Part shown: positions 1 to 64,000 of the stretch, piece after piece
Layout of the letters: each line of letters opens with the position of its first letter
Numbering within the stretch: position 1 is the stretch's first letter
DNA from: Akkermansia massiliensis
GTDB lineage: Bacteria > Verrucomicrobiota > Verrucomicrobiia > Verrucomicrobiales > Akkermansiaceae
Assembly (NCBI RefSeq): GCF_018847375.1
Contig: NZ_CP072036.1
Location: 1,302,001 to 1,366,000, forward strand
Reading direction: 5' to 3'
DNA length: 64,000 nt
Position numbers and translations under genes: made by a program
The notes under the pieces: generated by a model
The model's input: the letters and a program-made list of their open reading frames with translations, nothing else
The model's database searches: none
Told to the model about the DNA's origin: nothing

Positions 1-2
1 AG

Positions 3-611
3 CAACCCGCACAGGGCGGCCGCGACTTCCGCGGCCCCCGCGGACCCCGCCGTGACGGCCAGAATGGCCGCGGACCCCGTGGTCCCCGCCGTGACGGACG
101 CCGTGGCCTCCAGGCTGAAGCTCCCGTGGAAGAAGGCCCCCAGCTCGCTGAAAAGGTTGTGTTCATCAACCGTTGCGCCAAGGTCGTCAAGGGCGGCCGC
201 CGCTTCTCCTTCTCCGCCCTCGTCGTGAGCGGCGACATGGAAGGCCGCGTAGGCTTCGGCTTCGGCAAGGCCAATGAAGTGGCAGACGCCATCCGCAAGG
301 CTACGGAAGCCGCCAAGCGCCAGCTTCGCCCGGTCTCCATCGCCAACGGCACGATTCCGCATGAAGTCTACTCCGAATTCGGCGGCGGCAAGGTGCTCCT
401 GAAGCCCGCCTCCCCCGGTACCGGCCTCATTGCCGGCAACACCATCCGTGCCGTGCTGGAAGCAGCCGGCGTGCGTGACATCGTTGCCAAATCCCTCGGT
501 TCCTCCAACCATGCCAACGTGGTGAAGGCTACCCTGCAGGCTCTCGCTTCCCTGCGCACGAGCGACCAGGTCCTTGCCGACCGCGGCAAGAAGAAGGAAA
601 AGGCCATCTAA
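3..611 (+). CDS. rpsE: 30S ribosomal protein S5 (5' end outside window)
   Basis: This protein is part of the small subunit and helps decoding fidelity. The core (from about base 150: [35 protein letters not shown], then [18 protein letters not shown]) is a clear S5 double-stranded-RNA-binding fold plus C-terminal domain. A GTG at 126 would give 161 aa, but the frame stays open to the window edge and encodes Arg/Gly/Pro-rich sequence with a repeated [10 protein letters not shown] unit, so the true start is probably upstream. Typical bacterial S5 proteins begin only about 15-20 residues before the core, so this one carries a basic N-terminal extension. It is followed by rplO as in spc operons, but without the usual rpmD between them. 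Confidence 0.95.
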
Positions 612-620
612 TCTGACCAG

Positions 621-649
621 GAGGCGGCCGCCCCGTGCCGCCGCCTCCA
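621..649 (+). promoter_or_regulatory. GC-rich hairpin between rpsE and rplO
   Basis: The arms GGAGGCGGC (621-629) and GCCGCCTCC (641-649) are perfectly complementary, with an 11-nt loop. The hairpin lies in the 62-nt gap where rpmD would sit in many bacteria. No T-run follows, so it is more likely an mRNA processing or translation-control structure than a terminator. Confidence 0.4.
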
Positions 650-673
650 CGAAATCCAACCATTGTAAATAAC

Positions 674-1132
674 ATGTTACAGCTTCATACGATTAAGCCC
701 AATCCGGGAGCCAAGCACCGCAGGAAGCGCCTCGGCAACGGGGAAAGCTCCGGTCTCGGCAAGACCTGCGGCAAAGGCAACAAGGGCCAGAAGGCCCGTT
801 CCGGCGGCTCCATCCGCCCGGGATTTGAAGGCGGCCAGATGCCCCTTCACCGCCGTCTGCCCAAGAAGGGGTTCAACAACACCCGCTTCCAGGACAAAAT
901 CCTCATCGTCAACCTCTCCCAGCTCGAACGCGTGTTTGAAGCCGGCGCTACGGTTGATGAAAACACCCTGCGTGCAGCCAAGCTCGTTCAAGGTCCCTGT
1001 GACGCCGTGAAACTTCTCGGCAACGGCACCCTGACCAAAAGCCTGAACGTAGTCGTGGACTTCGTGAGCGCCAGCGCCCGCGAAAAGGTGACTCAGGCCG
1101 GTGGCACCGTCACCGTGCTCAGCGAAGCCTAA
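674..1132 (+). CDS. rplO: 50S ribosomal protein L15
   Basis: L15 is a large-subunit assembly and structural protein. The ATG at 674 gives 152 aa beginning MLQLHTIKPNPGAKHRRKR. This matches the normal L15 start, whereas an upstream GTG at 635 would add 13 unconserved residues. Family hallmarks are the basic Gly-rich N-terminus (GRGxSGxGKTxGKG-like: GNGESSGLGKTCGKGNKGQ), the GFEGGQMPLHRRLPKKGF segment and a C-terminal domain ending in a Gly/Val-rich strand (AGGTVTVL). It sits between rpsE and secY as in the spc operon. Confidence 0.97.
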   Translation: MLQLHTIKPNPGAKHRRKRLGNGESSGLGKTCGKGNKGQKARSGGSIRPGFEGGQMPLHRRLPKKGFNNTRFQDKILIVNLSQLERVFEAGATVDENTLRAAKLVQGPCDAVKLLGNGTLTKSLNVVVDFVSASAREKVTQAGGTVTVLSEA

Positions 1133-1141
1133 TCACATTTG

Positions 1142-1174
1142 GCGAACCGGGTCATGCAGCTTGACCCGGTTCGC
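1142..1174 (+). terminator. Perfect 13-bp hairpin between rplO and secY
   Basis: GCGAACCGGGTCA (1142-1154) pairs perfectly with TGACCCGGTTCGC (1162-1174) across a 7-nt loop, 9 nt after the rplO stop. Only a weak T-rich tail (ATCATTGTGTTT) follows. It is either a partial terminator/attenuator lowering secY relative to ribosomal proteins, or an mRNA stability element. The pairing is seen directly; the role is inferred. Confidence 0.55.
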
Positions 1175-1272
1175 ATCATTGTGTTTACTGTTGCGGTCCC
1201 CATGGATGCCCCGGGTACAAGCCGCCGTGACATGCAAGCCAAGCTGCGCGACAACTTCTATATTACAGGACC

Positions 1273-2775
1273 ATGATATCCGCATTTGCAAACTCCATGA
1301 AAGTACCGGAGCTCAGGCACCGGATTTTGTTCACACTGGCGATGATCGTCGTCGTCCGCCTGGGGGTACAGATACCCCTGCCGGGCATTGACGTCATGGA
1401 GCTGCAGAAAGTGATTGAAGCCTCCGCGAATGCCAGCGGCCCCGGTGCGGGCCTGGCTACCGTGCTGACCATCTTTTCCGGCGGCGGCCTGCAGCAGTGC
1501 GGCATTTTTGCGCTGGGCATCATGCCCTACATCTCCGCTTCCATCATGACCCAGCTCCTTTCCGCGGTGGTTCCCCAGTGGGCCAAGATGGTGCGGGAAG
1601 AGGGCGGCCGCCAGAAGATGACCAAATGGACGCGCGCCATTGCCATCGTCATCGCCATTGTGCAGGGCTGGTTCCTGGTCGGTACATTGGAACATCCGGA
1701 CCGTTTGAAAGCCGTGGGCCTCAATATCCCTCCGGACTGCCAGCTCGTCATTGACCCAGGCATGCAGTTTGCCCTGATGACGGTGCTCATCATGGTGGCG
1801 GGCACCATGTTCCTGATGTGGATAGGCGACCAGATTACGGAGCGCGGCGTCGGCAACGGCGTCTCCCTCATTATTTCCGTCAACATTATCCATGCCCTTC
1901 CGGGCGCGGTGACCCTGGCCTGGAAAACGCTGGTGTACAAGGACGGCGCGGTCGTCCCGATGGGCGCCATGCTGCTCGTGGCCCTGATCGCCTTCCTGAT
2001 TATCGTGGTGGCGCTCGTCGTCACGGTAACGCAGGCCCAGCGGCGCATACCCGTGCAATACGCCAAACGGGTCATGGGCAATAAAATGTTCAACGGCGCC
2101 ACTCAGTACCTGCCGCTCAAGCTCAACTACTCCGGCGTGATGCCCGTCATCTTCGCCACGGCCATCCTGTCCCTTCCGCAGGTGCTCTTCTCCCAGATCG
2201 CCCACTACAACACCACGCTGCAGTGGATCGCCACCAAGATGAATGACTGGATGAACCCCGCTTCCTCCGGCTACTACATCATTTCCGGCCTCATGATCTT
2301 CTTCTTCTCCTACTTCTGGGTGGCTACCATGTTCCAGCCCTCCCAGATCGCGGAAGACCTGAAGCGCAACGGCGGCTACATCCCCGGCATCCGCCCCGGA
2401 CCTCCCACCGCCCTTTTCCTGGACCAGACCATGCAGAGGCTGACCTTTGCCGGTTCCGCATTCCTGACCCTCATCTACTTCCTGCCTTCCCTGCTGAACA
2501 TCGGGGGCAGCATCCCCTACCTGGTCACCCAATTCTTCGGGGGCACCAGCCTTCTGATTCTGGTTGGCGTGCTGCTTGACATGATGCGCCAGGTGGAAAC
2601 CACTCTTCTCTCCCGCAACTACGACGGCTTCCTGAAAAAAGGCAAGCTCAAGGGCAAATACGGTCACATCCAGGGTACCGGAGCCGCCGCAGGCAGCCGC
2701 ACGGTCACCGTCATGTGGGTCGTCATCGCCCTGCTGGTGCTGGCTGGTGCCATCGCCTACAATGCCATGCAGTAA
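1273..2775 (+). CDS. secY: Protein translocase subunit SecY
   Basis: SecY is the central channel of the Sec translocon in the cytoplasmic membrane. The 500-aa product begins MISAFANSMKVPELRHRI and has the SecY signatures VRLGVQIPLPGID, GIFALGIMPYISASIMTQLL and NGVSLII, with about ten transmembrane helices and the cytoplasmic loop RNGGYIPGIRPG between helices 8 and 9. Most SecY proteins are about 430-450 aa. This one is longer, through expanded loops and an extra hydrophobic segment at the C-terminus (about residues 475-497, VMWVVIALLVLAGAIAY) after the usual last cytoplasmic tail. It lies upstream of adk and map, the classic order. Confidence 0.96.
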   Translation: MISAFANSMKVPELRHRILFTLAMIVVVRLGVQIPLPGIDVMELQKVIEASANASGPGAGLATVLTIFSGGGLQQCGIFALGIMPYISASIMTQLLSAVVPQWAKMVREEGGRQKMTKWTRAIAIVIAIVQGWFLVGTLEHPDRLKAVGLNIPPDCQLVIDPGMQFALMTVLIMVAGTMFLMWIGDQITERGVGNGVSLIISVNIIHALPGAVTLAWKTLVYKDGAVVPMGAMLLVALIAFLIIVVALVVTVTQAQRRIPVQYAKRVMGNKMFNGATQYLPLKLNYSGVMPVIFATAILSLPQVLFSQIAHYNTTLQWIATKMNDWMNPASSGYYIISGLMIFFFSYFWVATMFQPSQIAEDLKRNGGYIPGIRPGPPTALFLDQTMQRLTFAGSAFLTLIYFLPSLLNIGGSIPYLVTQFFGGTSLLILVGVLLDMMRQVETTLLSRNYDGFLKKGKLKGKYGHIQGTGAAAGSRTVTVMWVVIALLVLAGAIAYNAMQ

Positions 2776-2807
2776 GGAACGCCATTCCCTCTTCCGAAAG
2801 TAAAGAC

Positions 2808-3458
2808 ATGAAGGATCTCAAGCATTTCATCCTGGTTGGGCCTCCCGCATCCGGCAAAGGAACCCAGGGCCGGTTTCTGGCTGATACTTTCAACCTGAAC
2901 TCCCTGAGCACCGGCTCCCTGCTGCGGCGGGAAGTGGAATCCTGCACGGAGCTGGGACGGAAAGCCCTGGGCTATATGGACAAGGCCATGCTGGTTCCGG
3001 ACGAGATCGTCAACGACATGGTGCGCGGCTGGCTTTCGGAAATGGACAATGACGCGTGGCTGCTGGACGGCTATCCCCGCACGGTTGCGCAGGCGGAAGC
3101 CCTGGACCATTTCCTGACCCAGCGCGGAACCTCCGTGGACGTGGTCGTCTGGATGGACGTAGCCCGGGAACTCATTGAACAGCGCATCATGCACCGCCGG
3201 GAATGCTCCACGTGCGGCCATGTGGTGCAGACGTCGGAAGAGGAATGCTCCAAATGCGGAGGCAAAATGGTCTCCCGCAAGGATGACAACATGGAGGCCT
3301 TCGCCCGCCGCTGGAAAGACTTTGAAGCCATGACGCTGCCCGTAGCCAGGTACTACGAAGCCCGCGGCCTGGTGGTTAAAATGACGGTAACCGAGGAACG
3401 GGAACCTGCCGAGGTTTCCCGCGACCTGGCCCGCAAGCTGGAAGAATACCGGCAATAG
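2808..3458 (+). CDS. adk: Adenylate kinase with zinc-binding LID
   Basis: The enzyme catalyses ATP + AMP = 2 ADP in the cytoplasm. The ATG at 2808 gives 216 aa. The P-loop GPPASGKGT is at residues 11-19, followed by STGSLLR and the DGYPRT nucleotide-monophosphate site at about 87-92. The LID carries Cys133-x2-Cys136 and Cys147-x2-Cys150, a four-cysteine zinc site found in adenylate kinases of many Gram-positive and other bacteria. An upstream in-frame start at 2715 lies inside secY and was rejected. The gene is 32 nt after secY and 13 nt before map, so it is probably co-transcribed. Confidence 0.96.
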   Translation: MKDLKHFILVGPPASGKGTQGRFLADTFNLNSLSTGSLLRREVESCTELGRKALGYMDKAMLVPDEIVNDMVRGWLSEMDNDAWLLDGYPRTVAQAEALDHFLTQRGTSVDVVVWMDVARELIEQRIMHRRECSTCGHVVQTSEEECSKCGGKMVSRKDDNMEAFARRWKDFEAMTLPVARYYEARGLVVKMTVTEEREPAEVSRDLARKLEEYRQ

Positions 3459-3471
3459 AAAGACGAATTCC

Positions 3472-4269
3472 ATGGCAGAACGAATCCACATCAAGTCTCC
3501 CGGCGAGGTTGCCAAGATGCAAAAGGCCGGAGCTGTAACGGCGGAAATCTTGATGGAGATCGGAGCCGAGGTCCAGGCGGGCCGCACCACGCGGGAAATA
3601 GACGACATCGCGCGTGAAATCTTCAAGAAGCACAAGGTAGGCAACTCCTTCTACCAGTACCGCGGGTTCCCCGGCCAGCTCTGCATTTCCATCAATGAGG
3701 AAGTGGTGCACGGCAGCGGCGGTCCGCGCCGCATCCAGAACGGGGATATCGTGAGCCTGGACGTGGGCGCCATTGTGGACGGCTGGCATGGAGACAACGC
3801 CATGACCGTGCCCGTGGGCATGGTGGACCCGGAAAAGCTGCGCCTGCTGGCCGTGACGGAGGAATCCCTGTTCCGTGCCATTGAACTGGTGAGGCCCGGC
3901 GCGCTGCTGGCGGACGTCTGCGCGGCTGTGGAGGGCTTTGTGCGTCCCCGCGGGTACACCGTGGTCAGGGACTTTGTAGGCCATGGCATAGGCCGCCATC
4001 TGCATGAAGAGCCCCAGGTTCCCAACTACCGCCCCCATTACAAGCTTCCGCGCCTGAAAAAGGGCATGGCGCTGGCTATCGAACCGATGGTGAACGCCGG
4101 CAGGCCTTCAGTCAAGATTCTGGATGACGGCTGGACGGTCGTCACGGCGGACGGCAAGCCATCCGCCCACTTTGAACACACGGTCATCGTGACGGACGGG
4201 GCTCCCCTGATTGTGACGGAGCGTCCCCGCATCGCGTTGCCGGAGCAGCTCGGCATCGCCCCTTTGTAA
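3472..4269 (+). CDS. map: Methionine aminopeptidase, type I
   Basis: The enzyme removes the N-terminal Met from nascent proteins in the cytoplasm. In the 265-aa product the five metal ligands fall at Asp97, Asp108, His171, Glu204 and Glu235, the same numbers as in the E. coli enzyme, in the motifs SLDVGA, HGDNAMT, GHGIGR, AIEP and HFEHT. There is no N-terminal zinc/SH3 extension, which makes it a type Ia enzyme. It closes the secY-adk-map run. infA and rpmJ, which often follow, are not here. Confidence 0.97.
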   Translation: MAERIHIKSPGEVAKMQKAGAVTAEILMEIGAEVQAGRTTREIDDIAREIFKKHKVGNSFYQYRGFPGQLCISINEEVVHGSGGPRRIQNGDIVSLDVGAIVDGWHGDNAMTVPVGMVDPEKLRLLAVTEESLFRAIELVRPGALLADVCAAVEGFVRPRGYTVVRDFVGHGIGRHLHEEPQVPNYRPHYKLPRLKKGMALAIEPMVNAGRPSVKILDDGWTVVTADGKPSAHFEHTVIVTDGAPLIVTERPRIALPEQLGIAPL

Positions 4270-4287
4270 CTCCAGCCCCGCAAGGGA

Positions 4288-5361
4288 ATGACGCCGCCGG
4301 ACGCCCAGATTCCCGCTCCCGTAATTCTGGAGAGGACGGCCACGCACCGGATGGTGTGGGTGGATGTGGCCCGTGTGATTGCCTGCATCCTGATTATTGC
4401 AAACCACATGGCCTTCTATTCGGCGGAGCTTTACCGGTGGATATGGGCGGAATTCCTGGCGGCGCGCACTCCCTTTTTCCTGCTGGCGGCGGGTTACTTT
4501 GTGGGGCGCGGTTCGTTCGGTCCGCTGGACGGGGGGCGCCTTTTCCTGTGGAAGCGGAGCTGGTTTCTTCTCCGCCCGTACCTGGTGTGGGGGCTGGCGG
4601 CGGCCGTTCTGATCGGCTGGTCCCCCCTTCATGAATACTACGCCTCCTACCAGCCCATGTATGCATGGCTGAAGGGGGAGGCGGGCAGCGGCTTCTGGTC
4701 CGCCCTCGCGGCGTTCGGCCGCTGCCTGGGCATTGCCGGGCACCCGGTGGACGCCCCCATGTGGTTTCTGCGCGACATCATCATTTATACCGCTGTAGCG
4801 CCCCTCCTGCACCGCATGGGGAACTACATGCTCTGGGTGGGAATCATCATGCTCTCCCTGAACTACTTTGCGCTGGACCTGGCGGATCATGACTATCCTA
4901 TCGCCAACAGCCTGGGCTTTTTCCTGGTGGGGATGTACGTATCCCGTTACTCCCTTCCGTTCCTGACGGAATCCGTGCGCCGGTATGCGGTGCCGTTCCT
5001 GCTTGCCACGCTCGCGCTCACCTGGTGGCTGGTGGGCCACCGGGACCAGCACAACTCCATGCTTATTGCGCTGGGAATGCTGGGGCTGATGTCCCTGGCC
5101 ATCCTGTTCACGGAGTGGTTTCCGCGCGCGGCCAGATGGGTGGCGGGGCTGGCCCCGGCGTGCTTCTTCATCTTCGGCACGCACTACATCGTCATCATCC
5201 TGCTGCGTGAAAGCGGCTGGATTACGTGGAAGGGGGAGGCCTGGGACGTCCTGTGGCTCTGCCTGGTTCCGGTCATCTTCGCCGTGCTGGCGGGGCTCTT
5301 CTTCTGCATGAAAAGGTTTGCCCCGCGCCTGGTTCCCCTACTGGGAGCCTACGGGAAATAG
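4288..5361 (+). CDS. Membrane acyltransferase, family 3-like
   Basis: The 357-aa polytopic protein starts with a short tail and then MVWVDVARVIACILIIANHM, the 'R-x10-H' type first helix of the acyltransferase-3 (OafA/OpgC) family, in which the His after the first helix is catalytically important. About ten hydrophobic helices follow, and the conserved-looking segment FFLLAAGYFVGRG resembles the family's 'FFxxSGF' region. Family members O-acylate surface sugars. The substrate cannot be read here. It begins 18 nt after map on the same strand and may be read from the same transcript. It could instead belong to another membrane family with a similar first helix. Confidence 0.75.
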   Translation: MTPPDAQIPAPVILERTATHRMVWVDVARVIACILIIANHMAFYSAELYRWIWAEFLAARTPFFLLAAGYFVGRGSFGPLDGGRLFLWKRSWFLLRPYLVWGLAAAVLIGWSPLHEYYASYQPMYAWLKGEAGSGFWSALAAFGRCLGIAGHPVDAPMWFLRDIIIYTAVAPLLHRMGNYMLWVGIIMLSLNYFALDLADHDYPIANSLGFFLVGMYVSRYSLPFLTESVRRYAVPFLLATLALTWWLVGHRDQHNSMLIALGMLGLMSLAILFTEWFPRAARWVAGLAPACFFIFGTHYIVIILLRESGWITWKGEAWDVLWLCLVPVIFAVLAGLFFCMKRFAPRLVPLLGAYGK

Positions 5362-5520
5362 CCGCCCTGCAGGGCCGTTCCTCCGGACCGGAAAAGGAGC
5401 CGCGCTTATCTCTTGCCGTCAAAAGGCAAATTCCTTATTCTGCCCCTTGCTGGAACGGGCGGGGATGGCGCTTTTGTCACGCCGCCATTCTTGCTCCACG
5501 GCTGGGAAACAATACATGGT

Positions 5521-7083
5521 ATGGCAATGATTCAAGGCGAGCAGGTTCAGGATTCGGAATTATCAACGCAGGCGGTGATCTACCTGGGGCCGGGCTCCAT
5601 GAGCCTGATGGTGGCTGAGGTGGTTCAGGACAGGATTCGCCTGCTGGACTTTCTCCAGCAGCCCGTGCCCATGGCGCGGGACATCTTCCGTTTCCACCGC
5701 ATTTCCCGGCATACCATGGACCGCTGCGTGCAAATCATCGGAGACTATCTGGAAATTCTCAAGGAATACGGAACCGGCAGCAGGCTTTCCGTCCGGCTCA
5801 TGATCTCCAACATCATTTCCGAGGCGGACAATGTGGACGTGTTCGTCAACCGCATGCACGTGGCCCACGGCCTGCGGGGACGCCGGATTGACGACGGCAA
5901 GATGACGCGCCTCATTTACGTGAAGGTGCAGGAAACGCTGGCACAATACCCGGGATTCAGCAAGAAAAAGGTGCTCGTGGTCCATACGGGGCCGGGCAAT
6001 ACCCGCGTGCTCCTGTTCCAGAAGGGGCGCATCGTGCGCTATTCCTGCTACCGGCTGGGGACGCACCGCACGGGCGAGGCCGTCGGAGAAATAGAATACG
6101 GGGACGATGTGGCGGAACTTTCCCTGCTGCGGGAGCACATGCGCGGGCAGGTGGACCAGATTTGCCTGGATTACGGCGGCGTCAAGGGCCTCGCGGGGCT
6201 TATCGTCATCGGCCAGGAGATGCAGCAGCTCCGTGACCGCCTGGACCCCACGCCGGAAGGCAAGGTGGCGTGTTCCGCCCTGGTGGCGGAAGCGGAACGG
6301 ATGTCCCGCACCACCCTGGAGCAGCGCATGAACGTTTACGGGGCGGACTTTGCCGGGGTGGATTCCCTTCTGCCCGCCGTACTGATGACGGAGATGATTG
6401 CCCGCAGCCTGAACCTGAATGACGTGATCATCCCCGGAAGCGGCTATGACGAGGAATTCTCAAGCAGCCTGATCCGGGCGGAACAGCATCCGGGGGACCT
6501 GGAGGCGGAGGTGCTCCACTTCGCCGGGATTCTAGCGGACAGGTACAAGGCGGACAAGGGGCACCGCGAGCATGTGGCGCGCCTGTGCATGGAAATGTTT
6601 GACCAGCTCCAGGACCTGCACCGCCTTTCCGAGCACGACCGGCTGCTGCTGGAGGTGGCCTCCATCCTGCATGAGGTGGGGTCTTTCATCAGCCAGCAGG
6701 ACCACCAGCTCCATTCCCAGTACATCATCCTGAACAGTGAAATCTTCGGCCTTTCCCGGGACGACGTGGAAACGATCGCCCTGCTGGCCCGCTACCACCG
6801 GCATGAGGTGCCCGCCAATTCCGACCCCATGTACGGGGAGCTGGAGCTGACGGACCGCATGCGCGTAGCCAAGATGGCTGCCATCCTGCGCGTGGCGGAC
6901 GCCCTGGAACGCGGCCATGCCCAGCGCGTGAACGGCGTCCGGGCGCGCATCCGGGGCCGGATGCTGGAGCTGGAGCTCCAGGGCGTGCGTGAAACCGCCG
7001 TGGAAGACCTGGCGCTGCGGCTGAAGGGCGACCTGTTTGCGGACATCTTCGGTTATGACGTCATGCTGGTGCCCCAGCGGTAG
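5521..7083 (+). CDS. Ppx/GppA-like protein with HD-type C-terminal domain, divergent
   Basis: This is a 520-aa homologue of exopolyphosphatase/pppGpp phosphohydrolase: an actin-like N-terminal half followed by an HD-like helical domain (LLLEVASILHEVGSFI, then HSQYIILNSEIFGLS and ETIALLARYHR). The phosphate-binding loops are altered. The usual DLGSNS near the N-terminus reads YLGPGS (residues 21-26), the DxGGGS loop reads HTGPGNT (155-161), and the catalytic-Glu region EEARLI reads DDGKMTRLI. In the C-terminal domain HD reads HE. It directly precedes ppk1, as exopolyphosphatases often do. The start is ATG 5521 (alternative 5527); an upstream TTG at 5413 adds an unconserved leader. Its enzymatic activity is uncertain and a sensor role is possible. 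Confidence 0.8.
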   Translation: MAMIQGEQVQDSELSTQAVIYLGPGSMSLMVAEVVQDRIRLLDFLQQPVPMARDIFRFHRISRHTMDRCVQIIGDYLEILKEYGTGSRLSVRLMISNIISEADNVDVFVNRMHVAHGLRGRRIDDGKMTRLIYVKVQETLAQYPGFSKKKVLVVHTGPGNTRVLLFQKGRIVRYSCYRLGTHRTGEAVGEIEYGDDVAELSLLREHMRGQVDQICLDYGGVKGLAGLIVIGQEMQQLRDRLDPTPEGKVACSALVAEAERMSRTTLEQRMNVYGADFAGVDSLLPAVLMTEMIARSLNLNDVIIPGSGYDEEFSSSLIRAEQHPGDLEAEVLHFAGILADRYKADKGHREHVARLCMEMFDQLQDLHRLSEHDRLLLEVASILHEVGSFISQQDHQLHSQYIILNSEIFGLSRDDVETIALLARYHRHEVPANSDPMYGELELTDRMRVAKMAAILRVADALERGHAQRVNGVRARIRGRMLELELQGVRETAVEDLALRLKGDLFADIFGYDVMLVPQR

Positions 7084-7118
7084 GCCGATTCAAGAAACTT
7101 CCATCCCTTATTTTCTCC

Positions 7119-9206
7119 ATGTCTAACGAATACATCAACAGAGAGCTCTCCTGGCTGGAATTCAACCAGCGCGTGCTGGACCAGGCCGTGAGAACGGACC
7201 TTCCCCTGCTGGAACGCCTGAAGTTCCTGGCTATTACCGCCTCCAACCTGGACGAGTTCTTCATGGTGCGCGTGGGCGGCCTCCAGATGCTGCGGCATTC
7301 CGGCTCCCGCGTGAAGGACATTTCCGGGCTGACCCCAACCCGCCAGCTCAAGGACATCCGCACCCGCGTGGGCCGCATGATTGAGGACCAGTACCGCCTG
7401 TTTCATGAAGAAATCCTGCCGTGGATGGAAATCAACGGCATCAATCCGCTGGCCATGGAGGACCTCAGCACTTCCCAGAAGCTGACGCTGGAGCAATACT
7501 TCAACAACCAGATATTCCCGCTGCTGACGCCGCTGGACATGGATGCGCCGGAGGCTCCCGCGCTGCCGTCCCTCAAGCTGCTGATGGGCGTGGAACTGCG
7601 GGACAATGAAACCGGGGAGGTCCGCGCCAGCGTAGTGGCCCTGCCGGACGGCCTGCCGCGGCGCGTGCCCGTCCCTTCTGCGGAAACGGAACGCTACGTG
7701 ATGCTGGAGGACCTGGTCCGGGAATGCATCGGCACCGTTTTTCCCGGTGAAATCGTTCTCTCCGCCGCGGTATTCCGCGTCACGCGCAATGGGGACATTG
7801 CCGTGCAGGAGGAGGACGCCCTGGACCTGGCGGATGAAATGGAGGAAGTGCTTGTGGCCCGCAAATTCTCCGAATGCGTGAGGCTGGAAATAGAATCCTC
7901 CGCTCCCGTCCCCCTGCATGACAGGATCATGCAGATCGTCGGCGCGGGGAAGGAGGAAACGTATGACCTCAAGGGCCCCCTGATGCTTTCCGACTTCATG
8001 GAAATGGCCTTTGCCCCCGGCAATGACCAATTGAAAGTGGAGCAATGGTCCCCGCAGCCGTCACCCTCCGTGGACCCTGCCGTCAGCATCTTTGAAAACA
8101 TCGCCAACGGAGACATCCTGCTCAACCATCCCTATGAAAGCTTTGAACCCGTCCTGCGCCTGGTGGAGGAAGCCGCGGAAGACCCGGACGTCATCGCCAT
8201 CAAGCAGGTCCTGTACCGGACCGCCAAAAACTCCCGCATCGTAGCCGCCTTGAAAAAGGCGGCGGAAAGCGGCAAGCAAGTGACGGCGCTGGTGGAACTG
8301 AAAGCCCGGTTTGACGAAGCCCGCAACCTGGAAAAGGCGGAGGAACTGCAGCGTTCCGGCGTGCAGGTGGTCTACGGCGTCAAGGGCCTGAAAACCCATG
8401 CCAAGATATGCCTGGTGGTGCGCCGGGAGCAGGGCATGCTGCGGCGTTACTGCCACTTCGGCACGGGGAACTACAATGAAACAACCGCCAAGATTTACAC
8501 GGACATTTCCTACCTCACCTGCGACGACCAGCTGGGGGCGGACGCCTCCCAGTTCTTCAACTCCGTAACGGGACGTACCAAGCTCATGCGCTTCCGCAAG
8601 CTGTACCCCTCGCCGGTGCTGATGAAGGCTCGCCTCATTGAACTCATTGAAGGGGAGGCGGAGCGCGCACGGCAGGGGGAACCGGCCCGCATCTCCGCCA
8701 AGATGAACAGCCTTCAGGATGTGGAAATCATTGACGCCCTGTACAGGGCCGCGGACGCCGGGGTGGACATTGAACTGAACGTGCGCGGCATCTGCTGCCT
8801 GAAAACGGGCCCCCGGCCCAACGGCAAGGTGATCCGCGTGGTCAGCATTGTGGACCGCTATCTGGAGCACGCGCGCATCTTCTTCTTCCACCACGGCGGC
8901 AATCACCAGCTCTTCATCGCCAGCGCGGACTGGATGACCCGCAATCTGGACAAGAGGGTGGAGCTCATGGTGCCCGTCACCAACGGGAAGCTGGCGCGCC
9001 GCCTCAAATCCATCCTGGACGCCTGTTTCAGGGACAACGTGCAGGCCTGCAATATTTTGCCTGACGGCACTTCCGAGCACGTCGTTCGGAAAAAGGGCCA
9101 GAAAGCCTTCCGTTTGCAGCAGTACCTGACCAAGGAGGCCCGCCGCCTGGCCAAGGACAAGGAACGGGAACGCCAGCAGATGCTGGAGCCCCACACGCCG
9201 CATTAA
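7119..9206 (+). CDS. ppk1: Polyphosphate kinase 1
   Basis: This enzyme reversibly transfers the ATP gamma-phosphate onto a growing polyphosphate chain. The 695-aa product has the expected N domain (YINRELSWLEFNQRVL, then LKFLAITASNLDEFFMVRV), head domain and two PLD-like C domains. The catalytic His is residue 427 in GLKTHAKICLVVRRE, and the second phospholipase-D-like half has RIFFFHHGGNHQLFIASADW followed by NLDKRVE. Length and motifs match PPK1. It starts 35 nt after the Ppx-like gene, implying co-expression. The end is Lys/Arg-rich. Confidence 0.97.
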   Translation: MSNEYINRELSWLEFNQRVLDQAVRTDLPLLERLKFLAITASNLDEFFMVRVGGLQMLRHSGSRVKDISGLTPTRQLKDIRTRVGRMIEDQYRLFHEEILPWMEINGINPLAMEDLSTSQKLTLEQYFNNQIFPLLTPLDMDAPEAPALPSLKLLMGVELRDNETGEVRASVVALPDGLPRRVPVPSAETERYVMLEDLVRECIGTVFPGEIVLSAAVFRVTRNGDIAVQEEDALDLADEMEEVLVARKFSECVRLEIESSAPVPLHDRIMQIVGAGKEETYDLKGPLMLSDFMEMAFAPGNDQLKVEQWSPQPSPSVDPAVSIFENIANGDILLNHPYESFEPVLRLVEEAAEDPDVIAIKQVLYRTAKNSRIVAALKKAAESGKQVTALVELKARFDEARNLEKAEELQRSGVQVVYGVKGLKTHAKICLVVRREQGMLRRYCHFGTGNYNETTAKIYTDISYLTCDDQLGADASQFFNSVTGRTKLMRFRKLYPSPVLMKARLIELIEGEAERARQGEPARISAKMNSLQDVEIIDALYRAADAGVDIELNVRGICCLKTGPRPNGKVIRVVSIVDRYLEHARIFFFHHGGNHQLFIASADWMTRNLDKRVELMVPVTNGKLARRLKSILDACFRDNVQACNILPDGTSEHVVRKKGQKAFRLQQYLTKEARRLAKDKERERQQMLEPHTPH

Positions 9207-9293
9207 CCCGGTCCGGAGCATTGGGCCGCATGCGTGGCATCCTCCGGCATACCTTCAACACGTAGGGGTCCGGAACATGTCTTTTCATGAGAC

Positions 9294-14471
<5,178 letters not shown>

Positions 14472-14516
14472 TTGGAAACTGCGGCTCTTCTCGAACGCCT
14501 GTTGCCGCCGGCGGGG

Positions 14517-15617
14517 CTATACGCCTTCAAAGACGCGCAGCAGGCGTTTCAGCAGGTTGATTCTGGCCTTGCGTTTCCGGAAGCCGTTCCCGAAGGAGAA
14601 CGGCAGGTGCCATTGATTGTGGCGCAATTGCCGTCGCGTCCATTGCGTGAATTCCTCCAGCAATTGGGACAGATGGGGCCGAAGGGAGGCCGTTTCCATG
14701 GCCGGCTTCCACCAGACGGCCGCAGACACGATATATTCCTCTGATTTTTCCGGGAACAGCCAGGGCTTTTTGGAGCCGATCATGTGGAAAAGCTTCCAGG
14801 AGCATGTGGCGTGGATGTTGGAAACCCCGGCGAATTCCGTGCCTGCGCAGGCCTCTTCCAGTCCGTTTTTCCCCAGTTCAAATTGGAAATGGTAGTTCCA
14901 TTCAACAGGCAGCGGAAAAATCTGCCGGTGGAAGACGATATTCAGCGCGTCCTGGTCCGGATGTTCCAGGAGCTCATTGTGTTCTTCAATGACGTGGAGC
15001 AGGCGGACTTCCGCATCCTCCTCCCTCATTCGGTCCAGGTCCAGGACCAGCACGCCGGAGTTGAAATAGTGGAAGGGATCGTGCAGGCCCAAAGGTTGAA
15101 GTTTCCGGAGCTGGCGCCGCGGATACCCCGCCACCAGGCTGCTCAGCACCGCCGTATCCCGTACGGCGCCCACGGCCGCCCCGCAGAGGTCCGTATCGTA
15201 AAGCTCCGCTACGTCCGCATACAGGACCGTATCCGCATCCAGATAGACAATCCGGGAATGCCGGGGGAACAGGCTGGGTGCCAGCAGGCGCGCGTAGGCC
15301 AGGGCGGAAAAGCGTTTCACGTCCCTCCGGCGCAGCATCTGTTCCAGCTTGCCGGGAATGGTCATGAACTGAAGGGTTGCGTTCGGATAACCGGAAACGG
15401 CCTTGTCCAGTTCCTGCATGTTTTCTTCTTCCAGCCCGTCATGGACCACCCACAGCCTGTAGTTCCGTTCCGGGTTGGAATGGCGTGCCAGGGAATGCAG
15501 GGTGACGGCCAGGCACACGGTCCAGGCGGAGGTGACGGCAAACATGACGTCTATGGCAGGAGGCGCAGCGGCAGCATGGAAGACTGCGGGCGGTGCGGCG
15601 GAGAGGGAGGAGGGCAT
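14517..15617 (-). CDS. Glycosyltransferase family 8, first of tandem pair
   Basis: This 366-aa GT8 enzyme (LgtC/WaaJ-like) uses a nucleotide sugar to extend a surface glycan. Its motifs are MFAVTSAWTVCLAVTLHSL near the N-terminus, the metal-binding DxD in VYLDADTVLY, FNSGVLVLDLDRMR, HPDQDALN and the late W-K-L-F-H motif (SWKLFHMIGSKKPW) in which the His is a third metal ligand. The ATG at 15617 gives MPSSLSAAPPA. A longer open frame to 16121 overlaps the neighbouring GT8 gene and was rejected. The C-terminal tail is very basic (NGFRKRKARINLLKRLLRVF). It lies 23 nt behind its paralogue and converges on the VIT-VWA gene. Confidence 0.9.
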   Translation of the reverse strand: MPSSLSAAPPAVFHAAAAPPAIDVMFAVTSAWTVCLAVTLHSLARHSNPERNYRLWVVHDGLEEENMQELDKAVSGYPNATLQFMTIPGKLEQMLRRRDVKRFSALAYARLLAPSLFPRHSRIVYLDADTVLYADVAELYDTDLCGAAVGAVRDTAVLSSLVAGYPRRQLRKLQPLGLHDPFHYFNSGVLVLDLDRMREEDAEVRLLHVIEEHNELLEHPDQDALNIVFHRQIFPLPVEWNYHFQFELGKNGLEEACAGTEFAGVSNIHATCSWKLFHMIGSKKPWLFPEKSEEYIVSAAVWWKPAMETASLRPHLSQLLEEFTQWTRRQLRHNQWHLPFSFGNGFRKRKARINLLKRLLRVFEGV

Positions 15618-15639
15618 GATGTTAAAGGATGGGATGGAA

Positions 15640-16728
15640 TCAGGGCCATGAGCCGTCAAACACGGCCAGTTGGCGTTGAAGGGTTTTGATTTTCTCCCGG
15701 CGTTTCCGGAAATTCCGGCCCGGAGAGACGGGGAGGCTCCATTGGTGGTGGCGCAGCCGGGAACGGAAGGCGCGCGTGAATTGCCGGTACAGGGCGCGCA
15801 GCTCCCTGCGGAAAGCCGGAGTTTGCCGGGCAAGGGGCCACCAGAGGGCGAGATACAGGCGGTGGTAGATTTTTTCCATATCCGGCGGCAGCCACGGCTT
15901 GTAATCACCCACCAGGTGGAAAAGCTTCCAGGAACGGCTTTCAAACAGGGCCGGGGCTTCTTCAAACTCGGTGCCGGAGATGAGGTCCGCCATTCCCGCA
16001 TGGTGCAGCTCAAACTGGAAGTGGTAATTCCAGCGGAGGGGCAGCGGAGCAATGCGGCCGTGAAAGACAATGTTGATAATGTCCTGGTCCACGTACGGAA
16101 AGGAATCCGGATGGGCCTCAAGCAGCCTCAGCAGCCTGTCTTCCGTTTCCTGCTCCCTCATCTGGACCAGGTCCATGACCATGACCCCGGTATTGCAGTA
16201 CAGGCGCGGATTCGTTACCCCCATGCCGCTGATGTATTCCAGATGGTCGGGAAGGCGGCCCGTACTGATGCTTTGCAGGACGGCGCAGTCCCGGACGGCG
16301 CCTATCGGCGCGCCGTGCAGGTCCGCATCGTAAAGTTCGGCCACGTCTCCATTCAGCAGCACGTCCACGTCCAGGTAAACCACCCTGTCGTGCCGGGGGA
16401 ACAGGGCGGCGGCCAGCAGGCGTCCATACGTGAGAGGGGAGAACCGTCCGCAATCCCTGTGCTGCAGAATGCGAAGCAGCCTCTCCGGAAGCCTGCAAAA
16501 CTCCAGCGAGACGCGGGGATAGCCGGAAACGGCTTTTCCCAGTTCCTTCATCTGTTCTTCCTCCAATCCATGATGAACGATGTAGAGTTCATAATTCCGC
16601 CGCGGATCGGAATGCACGCAAAGGGAGCGTATCGCCACGGCCAGCGGGATGAGCCAGGAGGAAGTGACGGCGAACATGACGGAAACGGGAGGTTCCGCCA
16701 TGCCGGATAAGGGAGAGATAGTCGGCAT
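15640..16728 (-). CDS. Glycosyltransferase family 8, second of tandem pair
   Basis: This 362-aa GT8 paralogue of the adjacent downstream gene shares VMFAVTSSW, DxD in YLDVDVLLN, YCNTGVMVMDLVQMR, YVDQDIINIVFHG, WNYHFQFEL and SWKLFHLVGDYKPW. The motif spacing is conserved with the neighbour while the acceptor-side residues differ, so the two probably add different sugars or act on different acceptors. The C-terminus is again Arg/Lys-rich (RNFRKRREKIKTLQRQL). It is the first gene of a two-gene minus-strand operon whose promoter would lie in the 16.7-17.3 kb intergenic region. Confidence 0.9.
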   Translation of the reverse strand: MPTISPLSGMAEPPVSVMFAVTSSWLIPLAVAIRSLCVHSDPRRNYELYIVHHGLEEEQMKELGKAVSGYPRVSLEFCRLPERLLRILQHRDCGRFSPLTYGRLLAAALFPRHDRVVYLDVDVLLNGDVAELYDADLHGAPIGAVRDCAVLQSISTGRLPDHLEYISGMGVTNPRLYCNTGVMVMDLVQMREQETEDRLLRLLEAHPDSFPYVDQDIINIVFHGRIAPLPLRWNYHFQFELHHAGMADLISGTEFEEAPALFESRSWKLFHLVGDYKPWLPPDMEKIYHRLYLALWWPLARQTPAFRRELRALYRQFTRAFRSRLRHHQWSLPVSPGRNFRKRREKIKTLQRQLAVFDGSWP

Positions 16729-16959
16729 AAAAGGAATTCAACAGGTCATGAAGAAGAATGGGAAAAGCTGAAAGCGTTTCCGGTGCCTGCCGGGAATTCC
16801 GGTATAAAGGTAGTTGGGAGAAAGGTCTTGTTTTTCATGGCGGAGATGAATTCCGGAAGAGCTGTTGAAACAGGGAAAACGGGCATCCCTGTTCCGGCGT
16901 TCCGTTATTCTCTGCATGGGACATTCCCGGCGGTGAAAACGCTCATATTTTGTTTGGGC

Positions 16960-16980
16960 ATCATACGAATTTCAAATCCG
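16960..16980 (-). promoter_or_regulatory. Dyad site with adjacent TATGAT box facing the GT8 operon
   Basis: On the minus strand CGGATTTGAAATTCG (16980 to 16966) is a one-mismatch copy of the perfect dyad at 17250-17264. It is followed immediately by TATGAT (16965 to 16960), a near-consensus -10 pointing at the GT8 genes. No strong -35 is visible. If used, the 5' leader to the GT8 start would be about 230 nt. Confidence 0.4.
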
Positions 16981-17242
16981 TCATGGATTAATATGGAATG
17001 ATTCCCGTACCGTTTGGAGTGCCGTAAACGCTTGCGGCTTCCGGAAGCCAAACCGGGAGGCAGCGAACTCTCTTTCCTGAAAGCCAGTGCGTCCTGACGG
17101 AATGCATGCATTTCAACGGCTGAGAGGCTTGCCGCGGTCCAGGTTTCCGTTGCGTAATTCCGGAAGGCTTTTTCCAGGGGAAAACGGTTTCCCCTCGAGG
17201 AAGGGCCACGCAACGTAAGCTCCTTGGTATGAAAATCGGCCC

Positions 17243-17272
17243 TTGACCCCGGATTTGAAATCCGTTTACATA
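17243..17272 (+). promoter_or_regulatory. Candidate sigma-70-type promoter with operator dyad for the GT2 operon
   Basis: TTGACC (17243-17248), an 18-nt spacer and TACATA (17267-17272) precede the first GT2 ATG at 17286. The spacer contains the perfect dyad CGGATTT-G-AAATCCG (17250-17264), starting 2 nt after the -35 box, which is an ideal place for a repressor to block polymerase. The boxes and dyad are read directly; the regulator is unknown. Confidence 0.55.
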
Positions 17273-17285
17273 GGGTTTTCTTGGT

Positions 17286-18386
17286 ATGAGCGCGGCTGTT
17301 TCCATCATCGTCCCCTGTTATAATGTAGCTCCTTATCTGGATAAATGCATGGAAAGCCTAACTCTCCAGACGCTGGGGGACCTTGAGATCATTTGCGTGA
17401 ATGACGGTTCCGGGGACGATACCCCAGCCATCCTGCGCGCATGGGCTGAAAGGGATGGCCGCATCCGGGTGGTGGATCGGGAAAACGGCGGCCTTTCTGC
17501 GGCGCGCAATACCGGCATGGCCCTGGCTGGCGGGGAATATATCGGCTTTGTGGACCCGGATGATTACGTGGAACACTCCATGTATGGCCGCCTGCTGGAA
17601 AAAGCCCGCAGGAGTGATGCGGATGTGACGGCCTGCGGCTATACCGGTTTTTCCGACCGTGACGGTTCCATACTGGAAAAATGGAGCCTGTCACCGGAAG
17701 AAGGAGTGGAAGAGAATGTACAGGCATGCGTTTTTCAGGAAAATGCCGTATGGAGAAGGATGGCCGCCGTGGCATGGAACAAGCTTTACAAGAGGGAATT
17801 CCTGGAAAGGAACAGCCTCCGCTTTGAGCCCCGCTTCCGGCAGGGGGAGGACGATGCCTTCTGGCTGATGGTGCTGGCCCACGCCTCCCGTCTGGCCGTC
17901 ATTCCGGACCGGCTCTATTGGTACCGCCGCCAGAGAGAAGGGGCTATTTCCCTGCCATGGGAGGAAGAAGGTTGTCCGCTGCCTCTTGTGGCGGACCGCC
18001 TTCTATATGCCACGGCGTACTGGAAAAAATGCGGCTGGCTGGAATCCGGCCTGGAACGCGGCTGGGTTCTGCACGCCCTGTGGTACTACCTGCTGGTGCA
18101 TCTGGTGCCGGCGCACAAGCCGCTTCCGCGCCTGAATGCGGAGGAATGGGCCCGGCTGCACGGAAAATTCCGGGAATGGTTCTCCCTGGTGGGAGGGGCG
18201 GACCGGTTGCGGGGCCTGGACAAATGGGAAAAGTCCTTCTGCCGCCTGCTGGAACAGCCTGCGGAACGTCCCGGCTGGCTGCGCCGCCGCTGGTGGAAGC
18301 GTCTTTCCCTCCGCAGGGGGCGCCGAGGGCGCTATTCCGCTCTTCGCTTGCTCCTGGCTTCCGCCGGAGAAAAAAACCATTCCTGA
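17286..18386 (+). CDS. Glycosyltransferase family 2, paralogue 1 of 4
   Basis: This 366-aa GT-A fold enzyme begins MSAAVSIIVPCYNVAPYLDKC. It has the nucleotide-binding ENGGLSAARNTGM segment, the donor/metal motif GFVDPDDYVE (DxD as D-P-D-D) and the later ED catalytic-base region (RQGEDDAFWL). The final third (YWYRR...; YWKKCGWLESGLERGW) is specific to this local family, and it ends in a basic RRGRRGRYSALRLLL tail. GT2 members of this shape extend exopolysaccharide or capsule glycans from nucleotide sugars at the membrane. It is the first gene of a four-gene tandem array, 6 nt before the next. Confidence 0.92.
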   Translation: MSAAVSIIVPCYNVAPYLDKCMESLTLQTLGDLEIICVNDGSGDDTPAILRAWAERDGRIRVVDRENGGLSAARNTGMALAGGEYIGFVDPDDYVEHSMYGRLLEKARRSDADVTACGYTGFSDRDGSILEKWSLSPEEGVEENVQACVFQENAVWRRMAAVAWNKLYKREFLERNSLRFEPRFRQGEDDAFWLMVLAHASRLAVIPDRLYWYRRQREGAISLPWEEEGCPLPLVADRLLYATAYWKKCGWLESGLERGWVLHALWYYLLVHLVPAHKPLPRLNAEEWARLHGKFREWFSLVGGADRLRGLDKWEKSFCRLLEQPAERPGWLRRRWWKRLSLRRGRRGRYSALRLLLASAGEKNHS

Positions 18387-18392
18387 CGCCCC

Positions 18393-19481
18393 ATGTCCGT
18401 TTCCATCGTCGTTCCCTGTTATAACGTAGCTCCGTATGTGGAGGAGTGCCTGGAAAGCCTGGTGAACCAGAGCTTGCAGGACCTTGAAATCATCTGTGTG
18501 AACGACGGTTCCACGGACGCTACCCCGGCGCTTCTGGATGCGTGGGCGCGGAGGGATGGCCGCATCCGCGTCATTCACCGTGAAAATGGAGGGCAGGCCT
18601 CCGCGCGCAACGTCGGGATGGATACGGCTGCGGGTGAATATGTGGGCTTTGTGGACCCGGACGACTATGTGGAGCATGCCATGTTTGCCCGTCTGGTGGA
18701 GGAATCCCGCAGGCATGGCGCGGACGTCACGGCTTGCGGTTACACCAGTTTTTCCGACGGTGACGGTTCCGTGCTGGAGGAATTGAGCTGGTCCCCCGCT
18801 GCGGGCGTGGAAAAGGAAGTGCAGTCAAGTATGGCCCGCGCGGGTTCCGTTTGGGAGCGGATGGACGTGGTGACGTGCAACAAACTGTACCGGAGGGATT
18901 TTCTGAACCGGCACGGCCTGCGTTTTGAAACCTCGTTCCGGTCCATGGAGGACGACGTGTTATGGCTGATGGCGCTGGCTCATGCCTCCTGCCTGGCCGT
19001 CATTCCGGACCGTCTGTACTGGTACCGCCGCCGGAGGCGCGGTTCCGTCTCCCAGATGCTGGAAGCGCAGGAACGTCCCCTCCTGCTGGTGGCGGAACGG
19101 CTGCTGCATGCTACGGAGTATTGGAAAAAATGCGGCTGGCTGGAATCCGGCCTGGAGCGCGGCTGGGTACTCCGGGCTCTGAGGCATTATCTTCTGGTCC
19201 GGCTGCTGAATCCGGGGCAGCCCCTGCCGCAGTTGAGTGAAGAGGAATGGGGGCGCCTGCGCGGCAAATGCCGGGAATGGTTTGCCCTGGCGGGGGAAGC
19301 GGAGGCGTTCCGGACTCTCGGCAAATGGGACTTTGCGCTGTGCCGGATGCTGGCTTCTCCGCCGGAACATCCCGGCTTCCTGTCCCGTGCGTGGTGGAAG
19401 CTTCTCTCCCGCTGCCGCGGACGGCGGGGACGTTACTACAGGCTTAAAGGGAAGCTTTCCTCTTGCGGCGGTGGGAAATAG
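18393..19481 (+). CDS. Glycosyltransferase family 2, paralogue 2 of 4
   Basis: This 362-aa protein begins MSVSIVVPCYNVAPYVEEC and shares ENGGQASARNVGM, GFVDPDDYVEHAM, MEDDVLWLMALAHAS and PDRLYWYRRRRRG with paralogue 1. The segment YWKKCGWLESGLERGWVL is identical in both proteins and nearly identical at the DNA level (about 18019-18068 and 19120-19169), which points to recent duplication or gene conversion. The tail is RGRRGRYYRLKGKL. It is probably co-transcribed with its upstream neighbour (6-nt gap). The donor and acceptor are not predictable. Confidence 0.92.
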   Translation: MSVSIVVPCYNVAPYVEECLESLVNQSLQDLEIICVNDGSTDATPALLDAWARRDGRIRVIHRENGGQASARNVGMDTAAGEYVGFVDPDDYVEHAMFARLVEESRRHGADVTACGYTSFSDGDGSVLEELSWSPAAGVEKEVQSSMARAGSVWERMDVVTCNKLYRRDFLNRHGLRFETSFRSMEDDVLWLMALAHASCLAVIPDRLYWYRRRRRGSVSQMLEAQERPLLLVAERLLHATEYWKKCGWLESGLERGWVLRALRHYLLVRLLNPGQPLPQLSEEEWGRLRGKCREWFALAGEAEAFRTLGKWDFALCRMLASPPEHPGFLSRAWWKLLSRCRGRRGRYYRLKGKLSSCGGGK

Positions 19482-19643
19482 CTTCCCGGCGGACTGGTTC
19501 TTAACATTCTGCGCATCGTTGGGACTTGCGGGAACGCCCGTGTTGAAGTAAGGTAGCCGTTGCGGGAAAAGGCGCGGGCATCATGAATCATGGTTTCCGC
19601 TGGTTTTTCCCATGAAAAACTGAATGATACTCACGATTTCTCT

Positions 19644-20729
19644 ATGGATGGTACTGTTTCCATTATTTTGCCCTGCTACAACGTTGCTCCTTATCTGGAT
19701 GAATGCCTGGAAAGCCTGGTCCGGCAGACCTGGGAAGACTTGGAAATCATCTGCGTCAACGACGGCTCCACGGACGATACGCCGGACGTGCTGCGCGGAT
19801 GGGCTGAAAAGGACGCCCGCATCCGGGTGATTCACCAGGAAAACGGGGGCGCCTTTTCCGCGCGCAATGCGGGGCTGGATGCGGCGGCGGGTGAATACAT
19901 CGGCTTTGTGGATCCGGATGATTACGTGGATACCTCCATGTATGCCCGGCTGGTGGAAACCGCGCAGCGGCATGGTGCGGAGGTGGCGGCCTGCGGATAT
20001 ACCTCCTTTTCCGAAGAAGACGGCACGGTGATGGAAGACGCCGGGCACGCGCCGGAACCCGGATTTGAACCTGATGCCAAAAAATCCTGTTTCAGCGGTG
20101 AGTCCGTGTGGCTCCGGATGGACGTGGTGGTATGGAACAAGGTGTACAGGCGTTCCTTTTTTGAAGAAAACGGCCTGCGCATGAAACCGGGGTTCCGCGG
20201 CGGGGAAGATGACATTTTCTGGCTGACGGCGCTTCCCCACGCGTCACGGCTCGCGGTCATTCAGGATCAATTATACTTTTACCGCAGGAAAAGGGCCGGA
20301 TCCCTTTCCGACGTCTGGGACCGGGACGGATGGTTTTACTCCATGAACATGGACCGTCTGGAATATGTGACGGCCTACTGGGAAAAAATCGGCTGGCTGG
20401 AATCTGCCGTCAGGCAGGGCTGGCTGGCCCATATCATGAAGCGTTATCTGCTGGCTCACGTCACCTCCGCAGAGGAAATCTTCCGGCGGCTGGATGAAGA
20501 GGAACGCAGGGGACTGGCGGCGCGTTACCGCAAATGGTTGAAAGGCGTGGAAATCGGGCCCGGCTTTGCAGGCCTGAACAAGTGGGACCGCGCGTTCTGC
20601 CGCCTGCTGGGTGCGGAACCGGTAAAGCTCGGTCCCGGCGCGCGTCTTCACAGTACCCTGATGTCGGCATGCAGCGGAAGAAAAGGACGGTACCACCGTC
20701 TTAAGCTCCTGTTATCCGGATTATCATGA
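19644..20729 (+). CDS. Glycosyltransferase family 2, paralogue 3 of 4
   Basis: This is a GT2 enzyme with SIILPCYNVAPYLDECLESLV, ENGGAFSARNAGLDAA, GFVDPDDYVDTSM and GGEDDIFWLTALPHAS. The ATG at 19644 gives 361 aa starting MDGTVSIILP, which matches its siblings' starts (MSAAVSII, MSVSIVV, MKTAVSVIV). An in-frame ATG at 19590 would add 18 residues without parallel. The basic tail is SGRKGRYHRLKLLL. There is a 162-nt gap from paralogue 2 in which no clear promoter was found. The stop codon overlaps the next start (ATGA at 20726-20729), so translation is coupled. Confidence 0.9.
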   Translation: MDGTVSIILPCYNVAPYLDECLESLVRQTWEDLEIICVNDGSTDDTPDVLRGWAEKDARIRVIHQENGGAFSARNAGLDAAAGEYIGFVDPDDYVDTSMYARLVETAQRHGAEVAACGYTSFSEEDGTVMEDAGHAPEPGFEPDAKKSCFSGESVWLRMDVVVWNKVYRRSFFEENGLRMKPGFRGGEDDIFWLTALPHASRLAVIQDQLYFYRRKRAGSLSDVWDRDGWFYSMNMDRLEYVTAYWEKIGWLESAVRQGWLAHIMKRYLLAHVTSAEEIFRRLDEEERRGLAARYRKWLKGVEIGPGFAGLNKWDRAFCRLLGAEPVKLGPGARLHSTLMSACSGRKGRYHRLKLLLSGLS

Positions 20730-21802
20730 AAACTGCCGTTTCCGTCATTGTCCCCTGTTACAACGTAGCGCCCTACGTGGACGAATGCATGTCCGGCCTG
20801 GCGGAGCAGACGCTGGGTCCCATGGAAATCATCTGCGTGGATGACGGCTCCACGGACGGGACGCTGGAGCTTCTGTACAGGTGGCGGGAAAAAGACAATC
20901 GCCTCCGGGTTATCAGCCAGTCCAACGCCGGAGTGTCCGCGGCCCGGAATGCCGGGCTGGATGCCGCGGAGGGAAAATACGTGGGCTTTGTGGACCCGGA
21001 TGACCGGGTGGACCGGAGGATGTTCTCGCGCCTGCTTGGCGCCGCTGAAAAGAATGATGCGGATGTCGTGGTGTGCGGTTGCCGGGAATTCGTGGAAAAA
21101 GACGGTGTGGCCGTCCATGAGGGCGGCTGGTCCCCGGATGATGAATTTTATCCGGAGGAACGGGTGGAGCAATTCCGCCGCGGTTCCGCCTGGTGCCGGT
21201 GCGTGGGTCCCGTGTACAACAAACTGGTCCGCAGAAGCCTGGTGGAAGAACATTCCCTCCGTTTTGTGGTAGGCTTGAAGGAAGGGGAGGATCTGGCCTT
21301 CCTGCTGATGCTGCTGCCCTTCGCTCCCCGGCTCCGGACCCTGTCGGACCGTTTTTACCATTACCGCAGGGAACGTCCCGGCTCCGCCACGTATGGACGG
21401 GATTTGCTGCTGGGCGACTTCCGTATGGACCTGCTGGGCATGGACCGGGTGGCCCGTTTCTGGCAGCGGCACGGCCTGCTGGATTCCCCCGCTGTCTTCG
21501 GGCTGGTGGACTACTACATGGAATTCATCCGCAGGCACTTCATCATGAAAGAAGGGGCCTTCTTCAAGGCGCCGCCGGAAGACCGGGAAATCCTCCTGTC
21601 CGGGTGGAAAGAATGGTTGGAACTGGTGGGCGGGGAGAAAGCCCTCTCCTGGCTGGACCGGTGGGACCAGGCGTTTTGCCGCCTTCTGCTGGACTACCCT
21701 TTTCAGGGCAATTTCTTTTCTTCCCTGCGTGCCCGCCTGATGTCATCCCGCAAAGGACGCCGGGGGGCTTATTATACCCTGAAAAGGCACCTGGCGAGGT
21801 GA
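20726..21802 (+). CDS. Glycosyltransferase family 2, paralogue 4 of 4
   Basis: This 358-aa protein begins MKTAVSVIVPCYNVAPYVDEC and has SNAGVSAARNAGLDAAEG and GFVDPDDRVDRRM. The later region, EGEDLAFLLMLLPFAPRL then FYHYRRERPGSAT, is the most divergent of the four, suggesting a different acceptor. The tail (RKGRRGAYYTLKRHL) keeps the shared basic signature. It is coupled by an ATGA overlap to paralogue 3, and a T-run hairpin follows the stop, so this is the last gene of the operon. Confidence 0.92.
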   Translation: MKTAVSVIVPCYNVAPYVDECMSGLAEQTLGPMEIICVDDGSTDGTLELLYRWREKDNRLRVISQSNAGVSAARNAGLDAAEGKYVGFVDPDDRVDRRMFSRLLGAAEKNDADVVVCGCREFVEKDGVAVHEGGWSPDDEFYPEERVEQFRRGSAWCRCVGPVYNKLVRRSLVEEHSLRFVVGLKEGEDLAFLLMLLPFAPRLRTLSDRFYHYRRERPGSATYGRDLLLGDFRMDLLGMDRVARFWQRHGLLDSPAVFGLVDYYMEFIRRHFIMKEGAFFKAPPEDREILLSGWKEWLELVGGEKALSWLDRWDQAFCRLLLDYPFQGNFFSSLRARLMSSRKGRRGAYYTLKRHLAR

Positions 21803-21832
21803 GAGGGAAAACCCTTCTTCCCTCGGTTTTTT
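21803..21832 (+). terminator. Intrinsic terminator of the GT2 operon
   Basis: GAGGGAA (21803-21809) pairs with TTCCCTC (21818-21824) around an 8-nt loop and is followed by GG and six T residues (21827-21832), directly after the stop of the fourth GT2 gene. Confidence 0.75.
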
Positions 21833-21877
21833 GGTGTGGTATGAGACCGTGAAGGAGCCGGAATGCTTTCCGGAATC

Positions 21878-22441
21878 CTACAGGCCCGTGTAGCACATCT
21901 GCTCCTTGAGCTGGGCTACCTGGAGGTCTTCTCCAAGGTATTCCCCGATGCAGTAGCCGAAGAGCATGGCGGCTCCGGGACCGTTGGCGGTGAGCATATT
22001 GCCGTCCAGCACCACGTTTTCATCCTTCACGATGTGGGCTCCGGCTTCATTGAGTTCCCGGTAGACGTCCTGGGCCGGGTAGGCCGTGACGTTCCTGTCC
22101 TTCACCAGGCCGGCTTTCGCCAGAGCGATGGGGGCGGCGCAGATGGCGGCCACCAGCTTGCCCGCGGCATGCATCTTTTTGACCAGGTGGATGACTTCCG
22201 GCGTGTCGCGGAGCACCCAGGCGCCTGCGCCGCCGGGCAGGATCAGGGCGTCCAGCTTGTCGGCATGGAGCTTGTCCAGCATGGTGTCCGTGGTGACGGT
22301 CACGTCATGGGTGCTGACCACCTTGTCGGACTGCACGCCGGCGAGGAGCACGTCAAAGTTCAGGCGGCGCAGGATGTCCAGCGGAGCCATGAGTTCGATT
22401 TCTTCAAATCCGGGGGCGGCGAGGATGGCGGCTTTTTTCAT
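21878..22441 (-). CDS. DJ-1/PfpI family protein (YajL-like)
   Basis: This 187-aa flavodoxin-like fold starts MKKAAILAAPGFEEIELMAPLDILRR. The reactive Cys101 sits in the nucleophile elbow VAAICAAPIALAKAG, and the conserved Glu lies in GFEEIE. PGG in LILPGGAGAW is also typical. Members of the YajL/DJ-1 branch act in protection against oxidative and carbonyl stress; a precise reaction is not assignable. Start 22441 was chosen over 22477 because the conserved domain begins at once. It is the last gene of a minus-strand run and lies 63 nt from the E2-like gene. Confidence 0.9.
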   Translation of the reverse strand: MKKAAILAAPGFEEIELMAPLDILRRLNFDVLLAGVQSDKVVSTHDVTVTTDTMLDKLHADKLDALILPGGAGAWVLRDTPEVIHLVKKMHAAGKLVAAICAAPIALAKAGLVKDRNVTAYPAQDVYRELNEAGAHIVKDENVVLDGNMLTANGPGAAMLFGYCIGEYLGEDLQVAQLKEQMCYTGL

Positions 22442-22504
22442 GGTTAATGAGACAGGGGGAAGGAAGGGAACGTTCAAGGAAAAGAGCGGACCATGCCGGT
22501 AGCC

Positions 22505-23545
22505 CTACAGGAGAAGCAGGACCGGATTTTCCAGCAGCGTCTTGAATTCGGCGGCGATTCTGGACGCCTTGCATTCCGGCAGGATGTTGGCGTTCACGTA
22601 CAGGGTGACGGGCAGGATGAGCTTGGACACAGGGCGTCCCGCTTCTATGCCCGTTTTCGGCGTGGTGCCGCCGATGCTGATGATGCTGTGGGGCATTTCC
22701 GGGAGCACGGTGCGCTGGGCTTCCACGTTCACGCCGCTGTCGCAGAGCAGGATGTTGGGCGTGATGCTGCCCGCGGGGGGCGGCCCTGCCGCGGGGGCGG
22801 CCAGCCGTTCCATGGCGATGTTGTAAATCGTCTTGCCGGAGGCGTTTTCAATGAAGACGTATTTTTCCCCCTTGTCCAGCACCATGAGCAGTTCTGCGGC
22901 GGAGTCTCCCGCCAGCCATTCCGGCTCGCTGATGCACGCTTTCACCGCGGCGCGCACCACGTAGTCAAAGAGGCTGTAGCGGCCGCCGATGAGTTTTTCG
23001 CACTGGACGGCGATGGGCGTGCTGATGGCGGCCAGGTAGGCCATGTTCGCCTCCAGGGAGTACAGGTAGAAATTATCCACGCGCGTGGCGTGGCGCGTGT
23101 CGCGGGGCGCCAGCGGGGTCTGCACCCGGCGGGCGGGGCCGTCTGCGGGGCGTATGGAGGCGCGCACGTCCGCGGCCATGATCTTGCCGCGTGGTCCGGT
23201 GCCGCGCAGGGTTCCGGCGTTCAGCCCGGCTTCCGCGGCCAGCCTGGCGGCCAGCGGGCTGCATTTGACGGGCGGGCACGGAGGGCAGTCGCAGGAGGCG
23301 GCGCCGAATTCCGACTGAAGCAGCGCAATGGGAGCGCCCACCGCGGCGGAACCGCCTTCCGGCACCAGGATTTCCATCAGGGTTCCGTCCTCGCATGCCT
23401 GGAGTTCCACGTGGGCCTTGTCCGTCTCGATGTCGGCCAGATGGTCGCCGACTTCTACGAAGTCTCCTATCTTTTTGACCCATCTCAGGACGATTCCTTC
23501 GTGCATGGAGTCGGACAGGCGGGGCATTTCAATGGTAATAGCCAT
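22505..23545 (-). CDS. Lipoylated 2-oxoacid dehydrogenase E2-like protein lacking catalytic residues
   Basis: The 346-aa protein has an N-terminal lipoyl domain (IEMPRLSDSMHEGIVL, lipoyl-Lys43 in ETDKA), a Cys-rich linker (C85, C87, C90, C95), a peripheral-subunit-binding domain (about 95-128; SPLAARLAAEAGL, GTGPRGKIMAADV) and an acyltransferase-type C-terminal domain. Where active E2 enzymes have a DHRxxDG motif, this protein reads NANILPE (residues 318-324), within a stretch that otherwise aligns residue for residue (LPVTLY before it, AEFKTLLENP after it). The catalytic His and Asp are therefore Ala and Pro. It resembles a non-catalytic, E3-binding-protein-like component. No E1 or E3 gene is nearby. 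Confidence 0.88.
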   Translation of the reverse strand: MAITIEMPRLSDSMHEGIVLRWVKKIGDFVEVGDHLADIETDKAHVELQACEDGTLMEILVPEGGSAAVGAPIALLQSEFGAASCDCPPCPPVKCSPLAARLAAEAGLNAGTLRGTGPRGKIMAADVRASIRPADGPARRVQTPLAPRDTRHATRVDNFYLYSLEANMAYLAAISTPIAVQCEKLIGGRYSLFDYVVRAAVKACISEPEWLAGDSAAELLMVLDKGEKYVFIENASGKTIYNIAMERLAAPAAGPPPAGSITPNILLCDSGVNVEAQRTVLPEMPHSIISIGGTTPKTGIEAGRPVSKLILPVTLYVNANILPECKASRIAAEFKTLLENPVLLLL

Positions 23546-23632
23546 GGAGGTGAATGTTGAACGTTGGAATACGATAAGAGGGGGATGGCGCGCCGGAAGG
23601 GTTTCCGTCCCGTCCGGCGCGCGGGTGCGCGG

Positions 23633-24781
23633 TTACGCGCTGTATTTTTCCACGCCGTCGATGAACACCTTGCAGGTGTTGAAGTCATCGTCCAGCAGAA
23701 CCATGTCCGCCGTGAAGCCGGGGGCGATCTTGCCCAGGCCTTCCAGGCCCAGGGACTGCGCCTGGTTCCAGGAGGTGGCTTTCACCAGGTCGCTGAGGGG
23801 CTTGCCGGTCAGGCGGTGCACGTTTTTCAGGCCGTGGGCGTATTTGAGGGTGCTGCCGGCCAGCGCGCCGGATTCCTGCAGGCGCGCCACGCCGTCCTTC
23901 ACGATGATGGGCAGGCCGCCCAGGTCTCCGGGGCCGTCCGGCATCCAGGAGCAGGCCAGGGAATCCGTAATCATCATCATCTGGTCCGTTTCCTTGTTCT
24001 TGAACACGGTCTTGAGCATGTCCGCGCAGAGGTGGATGGTGTCGCAGATGATTTCAATCTTGATTTCCCTGTCCAGCAGGCCGGAGCCCACCAGGCCGAT
24101 TTCACGGTGGTGCAGGGGGGACATCTGGTTGCAGTAGTGGGTCAGGTGCACCAAGCCCGCGGATTTCGCCTTGTTGAAGTCCGCATGGGTGGCCGCGCTG
24201 TGCCCGGCGGAGCAACGGATGCCGCTGGCCGTGGCTTTTTCAATGAATTCCACGGCTCCGGGCATTTCCGGCGCCAGGGAGACCAGCAGAACCTTGGCGA
24301 TGGAGTTCAGGTTGGCTACTTCATCATAGTCCGGCTGGCGGACAAAGGCGGGGTTCTGCGCGCCGCAGCACTTGGGATTGATGAACGGCCCTTCCAGATG
24401 GATGCCGGGCGTCTTGGCGAATTCCTGGTTCTTCATGTATTCCGCCACGGAGGCGCACACGTCTTCCAGCACCTTGGGAGACAGGGTGAGGGTGGTCGGC
24501 AGCCAGGAGGTGACGCCTTCCTTCATCTTGCATTCCGCAATGGTGCGGAGGCTTTCCAGCTTGGCGTCGCAGGTGTCGCAGCCGCCGGCGCCGTGGCTGT
24601 GGATGTCAATGAAACCGGGAAGGAGCATGCGGCCTTCCGCATCCACCACCTTGTCTGCGGCGGGGAGTTCGCTCCCGGCGGGATAGACGGCGGTGATGGT
24701 CTTGCCTTCAATTTCCACGGCAGCCCCGGGCAGGTCAATGCCGGGGGAGATGATGCGTGCGTTTTTAATGAGTGTTTTCAT
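23633..24781 (-). CDS. nagA: N-acetylglucosamine-6-phosphate deacetylase
   Basis: The enzyme hydrolyses GlcNAc-6-P to glucosamine-6-P and acetate, the entry step for mucin or cell-wall GlcNAc. The 382-aa amidohydrolase begins MKTLIKNARIISPG and has metal ligands H61 and H63 in GFIDIHSHGAGG, the metal-binding Glu in GIHLEGPFIN, His residues in SAGHSAATHAD and HLTHYCNQMSPLHHRE, and the catalytic Asp in MMITDSLACSW. Length fits NagA. Neighbouring genes are an upstream zinc-ribbon protein (60-nt gap) and the E2-like gene downstream. nagB is not in the window. Confidence 0.95.
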   Translation of the reverse strand: MKTLIKNARIISPGIDLPGAAVEIEGKTITAVYPAGSELPAADKVVDAEGRMLLPGFIDIHSHGAGGCDTCDAKLESLRTIAECKMKEGVTSWLPTTLTLSPKVLEDVCASVAEYMKNQEFAKTPGIHLEGPFINPKCCGAQNPAFVRQPDYDEVANLNSIAKVLLVSLAPEMPGAVEFIEKATASGIRCSAGHSAATHADFNKAKSAGLVHLTHYCNQMSPLHHREIGLVGSGLLDREIKIEIICDTIHLCADMLKTVFKNKETDQMMMITDSLACSWMPDGPGDLGGLPIIVKDGVARLQESGALAGSTLKYAHGLKNVHRLTGKPLSDLVKATSWNQAQSLGLEGLGKIAPGFTADMVLLDDDFNTCKVFIDGVEKYSA

Positions 24782-24841
24782 AAAAATGAATGGTTGGTGG
24801 ATGGATTTTTAGAGTCGCTTGATGATGAATACGGGGTTGTT

Positions 24842-25090
24842 TCACGCCGTTTTTCCGGAAATGACGAGCCACGACCATTTGCGGCAGCGGGGACAGCGGC
24901 CAAAGTTCCTTTTCCTGCCTGCCGATTTGTAAAGGATGCCGTATTTCCCGAAGGGTTCCTCCAGGCCGCAGCGGTTGCAGCGGATGGTCCATCCGGGCGC
25001 TCTTTTTTCCCATTTGGCGACGTTCTCCGGCGTGGCCTCCACTTCCTGCGGAGTGAAGACCTGGTTGATGAACCGCCTGAGAATATTCAT
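24842..25090 (-). CDS. Small zinc-ribbon protein
   Basis: This 82-aa protein begins MNILRRFINQVFTPQEVEA and has two CxxC knuckles, CNRCG and CPRCRKW, separated by about 25 residues, as in a zinc ribbon. No catalytic domain is visible. It lies 19 nt downstream of the cyclophilin gene and 60 nt before nagA on the same strand, which supports it being a real gene. The function is unknown; nucleic-acid or protein binding is possible. Confidence 0.7.
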   Translation of the reverse strand: MNILRRFINQVFTPQEVEATPENVAKWEKRAPGWTIRCNRCGLEEPFGKYGILYKSAGRKRNFGRCPRCRKWSWLVISGKTA

Positions 25091-25109
25091 GCCGTTGATT
25101 GCTCCCGGT

Positions 25110-25703
25110 TTATTTGGCGGCGTCCAGCGCCTTGTTCCACTGGGCCACGCGGGCGGCTTCCGCCTTCAGCACGGCGGCCGCGGCGTTCTTGTCCAGAATG
25201 CGGATGTCCTTGATCTTGTCTCCCCGGACGATGGAGTTGACGATGGCCTGGCCTTTCAGCACCTTCCCGAAGACCGTATGGCGGCCGTCCAGATGAGGCG
25301 TGGCAACGTGGGTGATGAAGAATTGGGAGCCGTTGGTGCCGGGTCCCGCGTTCGCCATGGAAAGCACGCCGGGGCCATCATGCTTGAGGTCCGGGGAAAA
25401 CTCGTCTTCAAAGCTGTAGCCGGGGCCTCCCATGCCCGTGCCGGTGGGGTCGCCGCCCTGGATCATGAAGTCCGGAATCACGCGGTGGAAGGAGATTCCC
25501 TTGTAGTAGCCCCTGTTGATGAGGTTCAGGAAATTGGCTACGGTGACGGGCGCCTTGGAGGGGTAAAGGGCCAGTTCAATGTCCCCCTTGGTGGTGGAGA
25601 TGACGATATTGACGTCCTTGAGGCTGGCGGTGGATGCTGCAGAGGCGGTGAAGCCCGCCAGGGCGCACAGGGAGCACAACAGAAGGGTAAGATACTTTTT
25701 CAT
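25110..25703 (-). CDS. Secreted peptidyl-prolyl cis-trans isomerase, cyclophilin type
   Basis: This 197-aa protein has a signal peptide ([22 protein letters not shown]) and so acts in the periplasm. The cyclophilin core includes [19 protein letters not shown] (catalytic Arg), [25 protein letters not shown] and [12 protein letters not shown]. The length without the signal matches single-domain bacterial cyclophilins. A C-terminal Ala/Lys-rich helix (about 172-197) is extra. It assists folding of exported proteins at Xaa-Pro bonds. The gene leads the zinc-ribbon and nagA genes on the minus strand. Confidence 0.94.
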
Positions 25704-25759
25704 GGCTTCTTGTTTTCCCCCCTATGTTGCCCGAATAAAAGCGGGTTTGCAAGTAAATC

Positions 25760-25793
25760 GCGCGCCCTGACGGGAGAATGGCGCAGGGTGCGC
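25760..25793 (-). terminator. Hairpin between the MFS transporter and cyclophilin genes
   Basis: GCGCGCCCTG (25760-25769) and CAGGGTGCGC (25784-25793) form a 10-bp stem with one G-U pair and a 14-nt loop. It lies between two minus-strand genes, about 70 nt after the MFS stop, so it may end the cstA-MFS transcript. The T-tract is weak. Confidence 0.35.
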
Positions 25794-25861
25794 GGAAGGA
25801 GGGAAAGGTTTTTCTTTAAAAGGAGGATTTTTAAAGATTACTGCCTGATTGCCAGTACATT

Positions 25862-27205
25862 TTATCTTGCGCCCGGCGCCACGCGGGAAAAACGGAAGAT
25901 CACCCACGCCATGCCGAGGCTCAGGATTCCCATGACGACGAATTGCCAGGAGGGGGGAATCACCAGCATCATGGCGTATTGGAATCCGACGGCCATCAGT
26001 CCCAGCACGCAGTCCACTAGGTTGCCGGCGGCAATCATGTCCCCGCGCTTGTCGTTGTCCGCCCGGTCCTGGAAGAAGGCGTTCAGCGGCACCAGGAACA
26101 GTGCGGCGGAGATGCCCGCCGCCATCAGCAGGGCATAAAAGACCGTGGAAGTCATGGAGACCGTAGAGAGGGCCACGCAGCTCAGCGCCATCAGCGCGCC
26201 TCCCGCCACGGAGACGTTCATCCGGATGTGGCGGCGGCAGATCAGGGAGGCCAGGATGCCCCCCAGCACGGTTCCTCCGCTCATCCAGGCCATCAGCACG
26301 GCTCCCACGGAGCTGAAATCGTCGCTGCCGCCGGAGATTTCCTTGGCCATCTGGATGGTCATCAGCATGATCGTGCCGCCGAAGAACCAGAAGTAGCCGA
26401 TGCCCATCTCGCTGACGCGCAGGTTGCGGTTTTTCCACAGCTTGCCCAGTTGGTGGAAGTGTTCGTAAAACAGGGACCAGGAGAAGGGCCGGAAACCCTC
26501 CGGAGCGTACCGGGGCAGGTAGAAGCTGGAAATCGCCACGGGAACGGCCATCAGCAGGAACACCAGGCAGGGGAAGGAGGCGGCATACCAGCCGTCGTTG
26601 AGGCCGGAGGGTTTCAGCCAGGCGTCAAACCACTGGAAGAAGCCTTCCCCCAGCCAGTGGTGCCAGACGGTATCCGTGGAAGGCTCCAGCAGGTAGCGGA
26701 ACCAGACGAAAACGCCGATCTGGCCGATGAGCAGGCTGAGGATGGAAGCCATTTCCACAATGCCGCTGGCGAACCCCATGCGGGAGGTGCCCACGATGTC
26801 CTTGACGATGCCCTTCTTGGACGGGCTGAAGATGGTGGCCTGCACGGCAAAGACGCAGAACCACAGGATGGCCCCGTCCAGGTTATGGGTACGCAGGCTC
26901 CAGTACATGCCCGCCAGCACGCAGATCTGGAGCAGCGCCATGGACTGGATGATGCGCGCCTTGCAGAAACGGTCCGAGAGCCAGCCGACGAACGGGGAAA
27001 ACAGGATGAAGGGCAGCACGATGATGGCCCCAAGCGGGTATTCCAGGTCTCCCTGCGTGCCGTACAGCCAGACGCCCAGGGGAATGAGCAGGAATTGCGC
27101 CCCCTTTTCATTAAAGGAATTCTGCGCCTGGATCAGCACGAGCCGCCAGAAGGCTCCCCATGGAACCTTGCGGGCGTGTCCGGGCGTATGGGGGCTGGGG
27201 TTCAT
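25862..27205 (-). CDS. MFS transporter, LplT/Aas-N-terminal-like
   Basis: This 447-aa protein with about 12 membrane helices starts MNPSPHTPGHARKVPWGAFW. A longer frame to 27313 overlaps the upstream cstA gene. NSFNEKGAQFLLIPLGVWLYG and QATIFSPSKKGIVKDIVG correspond to the LplT/Aas transporter signature (NDNxxK in helix 1 and AxFxPxKxG in helix 4), and SDRFCKARIIQ is the MFS loop 2-3 motif. LplT flips lysophospholipids across the inner membrane. That substrate is plausible here, but no acyltransferase partner is adjacent. The start lies 4 nt after the cstA stop, so the two genes form an operon. Confidence 0.82.
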   Translation of the reverse strand: MNPSPHTPGHARKVPWGAFWRLVLIQAQNSFNEKGAQFLLIPLGVWLYGTQGDLEYPLGAIIVLPFILFSPFVGWLSDRFCKARIIQSMALLQICVLAGMYWSLRTHNLDGAILWFCVFAVQATIFSPSKKGIVKDIVGTSRMGFASGIVEMASILSLLIGQIGVFVWFRYLLEPSTDTVWHHWLGEGFFQWFDAWLKPSGLNDGWYAASFPCLVFLLMAVPVAISSFYLPRYAPEGFRPFSWSLFYEHFHQLGKLWKNRNLRVSEMGIGYFWFFGGTIMLMTIQMAKEISGGSDDFSSVGAVLMAWMSGGTVLGGILASLICRRHIRMNVSVAGGALMALSCVALSTVSMTSTVFYALLMAAGISAALFLVPLNAFFQDRADNDKRGDMIAAGNLVDCVLGLMAVGFQYAMMLVIPPSWQFVVMGILSLGMAWVIFRFSRVAPGAR

Positions 27206-27209
27206 GAAA

Positions 27210-28682
27210 TTACAGGTTGGGCTCCTCCGCTTTTTCCAGTCCGGAGCCGCGGAACAGGCACAGCACGCCGATGACGGCCACGAGCAGGACGCTGCAGACC
27301 AGGGAAGCTTCATAACTGAACCCGCACATTTCCGGGCTGGAGAACAGGTACTGGAGCACCACCAGGCTCAGGAAGGCGGCGGGAACGGCGGCCGTCCAGC
27401 AGCAGCGGTTTTTGCTGCGCAGGTAAATGGAGACGGCCCAGAGGGTGGCGGCGGCCAGGAGCTGGTTGGCCCAGCCGAAGTACTGCCAGATGATGGCGTA
27501 GTCCATGCTGCTTACGGCAATGGCTGCGGCAAAGAGGGGGATGGCGATCATCAGGCGGCGGCTCAGTTGCTCCTGGTTCAGCTTGAAGCAATCCGCAATC
27601 ATCAGGCGCGTGACCCGCAGGGCGCCGTCCCCCGTGCTGATGGGGAGGATGACCACGCCGACCATGACCAGGATGGAGCCGACGTGGCCCATCCAGGATT
27701 CGGAAATCATCTGGATGGCCAGCGCCGGGGCCTTTCCGTTGGCGGTAGCCGCTCCCAGGGCTTCCGGGGTGCCGTAGAAGGTCAGCGCGGCGGCCGCCCA
27801 TATGAAGGCGATGATTCCTTCCGTAATCATGGCTCCGCCGAAGACGGGCAGTCCTTCCTGCTCCGTTTTCAGGCAGCGCGCCATCAGCGGGGACTGCGTG
27901 GCGTGGAAGCCGCTCACCGCTCCGCAGGCGATGGTGATGAACATCACGGGGAAGAGCGGGAAATCCGCCGGGTGGCGGTTATGGAAGAAGTCCAGGTCCG
28001 GGAGCACTTCCATAGAAGGAATGTGCATCCAGTACGGCATGAATTCCGCAAAGGGAGCCAGGAGCATCACGCCCAGAATGCCCACGACCATGATGATCAG
28101 GGCGACGGAGAAAAGGGGATACACCTTTCCCATGATGGCTTGGATGGGAAGGATGGTCGCCAGAAAGTAGTAGCCGAAGATGATCCACACCCATGCAGAA
28201 ACGCTCCAGCCCGTCATGGGGGCCAGGATGGCGGCGGGGCCCACGGCGAAGACGACGCCCACCAGCACGCTGAACACGATGCAGACGGCGCGGCTGATCC
28301 ACTGGGCCTGGCTGCCCAGGTAGCGGCCCAGGATTTCCGGCAGGTTTTCCCCCTTGTGGCGCAGGGAAATCATGCCGGAAAAGTAATCGTGCACCATTCC
28401 GCCGAAGATGCAGCCGATGACGATCCACAGGAGCGCGGCCGGCCCGTACAGCACGCCCATGACGGCGCCGAAGATAGGGCCCAGCCCCGCAATGTTCAGC
28501 AACTGAATCAGGAACACGCGCCAGCGCGGCATCACCACGTAATCCACGCCGTCCGTGCAGGCCACGGCGGGAGTCTGCCGCGAGGCGTCCGGCCGGAAAA
28601 TCTTTTCCAGCACCCGCCCGTAGGTGAAATAACCGGCCGCCAGGATCAATATCCCCAGAATGAAGTAGCAGTAACCGTTCAT
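27210..28682 (-). CDS. cstA: Carbon starvation protein CstA family transporter
   Basis: The 490-aa polytopic protein starts MNGYCYFILGILILAAGYFTYGR and contains the CstA hallmark stretches VDYVVMPRWRVFLIQLLNIAGLGPIFG, GGMVHDYFSGMISLRHKG and CGAVSGFHATQSPLMARCL (given here as separate short motifs). CstA/BtsT transporters import pyruvate or peptides. This version is shorter than E. coli CstA (about 700 aa) and resembles the compact type. Upstream Met codons at 28703 and 28898 give leaders that match nothing. It is followed by the MFS gene and divergent from a PEP-CTERM gene, with a dyad 107 bp upstream. Confidence 0.92.
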   Translation of the reverse strand: MNGYCYFILGILILAAGYFTYGRVLEKIFRPDASRQTPAVACTDGVDYVVMPRWRVFLIQLLNIAGLGPIFGAVMGVLYGPAALLWIVIGCIFGGMVHDYFSGMISLRHKGENLPEILGRYLGSQAQWISRAVCIVFSVLVGVVFAVGPAAILAPMTGWSVSAWVWIIFGYYFLATILPIQAIMGKVYPLFSVALIIMVVGILGVMLLAPFAEFMPYWMHIPSMEVLPDLDFFHNRHPADFPLFPVMFITIACGAVSGFHATQSPLMARCLKTEQEGLPVFGGAMITEGIIAFIWAAAALTFYGTPEALGAATANGKAPALAIQMISESWMGHVGSILVMVGVVILPISTGDGALRVTRLMIADCFKLNQEQLSRRLMIAIPLFAAAIAVSSMDYAIIWQYFGWANQLLAAATLWAVSIYLRSKNRCCWTAAVPAAFLSLVVLQYLFSSPEMCGFSYEASLVCSVLLVAVIGVLCLFRGSGLEKAEEPNL

Positions 28683-28788
28683 GTTGGAAAAAGGTCCAGC
28701 CATCTCATGGACAGGCTGTCCGTTCGGGGAACTTAACTGTTCTCCTCTCTTCTGGCAAGCCGTTAGTGAAAGAGAAAAAAATACGGAA

Positions 28789-28803
28789 CGGATTGCCAAT
28801 CCG
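28789..28803 (-). promoter_or_regulatory. Operator-like dyad upstream of cstA
   Basis: CGGATTGCCAATCCG is a perfect 7-1-7 dyad centred 114 bp upstream of the cstA start. With two flanking bases it is the exact inverse of the copy at 28962-28978. No clear -35 accompanies it on the minus strand. Confidence 0.45.
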
Positions 28804-28904
28804 AAAAAGAAATCCGATGTGCCATTTTTATGCAGATAAAAATCGGCATGAGGAATTTTACAACGAGTTTTAAAATTCCCGAAAAAAGAAACTCTCATCA
28901 GTAA

Positions 28905-28922
28905 AAACGCCCCTGGGCGTTT
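28905..28922. terminator. Small symmetrical hairpin AAACGCCC/GGGCGTTT
   Basis: AAACGCCC (28905-28912) pairs with GGGCGTTT (28915-28922), with flanking A and T runs on both sides. It lies between two divergent start regions, so it is either a barrier to read-through or a processing element. Confidence 0.35.
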
Positions 28923-28956
28923 ATCTTCCTAAACATCTTGTTTTTATCATTTATTG

Positions 28957-28985
28957 TTGACTTCGGATTGGCAATCCGCTAAGGG
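28957..28985 (+). promoter_or_regulatory. TTGACT box plus operator-like dyad before PEP-CTERM gene
   Basis: TTGACT (28957-28962), one base, then the perfect dyad CGGATTGGCAATCCG (28964-28978). This is the same box-to-dyad spacing as at the GT2 promoter (17243-17264). A -10 is less clear: TAAGGG at 28980 gives a 17-nt spacer. The PEP-CTERM start is at 29019. Confidence 0.45.
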
Positions 28986-29018
28986 ATAAAGGTTGCTTTC
29001 ATCCAACCTCTCCTAGTT

Positions 29019-29780
29019 ATGAAGAAATCATTGATAATCATTGCCTCCCTGACTTTTGGAACAGCAGTTTCCCAGGCTGCGGTGTTGTGTTCCACTACTT
29101 TTAACCGGACCGGCACTTCCCTGGATACCGTCACGGTGAACACGACATCCGATGTAGGGCTCACTTCCTCCACCTCGATCAGTTCTGACGATTTCAGCAA
29201 GAGCACCTCGGGCAATGACCTCCTGGCCTCAGGTTCCATTCCGGCCTCCGTGTTTTCTCCCAATGCCAATGTGGGAGGCGCCGGAAACAATACATGGAGC
29301 GTTTCCTTCACATTCACCAATACCGGTTCCCACGACATGCTGATATCTTCCATTGACTTGTCCATGGTCGGGTTCACGGGTGCGGGGGCTGCCCAGAATG
29401 GCGGTGGCGGTATAGCCAATAATGGTTATGTGGGCGGATATGAAGGCAATTTCAACAAACCTGTCGATATGACTCTCTCCATTGACGGGCAGCCGGACCA
29501 GACGCTGACCTATAACGGTTCCACCGCCGCCAATGGTTCCACCGGCGCATGGACCGGCATTCATACGGGAAGCCACACGTACGATGATTTTCTGCTGAAA
29601 GCCGGGGAATCCCTGACCATCACCATCACGGCTTCCAATAACAGCGCTTATAACAAGGGCTGCTTTGCCGGGCTTTCGGGAATTCAGATTAACGGTGATT
29701 TGGTGGTTCCCGAACCTGCCACGGCCTCCCTGGGTCTTCTGGGGCTGGCTGCGCTGATGATGCGCCGCCGCAGACTTTAA
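29019..29780 (+). CDS. PEP-CTERM sorting-domain protein 1
   Basis: This 253-aa exported protein has a signal peptide (MKKSLIIIASLTFGTAVSQA), a Ser/Thr/Gly/Asn-rich beta-type body and a C-terminal sorting signal: VPEPATASLGLL, a hydrophobic stretch, then MRRRRL. In known systems such tails are recognised and removed by an exosortase (EpsH family) linked to exopolysaccharide. No exosortase is in the window. The body has no recognised enzymatic domain. It is preceded by the TTGACT/dyad element and followed by a strong terminator. Confidence 0.9.
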   Translation: MKKSLIIIASLTFGTAVSQAAVLCSTTFNRTGTSLDTVTVNTTSDVGLTSSTSISSDDFSKSTSGNDLLASGSIPASVFSPNANVGGAGNNTWSVSFTFTNTGSHDMLISSIDLSMVGFTGAGAAQNGGGGIANNGYVGGYEGNFNKPVDMTLSIDGQPDQTLTYNGSTAANGSTGAWTGIHTGSHTYDDFLLKAGESLTITITASNNSAYNKGCFAGLSGIQINGDLVVPEPATASLGLLGLAALMMRRRRL

Positions 29781-29805
29781 GTCCATGCTCCTGAAACATT
29801 TGATC

Positions 29806-29839
29806 AAGCCGTCCGTTTTTTGAAATTGGCGGCTTTTTT
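29806..29839 (+). terminator. Intrinsic terminator after PEP-CTERM gene 1
   Basis: AAGCCGTC (29806-29813) pairs with GGCGGCTT (29828-29835, one G-U pair) and is followed by a T-run with a single A interruption. Confidence 0.7.
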
Positions 29840-29957
29840 ATTTTCAGTTAGCAGAATCTAACACTTTTTAATATTTAATATCAGTAATCAACATGATTCC
29901 TCAGGCAGTTTGTTCTTTAGCCTGATGCCTTTTGAATCACTTTTCCGCCAGCTTGCC

Positions 29958-32900
29958 ATGTTCCTGTACCGTTTCTTATCTGTTCTTGTTCCTTCTTTAT
30001 TATTTCTCGCGCCAGCCAGGTCTGCCGCCGATGAATATGTCTGGAAAGGGGCGGCGTCTCCCTGGTCGAACTTGTCAAACTGGGCTCTGAACGGAAGCGC
30101 GCCGTCGGCTGCTCCCGGCGCGTCGGCCTCCGCCTACACGCATTGGATGGTCACGAACGGGACGGATTCGGCTGGCATGACCAATATAGGCGGGTTGGGG
30201 TCCGGAGGACGGTATTTGAAAGGAATCCGGGTGGCGGGAGTTAACAATCAGCCGGGAGGAAAGATCCAGCTCTTCGTGTTGAATACTTCTTCCGGCGTAT
30301 ATCTGCGCGTGGAGACGGGCGGCATTACCGTGGAAAACACGAGCACGGGCGGTTATAATGCGGATTTCGGGATTGCACAGCTGCGCGTAGCCGCCGACCA
30401 GGAGTGGAATGTGGCGGAAGGCCGCTGTTTTTATGTGGGGCAGGACGATGGAGCTCCCTCCGGAGGATTGTATTCCCTGACTTCTGAAAACGATGCTCCG
30501 CGGCGCGTGACGGTGACGGGAGGGGGAGCCGTGCGCATTGGAGAAGGAATGCTGCTGAATAATATTTCCGGCCTCATCGGTTTTGTAATGAGTGCCGGGA
30601 AGGGAATGCCCACGCTGGATCTGGCGGACCGGGGCATGAGCAATACGATTACGGTGGAAGACGCCGGGCGGCTGGAGGGCATGTCCCTGTACCAGGGCTC
30701 CCTGGTGACGCAGGAGAAGGCCGCCGTGACTTTTTCCGGAACCTCTGTCAAGGCGTCCGGCCAATGGAACATCGGCGCGAACACGGAATTTGCGCTGGAA
30801 AATTCCACGCTGGACCTGGCGGAAACTGGAGTGGACGGGAATGTGACGCTTTCCGGCTCATCCGGCATTACCGGTGACAAGGGGACGCTGAAACAGACGA
30901 TTCTGGATGACGCCCGGGTGACTTATACGGACCGGCACGTCAAGGCGGGGGAAATCCGGAACGTGGGCAAGAATGTAACGATTACGCTGAACAACTCCTC
31001 CATCCATTTTGACGGGGAGATTCCGGCGGTGGACCTGGTGGTGCAGGGGAGCTGCGCGCTGGGCGGCAGCGGCACGTTTCCGGGGACGATCACTTATGCG
31101 CCCGGAGGCGCTCTTTCCGTGGAGGGGGACATTTCCCTGCCCAGCTCTTCCCTGACGCTGGGGCGCGTCCATGTATCCGTGCTGGACGGCGTGCCGCAAA
31201 AGTCAGCCGTACAGCCGGAGAGCCCCTCCCTGCAAGCGCGGGAATACGTTGTCCTGTTTGATTCCTCTTTTGAAGATCTCATTGCCGCGTGGCCGGGCAG
31301 GCATACGCTGGGCGTGCAGTTCAAGCCGGAAACGACCGCCTCCATCACCGTGAAGGAACTGCCGAAAGGGGCGGTTTCATGGAATTATGATGAGGCGGCC
31401 AAATTGCTGACGCTTCAGACGGATGTGGCGGAAAAGCCGGCCATGCCGGGGCATGTTTCCGGGGCCAGGCCCAATATCATCTTCGTGCTGGTGGATGACA
31501 TGGGCTGGGGCGACCTGGAAGAAAACTGGAACCATCAGGACAAGAACGGAAGAACGGTGACGCGGCGCAACAGCTTCAAGACGCCGCAGCTGAATTCCAT
31601 GGCGACGGAAGGGATGCAATTGCGGCGCCATTACAGCGCGGCGCCCGTTTGCGCTCCGGCCCGCGCCTCCCTGCTGCTGGGGGTGCACCAGGGCCATTCC
31701 CGCGTTATCCGCAACAACAGCTTTGATTATCCCATAGAAAACTCCCACACGCTGGCCACGGTGCTGAAAGGCGCCGGGTACCATACGGCGGCTGTCGGCA
31801 AATGGGGCATCGGCGGCTACGGACAGGGGCCGTCCGGCTTGTATGCCCGCCCCAACGAACGCGGATTCGATTACTTTTACGGGATTATGGAGCACCTGAC
31901 GGGGCACTACCACTACATCACGGAATCCAAGAACATTTACGAATACAATGACGGCGCCTCTTCCCCCGCCTTCGCCAATGTGACGAACAAGGTTCCGGAT
32001 ACGGCTTATGACACGGACCTGTTCGGCGCGCGCGCCAAGCAGTGGATCGTGGACCACCATGCCAAATCGGCCACCCAGCCCTTCTTCCTGTACCTGGCCT
32101 TCCCCGCTCCGCACGGTTCCCTGGCGGTGCCCGCGTGCGCCTATCCCCCCAAACCGGGCCTCAAGGGAGGCTTGCAGTGGGTGGCCGGGAATGAGGACGG
32201 GTATGAAGCCTCCAACACGGCTACGGCGCAGCGGGCGGCAGCGGCCGGGGTGGAAGGAACCTTCTCCAAGGATACCTACATCCATCCGGACAATGAGGGA
32301 ATCAATGACGCTTCCCCCAACCAGACGGAGAAACGCCACGCCACCATGATCAGGCGCGTGGATGATGTGATGGGGGATTTGATTCAAACGCTCAAGGATT
32401 TGGGAATTGATGACAACACGATGATCGTCTTTACCTCCGACAACGGACCTCATAATGAAAGCGGTTCGGACGGGCAGCACCAGCGGGGCGCGCAGAATCC
32501 CGCCTTCTTCCAAAGCTACGGCATGATGGACGGCATCAAGCGCGACTGCTGGGAGGGCGGCATGCGCGTGCCCACCCTGGTGCGCTGGCCCGGCGTGATT
32601 CCTGCCAACGGCATCAGCCTGAATGCCTGCCAGTTCCATGACTGGATGGCTACCTTTGCGGATGCGGCGGGCGTGGCGGTTCCTGCGCGCTGCGACGGCG
32701 TTTCCCTGCTGCCGACGCTGGCCGGCGTGCCGGAACGCCAGAAGGAGAGCCTGATTTATTCCGAATATAACTATGGCGGCAATGGCGCCTCCTATCAGGA
32801 CTTCCTGTCGCACCACAAAAGCTCTCCCCGCGGTTTGCAGCAGGTCGTGTTTGTGGATGGCCTTAAAGGCGTGCGTTTCAACATTTCCGGGACGGATCAG

Positions 32901-34214
32901 GACTTCCAGATTTATGATACTGAAAAAGACCCGCAGGAAGCTTCCAATCTCGCCTCCTCCCGTCCGGACTTGCAGGCGAAGATGAAGGCCCGGGCCTTGT
33001 CTGTGCGGCGCTCCCTGCCTTCCACGAATGGAACTCTGAATGCCGGTGACGTGCCCGCTGCAACGGCTCCGGCCAATCTCCGGCAAGGTCTGAAAATGCG
33101 CTGCTGGAACCGTGGTTTTGACTGGGTGCCCGACTTCCGCCAGATGGAAGAGGCGCCCTCTGTCACAGGCGCTGTGGCTTCTCTCAGCGTGAATGCCGGT
33201 TCCGCCGCTCAAAAGGGGGTGGAACTCACGGGCTACCTTACCGTTCCCGTTACAGGGGAGTACAAATTCTACCTTCAGACGGATTCCAACGCGGGATCCA
33301 AAGCCTTCGTACACCTGCACGGCATGCAGCTCATTGATGCGGACTACGCCTATACGCCGGGCACGGAAGCCAACTCCAATGCCCGGCAGGGTTCGGAAGT
33401 CACGCCCAATGCGGTACAGGCCGTCCGGCTTGCGGCGGGGGTGCATCCCATCCGCATCGGTTATGTGGGCCACGCCTCCGGCTCTGCCCTCACCATGCAA
33501 TGGGAGGGGCCGGGAATAAGCAAGCAGGAGATTCCCGCCAGCGCCTTCAGCTATGAATACGTAAACCCCGTCAATATCGACAAAACGGAGGAAACCGTAG
33601 GGTTTGCCGCTGCCTCCACCACGCTGACCGTGCAGACGCAGCTTCCATGGACGGCATCCTGTGACCAGGCCTGCGTCACGGTCCGGCCGGCTTCAGGCTC
33701 CGGAACTGCCACGCTGGACATTCAAATGGAAGCCAACGCCCAGCAAACGGAACGGGTGGCCGTGGTCACCGTCCAGTGCGGCGGCGAGGAAAGAACGTTC
33801 ACGCTGACCCAGTCCGCGGCTCCGGCCCCGGCAGGGTACGATAAGTGGAAAAAGGACAACTTCGGGGACGGAACGCCGGAGGACCAGATGGCTCCGGATG
33901 CCTGTCCTGCCGGAGACGGGGTCACCAACCTGATGAAGTATGCAACGGGCCTGGACCCCAACAAACCGTGCGGAAGCGTGACGGGGCTGGCGATCCGGGA
34001 GGAAGGGGGCAAAAAATACCTCGTGCTTTCCTGGCCGGTAAATCCGGAAGCGGCGGATGTGGCGTTCAGTGTGGAAAGTTCGTCCGACTTGAAGGAATGG
34101 TCCGATGAAGGAATCGTCACTCCGGCCGGTGTCCGCGGGGAATTCCGTGATACGGCGGCTCTGGAGGAAAGCGCCCCGGCACGCCGGTTCCTGAGGTTGA
34201 AGGTGACGAGGTAA
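29958..34214 (+). CDS. Secreted multidomain sulfatase with beta-helix-like N-terminus, PA14-like and BACON modules
   Basis: The 1418-aa protein starts at ATG 29958, which places a clean signal peptide (MFLYRFLSVLVPSLLFLAPARSA). Residues about 25-490 are a repetitive Gly/Ser/Thr/Val region like autotransporter-associated beta-strand passengers. Residues about 504-1000 are an S1-type sulfatase: PNIIFVLVDDMGWGD, Cys565 in VCAPARASLL (the CxPxR formylglycine motif), GKWGIGG and FTSDNGPH. It continues with a PA14-like domain (about 1085-1195, GYLTVPVTGEYKFYL), a BACON-like domain (about 1213-1289, LPWTASC) and a C-terminal tail typical of Verrucomicrobia secreted proteins (DGVTNLMKYATGLDP). It probably removes sulfate from mucin or other host glycans. 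A sulfatase-maturing enzyme is not in the window. Confidence 0.93.
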   Translation: MFLYRFLSVLVPSLLFLAPARSAADEYVWKGAASPWSNLSNWALNGSAPSAAPGASASAYTHWMVTNGTDSAGMTNIGGLGSGGRYLKGIRVAGVNNQPGGKIQLFVLNTSSGVYLRVETGGITVENTSTGGYNADFGIAQLRVAADQEWNVAEGRCFYVGQDDGAPSGGLYSLTSENDAPRRVTVTGGGAVRIGEGMLLNNISGLIGFVMSAGKGMPTLDLADRGMSNTITVEDAGRLEGMSLYQGSLVTQEKAAVTFSGTSVKASGQWNIGANTEFALENSTLDLAETGVDGNVTLSGSSGITGDKGTLKQTILDDARVTYTDRHVKAGEIRNVGKNVTITLNNSSIHFDGEIPAVDLVVQGSCALGGSGTFPGTITYAPGGALSVEGDISLPSSSLTLGRVHVSVLDGVPQKSAVQPESPSLQAREYVVLFDSSFEDLIAAWPGRHTLGVQFKPETTASITVKELPKGAVSWNYDEAAKLLTLQTDVAEKPAMPGHVSGARPNIIFVLVDDMGWGDLEENWNHQDKNGRTVTRRNSFKTPQLNSMATEGMQLRRHYSAAPVCAPARASLLLGVHQGHSRVIRNNSFDYPIENSHTLATVLKGAGYHTAAVGKWGIGGYGQGPSGLYARPNERGFDYFYGIMEHLTGHYHYITESKNIYEYNDGASSPAFANVTNKVPDTAYDTDLFGARAKQWIVDHHAKSATQPFFLYLAFPAPHGSLAVPACAYPPKPGLKGGLQWVAGNEDGYEASNTATAQRAAAAGVEGTFSKDTYIHPDNEGINDASPNQTEKRHATMIRRVDDVMGDLIQTLKDLGIDDNTMIVFTSDNGPHNESGSDGQHQRGAQNPAFFQSYGMMDGIKRDCWEGGMRVPTLVRWPGVIPANGISLNACQFHDWMATFADAAGVAVPARCDGVSLLPTLAGVPERQKESLIYSEYNYGGNGASYQDFLSHHKSSPRGLQQVVFVDGLKGVRFNISGTDQDFQIYDTEKDPQEASNLASSRPDLQAKMKARALSVRRSLPSTNGTLNAGDVPAATAPANLRQGLKMRCWNRGFDWVPDFRQMEEAPSVTGAVASLSVNAGSAAQKGVELTGYLTVPVTGEYKFYLQTDSNAGSKAFVHLHGMQLIDADYAYTPGTEANSNARQGSEVTPNAVQAVRLAAGVHPIRIGYVGHASGSALTMQWEGPGISKQEIPASAFSYEYVNPVNIDKTEETVGFAAASTTLTVQTQLPWTASCDQACVTVRPASGSGTATLDIQMEANAQQTERVAVVTVQCGGEERTFTLTQSAAPAPAGYDKWKKDNFGDGTPEDQMAPDACPAGDGVTNLMKYATGLDPNKPCGSVTGLAIREEGGKKYLVLSWPVNPEAADVAFSVESSSDLKEWSDEGIVTPAGVRGEFRDTAALEESAPARRFLRLKVTR

Positions 34215-34257
34215 GGAAGAAATAAATTCCACCCCGTTTCCCGGTAACGGTTCCTCT

Positions 34258-34282
34258 GGGAACAAGGGCCTCCCGGCCCTTG
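34258..34282. repeat. 25-nt GGCC hairpin repeat, copy A
   Basis: The sequence starts GGGAACAAGGGCC and folds as CAAGGGCC/GGCCCTTG. It matches the copy at 43667-43691 in 24 of 25 bases and the copy at 62254-62278 in 21 of 25. It lies between convergent genes. Confidence 0.6.
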
Positions 34283-34398
34283 TATCTGTTACAGAATTTC
34301 CCCTGAAAAAATCATCCTGCCAATTCCACTTCGCCGTTTTGCCGGTCCGTAAACACGGCACGGCGATTGCCTCCGTGCTTTTGGCCGGAAAAAGAAAT

Positions 34399-34431
34399 CC
34401 TTGTCTTGCAAAAAGACAAGGAGGATTTTTT
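34399..34431. terminator. Bidirectional terminator between sulfatase and rbfA
   Basis: CCTTGTCT (34399-34406) pairs with AGACAAGG (34414-34421) around a 7-nt loop. It is followed on the plus strand by AGGATTTTTT and on the minus strand by GATTTCTTTTT, so it can end transcripts from both convergent genes. Confidence 0.7.
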
Positions 34432-34447
34432 ACTGTTCAGCAGGGTT

Positions 34448-34825
34448 TTATTCCTCGCCGTTTTCCGGATCGGCCGGAGGGGCTTTGGGAAGGTTTTTAT
34501 CAATGTCTTCCAGGAGGTTGACCAGGTCAACGCCGCGCTGGGCGGAGTCGTCCAGCCGGAACGACAGGCGCGGCGTGTTGCGCAGCACCACGCGCTTGGC
34601 TACGGCGGACTGGATGAGGCCATGCCTGGAGTTCAGTTTTTCCAGCACCTGGGCGGGGGACATTTTTCCTACGACGCCTACCCATACTTTTCCTTCTTTC
34701 AAGTCGTCCGTCACTTCCACTTCAATAACGGTGACAATCGTTCCGGGGAATTCAAAGTCCCGCTGGATGGTGGTGCCTATTTCACGGCGGAGGAGTTCAT
34801 TTACCTTGTCAGTGCGTCTGCTCAT
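34448..34825 (-). CDS. rbfA: Ribosome-binding factor A
   Basis: RbfA is a cytoplasmic factor that matures the 30S subunit and helps 16S rRNA 5'-end processing. The 125-aa protein starts MSRRTDKVNELLRREIGTTIQ and keeps the KH-type fold with VTVIEVEVTDDLKEGKVWV and the kinked-helix region (LRNTPRLSFRLDDSAQRG). The Glu/Pro-rich tail is short. It is third in the conserved nusA-infB-rbfA order on the minus strand; truB and rpsO do not follow. Confidence 0.95.
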   Translation of the reverse strand: MSRRTDKVNELLRREIGTTIQRDFEFPGTIVTVIEVEVTDDLKEGKVWVGVVGKMSPAQVLEKLNSRHGLIQSAVAKRVVLRNTPRLSFRLDDSAQRGVDLVNLLEDIDKNLPKAPPADPENGEE

Positions 34826-34891
34826 ATGAAGGGATAGAGTGATGGATGGACCGATTGGTTCAATCGGAGAAGGAAGAATGGGGGAGAAAGG

Positions 34892-34949
34892 ACAGGGATG
34901 GAGCTTCTTTGAACGCCCGGAGGGGCGTGAAAGGGGCGTCCATCCCTGT
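34892..34949 (-). promoter_or_regulatory. Two-level hairpin between infB and rbfA
   Basis: The outer arms ACAGGGATGGA (34892-34902) and TCCATCCCTGT (34939-34949) pair over 11 bp. Inside, ACGCCC/GGGCGT (34913-34918 and 34923-34928) closes a 4-nt loop. It lies 21 nt after the infB stop, so it may be a processing or attenuation site controlling rbfA. Confidence 0.45.
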
Positions 34950-34969
34950 TATATGATTCCTGCTTGGGG

Positions 34970-37027
34970 TTACAGCGTTTGCTGGATTTTTTCCAGCGTG
35001 TAGCATTCGATGATGTCGCCTGCCTCGTATTCGTTGAAGTCGCCCAGGCGGATGCCGCATTCCAGGCCGGCCTTGACTTCTTCCACTTCATCCTGGAAGC
35101 GGCGCAGGGTGGACATTTTACCGTCAAAGACGGGAGTCTTGTCGCGGATGACGCGCGCTTCACAGCTGCGGAGGATTTTTCCGTCCTCCACCATGCAGCC
35201 CGCCGCGCGGCCCTTGTTGAGTTTGAAGACCTGGAGCACTTTGGCGTGGCCGATGATGGTTTCACGCGTTTCCGGTTCCAGAAGACCCAGCATGGCATCC
35301 CTCACCTGGTCGATGAGTTCGTAAACGATGGAGTAAAGCTTTACCTGCACGCCTTCCCGCTTGAGCAGTTTCACGGCGTTGGCTTCCACCTTGACGTTGA
35401 AGCCCAGGATGACGGCGTCCGAGGAGGAGGCCAGCAGCACGTCCGATTCCGAGATGGGGCCGGCGGAGGCGTTCAGGAAGACGCATTCCACCTTGTCCGA
35501 CTGGATGTCCATAATGGCCTTCTTGATGGCTTCCACGGAGCCCTGCACGTCCCCCTTGAGAAGGATCTTGAGCTGGGCTTTCTGGGTGCCGTCGCCCATC
35601 ATGGCGAGCAGTTCTTCCATGCGGGCCTTGCGGGGCTGGGCCAGGCGCTGCTTGCGCAGTTCCTCCTGGCGTTCTTCGCCCAGCTTCTTGGCGGCGCGTT
35701 CGTTTTCCATTTCCACCAGTTCGTCGCCCACGTTCGGGGTTTCGGAAAAGCCGGTAATTTCCACGGGCATGCCGGGCCCCACTTTTTTGACGCGTTCGCC
35801 GTGGTCGTTGACCAGGGCGCGCACCTTGCCGGCGTACGGGCCGCAGATGAAGGGCATGCCTACGCGGATGGTGCCGCTTTCCACGATGGCCGTGGCGGAG
35901 CTGCCCGTGCCGGGTTCCACGCGGGCCTCAATGATGGAGGCGCGGCAGTTGGCCTTGGGATTGGCCTGGAGTTCGAGCACTTCCGACTGGAGGACGAGAA
36001 GGCCGAGAAGGTCGTCGATGCCGTCGCCGGTCAGGGCGGAGACTTCCACGCATTCCACGTTGCCGCCGAAGTCCGTGGGAACCAGCCCTTCCTCCATCAG
36101 GCCGCTCTTGGTCTTGACGGGGTCTGCGGCCGGAAGGTCGCATTTGTTGATGGCCACGATGATGGTTTTGCCGGCCGCCTTGGAGTGGGCGATGGCTTCC
36201 CTCGTCTGGGGCATGATGCCGTCATTGGCGGCCACTACCAGTACCACGATGTCCGTCACGTCCGCGCCGCGGGCGCGCATTTCCGTGAAGATGGCGTGTC
36301 CCGGGGTATCCAGGAAGGTGAGGGTGCTGCCGTTGTATTCCACCGTATAGGCGCCGATGTGCTGGGTGATGCCCCCGGCTTCCCCCTTGGCTACGCGCGC
36401 CTTGCGGATGTAGTCCAGCAGGGAGGTTTTGCCGTGGTCCACATGGCCCATGACGGTGATGATGGGTGTGCGCAGGATGAGGGTGGCCTTGGGTTCTTCC
36501 ACCACCGGCACGGGTTCCGGTTCCTTGACCGGTTCCTGCTGGGCCTTGACGCCGCCGCCCTTTTCCCGTTTTTCACGGGCGAAGGTGTAGCCGTGCAGGT
36601 CGCAGATGGCGCTGACGGCGTCCGCGTCCAGCGGCGTATTCGGGTTGGCGAAGATGCCCATGCCCATCAGGTCCTTGATGATCTGGAAGGGCTTGGCTTG
36701 CAGCATGCCTGCCAGCTCGGAGACGGAGACGGGCGGCTTGAGGTTGATGATTTTATCGTCTGCGGAGTCCGTTTCCTGGGGGGCAGGCGCGGCAGATTCT
36801 GCGGCGGGTGCGGCCTGGGCAGGGGCGGTAGCCGGCTCGGAGGGAGCGGAGACGGACGCTTTTTTCTTGGGGCCGGAAAGCAAGTCGAGAGCTTCTTTCT
36901 TGACCGGGGCAGGACGGGATGGCGCCGGTGCGGGTTCCGGCTGGGGTGCGCGTTTCTTTTTGGGAGATCCGCCGATCAGATCCAACACTTCCTTTTTGGG
37001 TTCGTTCTCTTCTTGTTTATTAGGCAT
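34970..37027 (-). CDS. infB: Translation initiation factor IF-2
   Basis: IF-2 is a GTPase that brings fMet-tRNA to the 30S subunit. The 685-aa protein has the G1 motif GHVDHGKTSLLDYIR, G3 DTPGHAIFTEMRARG, G4 NKCD, and the C-terminal domains ending EAGDIIECYTLEKIQQTL. The N-terminal region (about 1-100) is short, low-complexity and Ala/Pro/Lys-rich. It contains a twice-repeated module, KKEVLDLIGGSPKKKR and KKEALDLLSGPKKKA. It lies 42 nt after nusA on the same strand. Confidence 0.97.
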   Translation of the reverse strand: MPNKQEENEPKKEVLDLIGGSPKKKRAPQPEPAPAPSRPAPVKKEALDLLSGPKKKASVSAPSEPATAPAQAAPAAESAAPAPQETDSADDKIINLKPPVSVSELAGMLQAKPFQIIKDLMGMGIFANPNTPLDADAVSAICDLHGYTFAREKREKGGGVKAQQEPVKEPEPVPVVEEPKATLILRTPIITVMGHVDHGKTSLLDYIRKARVAKGEAGGITQHIGAYTVEYNGSTLTFLDTPGHAIFTEMRARGADVTDIVVLVVAANDGIMPQTREAIAHSKAAGKTIIVAINKCDLPAADPVKTKSGLMEEGLVPTDFGGNVECVEVSALTGDGIDDLLGLLVLQSEVLELQANPKANCRASIIEARVEPGTGSSATAIVESGTIRVGMPFICGPYAGKVRALVNDHGERVKKVGPGMPVEITGFSETPNVGDELVEMENERAAKKLGEERQEELRKQRLAQPRKARMEELLAMMGDGTQKAQLKILLKGDVQGSVEAIKKAIMDIQSDKVECVFLNASAGPISESDVLLASSSDAVILGFNVKVEANAVKLLKREGVQVKLYSIVYELIDQVRDAMLGLLEPETRETIIGHAKVLQVFKLNKGRAAGCMVEDGKILRSCEARVIRDKTPVFDGKMSTLRRFQDEVEEVKAGLECGIRLGDFNEYEAGDIIECYTLEKIQQTL

Positions 37028-37069
37028 CTTAATTTAAGTTTGTTAGATATTGAGCGCCGCGCTCAACGG

Positions 37070-38365
37070 TTATTGGGAGATGAGGTCCCGGGCCTTGTCC
37101 AGAATCTGGGCGGCTTCCTCTGCGGGAATGCCCATGCTTTCCGCGATGTCGGAAGCTTCAAATCCGGTGAGGGCCACCAGGTCCGTCCCACCCATGGTCA
37201 CCAGGCCCATGGCGGTTTCTTCCGGGATTTCCAGTTGTTCGCTGAGGGTCTTTGCGGCGGCCTGGCATTGGCGCATCACTTCCTCGGCCGCGGCCTGGTT
37301 CTGGCGTTTTTCCGCTTCCTGGACGTCAAAGACGCGCACCTGGACGTCCCAGCCCATCAGGCGGGAGGTGAGGCGGGCGTTCTGGCCCCTGCGGCCGATG
37401 GCCTTGGAGAGGTCCTTGTCGTCCTGGACGATGACGAAGATTTTTTTGGCTTCCTCGTCCACGGTGATTTCCCGCGGTTCCACGGGGCTGAGGGCCTCCC
37501 GGACGAAGATGACGGGGTCCTCCGTCCATTCCAGGATGTCCACTTTTTCGTTGTTGAGCTCCCGGACGATGTTCTTGACGCGGGCTCCGCGCATGCCTAC
37601 GCATGCGCCCACCGGGTCCACCTTGTCGTCATGGCTGATGACGGCCACCTTGGTGCGGTAGCCCGCTTCACGGGCGATGCCGTGGATTTCTACGGTCTGG
37701 TCGCCTATTTCCACCACTTCCGATTCAAAGAGGCGGCGCACCAGATTCGGATGGCTGCGGGAGAGGATGACTTCCGGTCCGCGGGCTTCCGTGCGCACTT
37801 CCACCACGTAGAAGCGCATGCGGTCGCCGACGCTGTAGTCTTCATTCGGCACGCGTTCGCGGGAGGTCATGACGCCCTCGAATTTGCCGAGGTCCACAAA
37901 GATGTCCCCCTTTTCAAAGCGGCGGATGGTGCCCGTCACCAGATCGCCGGCGCGGTCCTTGAACTCGTCGTAAAGCATTTCCTTTTCCGCATCCAGCAGC
38001 TTCTGGAGCATGGTCTGGCGGGCAGTCTGTACCGCGATGCGGCCAAAGCCCTTCGGCGTGATGTTGGTGGGCAGCAGGTCGTGCAGGACGGCGTTCCGGT
38101 CCAGCTTGACGGCCAGGGAGAGGGGGATTTGGTTGAACTTGTCGGAGTATTCTTCATCCGGCACCACTTCCAGATCCGCAAAGATGCGCACCTTCCCCTT
38201 GTCCACGTTGATTTCAGCCCTCAGGTAGTTGATGCTGCCGGAGCCGGGAACCATCTTGCGGTAGGCGGAGAGAAAAGCGGATTCCAGAGCGAGAAGAATT
38301 TTTTCACGGGAGAGCCCTTTTTCCCTCTCGTAGTAGTCAATTAAAGCTTTGATATCGTTTGTCAT
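37070..38365 (-). CDS. nusA: Transcription termination/antitermination factor NusA
   Basis: This RNA-polymerase-associated factor modulates pausing and termination. The 431-aa protein starts MTNDIKALIDYYEREKGLS. Next come the N-terminal polymerase-binding domain, an S1 domain (GDLVTGTIRRFEKGDIFVDL), two KH domains (DPVGACVGMRGARVKNIVREL and KAIGRRGQNARLTSRLMGW, as adjacent short motifs) and a C-terminal helix-hairpin-helix repeat (ALTGFEASDIAESMGI). The start at 38365 removes a 38-residue unconserved leader. rimP, which normally precedes nusA, is absent; the upstream gene is a divergent xth. Confidence 0.96.
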   Translation of the reverse strand: MTNDIKALIDYYEREKGLSREKILLALESAFLSAYRKMVPGSGSINYLRAEINVDKGKVRIFADLEVVPDEEYSDKFNQIPLSLAVKLDRNAVLHDLLPTNITPKGFGRIAVQTARQTMLQKLLDAEKEMLYDEFKDRAGDLVTGTIRRFEKGDIFVDLGKFEGVMTSRERVPNEDYSVGDRMRFYVVEVRTEARGPEVILSRSHPNLVRRLFESEVVEIGDQTVEIHGIAREAGYRTKVAVISHDDKVDPVGACVGMRGARVKNIVRELNNEKVDILEWTEDPVIFVREALSPVEPREITVDEEAKKIFVIVQDDKDLSKAIGRRGQNARLTSRLMGWDVQVRVFDVQEAEKRQNQAAAEEVMRQCQAAAKTLSEQLEIPEETAMGLVTMGGTDLVALTGFEASDIAESMGIPAEEAAQILDKARDLISQ

Positions 38366-38619
38366 GAGTGTGGAGGAGTGTGATGGATAGACAAAAAAGA
38401 GCGGGTCGACAGACCCACTCTCGAGTGTCTCTCGGGGTGTTTGCCTATCTAAGTAAGCATGAGGGGGCGGTCCTGGCAAGAAAAAACGCTTGTTCTATGC
38501 GGCATGCAAAAGACTGGGGATGATTCCGGAAGAAGGGTTTTCAGCGGTCCCCCGGAAGGGTGCGGGGCGGGGGTGTTTGAGGGCTTGACGGAGCCGGCAA
38601 AAACGGGAAGTATGCGTGC

Positions 38620-39381
38620 ATGAAACTCGTCTCATGGAATGTGAACGGATTGCGGGCGATCCTCGGCAAGGGAATGGGGGATGCCGTGGAGGCGCTGGAG
38701 CCGGACGTCCTCTGCCTTCAGGAGATCAAGGCGCGTCCAGAACAGGTGAATGACCTGTGGATTTCCTCCTGGCCGCACCAGCTCTGGAATCCGGCGGAGA
38801 AGGCCGGTTATTCCGGCGTGCTGATCCTCAGCCGTGTGCAGCCCCTTTCCACGTCCACCGGAATCGGCTGGCCGGAGCATGACCGGGAGGGGCGCGTGTG
38901 CACGATGGAGTTTGAACAGTTTTACCTGGTCAACTGCTATACCCCCAATTCCCAGAACGAGCTGGTGCGCCTCCCGTACCGAGAACAGTGGGATGCTGCG
39001 TTCCGCAAGTATGTGGCGGCCTTGGCGGAAACCAAGCCGGTCGTCTTCTGCGGGGATTTGAATGTAGCCCATGAGGAGATCGACATCGCCCGCCCCAGGG
39101 AGAACCGTTTTTCCGCCGGGTTCAGCGACCAGGAGCGCGCCGGGTTCACGCTGCTGCTTGAGGCCGGGTTCACGGATACCTTCCGCGCCCTGCATCCGGA
39201 GGAACCGGGCTGGTACAGCTGGTGGTCCTACCGCGCAGGCGCCCGCGCCCGGAACGTCGGATGGCGCATTGACTACTTCTGCGTTTCCAATCCGCTGGCT
39301 CCCAGGGTGAAGGGCGCCGCCATCCATCCGGACGTGACGGGGTCCGACCACTGCCCCGTCAGCCTGGAAATTGACTGCTGA
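38620..39381 (+). CDS. xth: Exodeoxyribonuclease III
   Basis: This is an AP endonuclease/3'-exonuclease of base-excision repair. The 253-aa EEP-fold enzyme starts MKLVSWNVNGLRAIL and has the catalytic motifs DVLCLQEIKA (Glu), FCGDLNVAHEEIDIARP (Asp/Asn), WRIDYF and TGSDHCPVSL (Asp-His). Length and motifs match XthA/ExoA. It is divergent from nusA, with a 254-bp gap. TTGACG at 38585 could be its -35. rdgB follows 38 nt downstream. Confidence 0.95.
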   Translation: MKLVSWNVNGLRAILGKGMGDAVEALEPDVLCLQEIKARPEQVNDLWISSWPHQLWNPAEKAGYSGVLILSRVQPLSTSTGIGWPEHDREGRVCTMEFEQFYLVNCYTPNSQNELVRLPYREQWDAAFRKYVAALAETKPVVFCGDLNVAHEEIDIARPRENRFSAGFSDQERAGFTLLLEAGFTDTFRALHPEEPGWYSWWSYRAGARARNVGWRIDYFCVSNPLAPRVKGAAIHPDVTGSDHCPVSLEIDC

Positions 39382-39419
39382 ACGCGGTCTTCCATACGGT
39401 TTTCAACTGCAAAAAATTC

Positions 39420-40040
39420 ATGATGATGGAACAAGAATTGCCTCTGCTGGTGGTTGCCACGCGCAACGCCCACAAGACCGGGGAAATCCGCGCCATGCTG
39501 GCCGGAGAATGGGAAGTGAAGGACCTTTCCGACTACCCCCAGGCTCCGCCCGTGGATGAAACGGGAGTCACGTTTACGGAGAACGCCACGCTCAAGGCGC
39601 TTTCCGCCTCCAGGTGCATTCCCGGCGTCCTGCTGGCGGATGATTCCGGGCTGGAGGTGGATGTGCTGGGCGGCCGTCCCGGCGTCTGGTCCTCCTCCTT
39701 CGGCGGGGAGGAAGGGAACCACGCGCGGAACAACCTCCGTATGATGGAGGAACTGCGGCGCGCCGGAGTCAAGCCGGGGGACAAGCCCTCCGCACGGTTC
39801 CGCTGCGTGATGGTGCTTGCCAGGAATGGCAGCGTGCTGGCGGAGTTTTCCGGTTCCGTGGAAGGCCACATGCTGACGAAACCGGCCGGGGAAGGGGGGT
39901 TCGGCTATGATCCGCTGTTTGTCCCGGAAGGCCATGAACTGAGTTTTGCCCAGCTTCCCATGGAGGTGAAGAATTCCATGTCGCACCGCGCCCGGGCTCT
40001 GGCGCAGGTGGTGGAATGGATGAAGGAATGCCGGGACTGA
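39420..40040 (+). CDS. rdgB: XTP/dITP diphosphatase (RdgB/HAM1)
   Basis: The enzyme hydrolyses non-canonical purine triphosphates (ITP, dITP, XTP) to monophosphates, keeping them out of DNA and RNA. The 206-aa protein has VVATRNAHKTGEIRAML, LADDSGLEVD (metal site), GGFGYDPLFVPEG and MSHRARAL at the family positions. The start may be any of three consecutive Met codons at 39420. It sits directly behind xth, so two nucleic-acid-quality genes are probably co-expressed. Confidence 0.95.
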   Translation: MMMEQELPLLVVATRNAHKTGEIRAMLAGEWEVKDLSDYPQAPPVDETGVTFTENATLKALSASRCIPGVLLADDSGLEVDVLGGRPGVWSSSFGGEEGNHARNNLRMMEELRRAGVKPGDKPSARFRCVMVLARNGSVLAEFSGSVEGHMLTKPAGEGGFGYDPLFVPEGHELSFAQLPMEVKNSMSHRARALAQVVEWMKECRD

Positions 40041-40066
40041 TGGTTTTTCCGGGCATTTGATGGTGA

Positions 40067-40104
40067 ACTGGCCTTGTTCCCGTATTTTTACGGGGAAGGT
40101 CAGT
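40067..40104. terminator. Bidirectional terminator-like hairpin between rdgB and the methyltransferase gene
   Basis: CCCGTA (40079-40084), the TTTT loop and TACGGG (40089-40094) form the top. ACTGGCCTT and AAGGTCAGT extend the stem below an internal bulge. It lies between convergent genes and touches the stop codon of the minus-strand gene. Confidence 0.45.
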
Positions 40105-40675
40105 CCAGCCTGAACGCGCAGATCTGGAAGGGGGCCGGAGTTCCGGTATTCAGGAGCTGGTATTTGCCGGTGCGCCAGGAATGGTGCGGCAGGCGGGAAA
40201 GGAAATCCTCCACGGCTTCCGCTTCCGCATCCCCGCCTTCGTGGCCGGGATAGCACATGACGCTGAGAAGGCCGTTCGGGGCGATGAGGGCGGCGGCCTG
40301 TTCCAGCGCCGCCAGGGTGCAGCCCGTTCTGGTGACCGTTTTTTTATCCCCGCCCGGCAGGTAGCCCAGGTTGAAGACGACGGCCTTCACGGGACCGGTG
40401 ACCAGTTCCGCCAGGCGGTCATGGCTGGCCAGATGGAGGTGGACGGCGGAGGTGAGCAGCCCTTCTTTCTCCAGACGCTCCCTGGTGGCGCGAATGGCTT
40501 CCTCCTGCACGTCAAAGGCGTGCACCTGGCCGGAAGGGCCGGCCAGACGGGCCAGGAAAACCGTGTCGTGTCCGTTGCCTGCCGTGGCGTCCACGACCGT
40601 ATCCCCGGGCAGGACGACGCGGCTGATCCAGTCATGCGTGCAGGTCATGGGACGGCTGAGCAGGGAACATTTCAT
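40100..40675 (-). CDS. YtqB/MnmM-type SAM-dependent methyltransferase
   Basis: This 191-aa class I methyltransferase starts MKCSLLSRPMTCTHDWISRV. It has the SAM motif VDATAGNGHDTVFLARL, the acidic post-motif HAFDVQEEAI and the NLGYLPGGDK motif typical of the YtqB family. B. subtilis YtqB has been assigned as the tRNA wobble-uridine methyltransferase MnmM, so a role in tRNA anticodon modification is likely. It was formerly annotated as an rRNA methylase. It is convergent with rdgB. Confidence 0.88.
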   Translation of the reverse strand: MKCSLLSRPMTCTHDWISRVVLPGDTVVDATAGNGHDTVFLARLAGPSGQVHAFDVQEEAIRATRERLEKEGLLTSAVHLHLASHDRLAELVTGPVKAVVFNLGYLPGGDKKTVTRTGCTLAALEQAAALIAPNGLLSVMCYPGHEGGDAEAEAVEDFLSRLPHHSWRTGKYQLLNTGTPAPFQICAFRLD

Positions 40676-40839
40676 GACCGGGTTTTATAGGAGCCGCCCC
40701 TGTATGACAATTCGTTTGTAAAAATTCCCGTGCAGGAATGATGACAGGTTGTTTTTCAGCAACGCGTATGTTAGGAAGAGGCATAAAACCTTGTACATGC
40801 CTTTGCATGCGGGGATAAACCACTGACTTTGCAACGAAG

Positions 40840-41754
40840 ATGACTGACAGACGCACTTTTCTAAAAGGGACTGCCGCCGTAGGGGCGCTGGCAGCCATAT
40901 CGGACATGGATTCCCTGTTCGCCCAGGAGGCCGGAGCTTCGGCAGCTTCCGGCATTCCGGACCTGGTGGCCGTCCGCAACGGAACCCGTGCGGAAATGGT
41001 CAGGAAGGCCGTGGATACGCTGGGAGGCATGAAGGCATTCGTCAAGCCGGGCCAGACCGTCGTGATCAAGCCCAACATCGGCTGGAACAAGGCTCCGGAA
41101 TTCGGCTCCAACACCCATCCTGAAACCGTCGCCACGCTGGTGGAGCTGTGCAAGCAGGCGGGGGCGAAGGAAGTCAGGGTATTCGACCACTGCTGCCACA
41201 ACGGCGCCTATGAAGGCAGCGGCGTGAAAGAGGCCGTGGAAAAAGCCGGGGGCGTGATGGTGGACGGCGGCAATGAAGGGCAGTACGTGCAGACGGAAAA
41301 CCCGAAGGCCAAAAAATTCACCTCCGCCAAGGTGCACAAGGCCGTGCTGGAAGCGGACGTTTATATCACCTGCCCCCCGCTCAAGCACCACAGCGGTTCC
41401 GAGATGACCGCCTGCATGAAAAACGTGATGGGCACCGTCTGGGACCGTGGAGCCATGCATAAGAACGACCTGCACCAGTGCATCGCGGACGCCGTGTATT
41501 TCCGCAAGCCGGACCTGTGCGTGCTGGACGCCTACATGCCCATGGTGCGCAACGGCCCCGTGGGGAAGGACACGAATGACCTGGTGGAGCGCAAAACCCT
41601 TCTGGCTTCCCGTGACATCGTAGCCATTGACGCCGCAGGCGCGGCCCTGCTGAACAAGGCCGGAAAGATCCGCCACGTGCAGCTTGGGGAAGAAATGGGG
41701 CTGGGCACCGCCGACCTTTCCAAGCTCAATATCCGCCGCATCAGCATGGCCTGA
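40840..41754 (+). CDS. Tat-exported DUF362 protein
   Basis: This 304-aa protein has a twin-arginine signal peptide, TDRRTFLKGTAAVGALAAIS, indicating folded, probably cofactor-bearing export. The DUF362 body contains VIKPNIGWNKAPEFGSNTHP, then EADVYITCPPLKHHSGSEM and LCVLDAYMPMVRNGPVG. No classic ferredoxin motif is present in this protein itself. The gene lies 69 nt before a membrane Fe-S protein, so the two are likely partners in a periplasmic electron-transfer system of unknown substrate. Confidence 0.9.
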   Translation: MTDRRTFLKGTAAVGALAAISDMDSLFAQEAGASAASGIPDLVAVRNGTRAEMVRKAVDTLGGMKAFVKPGQTVVIKPNIGWNKAPEFGSNTHPETVATLVELCKQAGAKEVRVFDHCCHNGAYEGSGVKEAVEKAGGVMVDGGNEGQYVQTENPKAKKFTSAKVHKAVLEADVYITCPPLKHHSGSEMTACMKNVMGTVWDRGAMHKNDLHQCIADAVYFRKPDLCVLDAYMPMVRNGPVGKDTNDLVERKTLLASRDIVAIDAAGAALLNKAGKIRHVQLGEEMGLGTADLSKLNIRRISMA

Positions 41755-41823
41755 CGCGGCGCCCCCTCCTGCGGATGACGCGAAGGGGGCCAACTTTCCG
41801 CCTCCGGCGGGTTTAAAATAAAT

Positions 41824-43581
41824 ATGTCAGTCATCAAAGCCTTTTTCGTCAGTCCGCTGAAGTGGCTCCGCGTGACGGTGGCCGTCATCTTCTTCCTCGG
41901 GATTGCGTACGCTTTCCTGCACCATATCCCCGCGTGGAACGTGCCGAACATGACGGGCGGCGGAGAGGGCATGGAAGACTCCTTTTTCCTGGCTCAGTGG
42001 CAATTCATTCCATCCGTGCTCGGGACTCTGGACGGGGTGGCCGTTTCCGCCGTGATTCTGGCGGTTCTGCTGCTGCTTACGCTGCTGTTCGGGAGGGTGT
42101 ACTGCTCCTTCCTCTGTCCGCTGGGGATTCTCCAGGACATCGTTTTCAGAATCCGCCGCTGGATTGCGCCGAAGCGCTTCTTGAAGTTTGCGCGCCCCGT
42201 GCCGTGGGTGCGGTATGTGGTTCTGGTTTTGCTGGCCGCCTGCTGCGTGACGGGACTGGCCGGACTTTCCCTGAACTGGCTGGACCCGTACAGCATTTTC
42301 GGGCGCATCATGTATGTGCTGGCGTGGCCTGCCGCCATCTGGAGCAATAACCTGCTGGCGGCTGACAGTTCTTCCGCGGACCTGGTCCGGATGAATTATT
42401 TTCCCGTGGCTCTCCCGGCTCTGCTGGCTTCTGCCGGCATGCTCGGCCTGGTGGTCGCCATGAGCGCCTGGAAAGGGCGGTTGTACTGCAATACGGTATG
42501 CCCCGTCGGTACTCTGCTGGGGCTGCTTTCCCGCGTTTCCCTCTTCCGGCTGGGCTTTGATCCCGTCTCCTGCAAGAAATGCGGCAAATGCGTCAAATCA
42601 TGCAAGGCCCAGTGCCTGAACCTCAAGGAATACAAAATAGACGCCTCCCGCTGCGTAGCATGCTATGACTGCGTGCGTTCGTGCAGCGAGGGGGGGATAC
42701 GCTACCGCTGGTTTGCCAAAACCCGCCGCCTGATTCCCGCCAGGAAGAAAAAAACCGCTCCGGCGCCCGCTCCCGCTTCTTCTGCCGCGGTTCCCTTCAT
42801 TGCCGGGAGCTCCCGCCGCCAGTTCCTGGGGGCTACGGCGGCCGGCCTGGCTACGGCGGCTCTTTCCGGATGCCGGGGCGACGCCGCCCAGAGGCTGGAC
42901 CCCACCCAGTGCGTTCTTCCTCCCGGAGCCGGTTCCCTGGAACGTTTTCTGGATGTTTGCACCGGCTGCCAGATGTGCATTGCCAACTGCCCTACCCATG
43001 TGCTCCAGCCCGCCTATTTGCAGCTTGGGCTGAAAGGGTTCATGAAGCCCCGGATGGATTTTTCCACCAAGTATTGTCTGTACGACTGCCACCGCTGCGC
43101 GGAAGTCTGCCCCACAGGAGCCATTCGCAGGCTGCCCATTACTGCGGAGAGGGATACCGCGGAAATTACGAAGGATACCACGCGCATCGCCGTAGCCCGG
43201 TTTTACGTCTGCCGCTGCCTGGTTGCCCGGGAGGACATGGACTGCGGCGCCTGTACGGAGCATTGCCCCACCAAGGCCCTTTATACGGTGCCCTACATCG
43301 GGCGGGACGGCCAGGAACACCGCCTGCCCAGGCTGGACCCCTCCCTGTGCATCGGCTGCGGCGCGTGCGAACATGCCTGCCCCGTCACCACGGAACGGCC
43401 TGAGGAACGCGCGCGCCTGAATACCTGCAACCTGTGCGAGGAAAAGTGCGAGTTCAAAAAGCGCCGGGAAATGCCGCCCCGCGCGCTCGTCGTCCGCGCC
43501 GTGAATCCCCAGCAGAAAGCCGTGAAGAAGTTTGAGGAAAAGGCCGTGGACCCGGTGGGCGATGCGGACTTCCCGTTCTGA
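41824..43581 (+). CDS. NapH-like membrane Fe-S protein fused to periplasmic ferredoxin domain through an internal Tat-like signal
   Basis: The 585-aa protein starts with about five membrane helices containing two CxxxCP motifs of the NapH/NosR/CcoG group (VYCSFLCPLG and LYCNTVCPVG). Two 4Fe-4S motifs follow (CKKCGKCVKSC and CVACYDCVRSC). At residues 329-350 it has SSRRQFLGATAAGLATAALS then GC, a complete twin-arginine signal with a lipobox-like Cys350, in the middle of the chain. Thereafter come at least four more Cys clusters (CTGCQMCIANC, CLYDCHRCAEVC, CGACTEHC, CIGCGACEHAC) and a final CNLCEEKC. It looks like NapH and NapG-type subunits joined in one polypeptide. Confidence 0.9.
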   Translation: MSVIKAFFVSPLKWLRVTVAVIFFLGIAYAFLHHIPAWNVPNMTGGGEGMEDSFFLAQWQFIPSVLGTLDGVAVSAVILAVLLLLTLLFGRVYCSFLCPLGILQDIVFRIRRWIAPKRFLKFARPVPWVRYVVLVLLAACCVTGLAGLSLNWLDPYSIFGRIMYVLAWPAAIWSNNLLAADSSSADLVRMNYFPVALPALLASAGMLGLVVAMSAWKGRLYCNTVCPVGTLLGLLSRVSLFRLGFDPVSCKKCGKCVKSCKAQCLNLKEYKIDASRCVACYDCVRSCSEGGIRYRWFAKTRRLIPARKKKTAPAPAPASSAAVPFIAGSSRRQFLGATAAGLATAALSGCRGDAAQRLDPTQCVLPPGAGSLERFLDVCTGCQMCIANCPTHVLQPAYLQLGLKGFMKPRMDFSTKYCLYDCHRCAEVCPTGAIRRLPITAERDTAEITKDTTRIAVARFYVCRCLVAREDMDCGACTEHCPTKALYTVPYIGRDGQEHRLPRLDPSLCIGCGACEHACPVTTERPEERARLNTCNLCEEKCEFKKRREMPPRALVVRAVNPQQKAVKKFEEKAVDPVGDADFPF

Positions 43582-43666
43582 ATAGGGTCCGTGAAGGCCG
43601 GGATGCCTGTTTTGTCCACGCCATGGGCGGCCCCATTCCCCTGTGTTGCCTGATGCCCGCGCTGCC

Positions 43667-43691
43667 GGGAACAAGGGCCTCCGGGCCCTTG
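43667..43691. repeat. 25-nt GGCC hairpin repeat, copy B
   Basis: The arms CAAGGGCC (43672-43679) and GGCCCTTG (43684-43691) surround the loop TCCG. It differs from copy A by one base. It lies 86 nt after the Fe-S gene. Confidence 0.6.
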
Positions 43692-43718
43692 AAAAACCCT
43701 TTCATCATGAAAAACTCC

Positions 43719-43761
43719 GACCATTCTTTTACTTGCATGTGCAGGTAAATCATTGATGGTC
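43719..43761 (+). promoter_or_regulatory. Nested dyad before small membrane gene
   Basis: TTACTTGCA-TG-TGCAGGTAA (43729-43748) is a 20-bp palindrome with one G-U/mismatch position, enclosed by GACCAT (43719-43724) and ATGGTC (43756-43761). It lies 26-68 nt before the start at 43787 and could be an operator or an RNA hairpin. Confidence 0.4.
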
Positions 43762-43786
43762 AAATTGCGGTAAAAAAGTTAAGTCT

Positions 43787-44035
43787 ATGTGGGAATGGAT
43801 GGAAAGTGAAATTCTTGAATTCGTGATGGACAGGCTGGCGGATGCCTTCAGCCTATCGCCCCTCTATCCGGAGGAATGGATCCTGATACGGTTCATCAAT
43901 GCTTTTCTATTGGTGTGCGCCGTGGCGTTTCTGCTGGCTGCGGGGGCGCTGGGATGGTCTCCCTTCCTGATTGCGGCGGCTCTTCTGCTGATAGGCTCCA
44001 TCACCCGGCTGGCGGTGTGGAAGCTGATGAAATGA
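43787..44035 (+). CDS. Small two-helix membrane protein
   Basis: This 82-aa protein starts MWEWMESEILEFVMDRLADAF and has two hydrophobic helices (about 34-53 and 57-75, LLVCAVAFLLAAGAL and FLIAAALLLIGSI), ending in a basic VWKLMK tail. No family is recognised. It has its own 205-nt upstream region with a hairpin repeat and a dyad, and it converges on a GNAT gene. It is probably a real small membrane protein; its function is unknown. Confidence 0.6.
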   Translation: MWEWMESEILEFVMDRLADAFSLSPLYPEEWILIRFINAFLLVCAVAFLLAAGALGWSPFLIAAALLLIGSITRLAVWKLMK

Positions 44036-44050
44036 GGGCTTCCGGCGGCC

Positions 44051-44503
44051 TCACGCTTTCTTTTCCAGAAACACCGTGGTCATCCCTCCGGCCTCTTTCC
44101 GGTACAGTTCCGTATAGCCCAGTTTGAGGTACAGATACAGGGTTTCAGGAGTATCTGCCGAAGTGAACAGAAGGTAGGCGGCTGCCTGTCCGCGGAAGTG
44201 TTCTTCCAGGGCAAGCATGAGTTGCTGGCCGATTCCCCTGTTCCGGCGGGCCGGGTCCACAACCAGCTTGCCGACATGGCAGACGTTTTTGCCGTCCAGA
44301 CAGCCCCTGACGGAGCCGACGATGCGGCTGTTTTCCGTATACTTGAAGAAGACGCTGTTCCGCGCCTCTTCCCGCAAATGTTCCAGGGTTTGTTCCAGAG
44401 GCGGGATGCTGGCGAGTCCAAGCCGCTCCGCCACTTCTCCGAAGGCGAGTAATTGAAGCTTCAGGATTGCCGGAAAATCTTCCCGGGACGCTTGCCGGAT
44501 CAT
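44051..44503 (-). CDS. GNAT-family N-acetyltransferase
   Basis: This 150-aa single-domain GNAT starts MIRQASREDFPAILKLQ. Acetyl-CoA-binding motif A is LVVDPARRNRGIGQQLMLAL, and motif B is near LYLYLKLGYTELYRKE. GNATs acetylate small-molecule amines or protein N-termini; the substrate cannot be inferred. Start 44503 fits the fold better than 44539, which adds a 12-residue leader. The gene lies 52 nt from the secreted unknown upstream. Confidence 0.85.
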   Translation of the reverse strand: MIRQASREDFPAILKLQLLAFGEVAERLGLASIPPLEQTLEHLREEARNSVFFKYTENSRIVGSVRGCLDGKNVCHVGKLVVDPARRNRGIGQQLMLALEEHFRGQAAAYLLFTSADTPETLYLYLKLGYTELYRKEAGGMTTVFLEKKA

Positions 44504-44555
44504 GCCTCCATCATGGTTCCGTAACAGGACGGAAGCCATGAAAAAAAGCGGAATG

Positions 44556-46217
44556 TCATTTTTCCGGAGGGTCCGGGACGATGCCTCCCAGCCCGATGCG
44601 CATGTTCAGGGGGTGGCGTATGACGGTTGGACGGCCAATGTATTTTACACAGCAGCTTAAAGTAGCGGGAGAGTGCGGAAAGGAATAGGTGATGAGCTGC
44701 GCGGTTTCATCCTCCGGATCCTTGTTGGACATGATCTGCATGCCCCCTTCCACATGGAAGCCGCTGAAATGCGGATTTCCATGGTGACCCTTCAACTTGA
44801 AGGTGGCCCGGAATTCCTTTGCTGAGGGCTTGATGCTGAGGAGGGTGGCCTGAACCTGGAAGGGAGGATAATCTCCGGATGCCCCCGGAACGTCGATCGC
44901 CCATTGTTTGCCCGGTTCTGCGGGAATCGTCCGGGCCGGAGTTGTCCGGACCTCTCCGGCCGGCACGCGGAGCTCCCCGGTCAGCAGCCATCCCTTGTCG
45001 CCGGGAGGCAGTGAACGGGGAAGAGGGAAAAAGAGCATATTGTAGGTGGAAGTGCCCCATGTGGGGGGATGAACCCGGCAGTGAACGGCTGTTTTTCCGC
45101 CGGGGGTGGAAAGGTTGATGTAACTGGCGCCCTGCTGTTCCATATCATTAAGCAGGGTGTGGTTTTTATCCGTATGAATGTAAATGCCGAGGAAGACGGG
45201 TTCATGGCCTTCTTTATGGAAAACCCAATTGTATAATTTTACCTGAAGAGCCGGTGACGGTTGTGCGGAGAGGCCGGATTCATGGTTGTTCACCGCTTCC
45301 CGGGGAGTGGAAGGCGGAGAGGGGGAAGGGTTCACGGCCAGGTCAATGGGAACATCCAGTGAATGTTTGCGGGGAAGGTAAACGACGCCGAGATTCAATT
45401 CACGGGGAAGGGAAGGGGATGGTTTTCCCGCTCCTTCTTCCATTTCATGCAGGCAGGAAATGCTGGTTTTACCATCTTTATGTTCTGTGATTTCCGGCGT
45501 ATGGGCGCGCCGCAGGCCCGGTATGGGGAGTCCGGAGGAATCCAGAATGGCAAAGCCTTGAATGGAAGCGGAAGAGGGGAATTCCGCCTCGCAGGAGAGG
45601 GCGGTCCGCTCTTCGTTGGTTTTCAGCTGAATGGAAGCAGTGTTGCTGGCGGAATCGGCCCGGGCGATGTCGCTGTCCTCCCGGACGTTCGGTTCCGGAA
45701 GGTCCAGATAAAAAGTCTGGGGTTCTTCCGCCGGTTTGACCGTTTGCTTCAGCATCAGCCGCTGCGGTTCCGGGCAGAACTGGACGGTCCAGGTCCCGCG
45801 GATGCGCAGCCATTCCGATTGAGGGGCCGGAAGCTCCCTGAATCCGCAGGAGAATTGCAGGGTTTTGTAGGGTGAACCGGGAGAGGATGATGAGTTGGAC
45901 CCGATGACATGGGAAGGATTGAGCTTGCCGGGCGTTCCCCATGGCTGATAGGGATTGCAGGGTATTTCTTTTCCGGTTGAATCCTGCATGACCAGGCGCG
46001 TGAGCTGCCCTTCCCCGGAAGAAGGAATGACAAAGGTTCCTTTGCCTTGCAGCATGATGGAGATTCCGAGATGGACATGGCCGGGTTCGTCCATATAGGA
46101 AATGCGCCAATCATCCAGGACGGCGGTAAAACGGGGTTGGTCCGCGGATGGAGGCCGGGCGGCGGCCGCCAGGGGGGCCAGCAAGGCGGCTAAAGCAAGA
46201 ATGCGGGGGAAAACCAT
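44556..46217 (-). CDS. Secreted protein of unknown function, possible two-module architecture
   Basis: This 553-aa protein has a signal peptide (MVFPRILALAALLAPLAAAA). No known domain is recognised. Two beta-rich modules appear to follow the same plan: AVLDDWRISYMDEPGHVHLG (about 32-51) and LQVKLYNWVFHKEGHEPVFL (starting at about 320), each followed by a Gly/Ser-rich mid-section and a WLRIRG/WLLTGE-type strand. They are separated by a Pro/Ser linker. Two Cys pairs may form disulfides. It is divergent from the ABC transporter gene (132-bp gap). Codon usage is slightly more AT-rich than in neighbouring genes. Confidence 0.7.
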   Translation of the reverse strand: MVFPRILALAALLAPLAAAARPPSADQPRFTAVLDDWRISYMDEPGHVHLGISIMLQGKGTFVIPSSGEGQLTRLVMQDSTGKEIPCNPYQPWGTPGKLNPSHVIGSNSSSSPGSPYKTLQFSCGFRELPAPQSEWLRIRGTWTVQFCPEPQRLMLKQTVKPAEEPQTFYLDLPEPNVREDSDIARADSASNTASIQLKTNEERTALSCEAEFPSSASIQGFAILDSSGLPIPGLRRAHTPEITEHKDGKTSISCLHEMEEGAGKPSPSLPRELNLGVVYLPRKHSLDVPIDLAVNPSPSPPSTPREAVNNHESGLSAQPSPALQVKLYNWVFHKEGHEPVFLGIYIHTDKNHTLLNDMEQQGASYINLSTPGGKTAVHCRVHPPTWGTSTYNMLFFPLPRSLPPGDKGWLLTGELRVPAGEVRTTPARTIPAEPGKQWAIDVPGASGDYPPFQVQATLLSIKPSAKEFRATFKLKGHHGNPHFSGFHVEGGMQIMSNKDPEDETAQLITYSFPHSPATLSCCVKYIGRPTVIRHPLNMRIGLGGIVPDPPEK

Positions 46218-46349
46218 TTGATTTTAATTGGGGAAATGCCTTAAAGGGAAAGTTTTTGAATAACATATTCTTCGTTTACGGCAAGATAAAACACTGATGC
46301 CCGATTTTCCTTGATGATGCGGAAGTTGATACGCTAGAGTAAAAGAACC

Positions 46350-48179
46350 ATGTTGCAGGCGGACGGCATTACATATGAAATAGAAACACCGGATGGTCCT
46401 TTGAAATTATTGGACAATGTTAGTTTTAATGTGCCTCGCGGGCATTTTATGGCTGTTGTTGGCCCTTCCGGTTGTGGAAAGACCACCTTGTTAAAGGCGA
46501 TTGCGGGCATGATTGCGGAAACGGACGGACGTTTTTTCTGGAACGGCCATGATTTGGCGGAAGAGGACTTCGAGCCGTCGGAAATCGGGTTCGTTCCCCA
46601 GTTCAGCATTGCCTATGACCAGTTGAGCGTGGATGAGAACGTGGAGAGCGCCGCCAGGCTCCGCTGCCGGTTCGATTCCGTGGACGATTTGGACGACAGC
46701 ATTGACAATGCCCTGGAGGTAACGGGGATGGAGGGGATTGCGGACCGGGATGTGAAGATTCTTTCCGGCGGCCAGAAGCGCCGCCTGGCGCTGGCCATGG
46801 AGCTGGTGTCCAATCCGCGTCTGCTGATTTGCGATGAGGTGACGTCCGGCCTGGACCCGAGGTCCGAGCACGATATTGTGGACCTCCTGCATGAAATCTC
46901 CCGTTCGGAAGGCCGCATCGTCATTTCCGTCACGCACAGCCTTTCCCACCTGGACATGTATGATTCCATCCTGGTCATGCACCAGGGCTGCGTGGCCTAT
47001 CACGGTTCTCCGAAGACGATGCTGCATTACTTCGGCGTTTCCTCGCTGGAAGAGATTTATCCGAAGCTTCAGGACCGTGAAGGACCCTCCTGGTGCCGTT
47101 CGTGGGGCAAGCACCGGGATTCCTATTATTCCCGCCTGGAACAGGAAAGGGAGAAGAAGATTCTTTCCGGAGAATTGCCGGACCCTGATGCCGTCCGCAG
47201 CAATGTGGAGGCGGAGAAGGCTCCCGAGGAACCCGGAACGGAAAAGGGGGACGCCGTGCGGAGCGATTCCGGGGAAACTGCGCCTGCGGAAGGGAACGGG
47301 AATTCCCCGGAGGCCGCGGCGGAAGCCATTCCGGAGGTTCCGGGATTCTTCACGCAGTTCTTCTGCCTGCTGGGACGGCGCTGGCGCATCTTTTTCCGCG
47401 ACCGTTCCCAGTTGGTTCTTCAACTGGTGATGGTGCTGCTGTTCCCGGTGCTGGTAGCCATGTTCACGGACAAGGGGACCGGGCAGATCGTGGGCCTTTC
47501 CGCCACGCAGGACGTCCAGACCATCCAGAAGGACATGGAAGCCCAGCAGTTGAACATGAAGACGGGTTCCGCTGTCTCCGGCATCATCATGTTCGAGGTG
47601 ATTCTGCTGGGCCTGATGGGTTCCAACAATGCCGCCCGGGAGGTGGCCGGAGAACGGGCCATCATGGAAAAGGAGAAATACGCGGGAATGAGGCCCTCCG
47701 CGTACCTGGGGAGCAAGCTGGCCTACTTGAGCGTTCTGGTGCTGGTGCAGTCCGTCTGGATGTTCGCCTTTGTGGACTTCTTCTGGGACCGCGGCGGGGG
47801 CCTGACGCACCTGCTGTTCCTGATTCTGGCGGATGCCGCCATGACCTTTGTATGCCTGGGCATTTCCTCCCTGGCCCGGAGTGCGGACCAGGCCTCCCTC
47901 CTGAGCATTTACCTGGTGGGCTTCCAGCTTCCCCTTTCCGGAGCGGTGCTGGCCCTTCCGGAACAGGTGGAGGGCTTCATACGGCCCTTCATTTCCGCAT
48001 ACTGGGCGTGGTCCGGCAGCATCTCCGCCCTGAAATCTGACGTGTACAACGCCGTCAAGAATGTGCTGGATACGGACCTGACGCCCGCGCTGACCTGTTA
48101 CATTGTTCTGGGCGTGCATGTTGCATGCGGCATTGCGGCTTCCTACGCGGGAATCCGACGCTCGCGCTGGGAGCTGTAA
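46350..48179 (+). CDS. ABCG-type ABC transporter, ATPase and permease fused
   Basis: The 609-aa half-transporter has an N-terminal ATPase with Walker A GPSGCGKTT (38-46), signature LSGGQKRRLALA, Walker B LLICDEVTSGLD and the H-loop SVTHSLSHLD. An acidic linker (about 265-325) leads to an ABC2-type permease with about six helices (LVLQLVMVLLFPVLVAMF to LTCYIVLGVHVACGIAASY). The order ATPase-then-membrane and the TSGLD motif match the ABCG/White family, which exports lipids or hydrophobic compounds and works as a dimer. TTGATG-N18-TAGAGT at 46311-46340 may be its promoter. Confidence 0.92.
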   Translation: MLQADGITYEIETPDGPLKLLDNVSFNVPRGHFMAVVGPSGCGKTTLLKAIAGMIAETDGRFFWNGHDLAEEDFEPSEIGFVPQFSIAYDQLSVDENVESAARLRCRFDSVDDLDDSIDNALEVTGMEGIADRDVKILSGGQKRRLALAMELVSNPRLLICDEVTSGLDPRSEHDIVDLLHEISRSEGRIVISVTHSLSHLDMYDSILVMHQGCVAYHGSPKTMLHYFGVSSLEEIYPKLQDREGPSWCRSWGKHRDSYYSRLEQEREKKILSGELPDPDAVRSNVEAEKAPEEPGTEKGDAVRSDSGETAPAEGNGNSPEAAAEAIPEVPGFFTQFFCLLGRRWRIFFRDRSQLVLQLVMVLLFPVLVAMFTDKGTGQIVGLSATQDVQTIQKDMEAQQLNMKTGSAVSGIIMFEVILLGLMGSNNAAREVAGERAIMEKEKYAGMRPSAYLGSKLAYLSVLVLVQSVWMFAFVDFFWDRGGGLTHLLFLILADAAMTFVCLGISSLARSADQASLLSIYLVGFQLPLSGAVLALPEQVEGFIRPFISAYWAWSGSISALKSDVYNAVKNVLDTDLTPALTCYIVLGVHVACGIAASYAGIRRSRWEL

Positions 48180-48232
48180 TTTAATGCGTGCACTTGCACG
48201 GAGTTCGTTATATACTTTTTCCATCAAAAGTT

Positions 48233-48664
48233 ATGGCGAGACGACGTGCAGCAAAAAAGAAGAGTTCCTCATCATCCACGCCGATGCTGATGGCCGGCGC
48301 GGCTGTTCTTGTGCTGGCCGTCATCGTGGCGTTTGTCGTGTTCCGTGCTAGGGAGAAGCCGCAGGCGGGGTCGGATATTCCGCTGGATATCCTGGCGGCG
48401 AACGCCTCCCAGCTTTCCAATAACAACTATGCGCTGGACGGAACGGTGATCGACCGTTTTCCGCGCGGCGAGTCCGAGCTGATTTCCTTTTTGTACAGGG
48501 ACGCTTCCGGTCGTGAGTACATTATTCCCGTCTGTGTTTCTGCGGAAGCCAGGAACGGACTGAACATCAACCGGGACCAGCAATACAGAATAGAGTTCCG
48601 GGTGGAAGACGTCAATCCGAAGGTGCGCGGCGTATGCGTAGCCACATCCATTCAGCCTAAATGA
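48233..48664 (+). CDS. Membrane-anchored small protein of unknown function
   Basis: This 143-aa protein begins MARRRAAKKKSSSSSTPM, a basic cytoplasmic tail, then one transmembrane helix (LMAGAAVLVLAVIVAFVVF), then a soluble domain of about 100 residues with alternating strands (ALDGTVIDRFPRGESELISF, YRIEFRVEDVNP) that could be an OB-like barrel. No family is assigned. It starts 53 nt after the ABC transporter, and its stop overlaps the next start (ATGA at 48661-48664), so translation is coupled. An upstream start at 48188 is less likely. Confidence 0.72.
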   Translation: MARRRAAKKKSSSSSTPMLMAGAAVLVLAVIVAFVVFRAREKPQAGSDIPLDILAANASQLSNNNYALDGTVIDRFPRGESELISFLYRDASGREYIIPVCVSAEARNGLNINRDQQYRIEFRVEDVNPKVRGVCVATSIQPK

Positions 48665-50577
48665 ACAACCTTCCCCGCCCCATGAAAAGCTGCTTTCTCC
48701 TGACCCTGGCCTGCGCGGTTCCCGCATTGGGGCAGATGATGTACAATCCCCCCGCTTCCGGCGGCGGTGCGCCTGCCGCGCCCCCTTCCTCCCCGCCTGC
48801 CGCGCAGCCGAATGCCTACCAGCCTTCCCGGCAGGGAGATGCCAAGTCCCTGTACGGCAATGAAATTCCTTTCCTGAATCCCCAGGACGGCACCGTGACC
48901 ATCAACGGAACAACGCTGAACATGGGCAGTTTCCGGGAAATTGAGGCGCGCTTCAATAAGTACCTGAGCCAGCCGGAGGAAAGCACGGAGGATGCGAAGG
49001 AATACCAGAAGATTTTTGAAAAGCTTCATGAGACGCTTTCCATGCGCAAGGAAAAGCTGATGGCGGACAACGTGGTGCGGCAGGTGGTGGACCTGCTGAC
49101 CGCCGCCTCCAGCAATCCGCTGGACGGTGGCGTTTCCGATGCCCTCTGCCAGGCTATCTACACCGCATGGCAGGCCAAGAGCAATGGAAAGAACAAGGGG
49201 AAGATGCTTGAAGCGATGGAGAGGGAAATACGCAGCAATGCCCAGAAAATGAGCCTCATGGAGAGCGGCGTGACCACCAGCTCCGGCTCTCCCTCCAACC
49301 AGAAGGGCGGGAAAAAGGGCACTTCTGCCAATAATCCGGCCAAGAACAACCCACGCTACAAGTACCTGGAAAAGCGCATGGTGGAAATGGAGGCCCGCAA
49401 GCTGAAGCTGGAGAGTGAACAGGTGCTGACGGTGACGGAAGCGAAGATCGTTTTCCAGTCCACGCTGGTTCAGTTATTCGCTCAGCGGCGCTTTGACCAT
49501 GTTTCCATAGGCTGCGGCATTTACAGCCGCCTGTTCAATGACGGGGATACCAAGCTGCGGCTGGACAAGAATTCGGACGCCGCCAAGATGTTCAGCGGAA
49601 CGCTGGGCACCCCGCCCACCGTCGCCATTCTGGACAACCTTTCCCGGGAGCTGGCCCGTGATTCCGACCGCCACATGAAGGCCGTGAACAACCTGGTTGA
49701 TTCCCATCATTACGTGGATGCCCTGGAACGGTTGAATGAGGCGCTGCTGATCGGGGAGTTCATGCCCGCCGTGAACACGTTCCCGTATGAAAAGAAGCAG
49801 AAGCTGTACGCCTTCAAGCGGGACGTGGAGAAGCTGTTTGAGCTGATGAACGGCAAGGATTACGAGGAAGCCCTCACCCTGGTGGAAAACCTCAAGAAGA
49901 CCTCCCGGGATTTCAGCACGGGCCGTGCGGAATCCGCCATCAGCGCCGCCGTGTTCGCCAGTGACGCCTATATCGCCCAGGGCCAGGAAGCCCTCGCCAG
50001 AGGTGACCGGGCCAAGCTGGAGGAATGCCTGAAGAGCGCCATTGAAATCTGGCCCAAGAACCCCCGCCTTCTTCCGCTGCGGAACGCCATGATGGCCGCC
50101 GGTCAGCAGTCCCACGCGCTGGAGGACTTCAAGCGCTTCCACAAGAATAAGAATTACCGCCGCATCTTTGACAACCAGCATGAATTCGCCGTTCTGGTGA
50201 AGGATGATCCGGAACTCCAGAAGCAGTTTGTGGAAGACCTTGGCAAGATGGCCGTTATTGAACGGGCTCTGGGCGCGGCGCGCCAGCGCGAAGCCATGCA
50301 GGACGTGTACGGCGCCTGGGAGGAACTCCAGCAGCTCCGTTCCAAGGACCAGGAGCTGTTCATCAATGACCAGGAATTGAACGCCCAGTATCTGGACCTG
50401 ACGACGAAGGCGAGTACCCTGGTGAACCTGCTGAATGATGCGGAAAAGTGCAGGAACGCGGGAGAAGTAGGTTCCGCCCTGGGCAAGTACATGGAGGCCA
50501 AAAAGCTGTACCTGTATTCCCGCTTTGCCAAGGAAGGCATCGAATCCCTGTTGAACGAGGTTCTTCCGCTGAACTAG
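48661..50577 (+). CDS. Secreted helical-repeat protein of unknown function
   Basis: This 638-aa protein has a signal peptide (ending in LACAVPALGQ), a Pro/Ala/Gly-rich linker (about 28-60) and a long alpha-helical body with TPR-like pairs (YVDALERLNEALLIGEFMP, YEEALTLVENL, RAKLEECLKSAIEIWPKNP). A lysine/Asn-rich insert sits at about 200-230. An alternative start at 48682 would give a shorter signal peptide. Helical-repeat envelope proteins usually scaffold other proteins. Coupling to the membrane-anchored protein and the nearby ABCG transporter suggests an envelope assembly, which is an inference. Confidence 0.75.
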   Translation: MNNLPRPMKSCFLLTLACAVPALGQMMYNPPASGGGAPAAPPSSPPAAQPNAYQPSRQGDAKSLYGNEIPFLNPQDGTVTINGTTLNMGSFREIEARFNKYLSQPEESTEDAKEYQKIFEKLHETLSMRKEKLMADNVVRQVVDLLTAASSNPLDGGVSDALCQAIYTAWQAKSNGKNKGKMLEAMEREIRSNAQKMSLMESGVTTSSGSPSNQKGGKKGTSANNPAKNNPRYKYLEKRMVEMEARKLKLESEQVLTVTEAKIVFQSTLVQLFAQRRFDHVSIGCGIYSRLFNDGDTKLRLDKNSDAAKMFSGTLGTPPTVAILDNLSRELARDSDRHMKAVNNLVDSHHYVDALERLNEALLIGEFMPAVNTFPYEKKQKLYAFKRDVEKLFELMNGKDYEEALTLVENLKKTSRDFSTGRAESAISAAVFASDAYIAQGQEALARGDRAKLEECLKSAIEIWPKNPRLLPLRNAMMAAGQQSHALEDFKRFHKNKNYRRIFDNQHEFAVLVKDDPELQKQFVEDLGKMAVIERALGAARQREAMQDVYGAWEELQQLRSKDQELFINDQELNAQYLDLTTKASTLVNLLNDAEKCRNAGEVGSALGKYMEAKKLYLYSRFAKEGIESLLNEVLPLN

Positions 50578-50658
50578 GGAAGTTTTCCGTTCAGCGGTGC
50601 GGCTGCGGAGACGGAGTATTTGCTTTTTTTCCGGAGCGGCGCCGTTATGCTACGGCCC

Positions 50659-51393
50659 ATGAAGGCAGTATACCTGTGTTTGTGCATGCTGGCGGCGTTC
50701 TGTTTTTCGGCCGCGGCTCTTCCCGCGGATTGCAGCCAGGTGATTGTGGGTTCCGCGGACGGCTGGAACAGCTCCCATGTGCAATTGAGCCTTCTGGAGA
50801 AGGGGCCGCGCGGCTGGGTGATGGTGAAAGGTCCGTTTCCGGCGCGTCTGGGAAAGTCCGGTCTGGTGTGGGGCAGGGGCGTCAGCATGCCTCCCTCCGG
50901 CGGTCCGGTGAAGAAGGAGGGGGACTTGCGCTCTCCCGCCGGCATCTTTGAGCTGGGGGGCGTGTATGGCACCGTTCCCGTTCCGCAGAAGAAGCGTTCC
51001 ATGCCGTACCGCCGCATCACGCCGCGGGACATGTGGGTGGATGATCCCGCTTCTCCACTGTACAACCAGCACTTCGTGCTGAAGCATGACCCCGTCACGC
51101 CGTGGGAGTTCAAGCAGCAGATGAAGCTGAACGATTACGCCCACAGCCTGAAACTGTTCATCCGGCATAATGCCGCATCCGGACGGGAAAAACCCGTGCC
51201 GGGGGCCGGTTCCTCCATCTTCTTCCATATCTGGCGCAGGGATGGAGGAGCTCCCACGGCGGGGTGCACCGCCATGAGCGAGGAAAATTTGAGAGCCATG
51301 ATCGCATGGCTGGACCCCTCCCGGCATCCCCTTTACATCCTGTTGCCCGCCAAGGAATACCTGCGCCTGCGCGGAGCCTGGGGATTGCCGTGA
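50659..51393 (+). CDS. L,D-transpeptidase (YkuD-type) family protein
   Basis: This 244-aa exported protein (signal MKAVYLCLCMLAAFCFSAAA) has the YkuD catalytic layout: His190 in FFHIWRRDGGAP and Cys203 in TAGCTAMSEENL, with GDLRSPAGIFELGGVYG as the usual 'PxGxF' segment upstream. Such enzymes cross-link peptidoglycan or attach lipoproteins to it. The 'GCTAM' variant occurs in the YkuD-like branch related to ErfK/YafK. Start 50659 puts the signal peptide first. It lies 81 nt after the helical-repeat gene, possibly in the same transcript. Confidence 0.87.
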   Translation: MKAVYLCLCMLAAFCFSAAALPADCSQVIVGSADGWNSSHVQLSLLEKGPRGWVMVKGPFPARLGKSGLVWGRGVSMPPSGGPVKKEGDLRSPAGIFELGGVYGTVPVPQKKRSMPYRRITPRDMWVDDPASPLYNQHFVLKHDPVTPWEFKQQMKLNDYAHSLKLFIRHNAASGREKPVPGAGSSIFFHIWRRDGGAPTAGCTAMSEENLRAMIAWLDPSRHPLYILLPAKEYLRLRGAWGLP

Positions 51394-51605
51394 CGGTCAT
51401 GGTCCTTTTCTCATTCCGTCGCCGGGAAGGGGGACACGGGGCTTCAAGTTTTTCCAGTCCGTGGCGGCATAGGCGCAAGCGTGTGGGCTGCATGGTTTTG
51501 CACGTTTTTGACCGGGGCGAGGCCGAAGGTTTTCCGGAAAGAGAAGGCGGAGGGCGAAAGAGGATTTTGTGAAAGAGGGATAAAACGCGTCGTCCTGTAA
51601 ACGCA

Positions 51606-51637
51606 AGAAGCCGGCCTTTTTCCAAAGGCCGGCTTCT
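51606..51637. terminator. Perfect 14-bp hairpin between L,D-transpeptidase and RRM genes
   Basis: AGAAGCCGGCCTTT (51606-51619) pairs exactly with AAAGGCCGGCTTCT (51624-51637) around TTCC. It sits between convergent genes, 15 nt past the RRM stop. The terminal T/A pairs may supply the U-tract. Confidence 0.65.
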
Positions 51638-51651
51638 GCATGATAAAACGG

Positions 51652-52317
51652 TTATTGTTCCTGGGCCTGGGGAGCGGAAGCTTCCGGCTGGAGCAGGGGA
51701 GTGGAGGTTTCCTTCACTTCCTCCATGGAAACCTGTTCTTCCTGGGGCTCGCGGGTTTCGCGGGGCTGCCGGGACTGTTCCTGGCGTTCATTGGCGCCGC
51801 TGACCAGCAGGTTCCTGCCCATGAAGGGCTGGTTGTGGAGGATGTCCACGGAACGGACGGCATCTTCCATCTTCTTCATTTCCACAAAGGCATAGCCCTT
51901 GGACTTGTGGGTGCGGGGGTTGTAAATGATTTCCACGGAGCTGACTTCCCCGATGCCCTTGAACACGTCTTCAAGGTCGCTTTCCGTCGCTTCATAGGAA
52001 AGGTTGCCCACGTAAAGCCTGCGGTTGGAGACGGGCTGCTTGGGAGCGGAAACGCGCTCCTGCCTGTTACGGGCCACGCGGGTATTGGTTTTGGCGGCGG
52101 CTTTATCCCTGGCGGCGGGTTTGTTGTTCTTGGCCGGGCGGATGCCGAAGAGGCCCAGGAAACGCTGCCACAAGGAGAGTTTGGCAGGTGCTTCTTTTTT
52201 ATACTTGGGACGGTAGCCGCTGGAATCCCGGCGGTCATTGCCATAGGAGCGTCCGCCCTTGTTATAGCGGCGACGGGCTCCCTGGCCCTGTCTTCCCTGT
52301 GTGTTGTGCTGTGACAT
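51652..52317 (-). CDS. RNA-binding protein with one RRM domain
   Basis: This 221-aa protein has a basic Gly/Arg/Lys-rich N-terminal region (about 1-98), then a single RRM with RNP2 LYVGNL and RNP1 KGYAFVEM (about 100-180), then a Glu/Gln-rich tail. The arrangement resembles the small bacterial Rbp/cold-induced RRM proteins but with long disordered arms. The RRM binds single-stranded RNA. A 402-bp intergenic region lies upstream, so a long or regulated 5' leader is possible. Confidence 0.92.
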   Translation of the reverse strand: MSQHNTQGRQGQGARRRYNKGGRSYGNDRRDSSGYRPKYKKEAPAKLSLWQRFLGLFGIRPAKNNKPAARDKAAAKTNTRVARNRQERVSAPKQPVSNRRLYVGNLSYEATESDLEDVFKGIGEVSSVEIIYNPRTHKSKGYAFVEMKKMEDAVRSVDILHNQPFMGRNLLVSGANERQEQSRQPRETREPQEEQVSMEEVKETSTPLLQPEASAPQAQEQ

Positions 52318-52719
52318 ACTTATATTCTAAGTTGATGATTATGTTGGTGTCATGCCGGATTTATCGCTGTACGCAGTAAGTTCCATCCGGAAAATCGCCG
52401 GGACGTTCCGCTACCATGAGAAAAGCCAGGAGTAAGGATGCCCCGTGCCCCGATCAACGGTCCATGCGTGGTCTGATAGGGGGGCGATCAGGCTAGGTGC
52501 GGTACCAGTCCGGTCGATTGACGCGTATACCAATGCACAGGGAGCCGGATTCTTGCAAGCCGGTATACCGTCATTTTGGGCTTTCCGCCCGTCCGGAGAC
52601 AGGAAGACCGTCCGGAAGGGCGCATTATTCCGGGCGGAAAGCGGCAGGGTGAGCATGCAACTTGACAAAAAGACCGGGACAGCGCACTTTAAGTGCCGAC
52701 TAACTTACACTCTCTCTCG
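52318..52719. other. 402-bp divergent intergenic region before the sugar transferase
   Basis: No gene is supported: a 93-codon frame at 52445-52726 has no family resemblance and overlaps the next start. The region holds a TTGACA box (52662) and the dyad GCACTTTAAGTGC (52684-52696) close to the sugar transferase start. The rest shows no recognised RNA motif. Confidence 0.5.
52662..52696 (+). promoter_or_regulatory. TTGACA box with GCACTT-T-AAGTGC dyad
   Basis: TTGACA (52662-52667) is a perfect -35. At 17-19 nt spacing the sequence CACTTTAA gives only a weak -10. The perfect 13-bp dyad GCACTTTAAGTGC (52684-52696) overlaps that position, suggesting repression by occlusion. The start codon is at 52720. 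Confidence 0.4.
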
Positions 52720-54096
52720 ATGCTGATTCAAAATGCAGACCGTACTACCTACGGGATCAATAAAATTGTCGTTTCCATCCTCGCATTCGTCATCTTCTTC
52801 GTTGTCGGGTTCGTTTCGTGGCAATGGATGGGGGTGGCTCCGGAACCGTGGCGGCTGCGCACGCTGGTGCTGACGCCGCTGACGATGTCCCTGCTGCTGT
52901 ATGTCTGCTGTGACCAGCTGGGCGTTTACTACCGGTGCATGACGCTGGGCGGAAGCATCCGGCGGTTTGTCATGGCGTACGCCTGTTTTGTGGTGTTGAG
53001 CGTAGTGACGTGGAAGTACTTTGTTCCCTTTTCCGCGAACATTATTGTCCAGACCCTGGCCTATCTGCTCACGTTCCTGGGCGCCCTCTGGCTGCGCATC
53101 AGCCGGTTCCGGGCGGAAAAGAGGCTGGTGGAGGAGGCCCCCACGCTGGTGGTGGGCATTCCGGACCATGTGAAGGAGTTCCGCAAGATGCTGGAAAGCG
53201 ACCATGTGGACTTCAAGGATGAACTGCTGGTGATGGCTCCGGAAGAGGTGGACCGCGCGGAGGTCAGGAATTTGCTGATCAAGGGCTGCATCAGCAAGGT
53301 GGTGTTTCTTCCGGAGGAGGTGGACTCCGCCGTGGCGCGGTGCCTGGTGGAGCTGTGCGGCAAGATGGGAGTGGATTTTTACGCGAGCATGGTAGTGAGC
53401 ATGCCCGACGTGCATAAAACCTATTTTGGCGTGCTGGGAGGAACCAGAATGCTGGTGTACAAGTCCACCCCCATTCCCTACACCACCTCCTGGCAGTTGA
53501 AAAAGATACTGGACTGGGTGGGCGCGCTCCTGCTTCTGGTGGGCACGTTCCCCCTGTGGGTGCTGGCGGCCGTAGGCATCAAGCTGTCTGACCGCGGTCC
53601 CGTCTTCTACCGCCAGAAGCGTTCCGGCCTGTATGGCCGGGAATTCGGCATGTGGAAATTCCGCACCATGTACCGGGATGCGGACAAGAGGCTGGATGAG
53701 GTGAAGGCCAGTTACGGCAACGACATGAACGGCCCCATCTTCAAGCTGGAGCATGACCCTCGCATCTTCCCCTTCGGCCGCTTCCTGCGCAAATTCAGCA
53801 TAGACGAACTTCCCCAGCTCATCAACGTGCTGAAAGGGGAAATGAGCCTGGTGGGGCCGCGGCCGCTCCCCGTTTATGAGACGGAGGCCTTTACCAGTGA
53901 CGCCCACCGCCGCAGGCTGAGCGTTTTGCCCGGGGTGACGGGGTACTGGCAGATAGCCGGGCGCAGCAACATCCGGGAATTTGAAAAACTGGTGGAGCTG
54001 GACATGGAGTACATTGACAACTGGTCCCTGTGGCTGGATGTCAAACTGCTCCTGAAAACTGTCCCGGCGGTGCTGTTCGCCCGCGGGGCGAAGTGA
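52720..54096 (+). CDS. Polyprenyl-phosphate sugar-1-phosphate transferase (exopolysaccharide initiation)
   Basis: The 458-aa protein has four N-terminal helices, a central nucleotide-binding-like domain and a C-terminal bacterial sugar-transferase domain of the WbaP/WcaJ/EpsE family: KRSGLYGREFGMWKFRTM, FLRKFSIDELPQLINVLKGE, SLVGPRPLPVYE and LSVLPGVTGYWQIAGRS. It would move hexose-1-P from a UDP-sugar to undecaprenyl-P, the first step of surface polysaccharide synthesis. In PEP-CTERM organisms such enzymes often mark the exosortase-linked polysaccharide locus. The ATG at 52720 was chosen; 52693 adds nine residues without similarity. Confidence 0.93.
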   Translation: MLIQNADRTTYGINKIVVSILAFVIFFVVGFVSWQWMGVAPEPWRLRTLVLTPLTMSLLLYVCCDQLGVYYRCMTLGGSIRRFVMAYACFVVLSVVTWKYFVPFSANIIVQTLAYLLTFLGALWLRISRFRAEKRLVEEAPTLVVGIPDHVKEFRKMLESDHVDFKDELLVMAPEEVDRAEVRNLLIKGCISKVVFLPEEVDSAVARCLVELCGKMGVDFYASMVVSMPDVHKTYFGVLGGTRMLVYKSTPIPYTTSWQLKKILDWVGALLLLVGTFPLWVLAAVGIKLSDRGPVFYRQKRSGLYGREFGMWKFRTMYRDADKRLDEVKASYGNDMNGPIFKLEHDPRIFPFGRFLRKFSIDELPQLINVLKGEMSLVGPRPLPVYETEAFTSDAHRRRLSVLPGVTGYWQIAGRSNIREFEKLVELDMEYIDNWSLWLDVKLLLKTVPAVLFARGAK

Positions 54097-54326
54097 CGCT
54101 CCGCCTTTCCCCGCATCCCTGAAATGCAAGCCGGAGGCCGTCGTTTGCAACGGGATTTGGAGGGGGCTGGCGCCTCGTGGCAGGCCGGTGCAGGCCCGTT
54201 TTTGAAAGGAATGCGGACGGCTGGCAACGGGTGCTTGGAATATTTGGTTGAAAATGAAGAAAATTGTTGCGGGGCGGAGACTTTAACCTTGAGGTGCGGA
54301 AAGGGATGGGGCAGAATCAGCCCACT

Positions 54327-55505
54327 ATGGATTTAGTTCAGCGAGAAATCTCTAAAGAAACGGTGACTCCGTATTTCATCGAGTATTTCGGTCAGGAGCC
54401 GACTCACGTGGCTGCGGCGCCGGGGCGTGTGAACCTCATCGGTGAGCACACGGATTATAATAATGGCTTTGTGATGCCCATGGCGCTTGATAACCACTGT
54501 GTTGTGGCTGTGGCTCCCTCCCCCGTGGGCAAGCACCGCTTCTGCGGCTCCCTGGGCGACCAGATCCATGAAATTGCGGTGGAGGACGCCCTGGTTCCCG
54601 GCGATCCGTTCTGGTCCAACTACGTCCGCGGCGTCCTGGCCAACCTGCACAGGCGCGGCATAGAAATCGGGCCGGTGGACATGCTGATTGACAGCAACGT
54701 GCCCCGCGGCGGCGGCCTTTCCTCCAGCGCCGCTCTTGAAGTTTCCGTCTGCACGGCGCTTGCCGCCTTCGCCGGGGTTGAAATTGATCCCAAGGAAGTG
54801 GCCTTGATCGGCCAGGCCGTGGAACATGAATTCGTGAACGTTCCCTGCGGTATCATGGACCAGTTTATTTCCGCCAACGGAAAGAAGGGCATGGCCCTCA
54901 AGCTGGACTGCGCCACGCTGGAATATGAACTGGTGCCGATGAACAACGAGTCCGTCTCCGTGCTGGTGCTGGACAGCGCCGTGAAGCACTCCCTGGCGGA
55001 CGGAGCCTACGGCCAGCGCCGCAAGCAGTGCGAGGAAGCCTCCGCCATCATGGGCGTGCCCTCCCTGCGGGAAGCCACGCTGGAGCTGCTGGAATCCTTC
55101 AAGGAACAGCTTGGCGACGTGCGCTACCGCCGCGCCCGCCACGTCATTGGTGAAAACGCCCGCGTAAACGCCTTTGCGAACGCCCTTGCCCGCGGCGACT
55201 GGGATGAAGCCGGCGTAGCCATGCGCGGCAGCCACGCCTCCCTGCGTGACGATTATGAAGTTTCCTGCGCGGAAGTGGATACCCTGGTTTCCCTCTGCGA
55301 CCGCATTCCTTCCGCATCCTCCATTTACGGCGCGCGCATGACGGGCGGCGGCTTCGGCGGGTGCATCGTGGCCCTGGTGAAGACGGAAGACGTGGACAAG
55401 GTGGCCCGCGAGCTTCTGGACGGCTACTGTCAGGAAACGGGCATTGAAACCACTTACCTTGTGACCTGTGCCGGAGAAGGCGCCCGTGTCCTGTACCAAG
55501 CTTAA
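54327..55505 (+). CDS. galK: Galactokinase
   Basis: The enzyme phosphorylates alpha-D-galactose to galactose-1-P, the entry to the Leloir pathway. The 392-aa GHMP kinase has the signature PGRVNLIGEHTDYNNGFV, the ATP loop PRGGGLSSSAALEVS and motif 3 GARMTGGGFGGCIVAL. The start is probably ATG 54327 (MDLVQREIS); 54306 and 54264 are alternatives. It lies 12 nt before an SLC5 symporter, making an import-plus-phosphorylation operon. galT and galE are not here. In mucin-rich habitats this operon would use galactose released from O-glycans. Confidence 0.96.
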   Translation: MDLVQREISKETVTPYFIEYFGQEPTHVAAAPGRVNLIGEHTDYNNGFVMPMALDNHCVVAVAPSPVGKHRFCGSLGDQIHEIAVEDALVPGDPFWSNYVRGVLANLHRRGIEIGPVDMLIDSNVPRGGGLSSSAALEVSVCTALAAFAGVEIDPKEVALIGQAVEHEFVNVPCGIMDQFISANGKKGMALKLDCATLEYELVPMNNESVSVLVLDSAVKHSLADGAYGQRRKQCEEASAIMGVPSLREATLELLESFKEQLGDVRYRRARHVIGENARVNAFANALARGDWDEAGVAMRGSHASLRDDYEVSCAEVDTLVSLCDRIPSASSIYGARMTGGGFGGCIVALVKTEDVDKVARELLDGYCQETGIETTYLVTCAGEGARVLYQA

Positions 55506-55517
55506 TCCATACTGATT

Positions 55518-57812
55518 ATGAGAACACTAGCAACCATATTCGGGGCTCTGGCCCTGATGACGTGGGGCGTTTCCGCCCAGGAGGGCTCCGTGCCCGCACC
55601 GGCGGCTGATGCGCAGCCCGCCCTGGCCGCTCCGGCCGTGACCCCCGCTGCGGAAGCACAGCCGGCTGCGGAACTTCAGCCGGCGGCCCCCGCCGCCGTC
55701 GCCTCCCAGACAGCTCCGGAAGCCTCCGCTGAACCCAAGACAGCCCCCCTTTCCATAACGGAAGTCATCCTGTTCTGTGTGGTTGTGGTGGGCGTAATCG
55801 CCCTGGGCATCTGGAAAAGCCGTGATCCTGAGGAAACGGAGGAAGAAAAGAAGACCAAAGGCGCTTCAGACTACTTCCTGGCCGGCCGCGGCCTGACCTG
55901 GTGGCTGGTAGGCTTCTCCCTGATCGCCGCCAACATTTCCACGGAACAGTTTGTGGGGATGTCCGGCAAGGCCGCCAACTGGGTTGGCATGGCGATCGCC
56001 GGGTATGAATGGCTGGCCGCCATCACGCTGGTAGTCGTGGCCTTCTGCTTCCTTCCCAAGCTGCTGAAGGGCGGTGTATACACCATTCCCGAATTCCTGG
56101 AATACCGCTATAATACGCTGGCGCGTTCCCTCATGGCCATTGCTACGCTGCTGATTCTGGTGGGCGTGCCGACTGCGGGCGTGATTTACGCCGGCGCCAA
56201 GGTTATCTCCGTGTTCTTTACGGGGTACACTGCCATGGGCATTGACTTCGGCAACATCACCGTGGGCTGCATCATCATTGCCTTCTGTGCTACGGTATAC
56301 GTGTTCGTGGGCGGTTTGAAAGCCTGCGCCTGGACGGACCTGTTCTGGGGCGCCGCCCTGATTGTAGGCGGCGGCGTGGTGGCATATTTTGCCCTGATGG
56401 CGCTGAGCGGTGCGGACCCGAACCATCTGGTGCAGTCTGCCGCCGCCAATTCCGGCGCAACGGTCGCTTCCCTGGGAAATCCCTCGGACAGCCTCTGGCA
56501 CGGGGTGACGCGCTTCTTTGAACTCAACTCCGGCGATGCGGCCAGCGGCGTGAATACCGTGGGCGGCAAGCTCCACATGATCCGCCCTGCTGACGATGCG
56601 GAAATCCCGTGGACGGCCCTTTGCCTGGGTCTCTGGATTCCCAACTTCTTCTACTGGGGCCTGAACCAGTACATCATGCAGCGTACGCTGGCTTCCAAGT
56701 CTCTGGCGGAAGGCCAGATGGGCATCGTGTTCGCCGCGTTCCTCAAGCTCATCATTCCGTTTGTGGTGGTGGTTCCCGGCATTCTGGCCTACAACCTGTA
56801 CCGCAATGACCTGAAGGAACAGGCAGAAGTGAAGTATGCGGCGGAAATCCGCAAGGCGGAAAATCCCGAGGCCGTCAAGGGCCGTCCCGTCATCTACAAG
56901 CTTACGGACAGCTTCCTGGTGGAAAACGTGGAAGAAGGCTGCGCCCACGCCCTGCATAACGCGGAGGTGATGAAGGTTGGCGGCGAGGTCATGGCCGAAT
57001 TGAAACAGGCCTGCGCCGATCTGAAGGCGGATGCCGCCAATGACCAGACTACTCTGGCGGAACGCGCTCCGTTCGTGGAAAAGATCGCCTCGCTTAACAG
57101 CAAGATCATCAAGCCGGCCGTAGACAACTCGGACAACTATTATTTGACGGATACCCTGGTGGGCTTTGACTATGACTCCGCCTTCGGCACGCTGATCAGG
57201 AAGCTGCTGCCCGGCACGGGCTGGACGTGGTTTGTGCTTGCCGCACTCTTCGGCGCGGTGGTGTCTTCCCTGGCGTCCATGCTGAACTCCGCCTCCACCA
57301 TCTTTACGATGGACATTTACAACAAGCTGCGCAGGAACGCGAAGCCCACGGAGCTTGTTACTGTTGGCAAGATCGGCCTGCTGGTGTGCGCCGTGATTGC
57401 GCTGTGCATTGCGCCGTTCCTGGACAGCCCGGCTTTCGGAGGAATCTTCAACTTCATCCAGGAATTCCAGGGCTTCCTGAGTCCTGGCGCCCTGTGTGTG
57501 TTCCTCTTCGGCTTCTTCGTGCCCAAGTGCCCGCGCATCTTCGGCTGGCTGGGTATTGTCATCAATGCCCTCCTGTACGGAGCCTTGAAGATATGGCAGC
57601 CGGAAATGGCCTTCCTGAACCGCATGGCCGTGTGCTTTATTACGGTGGTGATCATCGGCTTCATCTTCACGGCAGTGAACGCCGCCCGCGGCGGACAGTC
57701 CATCGTGCTGCCCGATAGAGGCGTGGTGGCCCTCCAGTCCTCTTCACGCGCCAAGATATTCGGCTGGTTCGTGATTGCCGCGACGGTTGCCCTGTACATC
57801 ATCTTCTGGTAA
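55518..57812 (+). CDS. SLC5-family sodium:sugar symporter with signal peptide and large insert
   Basis: The 764-aa protein is much longer than vSGLT-type transporters (about 530-550 aa). It has a signal peptide-like start (MRTLATIFGALALMTWGVSA), an Ala/Pro-rich linker (about 21-75), then the SSS core: ASDYFLAGRGLTWWLVGFSL, AANISTEQFVGMSG, LYGA-type late helices and SSLASMLNSASTIFTMDIY. Between the helix ending VPGILAYNLYR and YDSAFGTLIRKLLP there is an extra Lys/Glu/Ala-rich helical segment of about 115 residues (about 430-545). It is operonic with galK, so galactose is the likely substrate. A strong terminator follows. Confidence 0.92.
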   Translation: MRTLATIFGALALMTWGVSAQEGSVPAPAADAQPALAAPAVTPAAEAQPAAELQPAAPAAVASQTAPEASAEPKTAPLSITEVILFCVVVVGVIALGIWKSRDPEETEEEKKTKGASDYFLAGRGLTWWLVGFSLIAANISTEQFVGMSGKAANWVGMAIAGYEWLAAITLVVVAFCFLPKLLKGGVYTIPEFLEYRYNTLARSLMAIATLLILVGVPTAGVIYAGAKVISVFFTGYTAMGIDFGNITVGCIIIAFCATVYVFVGGLKACAWTDLFWGAALIVGGGVVAYFALMALSGADPNHLVQSAAANSGATVASLGNPSDSLWHGVTRFFELNSGDAASGVNTVGGKLHMIRPADDAEIPWTALCLGLWIPNFFYWGLNQYIMQRTLASKSLAEGQMGIVFAAFLKLIIPFVVVVPGILAYNLYRNDLKEQAEVKYAAEIRKAENPEAVKGRPVIYKLTDSFLVENVEEGCAHALHNAEVMKVGGEVMAELKQACADLKADAANDQTTLAERAPFVEKIASLNSKIIKPAVDNSDNYYLTDTLVGFDYDSAFGTLIRKLLPGTGWTWFVLAALFGAVVSSLASMLNSASTIFTMDIYNKLRRNAKPTELVTVGKIGLLVCAVIALCIAPFLDSPAFGGIFNFIQEFQGFLSPGALCVFLFGFFVPKCPRIFGWLGIVINALLYGALKIWQPEMAFLNRMAVCFITVVIIGFIFTAVNAARGGQSIVLPDRGVVALQSSSRAKIFGWFVIAATVALYIIFW

Positions 57813-58122
57813 CGGGCAGGGGCGTTAAGCCTGTGTTTTTCAATCCCTCCGGTCCGGACCGGGGGGGATTTTTTGTGCCCGGAAAGGAGGATGAACCTGC
57901 CCTGAAGCCCTTGGAGCGGAAAAGGATGTCAAAACGGATGACAAATGCTTTCTTGTTGTATCTAAACGAATTGCGTGTGAAATTGAAAAAATGGGACTTT
58001 TTTTTCATCTATCGTGTGAACCTGGGAGGCGGGTTCGAGTCAAATCCCTTGTTGATCGTCAATCAAAGGAAAGACGTCAACAGGATATAAGCAAACGGAA
58101 AAACTCCATCTCTGTTGATGAT
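57813..58122. other. 310-bp intergenic region between symporter and PEP-CTERM gene 2
   Basis: Contains the symporter terminator (57842-57874) and an AT-rich leader before the PEP-CTERM start. A GGTTCGAGTC stretch at about 58033 looks like a tRNA T-loop, but no tRNA cloverleaf can be drawn. No gene is seen. Confidence 0.5.
57842..57874 (+). terminator. Strong intrinsic terminator of the galK-symporter operon
   Basis: The arms AATCCC-CCGGT and ACCGG-GGGATT enclose the loop CCGG (the 14-bp core is a perfect palindrome), followed by TTTTTT ending at 57874. Confidence 0.8.
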
Positions 58123-58977
58123 ATGAAAATGCGTTTATGTATAATGTCGCTCCTTGCTCTCCTGTGCTCCGCACCGGGATGGGGGAAAACGACAATGGTT
58201 TCGTTCGGCGAAAGTTCGAACACCTATTCCGCTCCGTGGAATTTGGCAAGCGGTACAATGACAAGTGGCAACCGCACGACCGGCAATTCCATGAAAGCTA
58301 CGGACGGTACGGCGTCCGCGATTCAGGTTACGTATAACATCTCCGGCGGTCTGCTCGGAGGAGTGCAGGCTACCAACAGCAACATGTACGGTACGCACAC
58401 GATCGGGACCGGCGGCCTGAACATGTGGAAGCAGGCTTACGGCTATGACCTGGATGCCGCCAAGACCACCCGCGGGTGGAATGAGACCCTGGTTCTTGGG
58501 GTGGGAGGCCTCGTCGCCCCCGGTGACGTTAGCGTCACCGGATTTCAGGCCAATAGTTCCTATACGATGTCTTCCGTGTTCACCATAAGCGGCTTGGCAA
58601 ATGTGGCCACGTGGGGAACGAACAGCCCCGTGAACCTGACCGGTACCGGTATCAACGTCAAGAATATCTATCTGGCCGGCTCCAACGGGCAGGTAGTGGA
58701 TCTGCTTCATATCAGCGGCGGTAGCCTGGCTACCCTGCTTTCCAGCGGTACGTTCATGCTGACCTGGCAGTTTGAAACCAATTCTTCTTTCAATCCCAGC
58801 TCTTCGGTCACGATGGACTTCTCCGACAGCCTGCTTTCCCTGGCCGGCGACTACGGAATGTCCGCCCTGGCAGTCAGGGACGGAATGCCGAGCCTGGCTG
58901 TTCCGGAACCGGCCACGGCTTCCCTCAGCCTTTTTGGACTGGCGGCCCTGCTGATGCGCCGCCGCCGTTCCCGTTAA
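58123..58977 (+). CDS. PEP-CTERM sorting-domain protein 2
   Basis: This 284-aa exported protein has a signal peptide (MKMRLCIMSLLALLCSAPGWG), a Gly/Ser/Thr-rich beta-type body and a C-terminal VPEPATASLSLF, hydrophobic helix, MRRRRSR tail nearly identical to that of the gene at 29019. The upstream in-frame start at 57991 gives an unlikely leader. It is probably a substrate of an exosortase encoded elsewhere. The body differs from protein 1, so the shared tail is a sorting signal and not a sign of whole-gene duplication. Confidence 0.9.
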   Translation: MKMRLCIMSLLALLCSAPGWGKTTMVSFGESSNTYSAPWNLASGTMTSGNRTTGNSMKATDGTASAIQVTYNISGGLLGGVQATNSNMYGTHTIGTGGLNMWKQAYGYDLDAAKTTRGWNETLVLGVGGLVAPGDVSVTGFQANSSYTMSSVFTISGLANVATWGTNSPVNLTGTGINVKNIYLAGSNGQVVDLLHISGGSLATLLSSGTFMLTWQFETNSSFNPSSSVTMDFSDSLLSLAGDYGMSALAVRDGMPSLAVPEPATASLSLFGLAALLMRRRRSR

Positions 58978-59011
58978 ACCTGTCCCGGTAAAAAATAACT
59001 CATGGTTTAAA

Positions 59012-59041
59012 GGCAGCCGGTGAAACACCCGGCTGTCTTTT
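59012..59041. terminator. Bidirectional terminator between PEP-CTERM gene 2 and the helicase
   Basis: GGCAGCCGG (59012-59020) pairs with CCGGCTGTC (59029-59037, one G-U) and is followed by TTTT. The reverse strand also has a short T-tract. Confidence 0.65.
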
Positions 59042-61046
59042 ATTCATCTTCCAGAAGCATGCTGCGGAGGGAGTCGAAAAAGTTTCCGGACTCCTCTTCC
59101 GTCGCTTCCGCATTCATGAGATCCTCCCATTTGGAATAATCCATCAGGTGGGGAGGAATTTCACTCAGGAAGGAGGAACGCTGGCAGGGCATGCGGTCCC
59201 CGTAGCGCAGGCGCGTGGCGCAATAGGTCAGCATGAGTTTTTCCTGGGCGCGCGTGATGCCCACGTAAAGCAGGCGGCGTTCTTCGTCACAGTTGCCGTC
59301 TTCCAGGGAACGCTTGTGAGGCAGGATGCCTTCTTCCAGCCCCACGAGGTACACCACCGGGAATTCCAGCCCCTTGGCGGCGTGCATGGTAATCAGGCAC
59401 ACGCCGGGCTTGTTCTCCACGTCGTCGTCATTGTCCTCCTTGTCCAGAGTGACCTGGGCCAGATAGTCCCGGAGGGTTTTTCCGGGCTGCCAGAAGTTGC
59501 GGAGGGAGGCTTTCACGTCCCCGATGGATACCAGCCGCTTCTGGATTTCTGCCTCCGTCTTGCACAGGCGCGTGACGTACTCGCTGAATCCGGTTTCTTC
59601 AATGAGCTGTTCCAGGGCGTCTCCAAAATCGGTCTCCTTATCCTGGAAAAGGTCGATGTATCTGGCAATCAGGTCGTTGAACTCCAGCACGCTGTTGCGG
59701 GCGCGGGTGGAGAGTGTGGCCAGGAATTCGTCGTCCTGCAGGGCGGCCCATACGCTGTTGCCGTGTTCCCGGCTCCAGTCGATGGCCAGGTGGCTGGTCA
59801 GCTCGCTGATGCCGCGCGGGGGCGTATTGAGGATGCGCAGCAGGTATTCGTCAGCCTGCGGGTTTTCGATGGTCGCCAGGTAGGAAATGAGGTCCTTCAC
59901 CTCCTTGCGGTCAAAGAAGCTCTGCGCCCCCACCATGCGGTAGGGAATCTTGTGCTCCCGGAGCGTCTGTTCAATAATGCGGCTCTGGGTGTTGGCCCGG
60001 AACAGGATGGCGAAATCCTCCCAGGGGCGCTCCTCCTGCCTGCGGACGTTTTCAATGTCCGTGATGATGAACTCCGCTTCCTCCGCGTCTCCGGGCATGG
60101 AAATCAGCCTCACTGCTTCTCCGCCGCCCTTGTGGGCGCGCAGCGTCTTGTCCCTCCGGCCCAGGTTGTGGCGGATCAGGGCGTTGGCCGCGTCCAGGAT
60201 GGGGGCGGTGCAGCGGTAATTCTCCTCCAGCTTGATGACGGCGGGGTTCGGGAAAAAGCGTTCGAACTCCAGGATGTTGCTGATCTGGGCGCCGCGCCAG
60301 CCGTAGATGGACTGGTCGTCGTCGCCTACCACGCAGACGTTGTGCGCGGGCCCCACCAAATGTCCCAGCAGGCTCATCTGGAGGCTGTTGGTATCCTGGA
60401 ACTCATCCACGGTGATATAGCGGAAGCGCTGCTGCCACGCCTCCCTGACGTCCCGGTGCTCCTTCAGCAGCTTGTCCGCCAGAATCAGCAGGTCGTCAAA
60501 ATCCACGGAATTCTGCGCCTGAAGCTCCCGCTGGTAGGAGGCGGCGATGTTGGCCGTCAGGTTGTCTTCAATGGAATCCAGGCCCAGGCCGCTATTCTTC
60601 ATCCGGCTCATGGCGGACAGCACGTCCTTGGGGGTGATTTTTTCCGTGATGCCGCCGTGGCGTACGATCAGGCGCCGGATCAGTCCGCTCTGCTCGGAAC
60701 CGCTGTAAATGGTGAAATTGGTCTTGTACCCCAGCCGGCCTATGTCCTCCCGCAGGATGCGCACGCAGAGGGAATGGAAGGTGCTCACCATGATCTGGCG
60801 CGCCGCCTTCCGTTCCACCATCTGGCCTACGCGCTCCCTCATTTCCAGGGCGGCCTTGTTCGTGAACGTCACGGCCAGGATGCTTTTGGGGCTGATGCCG
60901 CGGTCCACCATGTGGGCGATGCGGCAGGTGACGGTGCGCGTCTTGCCCGTTCCGGCCCCGGCTAGGATCAGCACGGGCCCCTGCAGGGTCTGTACGGCCT
61001 TCCTCTGGGCCGCGTTCAGGCTCTCCATGGAAAAGGACTTGGCCAT
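59040..61046 (-). CDS. UvrD/PcrA/Rep-type DNA helicase
   Basis: This 668-aa superfamily 1A 3'-5' helicase used in repair and replication restart starts MAKSFSMESLNAAQRKAVQ. Its motifs are I LAGAGTGKTRTV, Ia AVTFTNKAALEMRERV, II VDEFQDTN, III VCVVGDDDQSIYGWRGA, IV LEENYRCTAPIL, V ITMHAAKGLEFPVVYL and VI LLYVGITRAQEKL. It is somewhat shorter than PcrA (about 720-750 aa) and ends in an acidic tail instead of the usual polymerase-binding Tudor-like domain, so it may be closer to Rep. It abuts fmt with no gap (start 61046, fmt stop 61047). Confidence 0.95.
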   Translation of the reverse strand: MAKSFSMESLNAAQRKAVQTLQGPVLILAGAGTGKTRTVTCRIAHMVDRGISPKSILAVTFTNKAALEMRERVGQMVERKAARQIMVSTFHSLCVRILREDIGRLGYKTNFTIYSGSEQSGLIRRLIVRHGGITEKITPKDVLSAMSRMKNSGLGLDSIEDNLTANIAASYQRELQAQNSVDFDDLLILADKLLKEHRDVREAWQQRFRYITVDEFQDTNSLQMSLLGHLVGPAHNVCVVGDDDQSIYGWRGAQISNILEFERFFPNPAVIKLEENYRCTAPILDAANALIRHNLGRRDKTLRAHKGGGEAVRLISMPGDAEEAEFIITDIENVRRQEERPWEDFAILFRANTQSRIIEQTLREHKIPYRMVGAQSFFDRKEVKDLISYLATIENPQADEYLLRILNTPPRGISELTSHLAIDWSREHGNSVWAALQDDEFLATLSTRARNSVLEFNDLIARYIDLFQDKETDFGDALEQLIEETGFSEYVTRLCKTEAEIQKRLVSIGDVKASLRNFWQPGKTLRDYLAQVTLDKEDNDDDVENKPGVCLITMHAAKGLEFPVVYLVGLEEGILPHKRSLEDGNCDEERRLLYVGITRAQEKLMLTYCATRLRYGDRMPCQRSSFLSEIPPHLMDYSKWEDLMNAEATEEESGNFFDSLRSMLLEDE

Positions 61047-61991
61047 TTACACGTCAAAATGGATGTCTTTCAAATTCGGGTGGCCGGCGATGAGCTGGGA
61101 GATGTTCATGCGCGTACTTCCTTCAAGCTGGACGTTCGTCACCAGCAGGCCGCCGCTTCCGCAGGCGATCAGCAGCCCCTGTTCTCCGGCGGAAAGCACC
61201 TGGCCCGGTTTCCCTTCCGCCTCCGGAACGATGGAGAAGCCGGGAAAGATTTTCATGTTGCGGATACGCTTCTTGCGGTTCCAGTAATTGGTGAAGGTGC
61301 CGGGCCACGGGTCATACGCCCGGATCATGCGTCCGATTTCCTCTGCGGGGCGCGTCCAGTCAATCTTTCCGTCCGCACGCAGGAGCTTGGGAGCGTACGT
61401 CGCCAGGAATTCCTTCTGGGGGACGCGTGTGGCGGTTCCCTTTTCAATGGCGTGGATGGCTGGGAGCAATACGTCCGGCGTCATCTGGGCCAGCTTGTCG
61501 TGCAGGGAGCCGCCGGTTTCCGTGCCTTCCAGCGGGGTGCTGATCTGGGCGATGATGTCCCCGGCGTCCAGCTTTTTGACGATGTGCATGATGGTGATTC
61601 CCGTCTCGGAATCGCCGGACTTGATGGCGGACTGGATGCAGGCCGCTCCGCGGTGGCGCGGCAGCAGGGAGGCATGGGCGTTGATGCAGCCCATGGGCGC
61701 CATGTCAATCACCTCCTGGCTCAGGATCTGCCCGTACGCCATGACCGCGATCAGGTCCGGATTCAGCCTTTTAAGGTTGATCAGCGCGTCCGGAGTCCGC
61801 AGGGAGTGCGGCTGGAGCACGGGAATGCCCGCTTCTCTGGCAATGTTCTTGATAGCGGGAGCCGTAAGCACCTGGTGCCTGCCGACGGGGCGGTCAGGCT
61901 GCGTGACCAGGCCTACCAGGTCCGAGTTACGGACCAGGCTGCGGAAGGCGGGAATGGCAATGTCGCCTGTGCCCATGAAGACGATGCGCAT
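61047..61991 (-). CDS. fmt: Methionyl-tRNA formyltransferase
   Basis: The enzyme formylates initiator Met-tRNA with 10-formyl-THF. The 314-aa protein starts MRIVFMGTGDIAIPAFRSL, followed by VVTQPDRPxGR-type VTQPDRPVGR and the catalytic triad region NAHASLLPRHRGAA (Asn, His) with the later Asp in DAGDII. The C-terminal OB-fold carries the anticodon-independent tRNA contact. An upstream leader to 62144 has no support. It is directly followed by the helicase gene on the same strand. The usual partner def is absent. Confidence 0.96.
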   Translation of the reverse strand: MRIVFMGTGDIAIPAFRSLVRNSDLVGLVTQPDRPVGRHQVLTAPAIKNIAREAGIPVLQPHSLRTPDALINLKRLNPDLIAVMAYGQILSQEVIDMAPMGCINAHASLLPRHRGAACIQSAIKSGDSETGITIMHIVKKLDAGDIIAQISTPLEGTETGGSLHDKLAQMTPDVLLPAIHAIEKGTATRVPQKEFLATYAPKLLRADGKIDWTRPAEEIGRMIRAYDPWPGTFTNYWNRKKRIRNMKIFPGFSIVPEAEGKPGQVLSAGEQGLLIACGSGGLLVTNVQLEGSTRMNISQLIAGHPNLKDIHFDV

Positions 61992-62100
61992 GGCTGAAAG
62001 CTTGCCCTGACGGCCTGCGCAGGTCAATGTTAAATCCGGATTCGGGAGGGGAATAATGGTGTGCAAATGCTGTTTTGCGGTCCTTTTCCGTCCGCGGGCC

Positions 62101-62122
62101 GCAGGGGCCTTTCGGCCCTTGC
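62101..62122. repeat. GGCC hairpin repeat
   Basis: GCAGGGGCC and GGCCCTTGC form a 9-bp stem with one G-U pair around TTTC. The right arm shares GGCCCTTG with the 25-nt repeat family. Confidence 0.45.
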
Positions 62123-62162
62123 AGACAAAACCTCTTCGATTCATTCCGGATTGGATCCAATG

Positions 62163-62184
62163 ATGAAGGCCGGGAGGCCTTCAT
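62163..62184. repeat. Hairpin ATGAAGGCC/GGCCTTCAT
   Basis: A perfect 9-bp stem with a GGGA loop. A related GTGAAGGCCGGGATGCCT stretch occurs after the Fe-S gene at about 43591-43608, close to repeat copy B. Confidence 0.45.
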
Positions 62185-62253
62185 TCCCGGCAGGGCGTTT
62201 TCACGCAGTCCGCGGGAAGGTGTTTTTCCGTGTTTCCCGCTGGCTGCCCCGCC

Positions 62254-62278
62254 GGGAACAAGGCTCTTCCGGCCCCTG
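62254..62278. repeat. 25-nt GGCC hairpin repeat, copy C (degenerate)
   Basis: Begins GGGAACAAGG like copies A and B and keeps CCGGCCC, with four substitutions relative to copy A that weaken the stem. Confidence 0.45.
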
Positions 62279-62388
62279 CCGTCAAGGCAGGCGCTGCGCC
62301 GGATCTGCCGGAAGAAGCTCTGCGGGCGTGCCCGTCTTCCTGCAAGAAGTTCTTTCCGATTGACTGGAATACTGGTATATCCTGTCCC

Positions 62389-63516
62389 ATGGAGAAGAGA
62401 AGGCTGCCGCGAATTCTGATCGTGACTGCGGGATACGGGGAAGGGCACAATTCCGCCGCCAGGGGTGTGCGGGATGCCCTCGCAGGGCGCGCGGAAGTCC
62501 GCGTGACGGACCTGTGCGCGGAGGCGATGCCCCGGATGTTCCGCCTGACGCGCGCCGCCTACCTGTGGATTATTTCCCGCCTGCCCCGCCTCTGGAAGCT
62601 GATGTACGAGGTGAGCGACAAGCGCAACCTGGCGGAAAAACCCGTCAAGGGGCTCGCTCCCGTGGAGCGTTTTCTGGAACGGCTGCTGCGGGATTGGAAG
62701 CCGGACGCCGTGGTCTGCACGTACATGGTGTATCCCTACATGCTGGATTCCCTGGCGGCCCGCACGGGGAACGCGGTGCCGTACTTGACCGTTGTGACGG
62801 ATTCCTTCGTCATCAATAAGTCCTGGCTGTGTTCGGAGTCCCCCCTGTGGGCCGTGACGGACCCCTGGACGCGGGAAATCATGGTGGAGAAGGGGCTTCC
62901 TCCGGACAGGGTGCGCGTCACGGGATTCCCCGTCAATCCCGGCCTGGGGGCGCTGGCGCGGGAGTGCCCCGTTTCCTGGAAGGCGGGCGAGCCGTTCCGG
63001 GTGCTTTATTTTGCCCAGCGTTCCGCACGGCATGCGCGCGCGGAGCTGGAGGCCATGCTGGAGGCGGACCCCTCCATACGCGTCACCTGCATCCTGGGCC
63101 GCCGGTTCAGGCGCATTTACCCCCATATCCGGGATTTGCGCGCCAGATACGGGCATAGGCTGGCCGTGCGCGGCTGGACGCGCCGCGTGCCCTTCTATCT
63201 CGCCGCCAGCCATGTGGTGGTTGGGAAAGCGGGAGGGGCCACCGTGCATGAGGTGCTGGCGTCTGCACGGCCCATGCTGGTAAACTTTCTTCTTCCGGGC
63301 CAGGAGGAGGGCAACGCCCGCCTGCTGGAAAAACTGGGCGGCGGCCGCCATGTGCCGGACGCCCGTGCCCTGGCTGCCGCCTTGCGGGAGATGGTAGAGG
63401 AAGGCGGTGCGCCGTGGAGGCGCATGCATGAAAATTTGGTGAAGGCGGAGATGACCGGGGGAAGCGGCAAGATAGCGGATTTGGTCTTGAAACTGGCGGA
63501 GGAACGTACTAACTGA
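62389..63516 (+). CDS. GT28/MGDG-synthase-like glycosyltransferase (UgtP-like)
   Basis: This 375-aa GT-B enzyme starts MEKRRLPRILIVTAGYGEGHNSAARG; the His in GEGHNSAA is the usual acceptor-side base. The C-terminal half has VGKAGGATVHEVLASARPML, the nucleotide-sugar site of the MGDG synthase/UgtP/MurG superfamily. Such enzymes glycosylate diacylglycerol to make glycolipids, with MurG-like roles as the alternative. Start 62389 removes an unlikely Pro/Ala-rich leader. It is followed 5 nt later by coaX. Confidence 0.88.
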   Translation: MEKRRLPRILIVTAGYGEGHNSAARGVRDALAGRAEVRVTDLCAEAMPRMFRLTRAAYLWIISRLPRLWKLMYEVSDKRNLAEKPVKGLAPVERFLERLLRDWKPDAVVCTYMVYPYMLDSLAARTGNAVPYLTVVTDSFVINKSWLCSESPLWAVTDPWTREIMVEKGLPPDRVRVTGFPVNPGLGALARECPVSWKAGEPFRVLYFAQRSARHARAELEAMLEADPSIRVTCILGRRFRRIYPHIRDLRARYGHRLAVRGWTRRVPFYLAASHVVVGKAGGATVHEVLASARPMLVNFLLPGQEEGNARLLEKLGGGRHVPDARALAAALREMVEEGGAPWRRMHENLVKAEMTGGSGKIADLVLKLAEERTN

Positions 63517-63521
63517 TTTCC

Positions 63522-64000
63522 GTGACTTATCTGCTGATCGACAATTCCAATACGCGCACCAAGTTCGTGCTTTCCACGCCGGACGCCCTGCTGCCGGAAC
63601 GGTACATGATTCCCACCCGGGAGGTGAGCGAGGAACGGCTGGATGAAGTGCTGGCCGGCGTCCATTACGATGCCGCCGTGGTGTGCTCCGTAGTGCCGCG
63701 CGTGGGGGAGGTGCTGAAAAACTGGATAGGCAAGCCGTGCCATTTCCTTTCCTGCGATTCCCGGCTGGGCGTGGGCATCGACTACCCCCACCCGCGCCAG
63801 ATAGGAGCCGACAGGCTGGCGAACGCCGTGGGCGCCGCGGCCTATTACGGCTGCCCGTGCGTCGTGGTGGACTTCGGCACTGCGGTGACCTTTGACGTGA
63901 TCGGCCCCCAATGCACCTATCTGGGCGGCGTCATTGCTCCAGGGCTTGCCAGCATGGGGGATTACCTGGAGCGCAATACCGCCCTTCTTCCCGCCATCGA
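63522..64000 (+). CDS. coaX: Type III pantothenate kinase (3' end outside window)
   Basis: The enzyme catalyses the first step of coenzyme A synthesis from pantothenate. A GTG at 63522 opens a frame running off the window (159 codons visible). Its motifs are LIDNSNTRTKFVL (phosphate 1), IGADRLANAVGAA, VVDFGTAVTFDVI (phosphate 2) and LGGVIAPGL, in the order and spacing of CoaX. Type III enzymes need a monovalent cation and are not inhibited by CoA. It begins 5 nt after the glycosyltransferase stop and may be coupled to it. Confidence 0.93.
   Translation, partial: MTYLLIDNSNTRTKFVLSTPDALLPERYMIPTREVSEERLDEVLAGVHYDAAVVCSVVPRVGEVLKNWIGKPCHFLSCDSRLGVGIDYPHPRQIGADRLANAVGAAAYYGCPCVVVDFGTAVTFDVIGPQCTYLGGVIAPGLASMGDYLERNTALLPAI

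Follow-up and report, generated by a model that had tools for sequence, protein, structure and literature searches.

Paired CGGATT-N3-AATCCG repeats as probable invertons at two Akkermansia surface-gene loci, with a putative split promoter and a candidate recombinase

Described invertible promoters and the two loci in the window

In the invertible promoters of Bacteroidota and in fimS of E. coli, the whole promoter lies inside the invertible segment. Like the loci described here, these systems have short inverted repeats, a site-specific recombinase and an ON/OFF state set by orientation; unlike them, the present loci appear, judging from sequence, to move only the -35 box, each flank supplying its own -10. 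Invertons have also been described in Akkermansia. The methods of one paper (PMC13343947) quote CGGATT..AATCCG from Jiang et al. as an Akkermansia inverted-repeat motif, and the same paper describes a cps1 inverton that bears these repeats and flips between ON and OFF. A second paper (PMC11892184) attributes an Akkermansia promoter motif to Jiang 2019 and recovers, as inverton group 138, a motif much like that published for A. muciniphila. The cps1 inverton and group 138 resemble the window loci in repeat motif, organism group, glycan/PEP-CTERM neighbours and reversible inversion; cps1 differs in that the window has GT8/GT2 and PEP-CTERM genes and no Wza domain among the 20 ORFs scanned. The mainly non-subscription literature available, itself seen in excerpts, yielded neither a recombinase nor a -35-inside/-10-outside layout for Akkermansia invertons. 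Thus the end motif, which an earlier note on this DNA had called undescribed, was already in print as an inverton repeat (PMC13343947, PMC11892184), and what would be newer is the half-promoter arrangement together with the probable inverting enzyme.

The window (the whole 64,000-nucleotide stretch analysed) contains four 15-bp dyads CGGATT-N3-AATCCG at the positions given by the earlier note, which had also correctly placed a TTGACY box one base before two of them and a TATGAT beside a third. A search of the whole window found no fifth copy with 0-1 mismatch, so the note's claim that there were no others holds at that stringency; at up to 2 mismatches there were 8 copies against 3.61 expected. 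The four dyads form two inverted pairs, 16966/17250 and 28789/28964, whose 3-nt centres are mutually reverse-complementary. All have the CGGATT..AATCCG arms of the published class, one copy with a single arm mismatch.

Features of the first locus (inverton 1):
16966-16980, no strand: dyad copy 1, left repeat, CGAATTTCAAATCCG, one mismatch (outer arm G to A), centre TCA
16981-17249, no strand: invertible segment, 269 bp
17243-17248, plus strand: -35 box TTGACC, lying within the segment 1 nt short of the repeat and directed toward the GT2 operon as assembled here
17250-17264, no strand: dyad copy 2, right repeat, CGGATTTGAAATCCG, centre TGA
17266-17271, plus strand: candidate -10 TTACAT, outside, spacing 17
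16960-16965, minus strand: candidate -10 TATGAT, opposite flank, beside the 16966 copy
15640-16728, minus strand: glycosyltransferase family 8 (GT8) gene, PF01501
within frame 14517-16121, minus strand: second GT8 domain, next along, PF01501
17286-18386, 18393-19481, 19590-20729 and 20726-21802 (span 17286-21802), plus strand: four GT2 glycosyltransferase genes, PF00535

Features of the second locus (inverton 2):
28789-28803, no strand: dyad copy 3, left repeat, CGGATTGCCAATCCG, centre GCC
28804-28963, no strand: invertible segment, 160 bp
28957-28962, plus strand: -35 box TTGACT, lying within the segment and directed toward the PEP-CTERM gene
28964-28978, no strand: dyad copy 4, right repeat, CGGATTGGCAATCCG, centre GGC
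28980-28985, plus strand: weak candidate -10 TAAGGG, outside, spacing 17
27210-28682, minus strand: cstA-like carbon starvation protein gene, PF02554
29019-29780, plus strand: PEP-CTERM surface protein gene, PF07589

Orthologous loci occur in both orientations for each element. Element 2 is reversed in G016 between collinear flanks, the reversed stretch corresponding to window positions 28789-28979, and lies as in the window in 6 other genomes. The element 1 locus of G011 is inverted relative to that of G078 (interior 0.94 identical when reversed and 0.54 unreversed; flanks 0.97 and 0.95) and also relative to that of G095, G078 and G095 both having a shorter cassette of 155 bp. The window's own 269-bp cassette was seen in the window orientation only, in G001 and G035; G001, the nearest relative genome, agrees with the window in the orientation of both elements. 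For element 1, no repeat pair was found in the part of the locus examined in G019 and G043. On the strength of the complementary centres and the flipped orthologues, the dyads are almost certainly paired repeats that delimit two invertons belonging to the Akkermansia muciniphila complex.

Position of promoter boxes relative to the repeats

The boxes keep a narrow spacing. Of 90 invertons, 65 have TTGAC at a distance of exactly 1 nt within one of their repeats and none has it at both ends; a gap of 2 occurs twice, the remaining gaps from 0 to 9 do not occur, and 25 invertons lack an exact TTGAC at gap 1. On the outer side, TA begins 1 nt from the repeat at 36 of 94 ends, against counts of 1 to 13 for each of eleven further offsets, and in G001 flanks with this TA face a gene start in 21 of 25 cases versus 21 of 41 for the others (Fisher p 0.009). 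A rule by which the TTGAC end faces the TA flank was rejected, since in the assemblies TA at +1 outside accompanied 24 of the 65 ends with TTGAC and 49 of the 114 without; this lack of any excess at TTGAC ends fits free switching and is in itself no support for a pairing of the boxes. A generic promoter scan of 16000-30000 gave 5 matches versus 4.6 in shuffles, no excess, and apart from TATGAT the -10 hexamers flanking the window's two elements are poor consensus matches. TTACAT is one of the poor ones, yet it is kept in 8/8 genomes: at the element 1 locus all eight, including the window, pair a TAT[GA]AT flank with a TTACAT flank, with different cassettes in between and TTGAC on just one side in each. 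This conservation raised our already high confidence in a split promoter, which very probably places the -35 inside the inverton and the -10 in the flank.

In the mechanism we propose, the segment would carry the -35 box just within one repeat, at 1 nt, that repeat would form the core of a 16-17 bp sigma-70 promoter spacer, and the -10 would stay in the flank; inversion would shift the -35 from one flank to the other, and a flank with a -10 would be ON only when the -35 faces it. The 15-bp repeat would be a tyrosine-recombinase core site, with two 6-bp arms around a 3-bp asymmetric centre matching that of its partner, and TTNNNAA would give a 7-bp overlap. At inverton 1 a flip would create TTGACC-N16-TATGAT toward the GT8 genes. 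Because both flanks of this element keep a -10-like hexamer (8/8), the element resembles a toggle that switches between two glycosyltransferase operons, one that can serve the GT2 operon rightward or the GT8 genes leftward. At inverton 2 the TAAGGG position reads TAAAAA in the G016 orthologue, and the cstA-side flank had no -10-like hexamer at the right spacing; this element would switch the PEP-CTERM gene and not drive cstA. The earlier proposal of a surface-polysaccharide/carbon-status regulon survives in part: a genome-wide, promoter-linked regulatory feature near glycosyltransferase and PEP-CTERM genes is present, but nothing supports the carbon-status link, given that cstA-side flank.

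Candidate recombinase

A tyrosine recombinase group, group A, is 92-100% identical in 11 of the 23 genus genomes, exactly those with 37-84 exact sites each, and its best identity in the other 12 is at most 47% (one fragment 50%). Since these 11 genomes look like one clade, the co-occurrence of group A and motif may have a single origin. The PF00589 domain of group A scores 46.3 bits (cut-off 27.1), and R208, K235, R298, H299, H321 and Y331 are invariant across 14 aligned members, so that both the domain and the residues of the class are present. We take these R-K-R-H-H-Y residues to be the catalytic residues of tyrosine recombinases, with an Asp at the box II position that is usually His. The best Foldseek match of the predicted structure is lambda Int on DNA (E 1e-8, TM about 0.5). 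Group A thus shares PF00589, catalytic residues and predicted fold with lambda Int, XerD/XerA/XerH and Tn1549 Int; it differs from lambda Int, Xer and Tn1549 Int in falling far under the NCBIfam cut-offs of its four matching models, in the box II Asp, and in having paralogues that often carry private invertons at their own promoters. It lies outside the XerC and XerD equivalogs (36.8 and 32.3 bits, cut-offs 335 and 330); the Xer-like proteins encoded in the same genome narrowly miss these cut-offs, at 328 and 319.5. Two motif-rich genomes, G027 (74 sites, 4 PF00589 proteins) and G023 (56 sites, 5), have in common only XerD-like, XerC-like and group A proteins, L155 of G027 being judged to have no G023 counterpart from match length, score and absence from the family matches. 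Searching the window by tblastn with the recombinases collected gave no recombinase gene. A serine invertase system of the Hin/Mpi type was rejected, as a PF00239 gene is missing from four of the six motif-rich genomes tested (G001, G016, G023 and G054) and present in G027 and G068.

We regard group A as a candidate that is probably, though by no means securely, the main recombinase. The chief alternative, to which we grant a substantial minority chance, is that the invertons are flipped by a different recombinase (a member of group C or D, an integrase carried by a phage, or an XerC/XerD-like protein) or by several jointly. Invertons with CGGATT arms lie at the 5' ends of groups C and D themselves, whose members could act on CGGATT sites too; G068 has 88 sites without group A, though almost all of those listed share a single centre, and its group C recombinase carries CGGATT arms at its own promoter. 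Group C is moreover 84-85% alike between G068 and the main clade, against about 54-59% for the Xer-like proteins, which suggests transfer. However, in G027, for all its sites, group A is the sole family member at E 1e-35, and Xer-like proteins also occur in motif-poor genomes, which makes XerC/XerD-like proteins less likely as the inverting enzymes.

Pairing and orientation of the repeats across genomes

A genome-wide search, suggested in the earlier note, found exact copies far above chance: 65 in G001, compared with 0 for the reversed control pattern and about 0.18 expected from base composition at an assumed G+C of 0.557. Fifty-one of the 54 exact G001 sites fetched sit in inverted pairs with complementary centres, as do 27/28 sites in G054, 28/29 in G016, 19/20 in G011 and 10/10 in G068. 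Among neighbouring exact-site pairs 60-600 bp apart in G001, 19 of 20 have complementary centres versus an expectation of 1/64, and the single exception belongs to two adjacent invertons. The window and five genomes have GCC/GGC as their element 2 centres, whose counterparts are CCC/GGG in G016 and CCT/AGG in G054. The idea that centres serve as unique addresses was rejected, several loci having one centre in common. Between G016 and G054, 12 orthologous loci comprised 5 flipped, 6 in the same orientation and 1 undecided; all orthologue pairs compared (n=62, many not independent) comprised 39 same, 15 flipped and 8 undecided. Neither an RNA family at gathering scores nor a plasmid match was found for the window.

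These data also bear on a reading in which the pairs would be MITE/REP-like mobile repeats, decayed or still active, that distribute promoters and invert only incidentally. Some cassettes at unrelated loci resemble each other at 67-75%, their edges falling at or close to the repeats, homologues of the inverton 1 cassette elsewhere in the genome end at or beside identical borders, and the cassettes at the element 1 locus differ between genomes; in G068, the listed sites nearly all repeat a single centre in the manner of one amplified cassette, and these single-centre copies are often at contig ends. Even so, we consider this reading very improbable, because centres vary between loci while matching within pairs, because 5 of 12 orthologues are flipped between two genomes as close as G016 and G054, and because PMC13343947 describes ON/OFF flipping for another inverton with the same motif. 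Still more improbable is the earlier note's view of the dyads as operators of a dimeric transcription factor in a surface-polysaccharide/carbon regulon, for although their palindromic form, their genome-wide presence next to promoters and, in the window, their surface-gene neighbours would suit one, an operator works singly and needs neither a complementary-centre partner at 150-500 bp nor flipped orthologues, the motif is published as inverton repeats (PMC13343947, PMC11892184), and the flipped G016 orthologue, breaking at the dyads, refutes an operator as sole explanation; a transcription factor may bind the dyads in addition to inversion.

For the explanation as a whole, two invertons with a split promoter and group A as candidate enzyme, we estimate a probability of about 0.9 from the sequence comparisons. 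A wider picture is more tentative, at slightly worse than even odds: a genome-wide split-promoter switchboard in A. muciniphila, in which dozens of -35-only segments would use the recombination site as sigma-70 spacer, the flanks would own the -10s, and one segment would be able to alternate divergent operons. Group A, without a self-inverton, would be the master, and its paralogues would often flip their own promoters via private sites with paralogue-specific arms (CGGATT, AGGATT, CGAATT, CGGATA and others), displaying a site code; centres would change in lock-step per locus, and cassettes would be exchangeable, the -10s staying. For the two window loci, the supposed operator becomes two probable phase-variable switches, one at a surface-glycan locus and one at a surface-protein locus, in a major bacterium of the mucus. 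The layout rule would predict the ON flank from sequence, and the candidate invertase is one whose deletion would be expected to lock many switches together.

Paired dyads as invertons

All four copies of the 15-bp dyad CGGATT-N3-AATCCG that the earlier note had located in the window were confirmed at their positions, and they group as two pairs, each lying between divergent genes.

Invertons of the window
Inverton 1: 16966-17264, 299 bp; left, GT8 glycosyltransferase genes (minus strand); right, GT2 glycosyltransferase operon (plus strand)
Inverton 2: 28789-28978, 190 bp; left, carbon starvation gene cstA (minus strand); right, PEP-CTERM gene (plus strand)

The 3-nt centres are reverse complements within each pair, so that the whole 15-mer forms an inverted repeat even though each copy is nearly palindromic by itself. 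The element had been taken as undescribed; in fact, passages of two reports already contain the motif, its inverton nature and ON/OFF switching of the cps1 inverton (PMC13343947; PMC11892184), and those of the latter also describe enrichment of PEP-CTERM genes near inverton group 138. Inside inverton 2, window positions 28905-28922 read by eye as a hairpin-like AAACGCCC-CT-GGGCGTTT that could be a terminator. Downstream of the PEP-CTERM gene, positions 29910-34214 encode a large sulfatase containing PA14 and BACON domains, which is possibly read from the same switch.

Motif distribution and inversion across genomes

We counted the exact motif in 141 genomes of the order, 23 of them in the genus, with the reversed pattern as control. 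Within the genus there were 37-88 copies in 12 genomes, 11 in G083 and 0-4 in the other 10; outside it there were 0-8, except in G008 (16) and G066 (17), and the control occurred 0 or 1 times in every genome. G008 and G066 belong to another family of the order; the G066 copies among those listed were unpaired, mostly with a GGC/GCC centre, and are probably a different repeat. Exact sites were fetched from G001, the comparison genome nearest to the window (84% of sampled 31-mers; 54 of 65 sites), G054 (28 of 44), G016 (29 of 37), G011 (20 of 56) and the distant lineage G068 (10 of 88), and 51, 27, 28, 19 and 10 of them, respectively, were paired with complementary centres (52 by a looser count for G001). 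The centres of orthologous invertons vary between genomes, yet they are complementary within every locus, as a need for matching overlaps in recombination would give. The orthologue scan took pairs selected for complementarity, so this lock-step is partly built in; circularity was avoided in an independent test on neighbouring exact G001 sites 60-600 bp apart, chosen irrespective of complementarity, in which 19 of 20 pairs had complementary centres.

At the inverton 2 locus, G016 carries the interior reversed between collinear flanks, while six genomes (G001, G019, G023, G027, G035 and G054) have it oriented as in the window; in G043, a tandem of two invertons, the orientation was left uncalled. 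This tandem at the cstA/PEP-CTERM locus (G043:C20, about 44729-46784; L193, L197) looks as if the cassette had been duplicated together with its gene. The window's 269-bp inverton 1 cassette, the segment between the paired repeats, was found only in G001 and G035, in unchanged orientation. Five more genomes retain this locus around a shorter cassette, of 153 bp (G027, G023) or 155 bp (G095, G011, G078). Among these, G011 is flipped relative to G078 (interior identity 0.94 after reversal versus 0.54 unreversed; 0.97 and 0.95 for the flanks) and also relative to G095 (interior 0.88 versus 0.56). Twelve orthologous invertons of the close genomes G016 and G054 comprised five flipped, six in the same orientation and one undecided.

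Taken whole (16966-17264), inverton 1 also shows 67-75% similarity to sequences at loci unrelated to its own (e.g., G001:C2:958508-958804 and G035:C3:126215-126512), with homology mostly stopping at or beside the outer repeat edges, and at its own locus some genomes have a different cassette. Both patterns would fit cassettes that spread or are swapped as whole units. G068 has many copies of a ~195-bp cassette, sharing a TTG/CAA centre and often at contig ends (e.g., L236, L238, L239), an amplified inverton of that lineage.

A probable promoter divided by the repeat

Promoter elements were placed relative to the repeats in 90 invertons (33 from G001, 2 from the window, 19 from G054, 21 from G016, 10 from G011 and 5 from G068), a partly non-independent set because orthologues are included. 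In 65 of the 90, TTGAC stood 1 nt inside a single repeat, never at both ends; it occurred twice at a gap of 2 and at none of the remaining gaps between 0 and 9. Outside the repeat, TA lay at offset +1 at 36 of 94 ends, versus 1-13 at each remaining offset in 0-11. As a promoter predicted from sequence, TTGAC(N)-17-TA(nnnn) is a sigma-70 layout with the -35 inside the invertible segment, the -10 in the flank and the recombination site as spacer. One fetched copy from G068 (L238) reads TTGACA-G-repeat-C-TATGC. TA flanks were not in excess at TTGAC ends (24 of 65 versus 49 of 114 other ends); by a rough, ORF-based count in G001, an outward gene was faced by 21 of 25 TA flanks versus 21 of 41 flanks lacking TA (Fisher p 0.009). 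The passages of PMC11892184 mention an earlier-described Akkermansia promoter motif, and the split layout may therefore be partly known from Jiang 2019.

The inverton 1 locus makes the strongest case for such a putative split promoter. Whatever the cassette, all eight genomes, the window counted as one, have TAT[GA]AT directly outside the repeat on the GT8 side and TTACAT 0-1 nt outside it on the GT2 side, and TTGAC is present on just one side, toward GT2 in seven and toward GT8 in G011. Because flanking hexamers are kept on both sides and TTGAC is single-sided, inverton 1 looks like a toggle. Inverton 2 resembles an on/off switch for the PEP-CTERM side, where a weak candidate -10 (TAAGGG) is present; in the cstA flank none was seen.

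Arm mismatches in the 90 invertons, orthologues included, numbered 44 in the outer arm versus 6 in the inner, which might reflect tighter binding to the inner arm or an accessory factor located within the segment.

A tyrosine recombinase family with putative sites of its own

PF00589 proteins were sought in G001 and nine further genomes plus G027, G019 and G023; one family among them, of about 340-390 aa, has many paralogues. Group A, the candidate flipping enzyme, was found at 92-100% in 11 genomes, exactly the motif-rich ones of the main clade; in the remaining 12 genus genomes the best full-length match was ≤47%, and one 139-residue fragment in G051 reached 50%. Five named contigs held a 92-99% match (three Akkermansia muciniphila, one Akkermansia sp. 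and one Akkermansiaceae bacterium), and the group A locus aligned across 13 loci, all but one at full length, some being the same gene fetched twice. G027 (four PF00589 proteins) and G023 (five) have in common only XerD-like, XerC-like and group A proteins, the Xer names coming from G001 orthologues that score just below NCBIfam cut-offs. The predicted group A structure (mean pLDDT 81.5, pTM 0.60) matched lambda Int, XerA and Tn1549 Int at TM of about 0.35-0.5 (query length). The clade-level co-occurrence with the motif may be a single event, and by itself leaves the link unproven; G068 is site-rich without group A and carries a group C gene that has CGGATT arms at its own promoter.

Family members other than group A often have a similarly built pair just upstream of their own gene: such pairs preceded 21 of 48 family hits, versus none downstream (0 of 48), none in shuffled upstream regions (0 of 960) and none upstream of group A (0 of the 10 hits in that set, nine distinct genes); for three hits the available upstream sequence was too short. 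Arm sequences vary by paralogue: AGGATT-N3-AATCCT forms a complementary pair in seven genomes, always just upstream of a family member, and occurs as eight single unpaired copies elsewhere; CGAATT-N3-AATTCG forms one just upstream of a member in G083 and one pair away from any recombinase hit in G016. These private upstream pairs make it likely that the family takes part in inversion, and the pattern fits self-switching members with private sites. Beside the group D recombinase, 16-bp repeats at a regular spacing of about 66 bp (L066 4274-4642; L072 4289-4985) look array-like, perhaps CRISPR.

The two window invertons are further examples of the published motif class; the candidate enzyme is new, and the architecture is possibly new. 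Nine inverton-invertase links have been reported, group 138 not being named among them in the passages concerned (PMC11892184). According to the same passages, an invertase close to an inverton is as a rule not under its regulation, group 145 being a possible exception; the family described here, with pairs upstream of its own genes, would add another.
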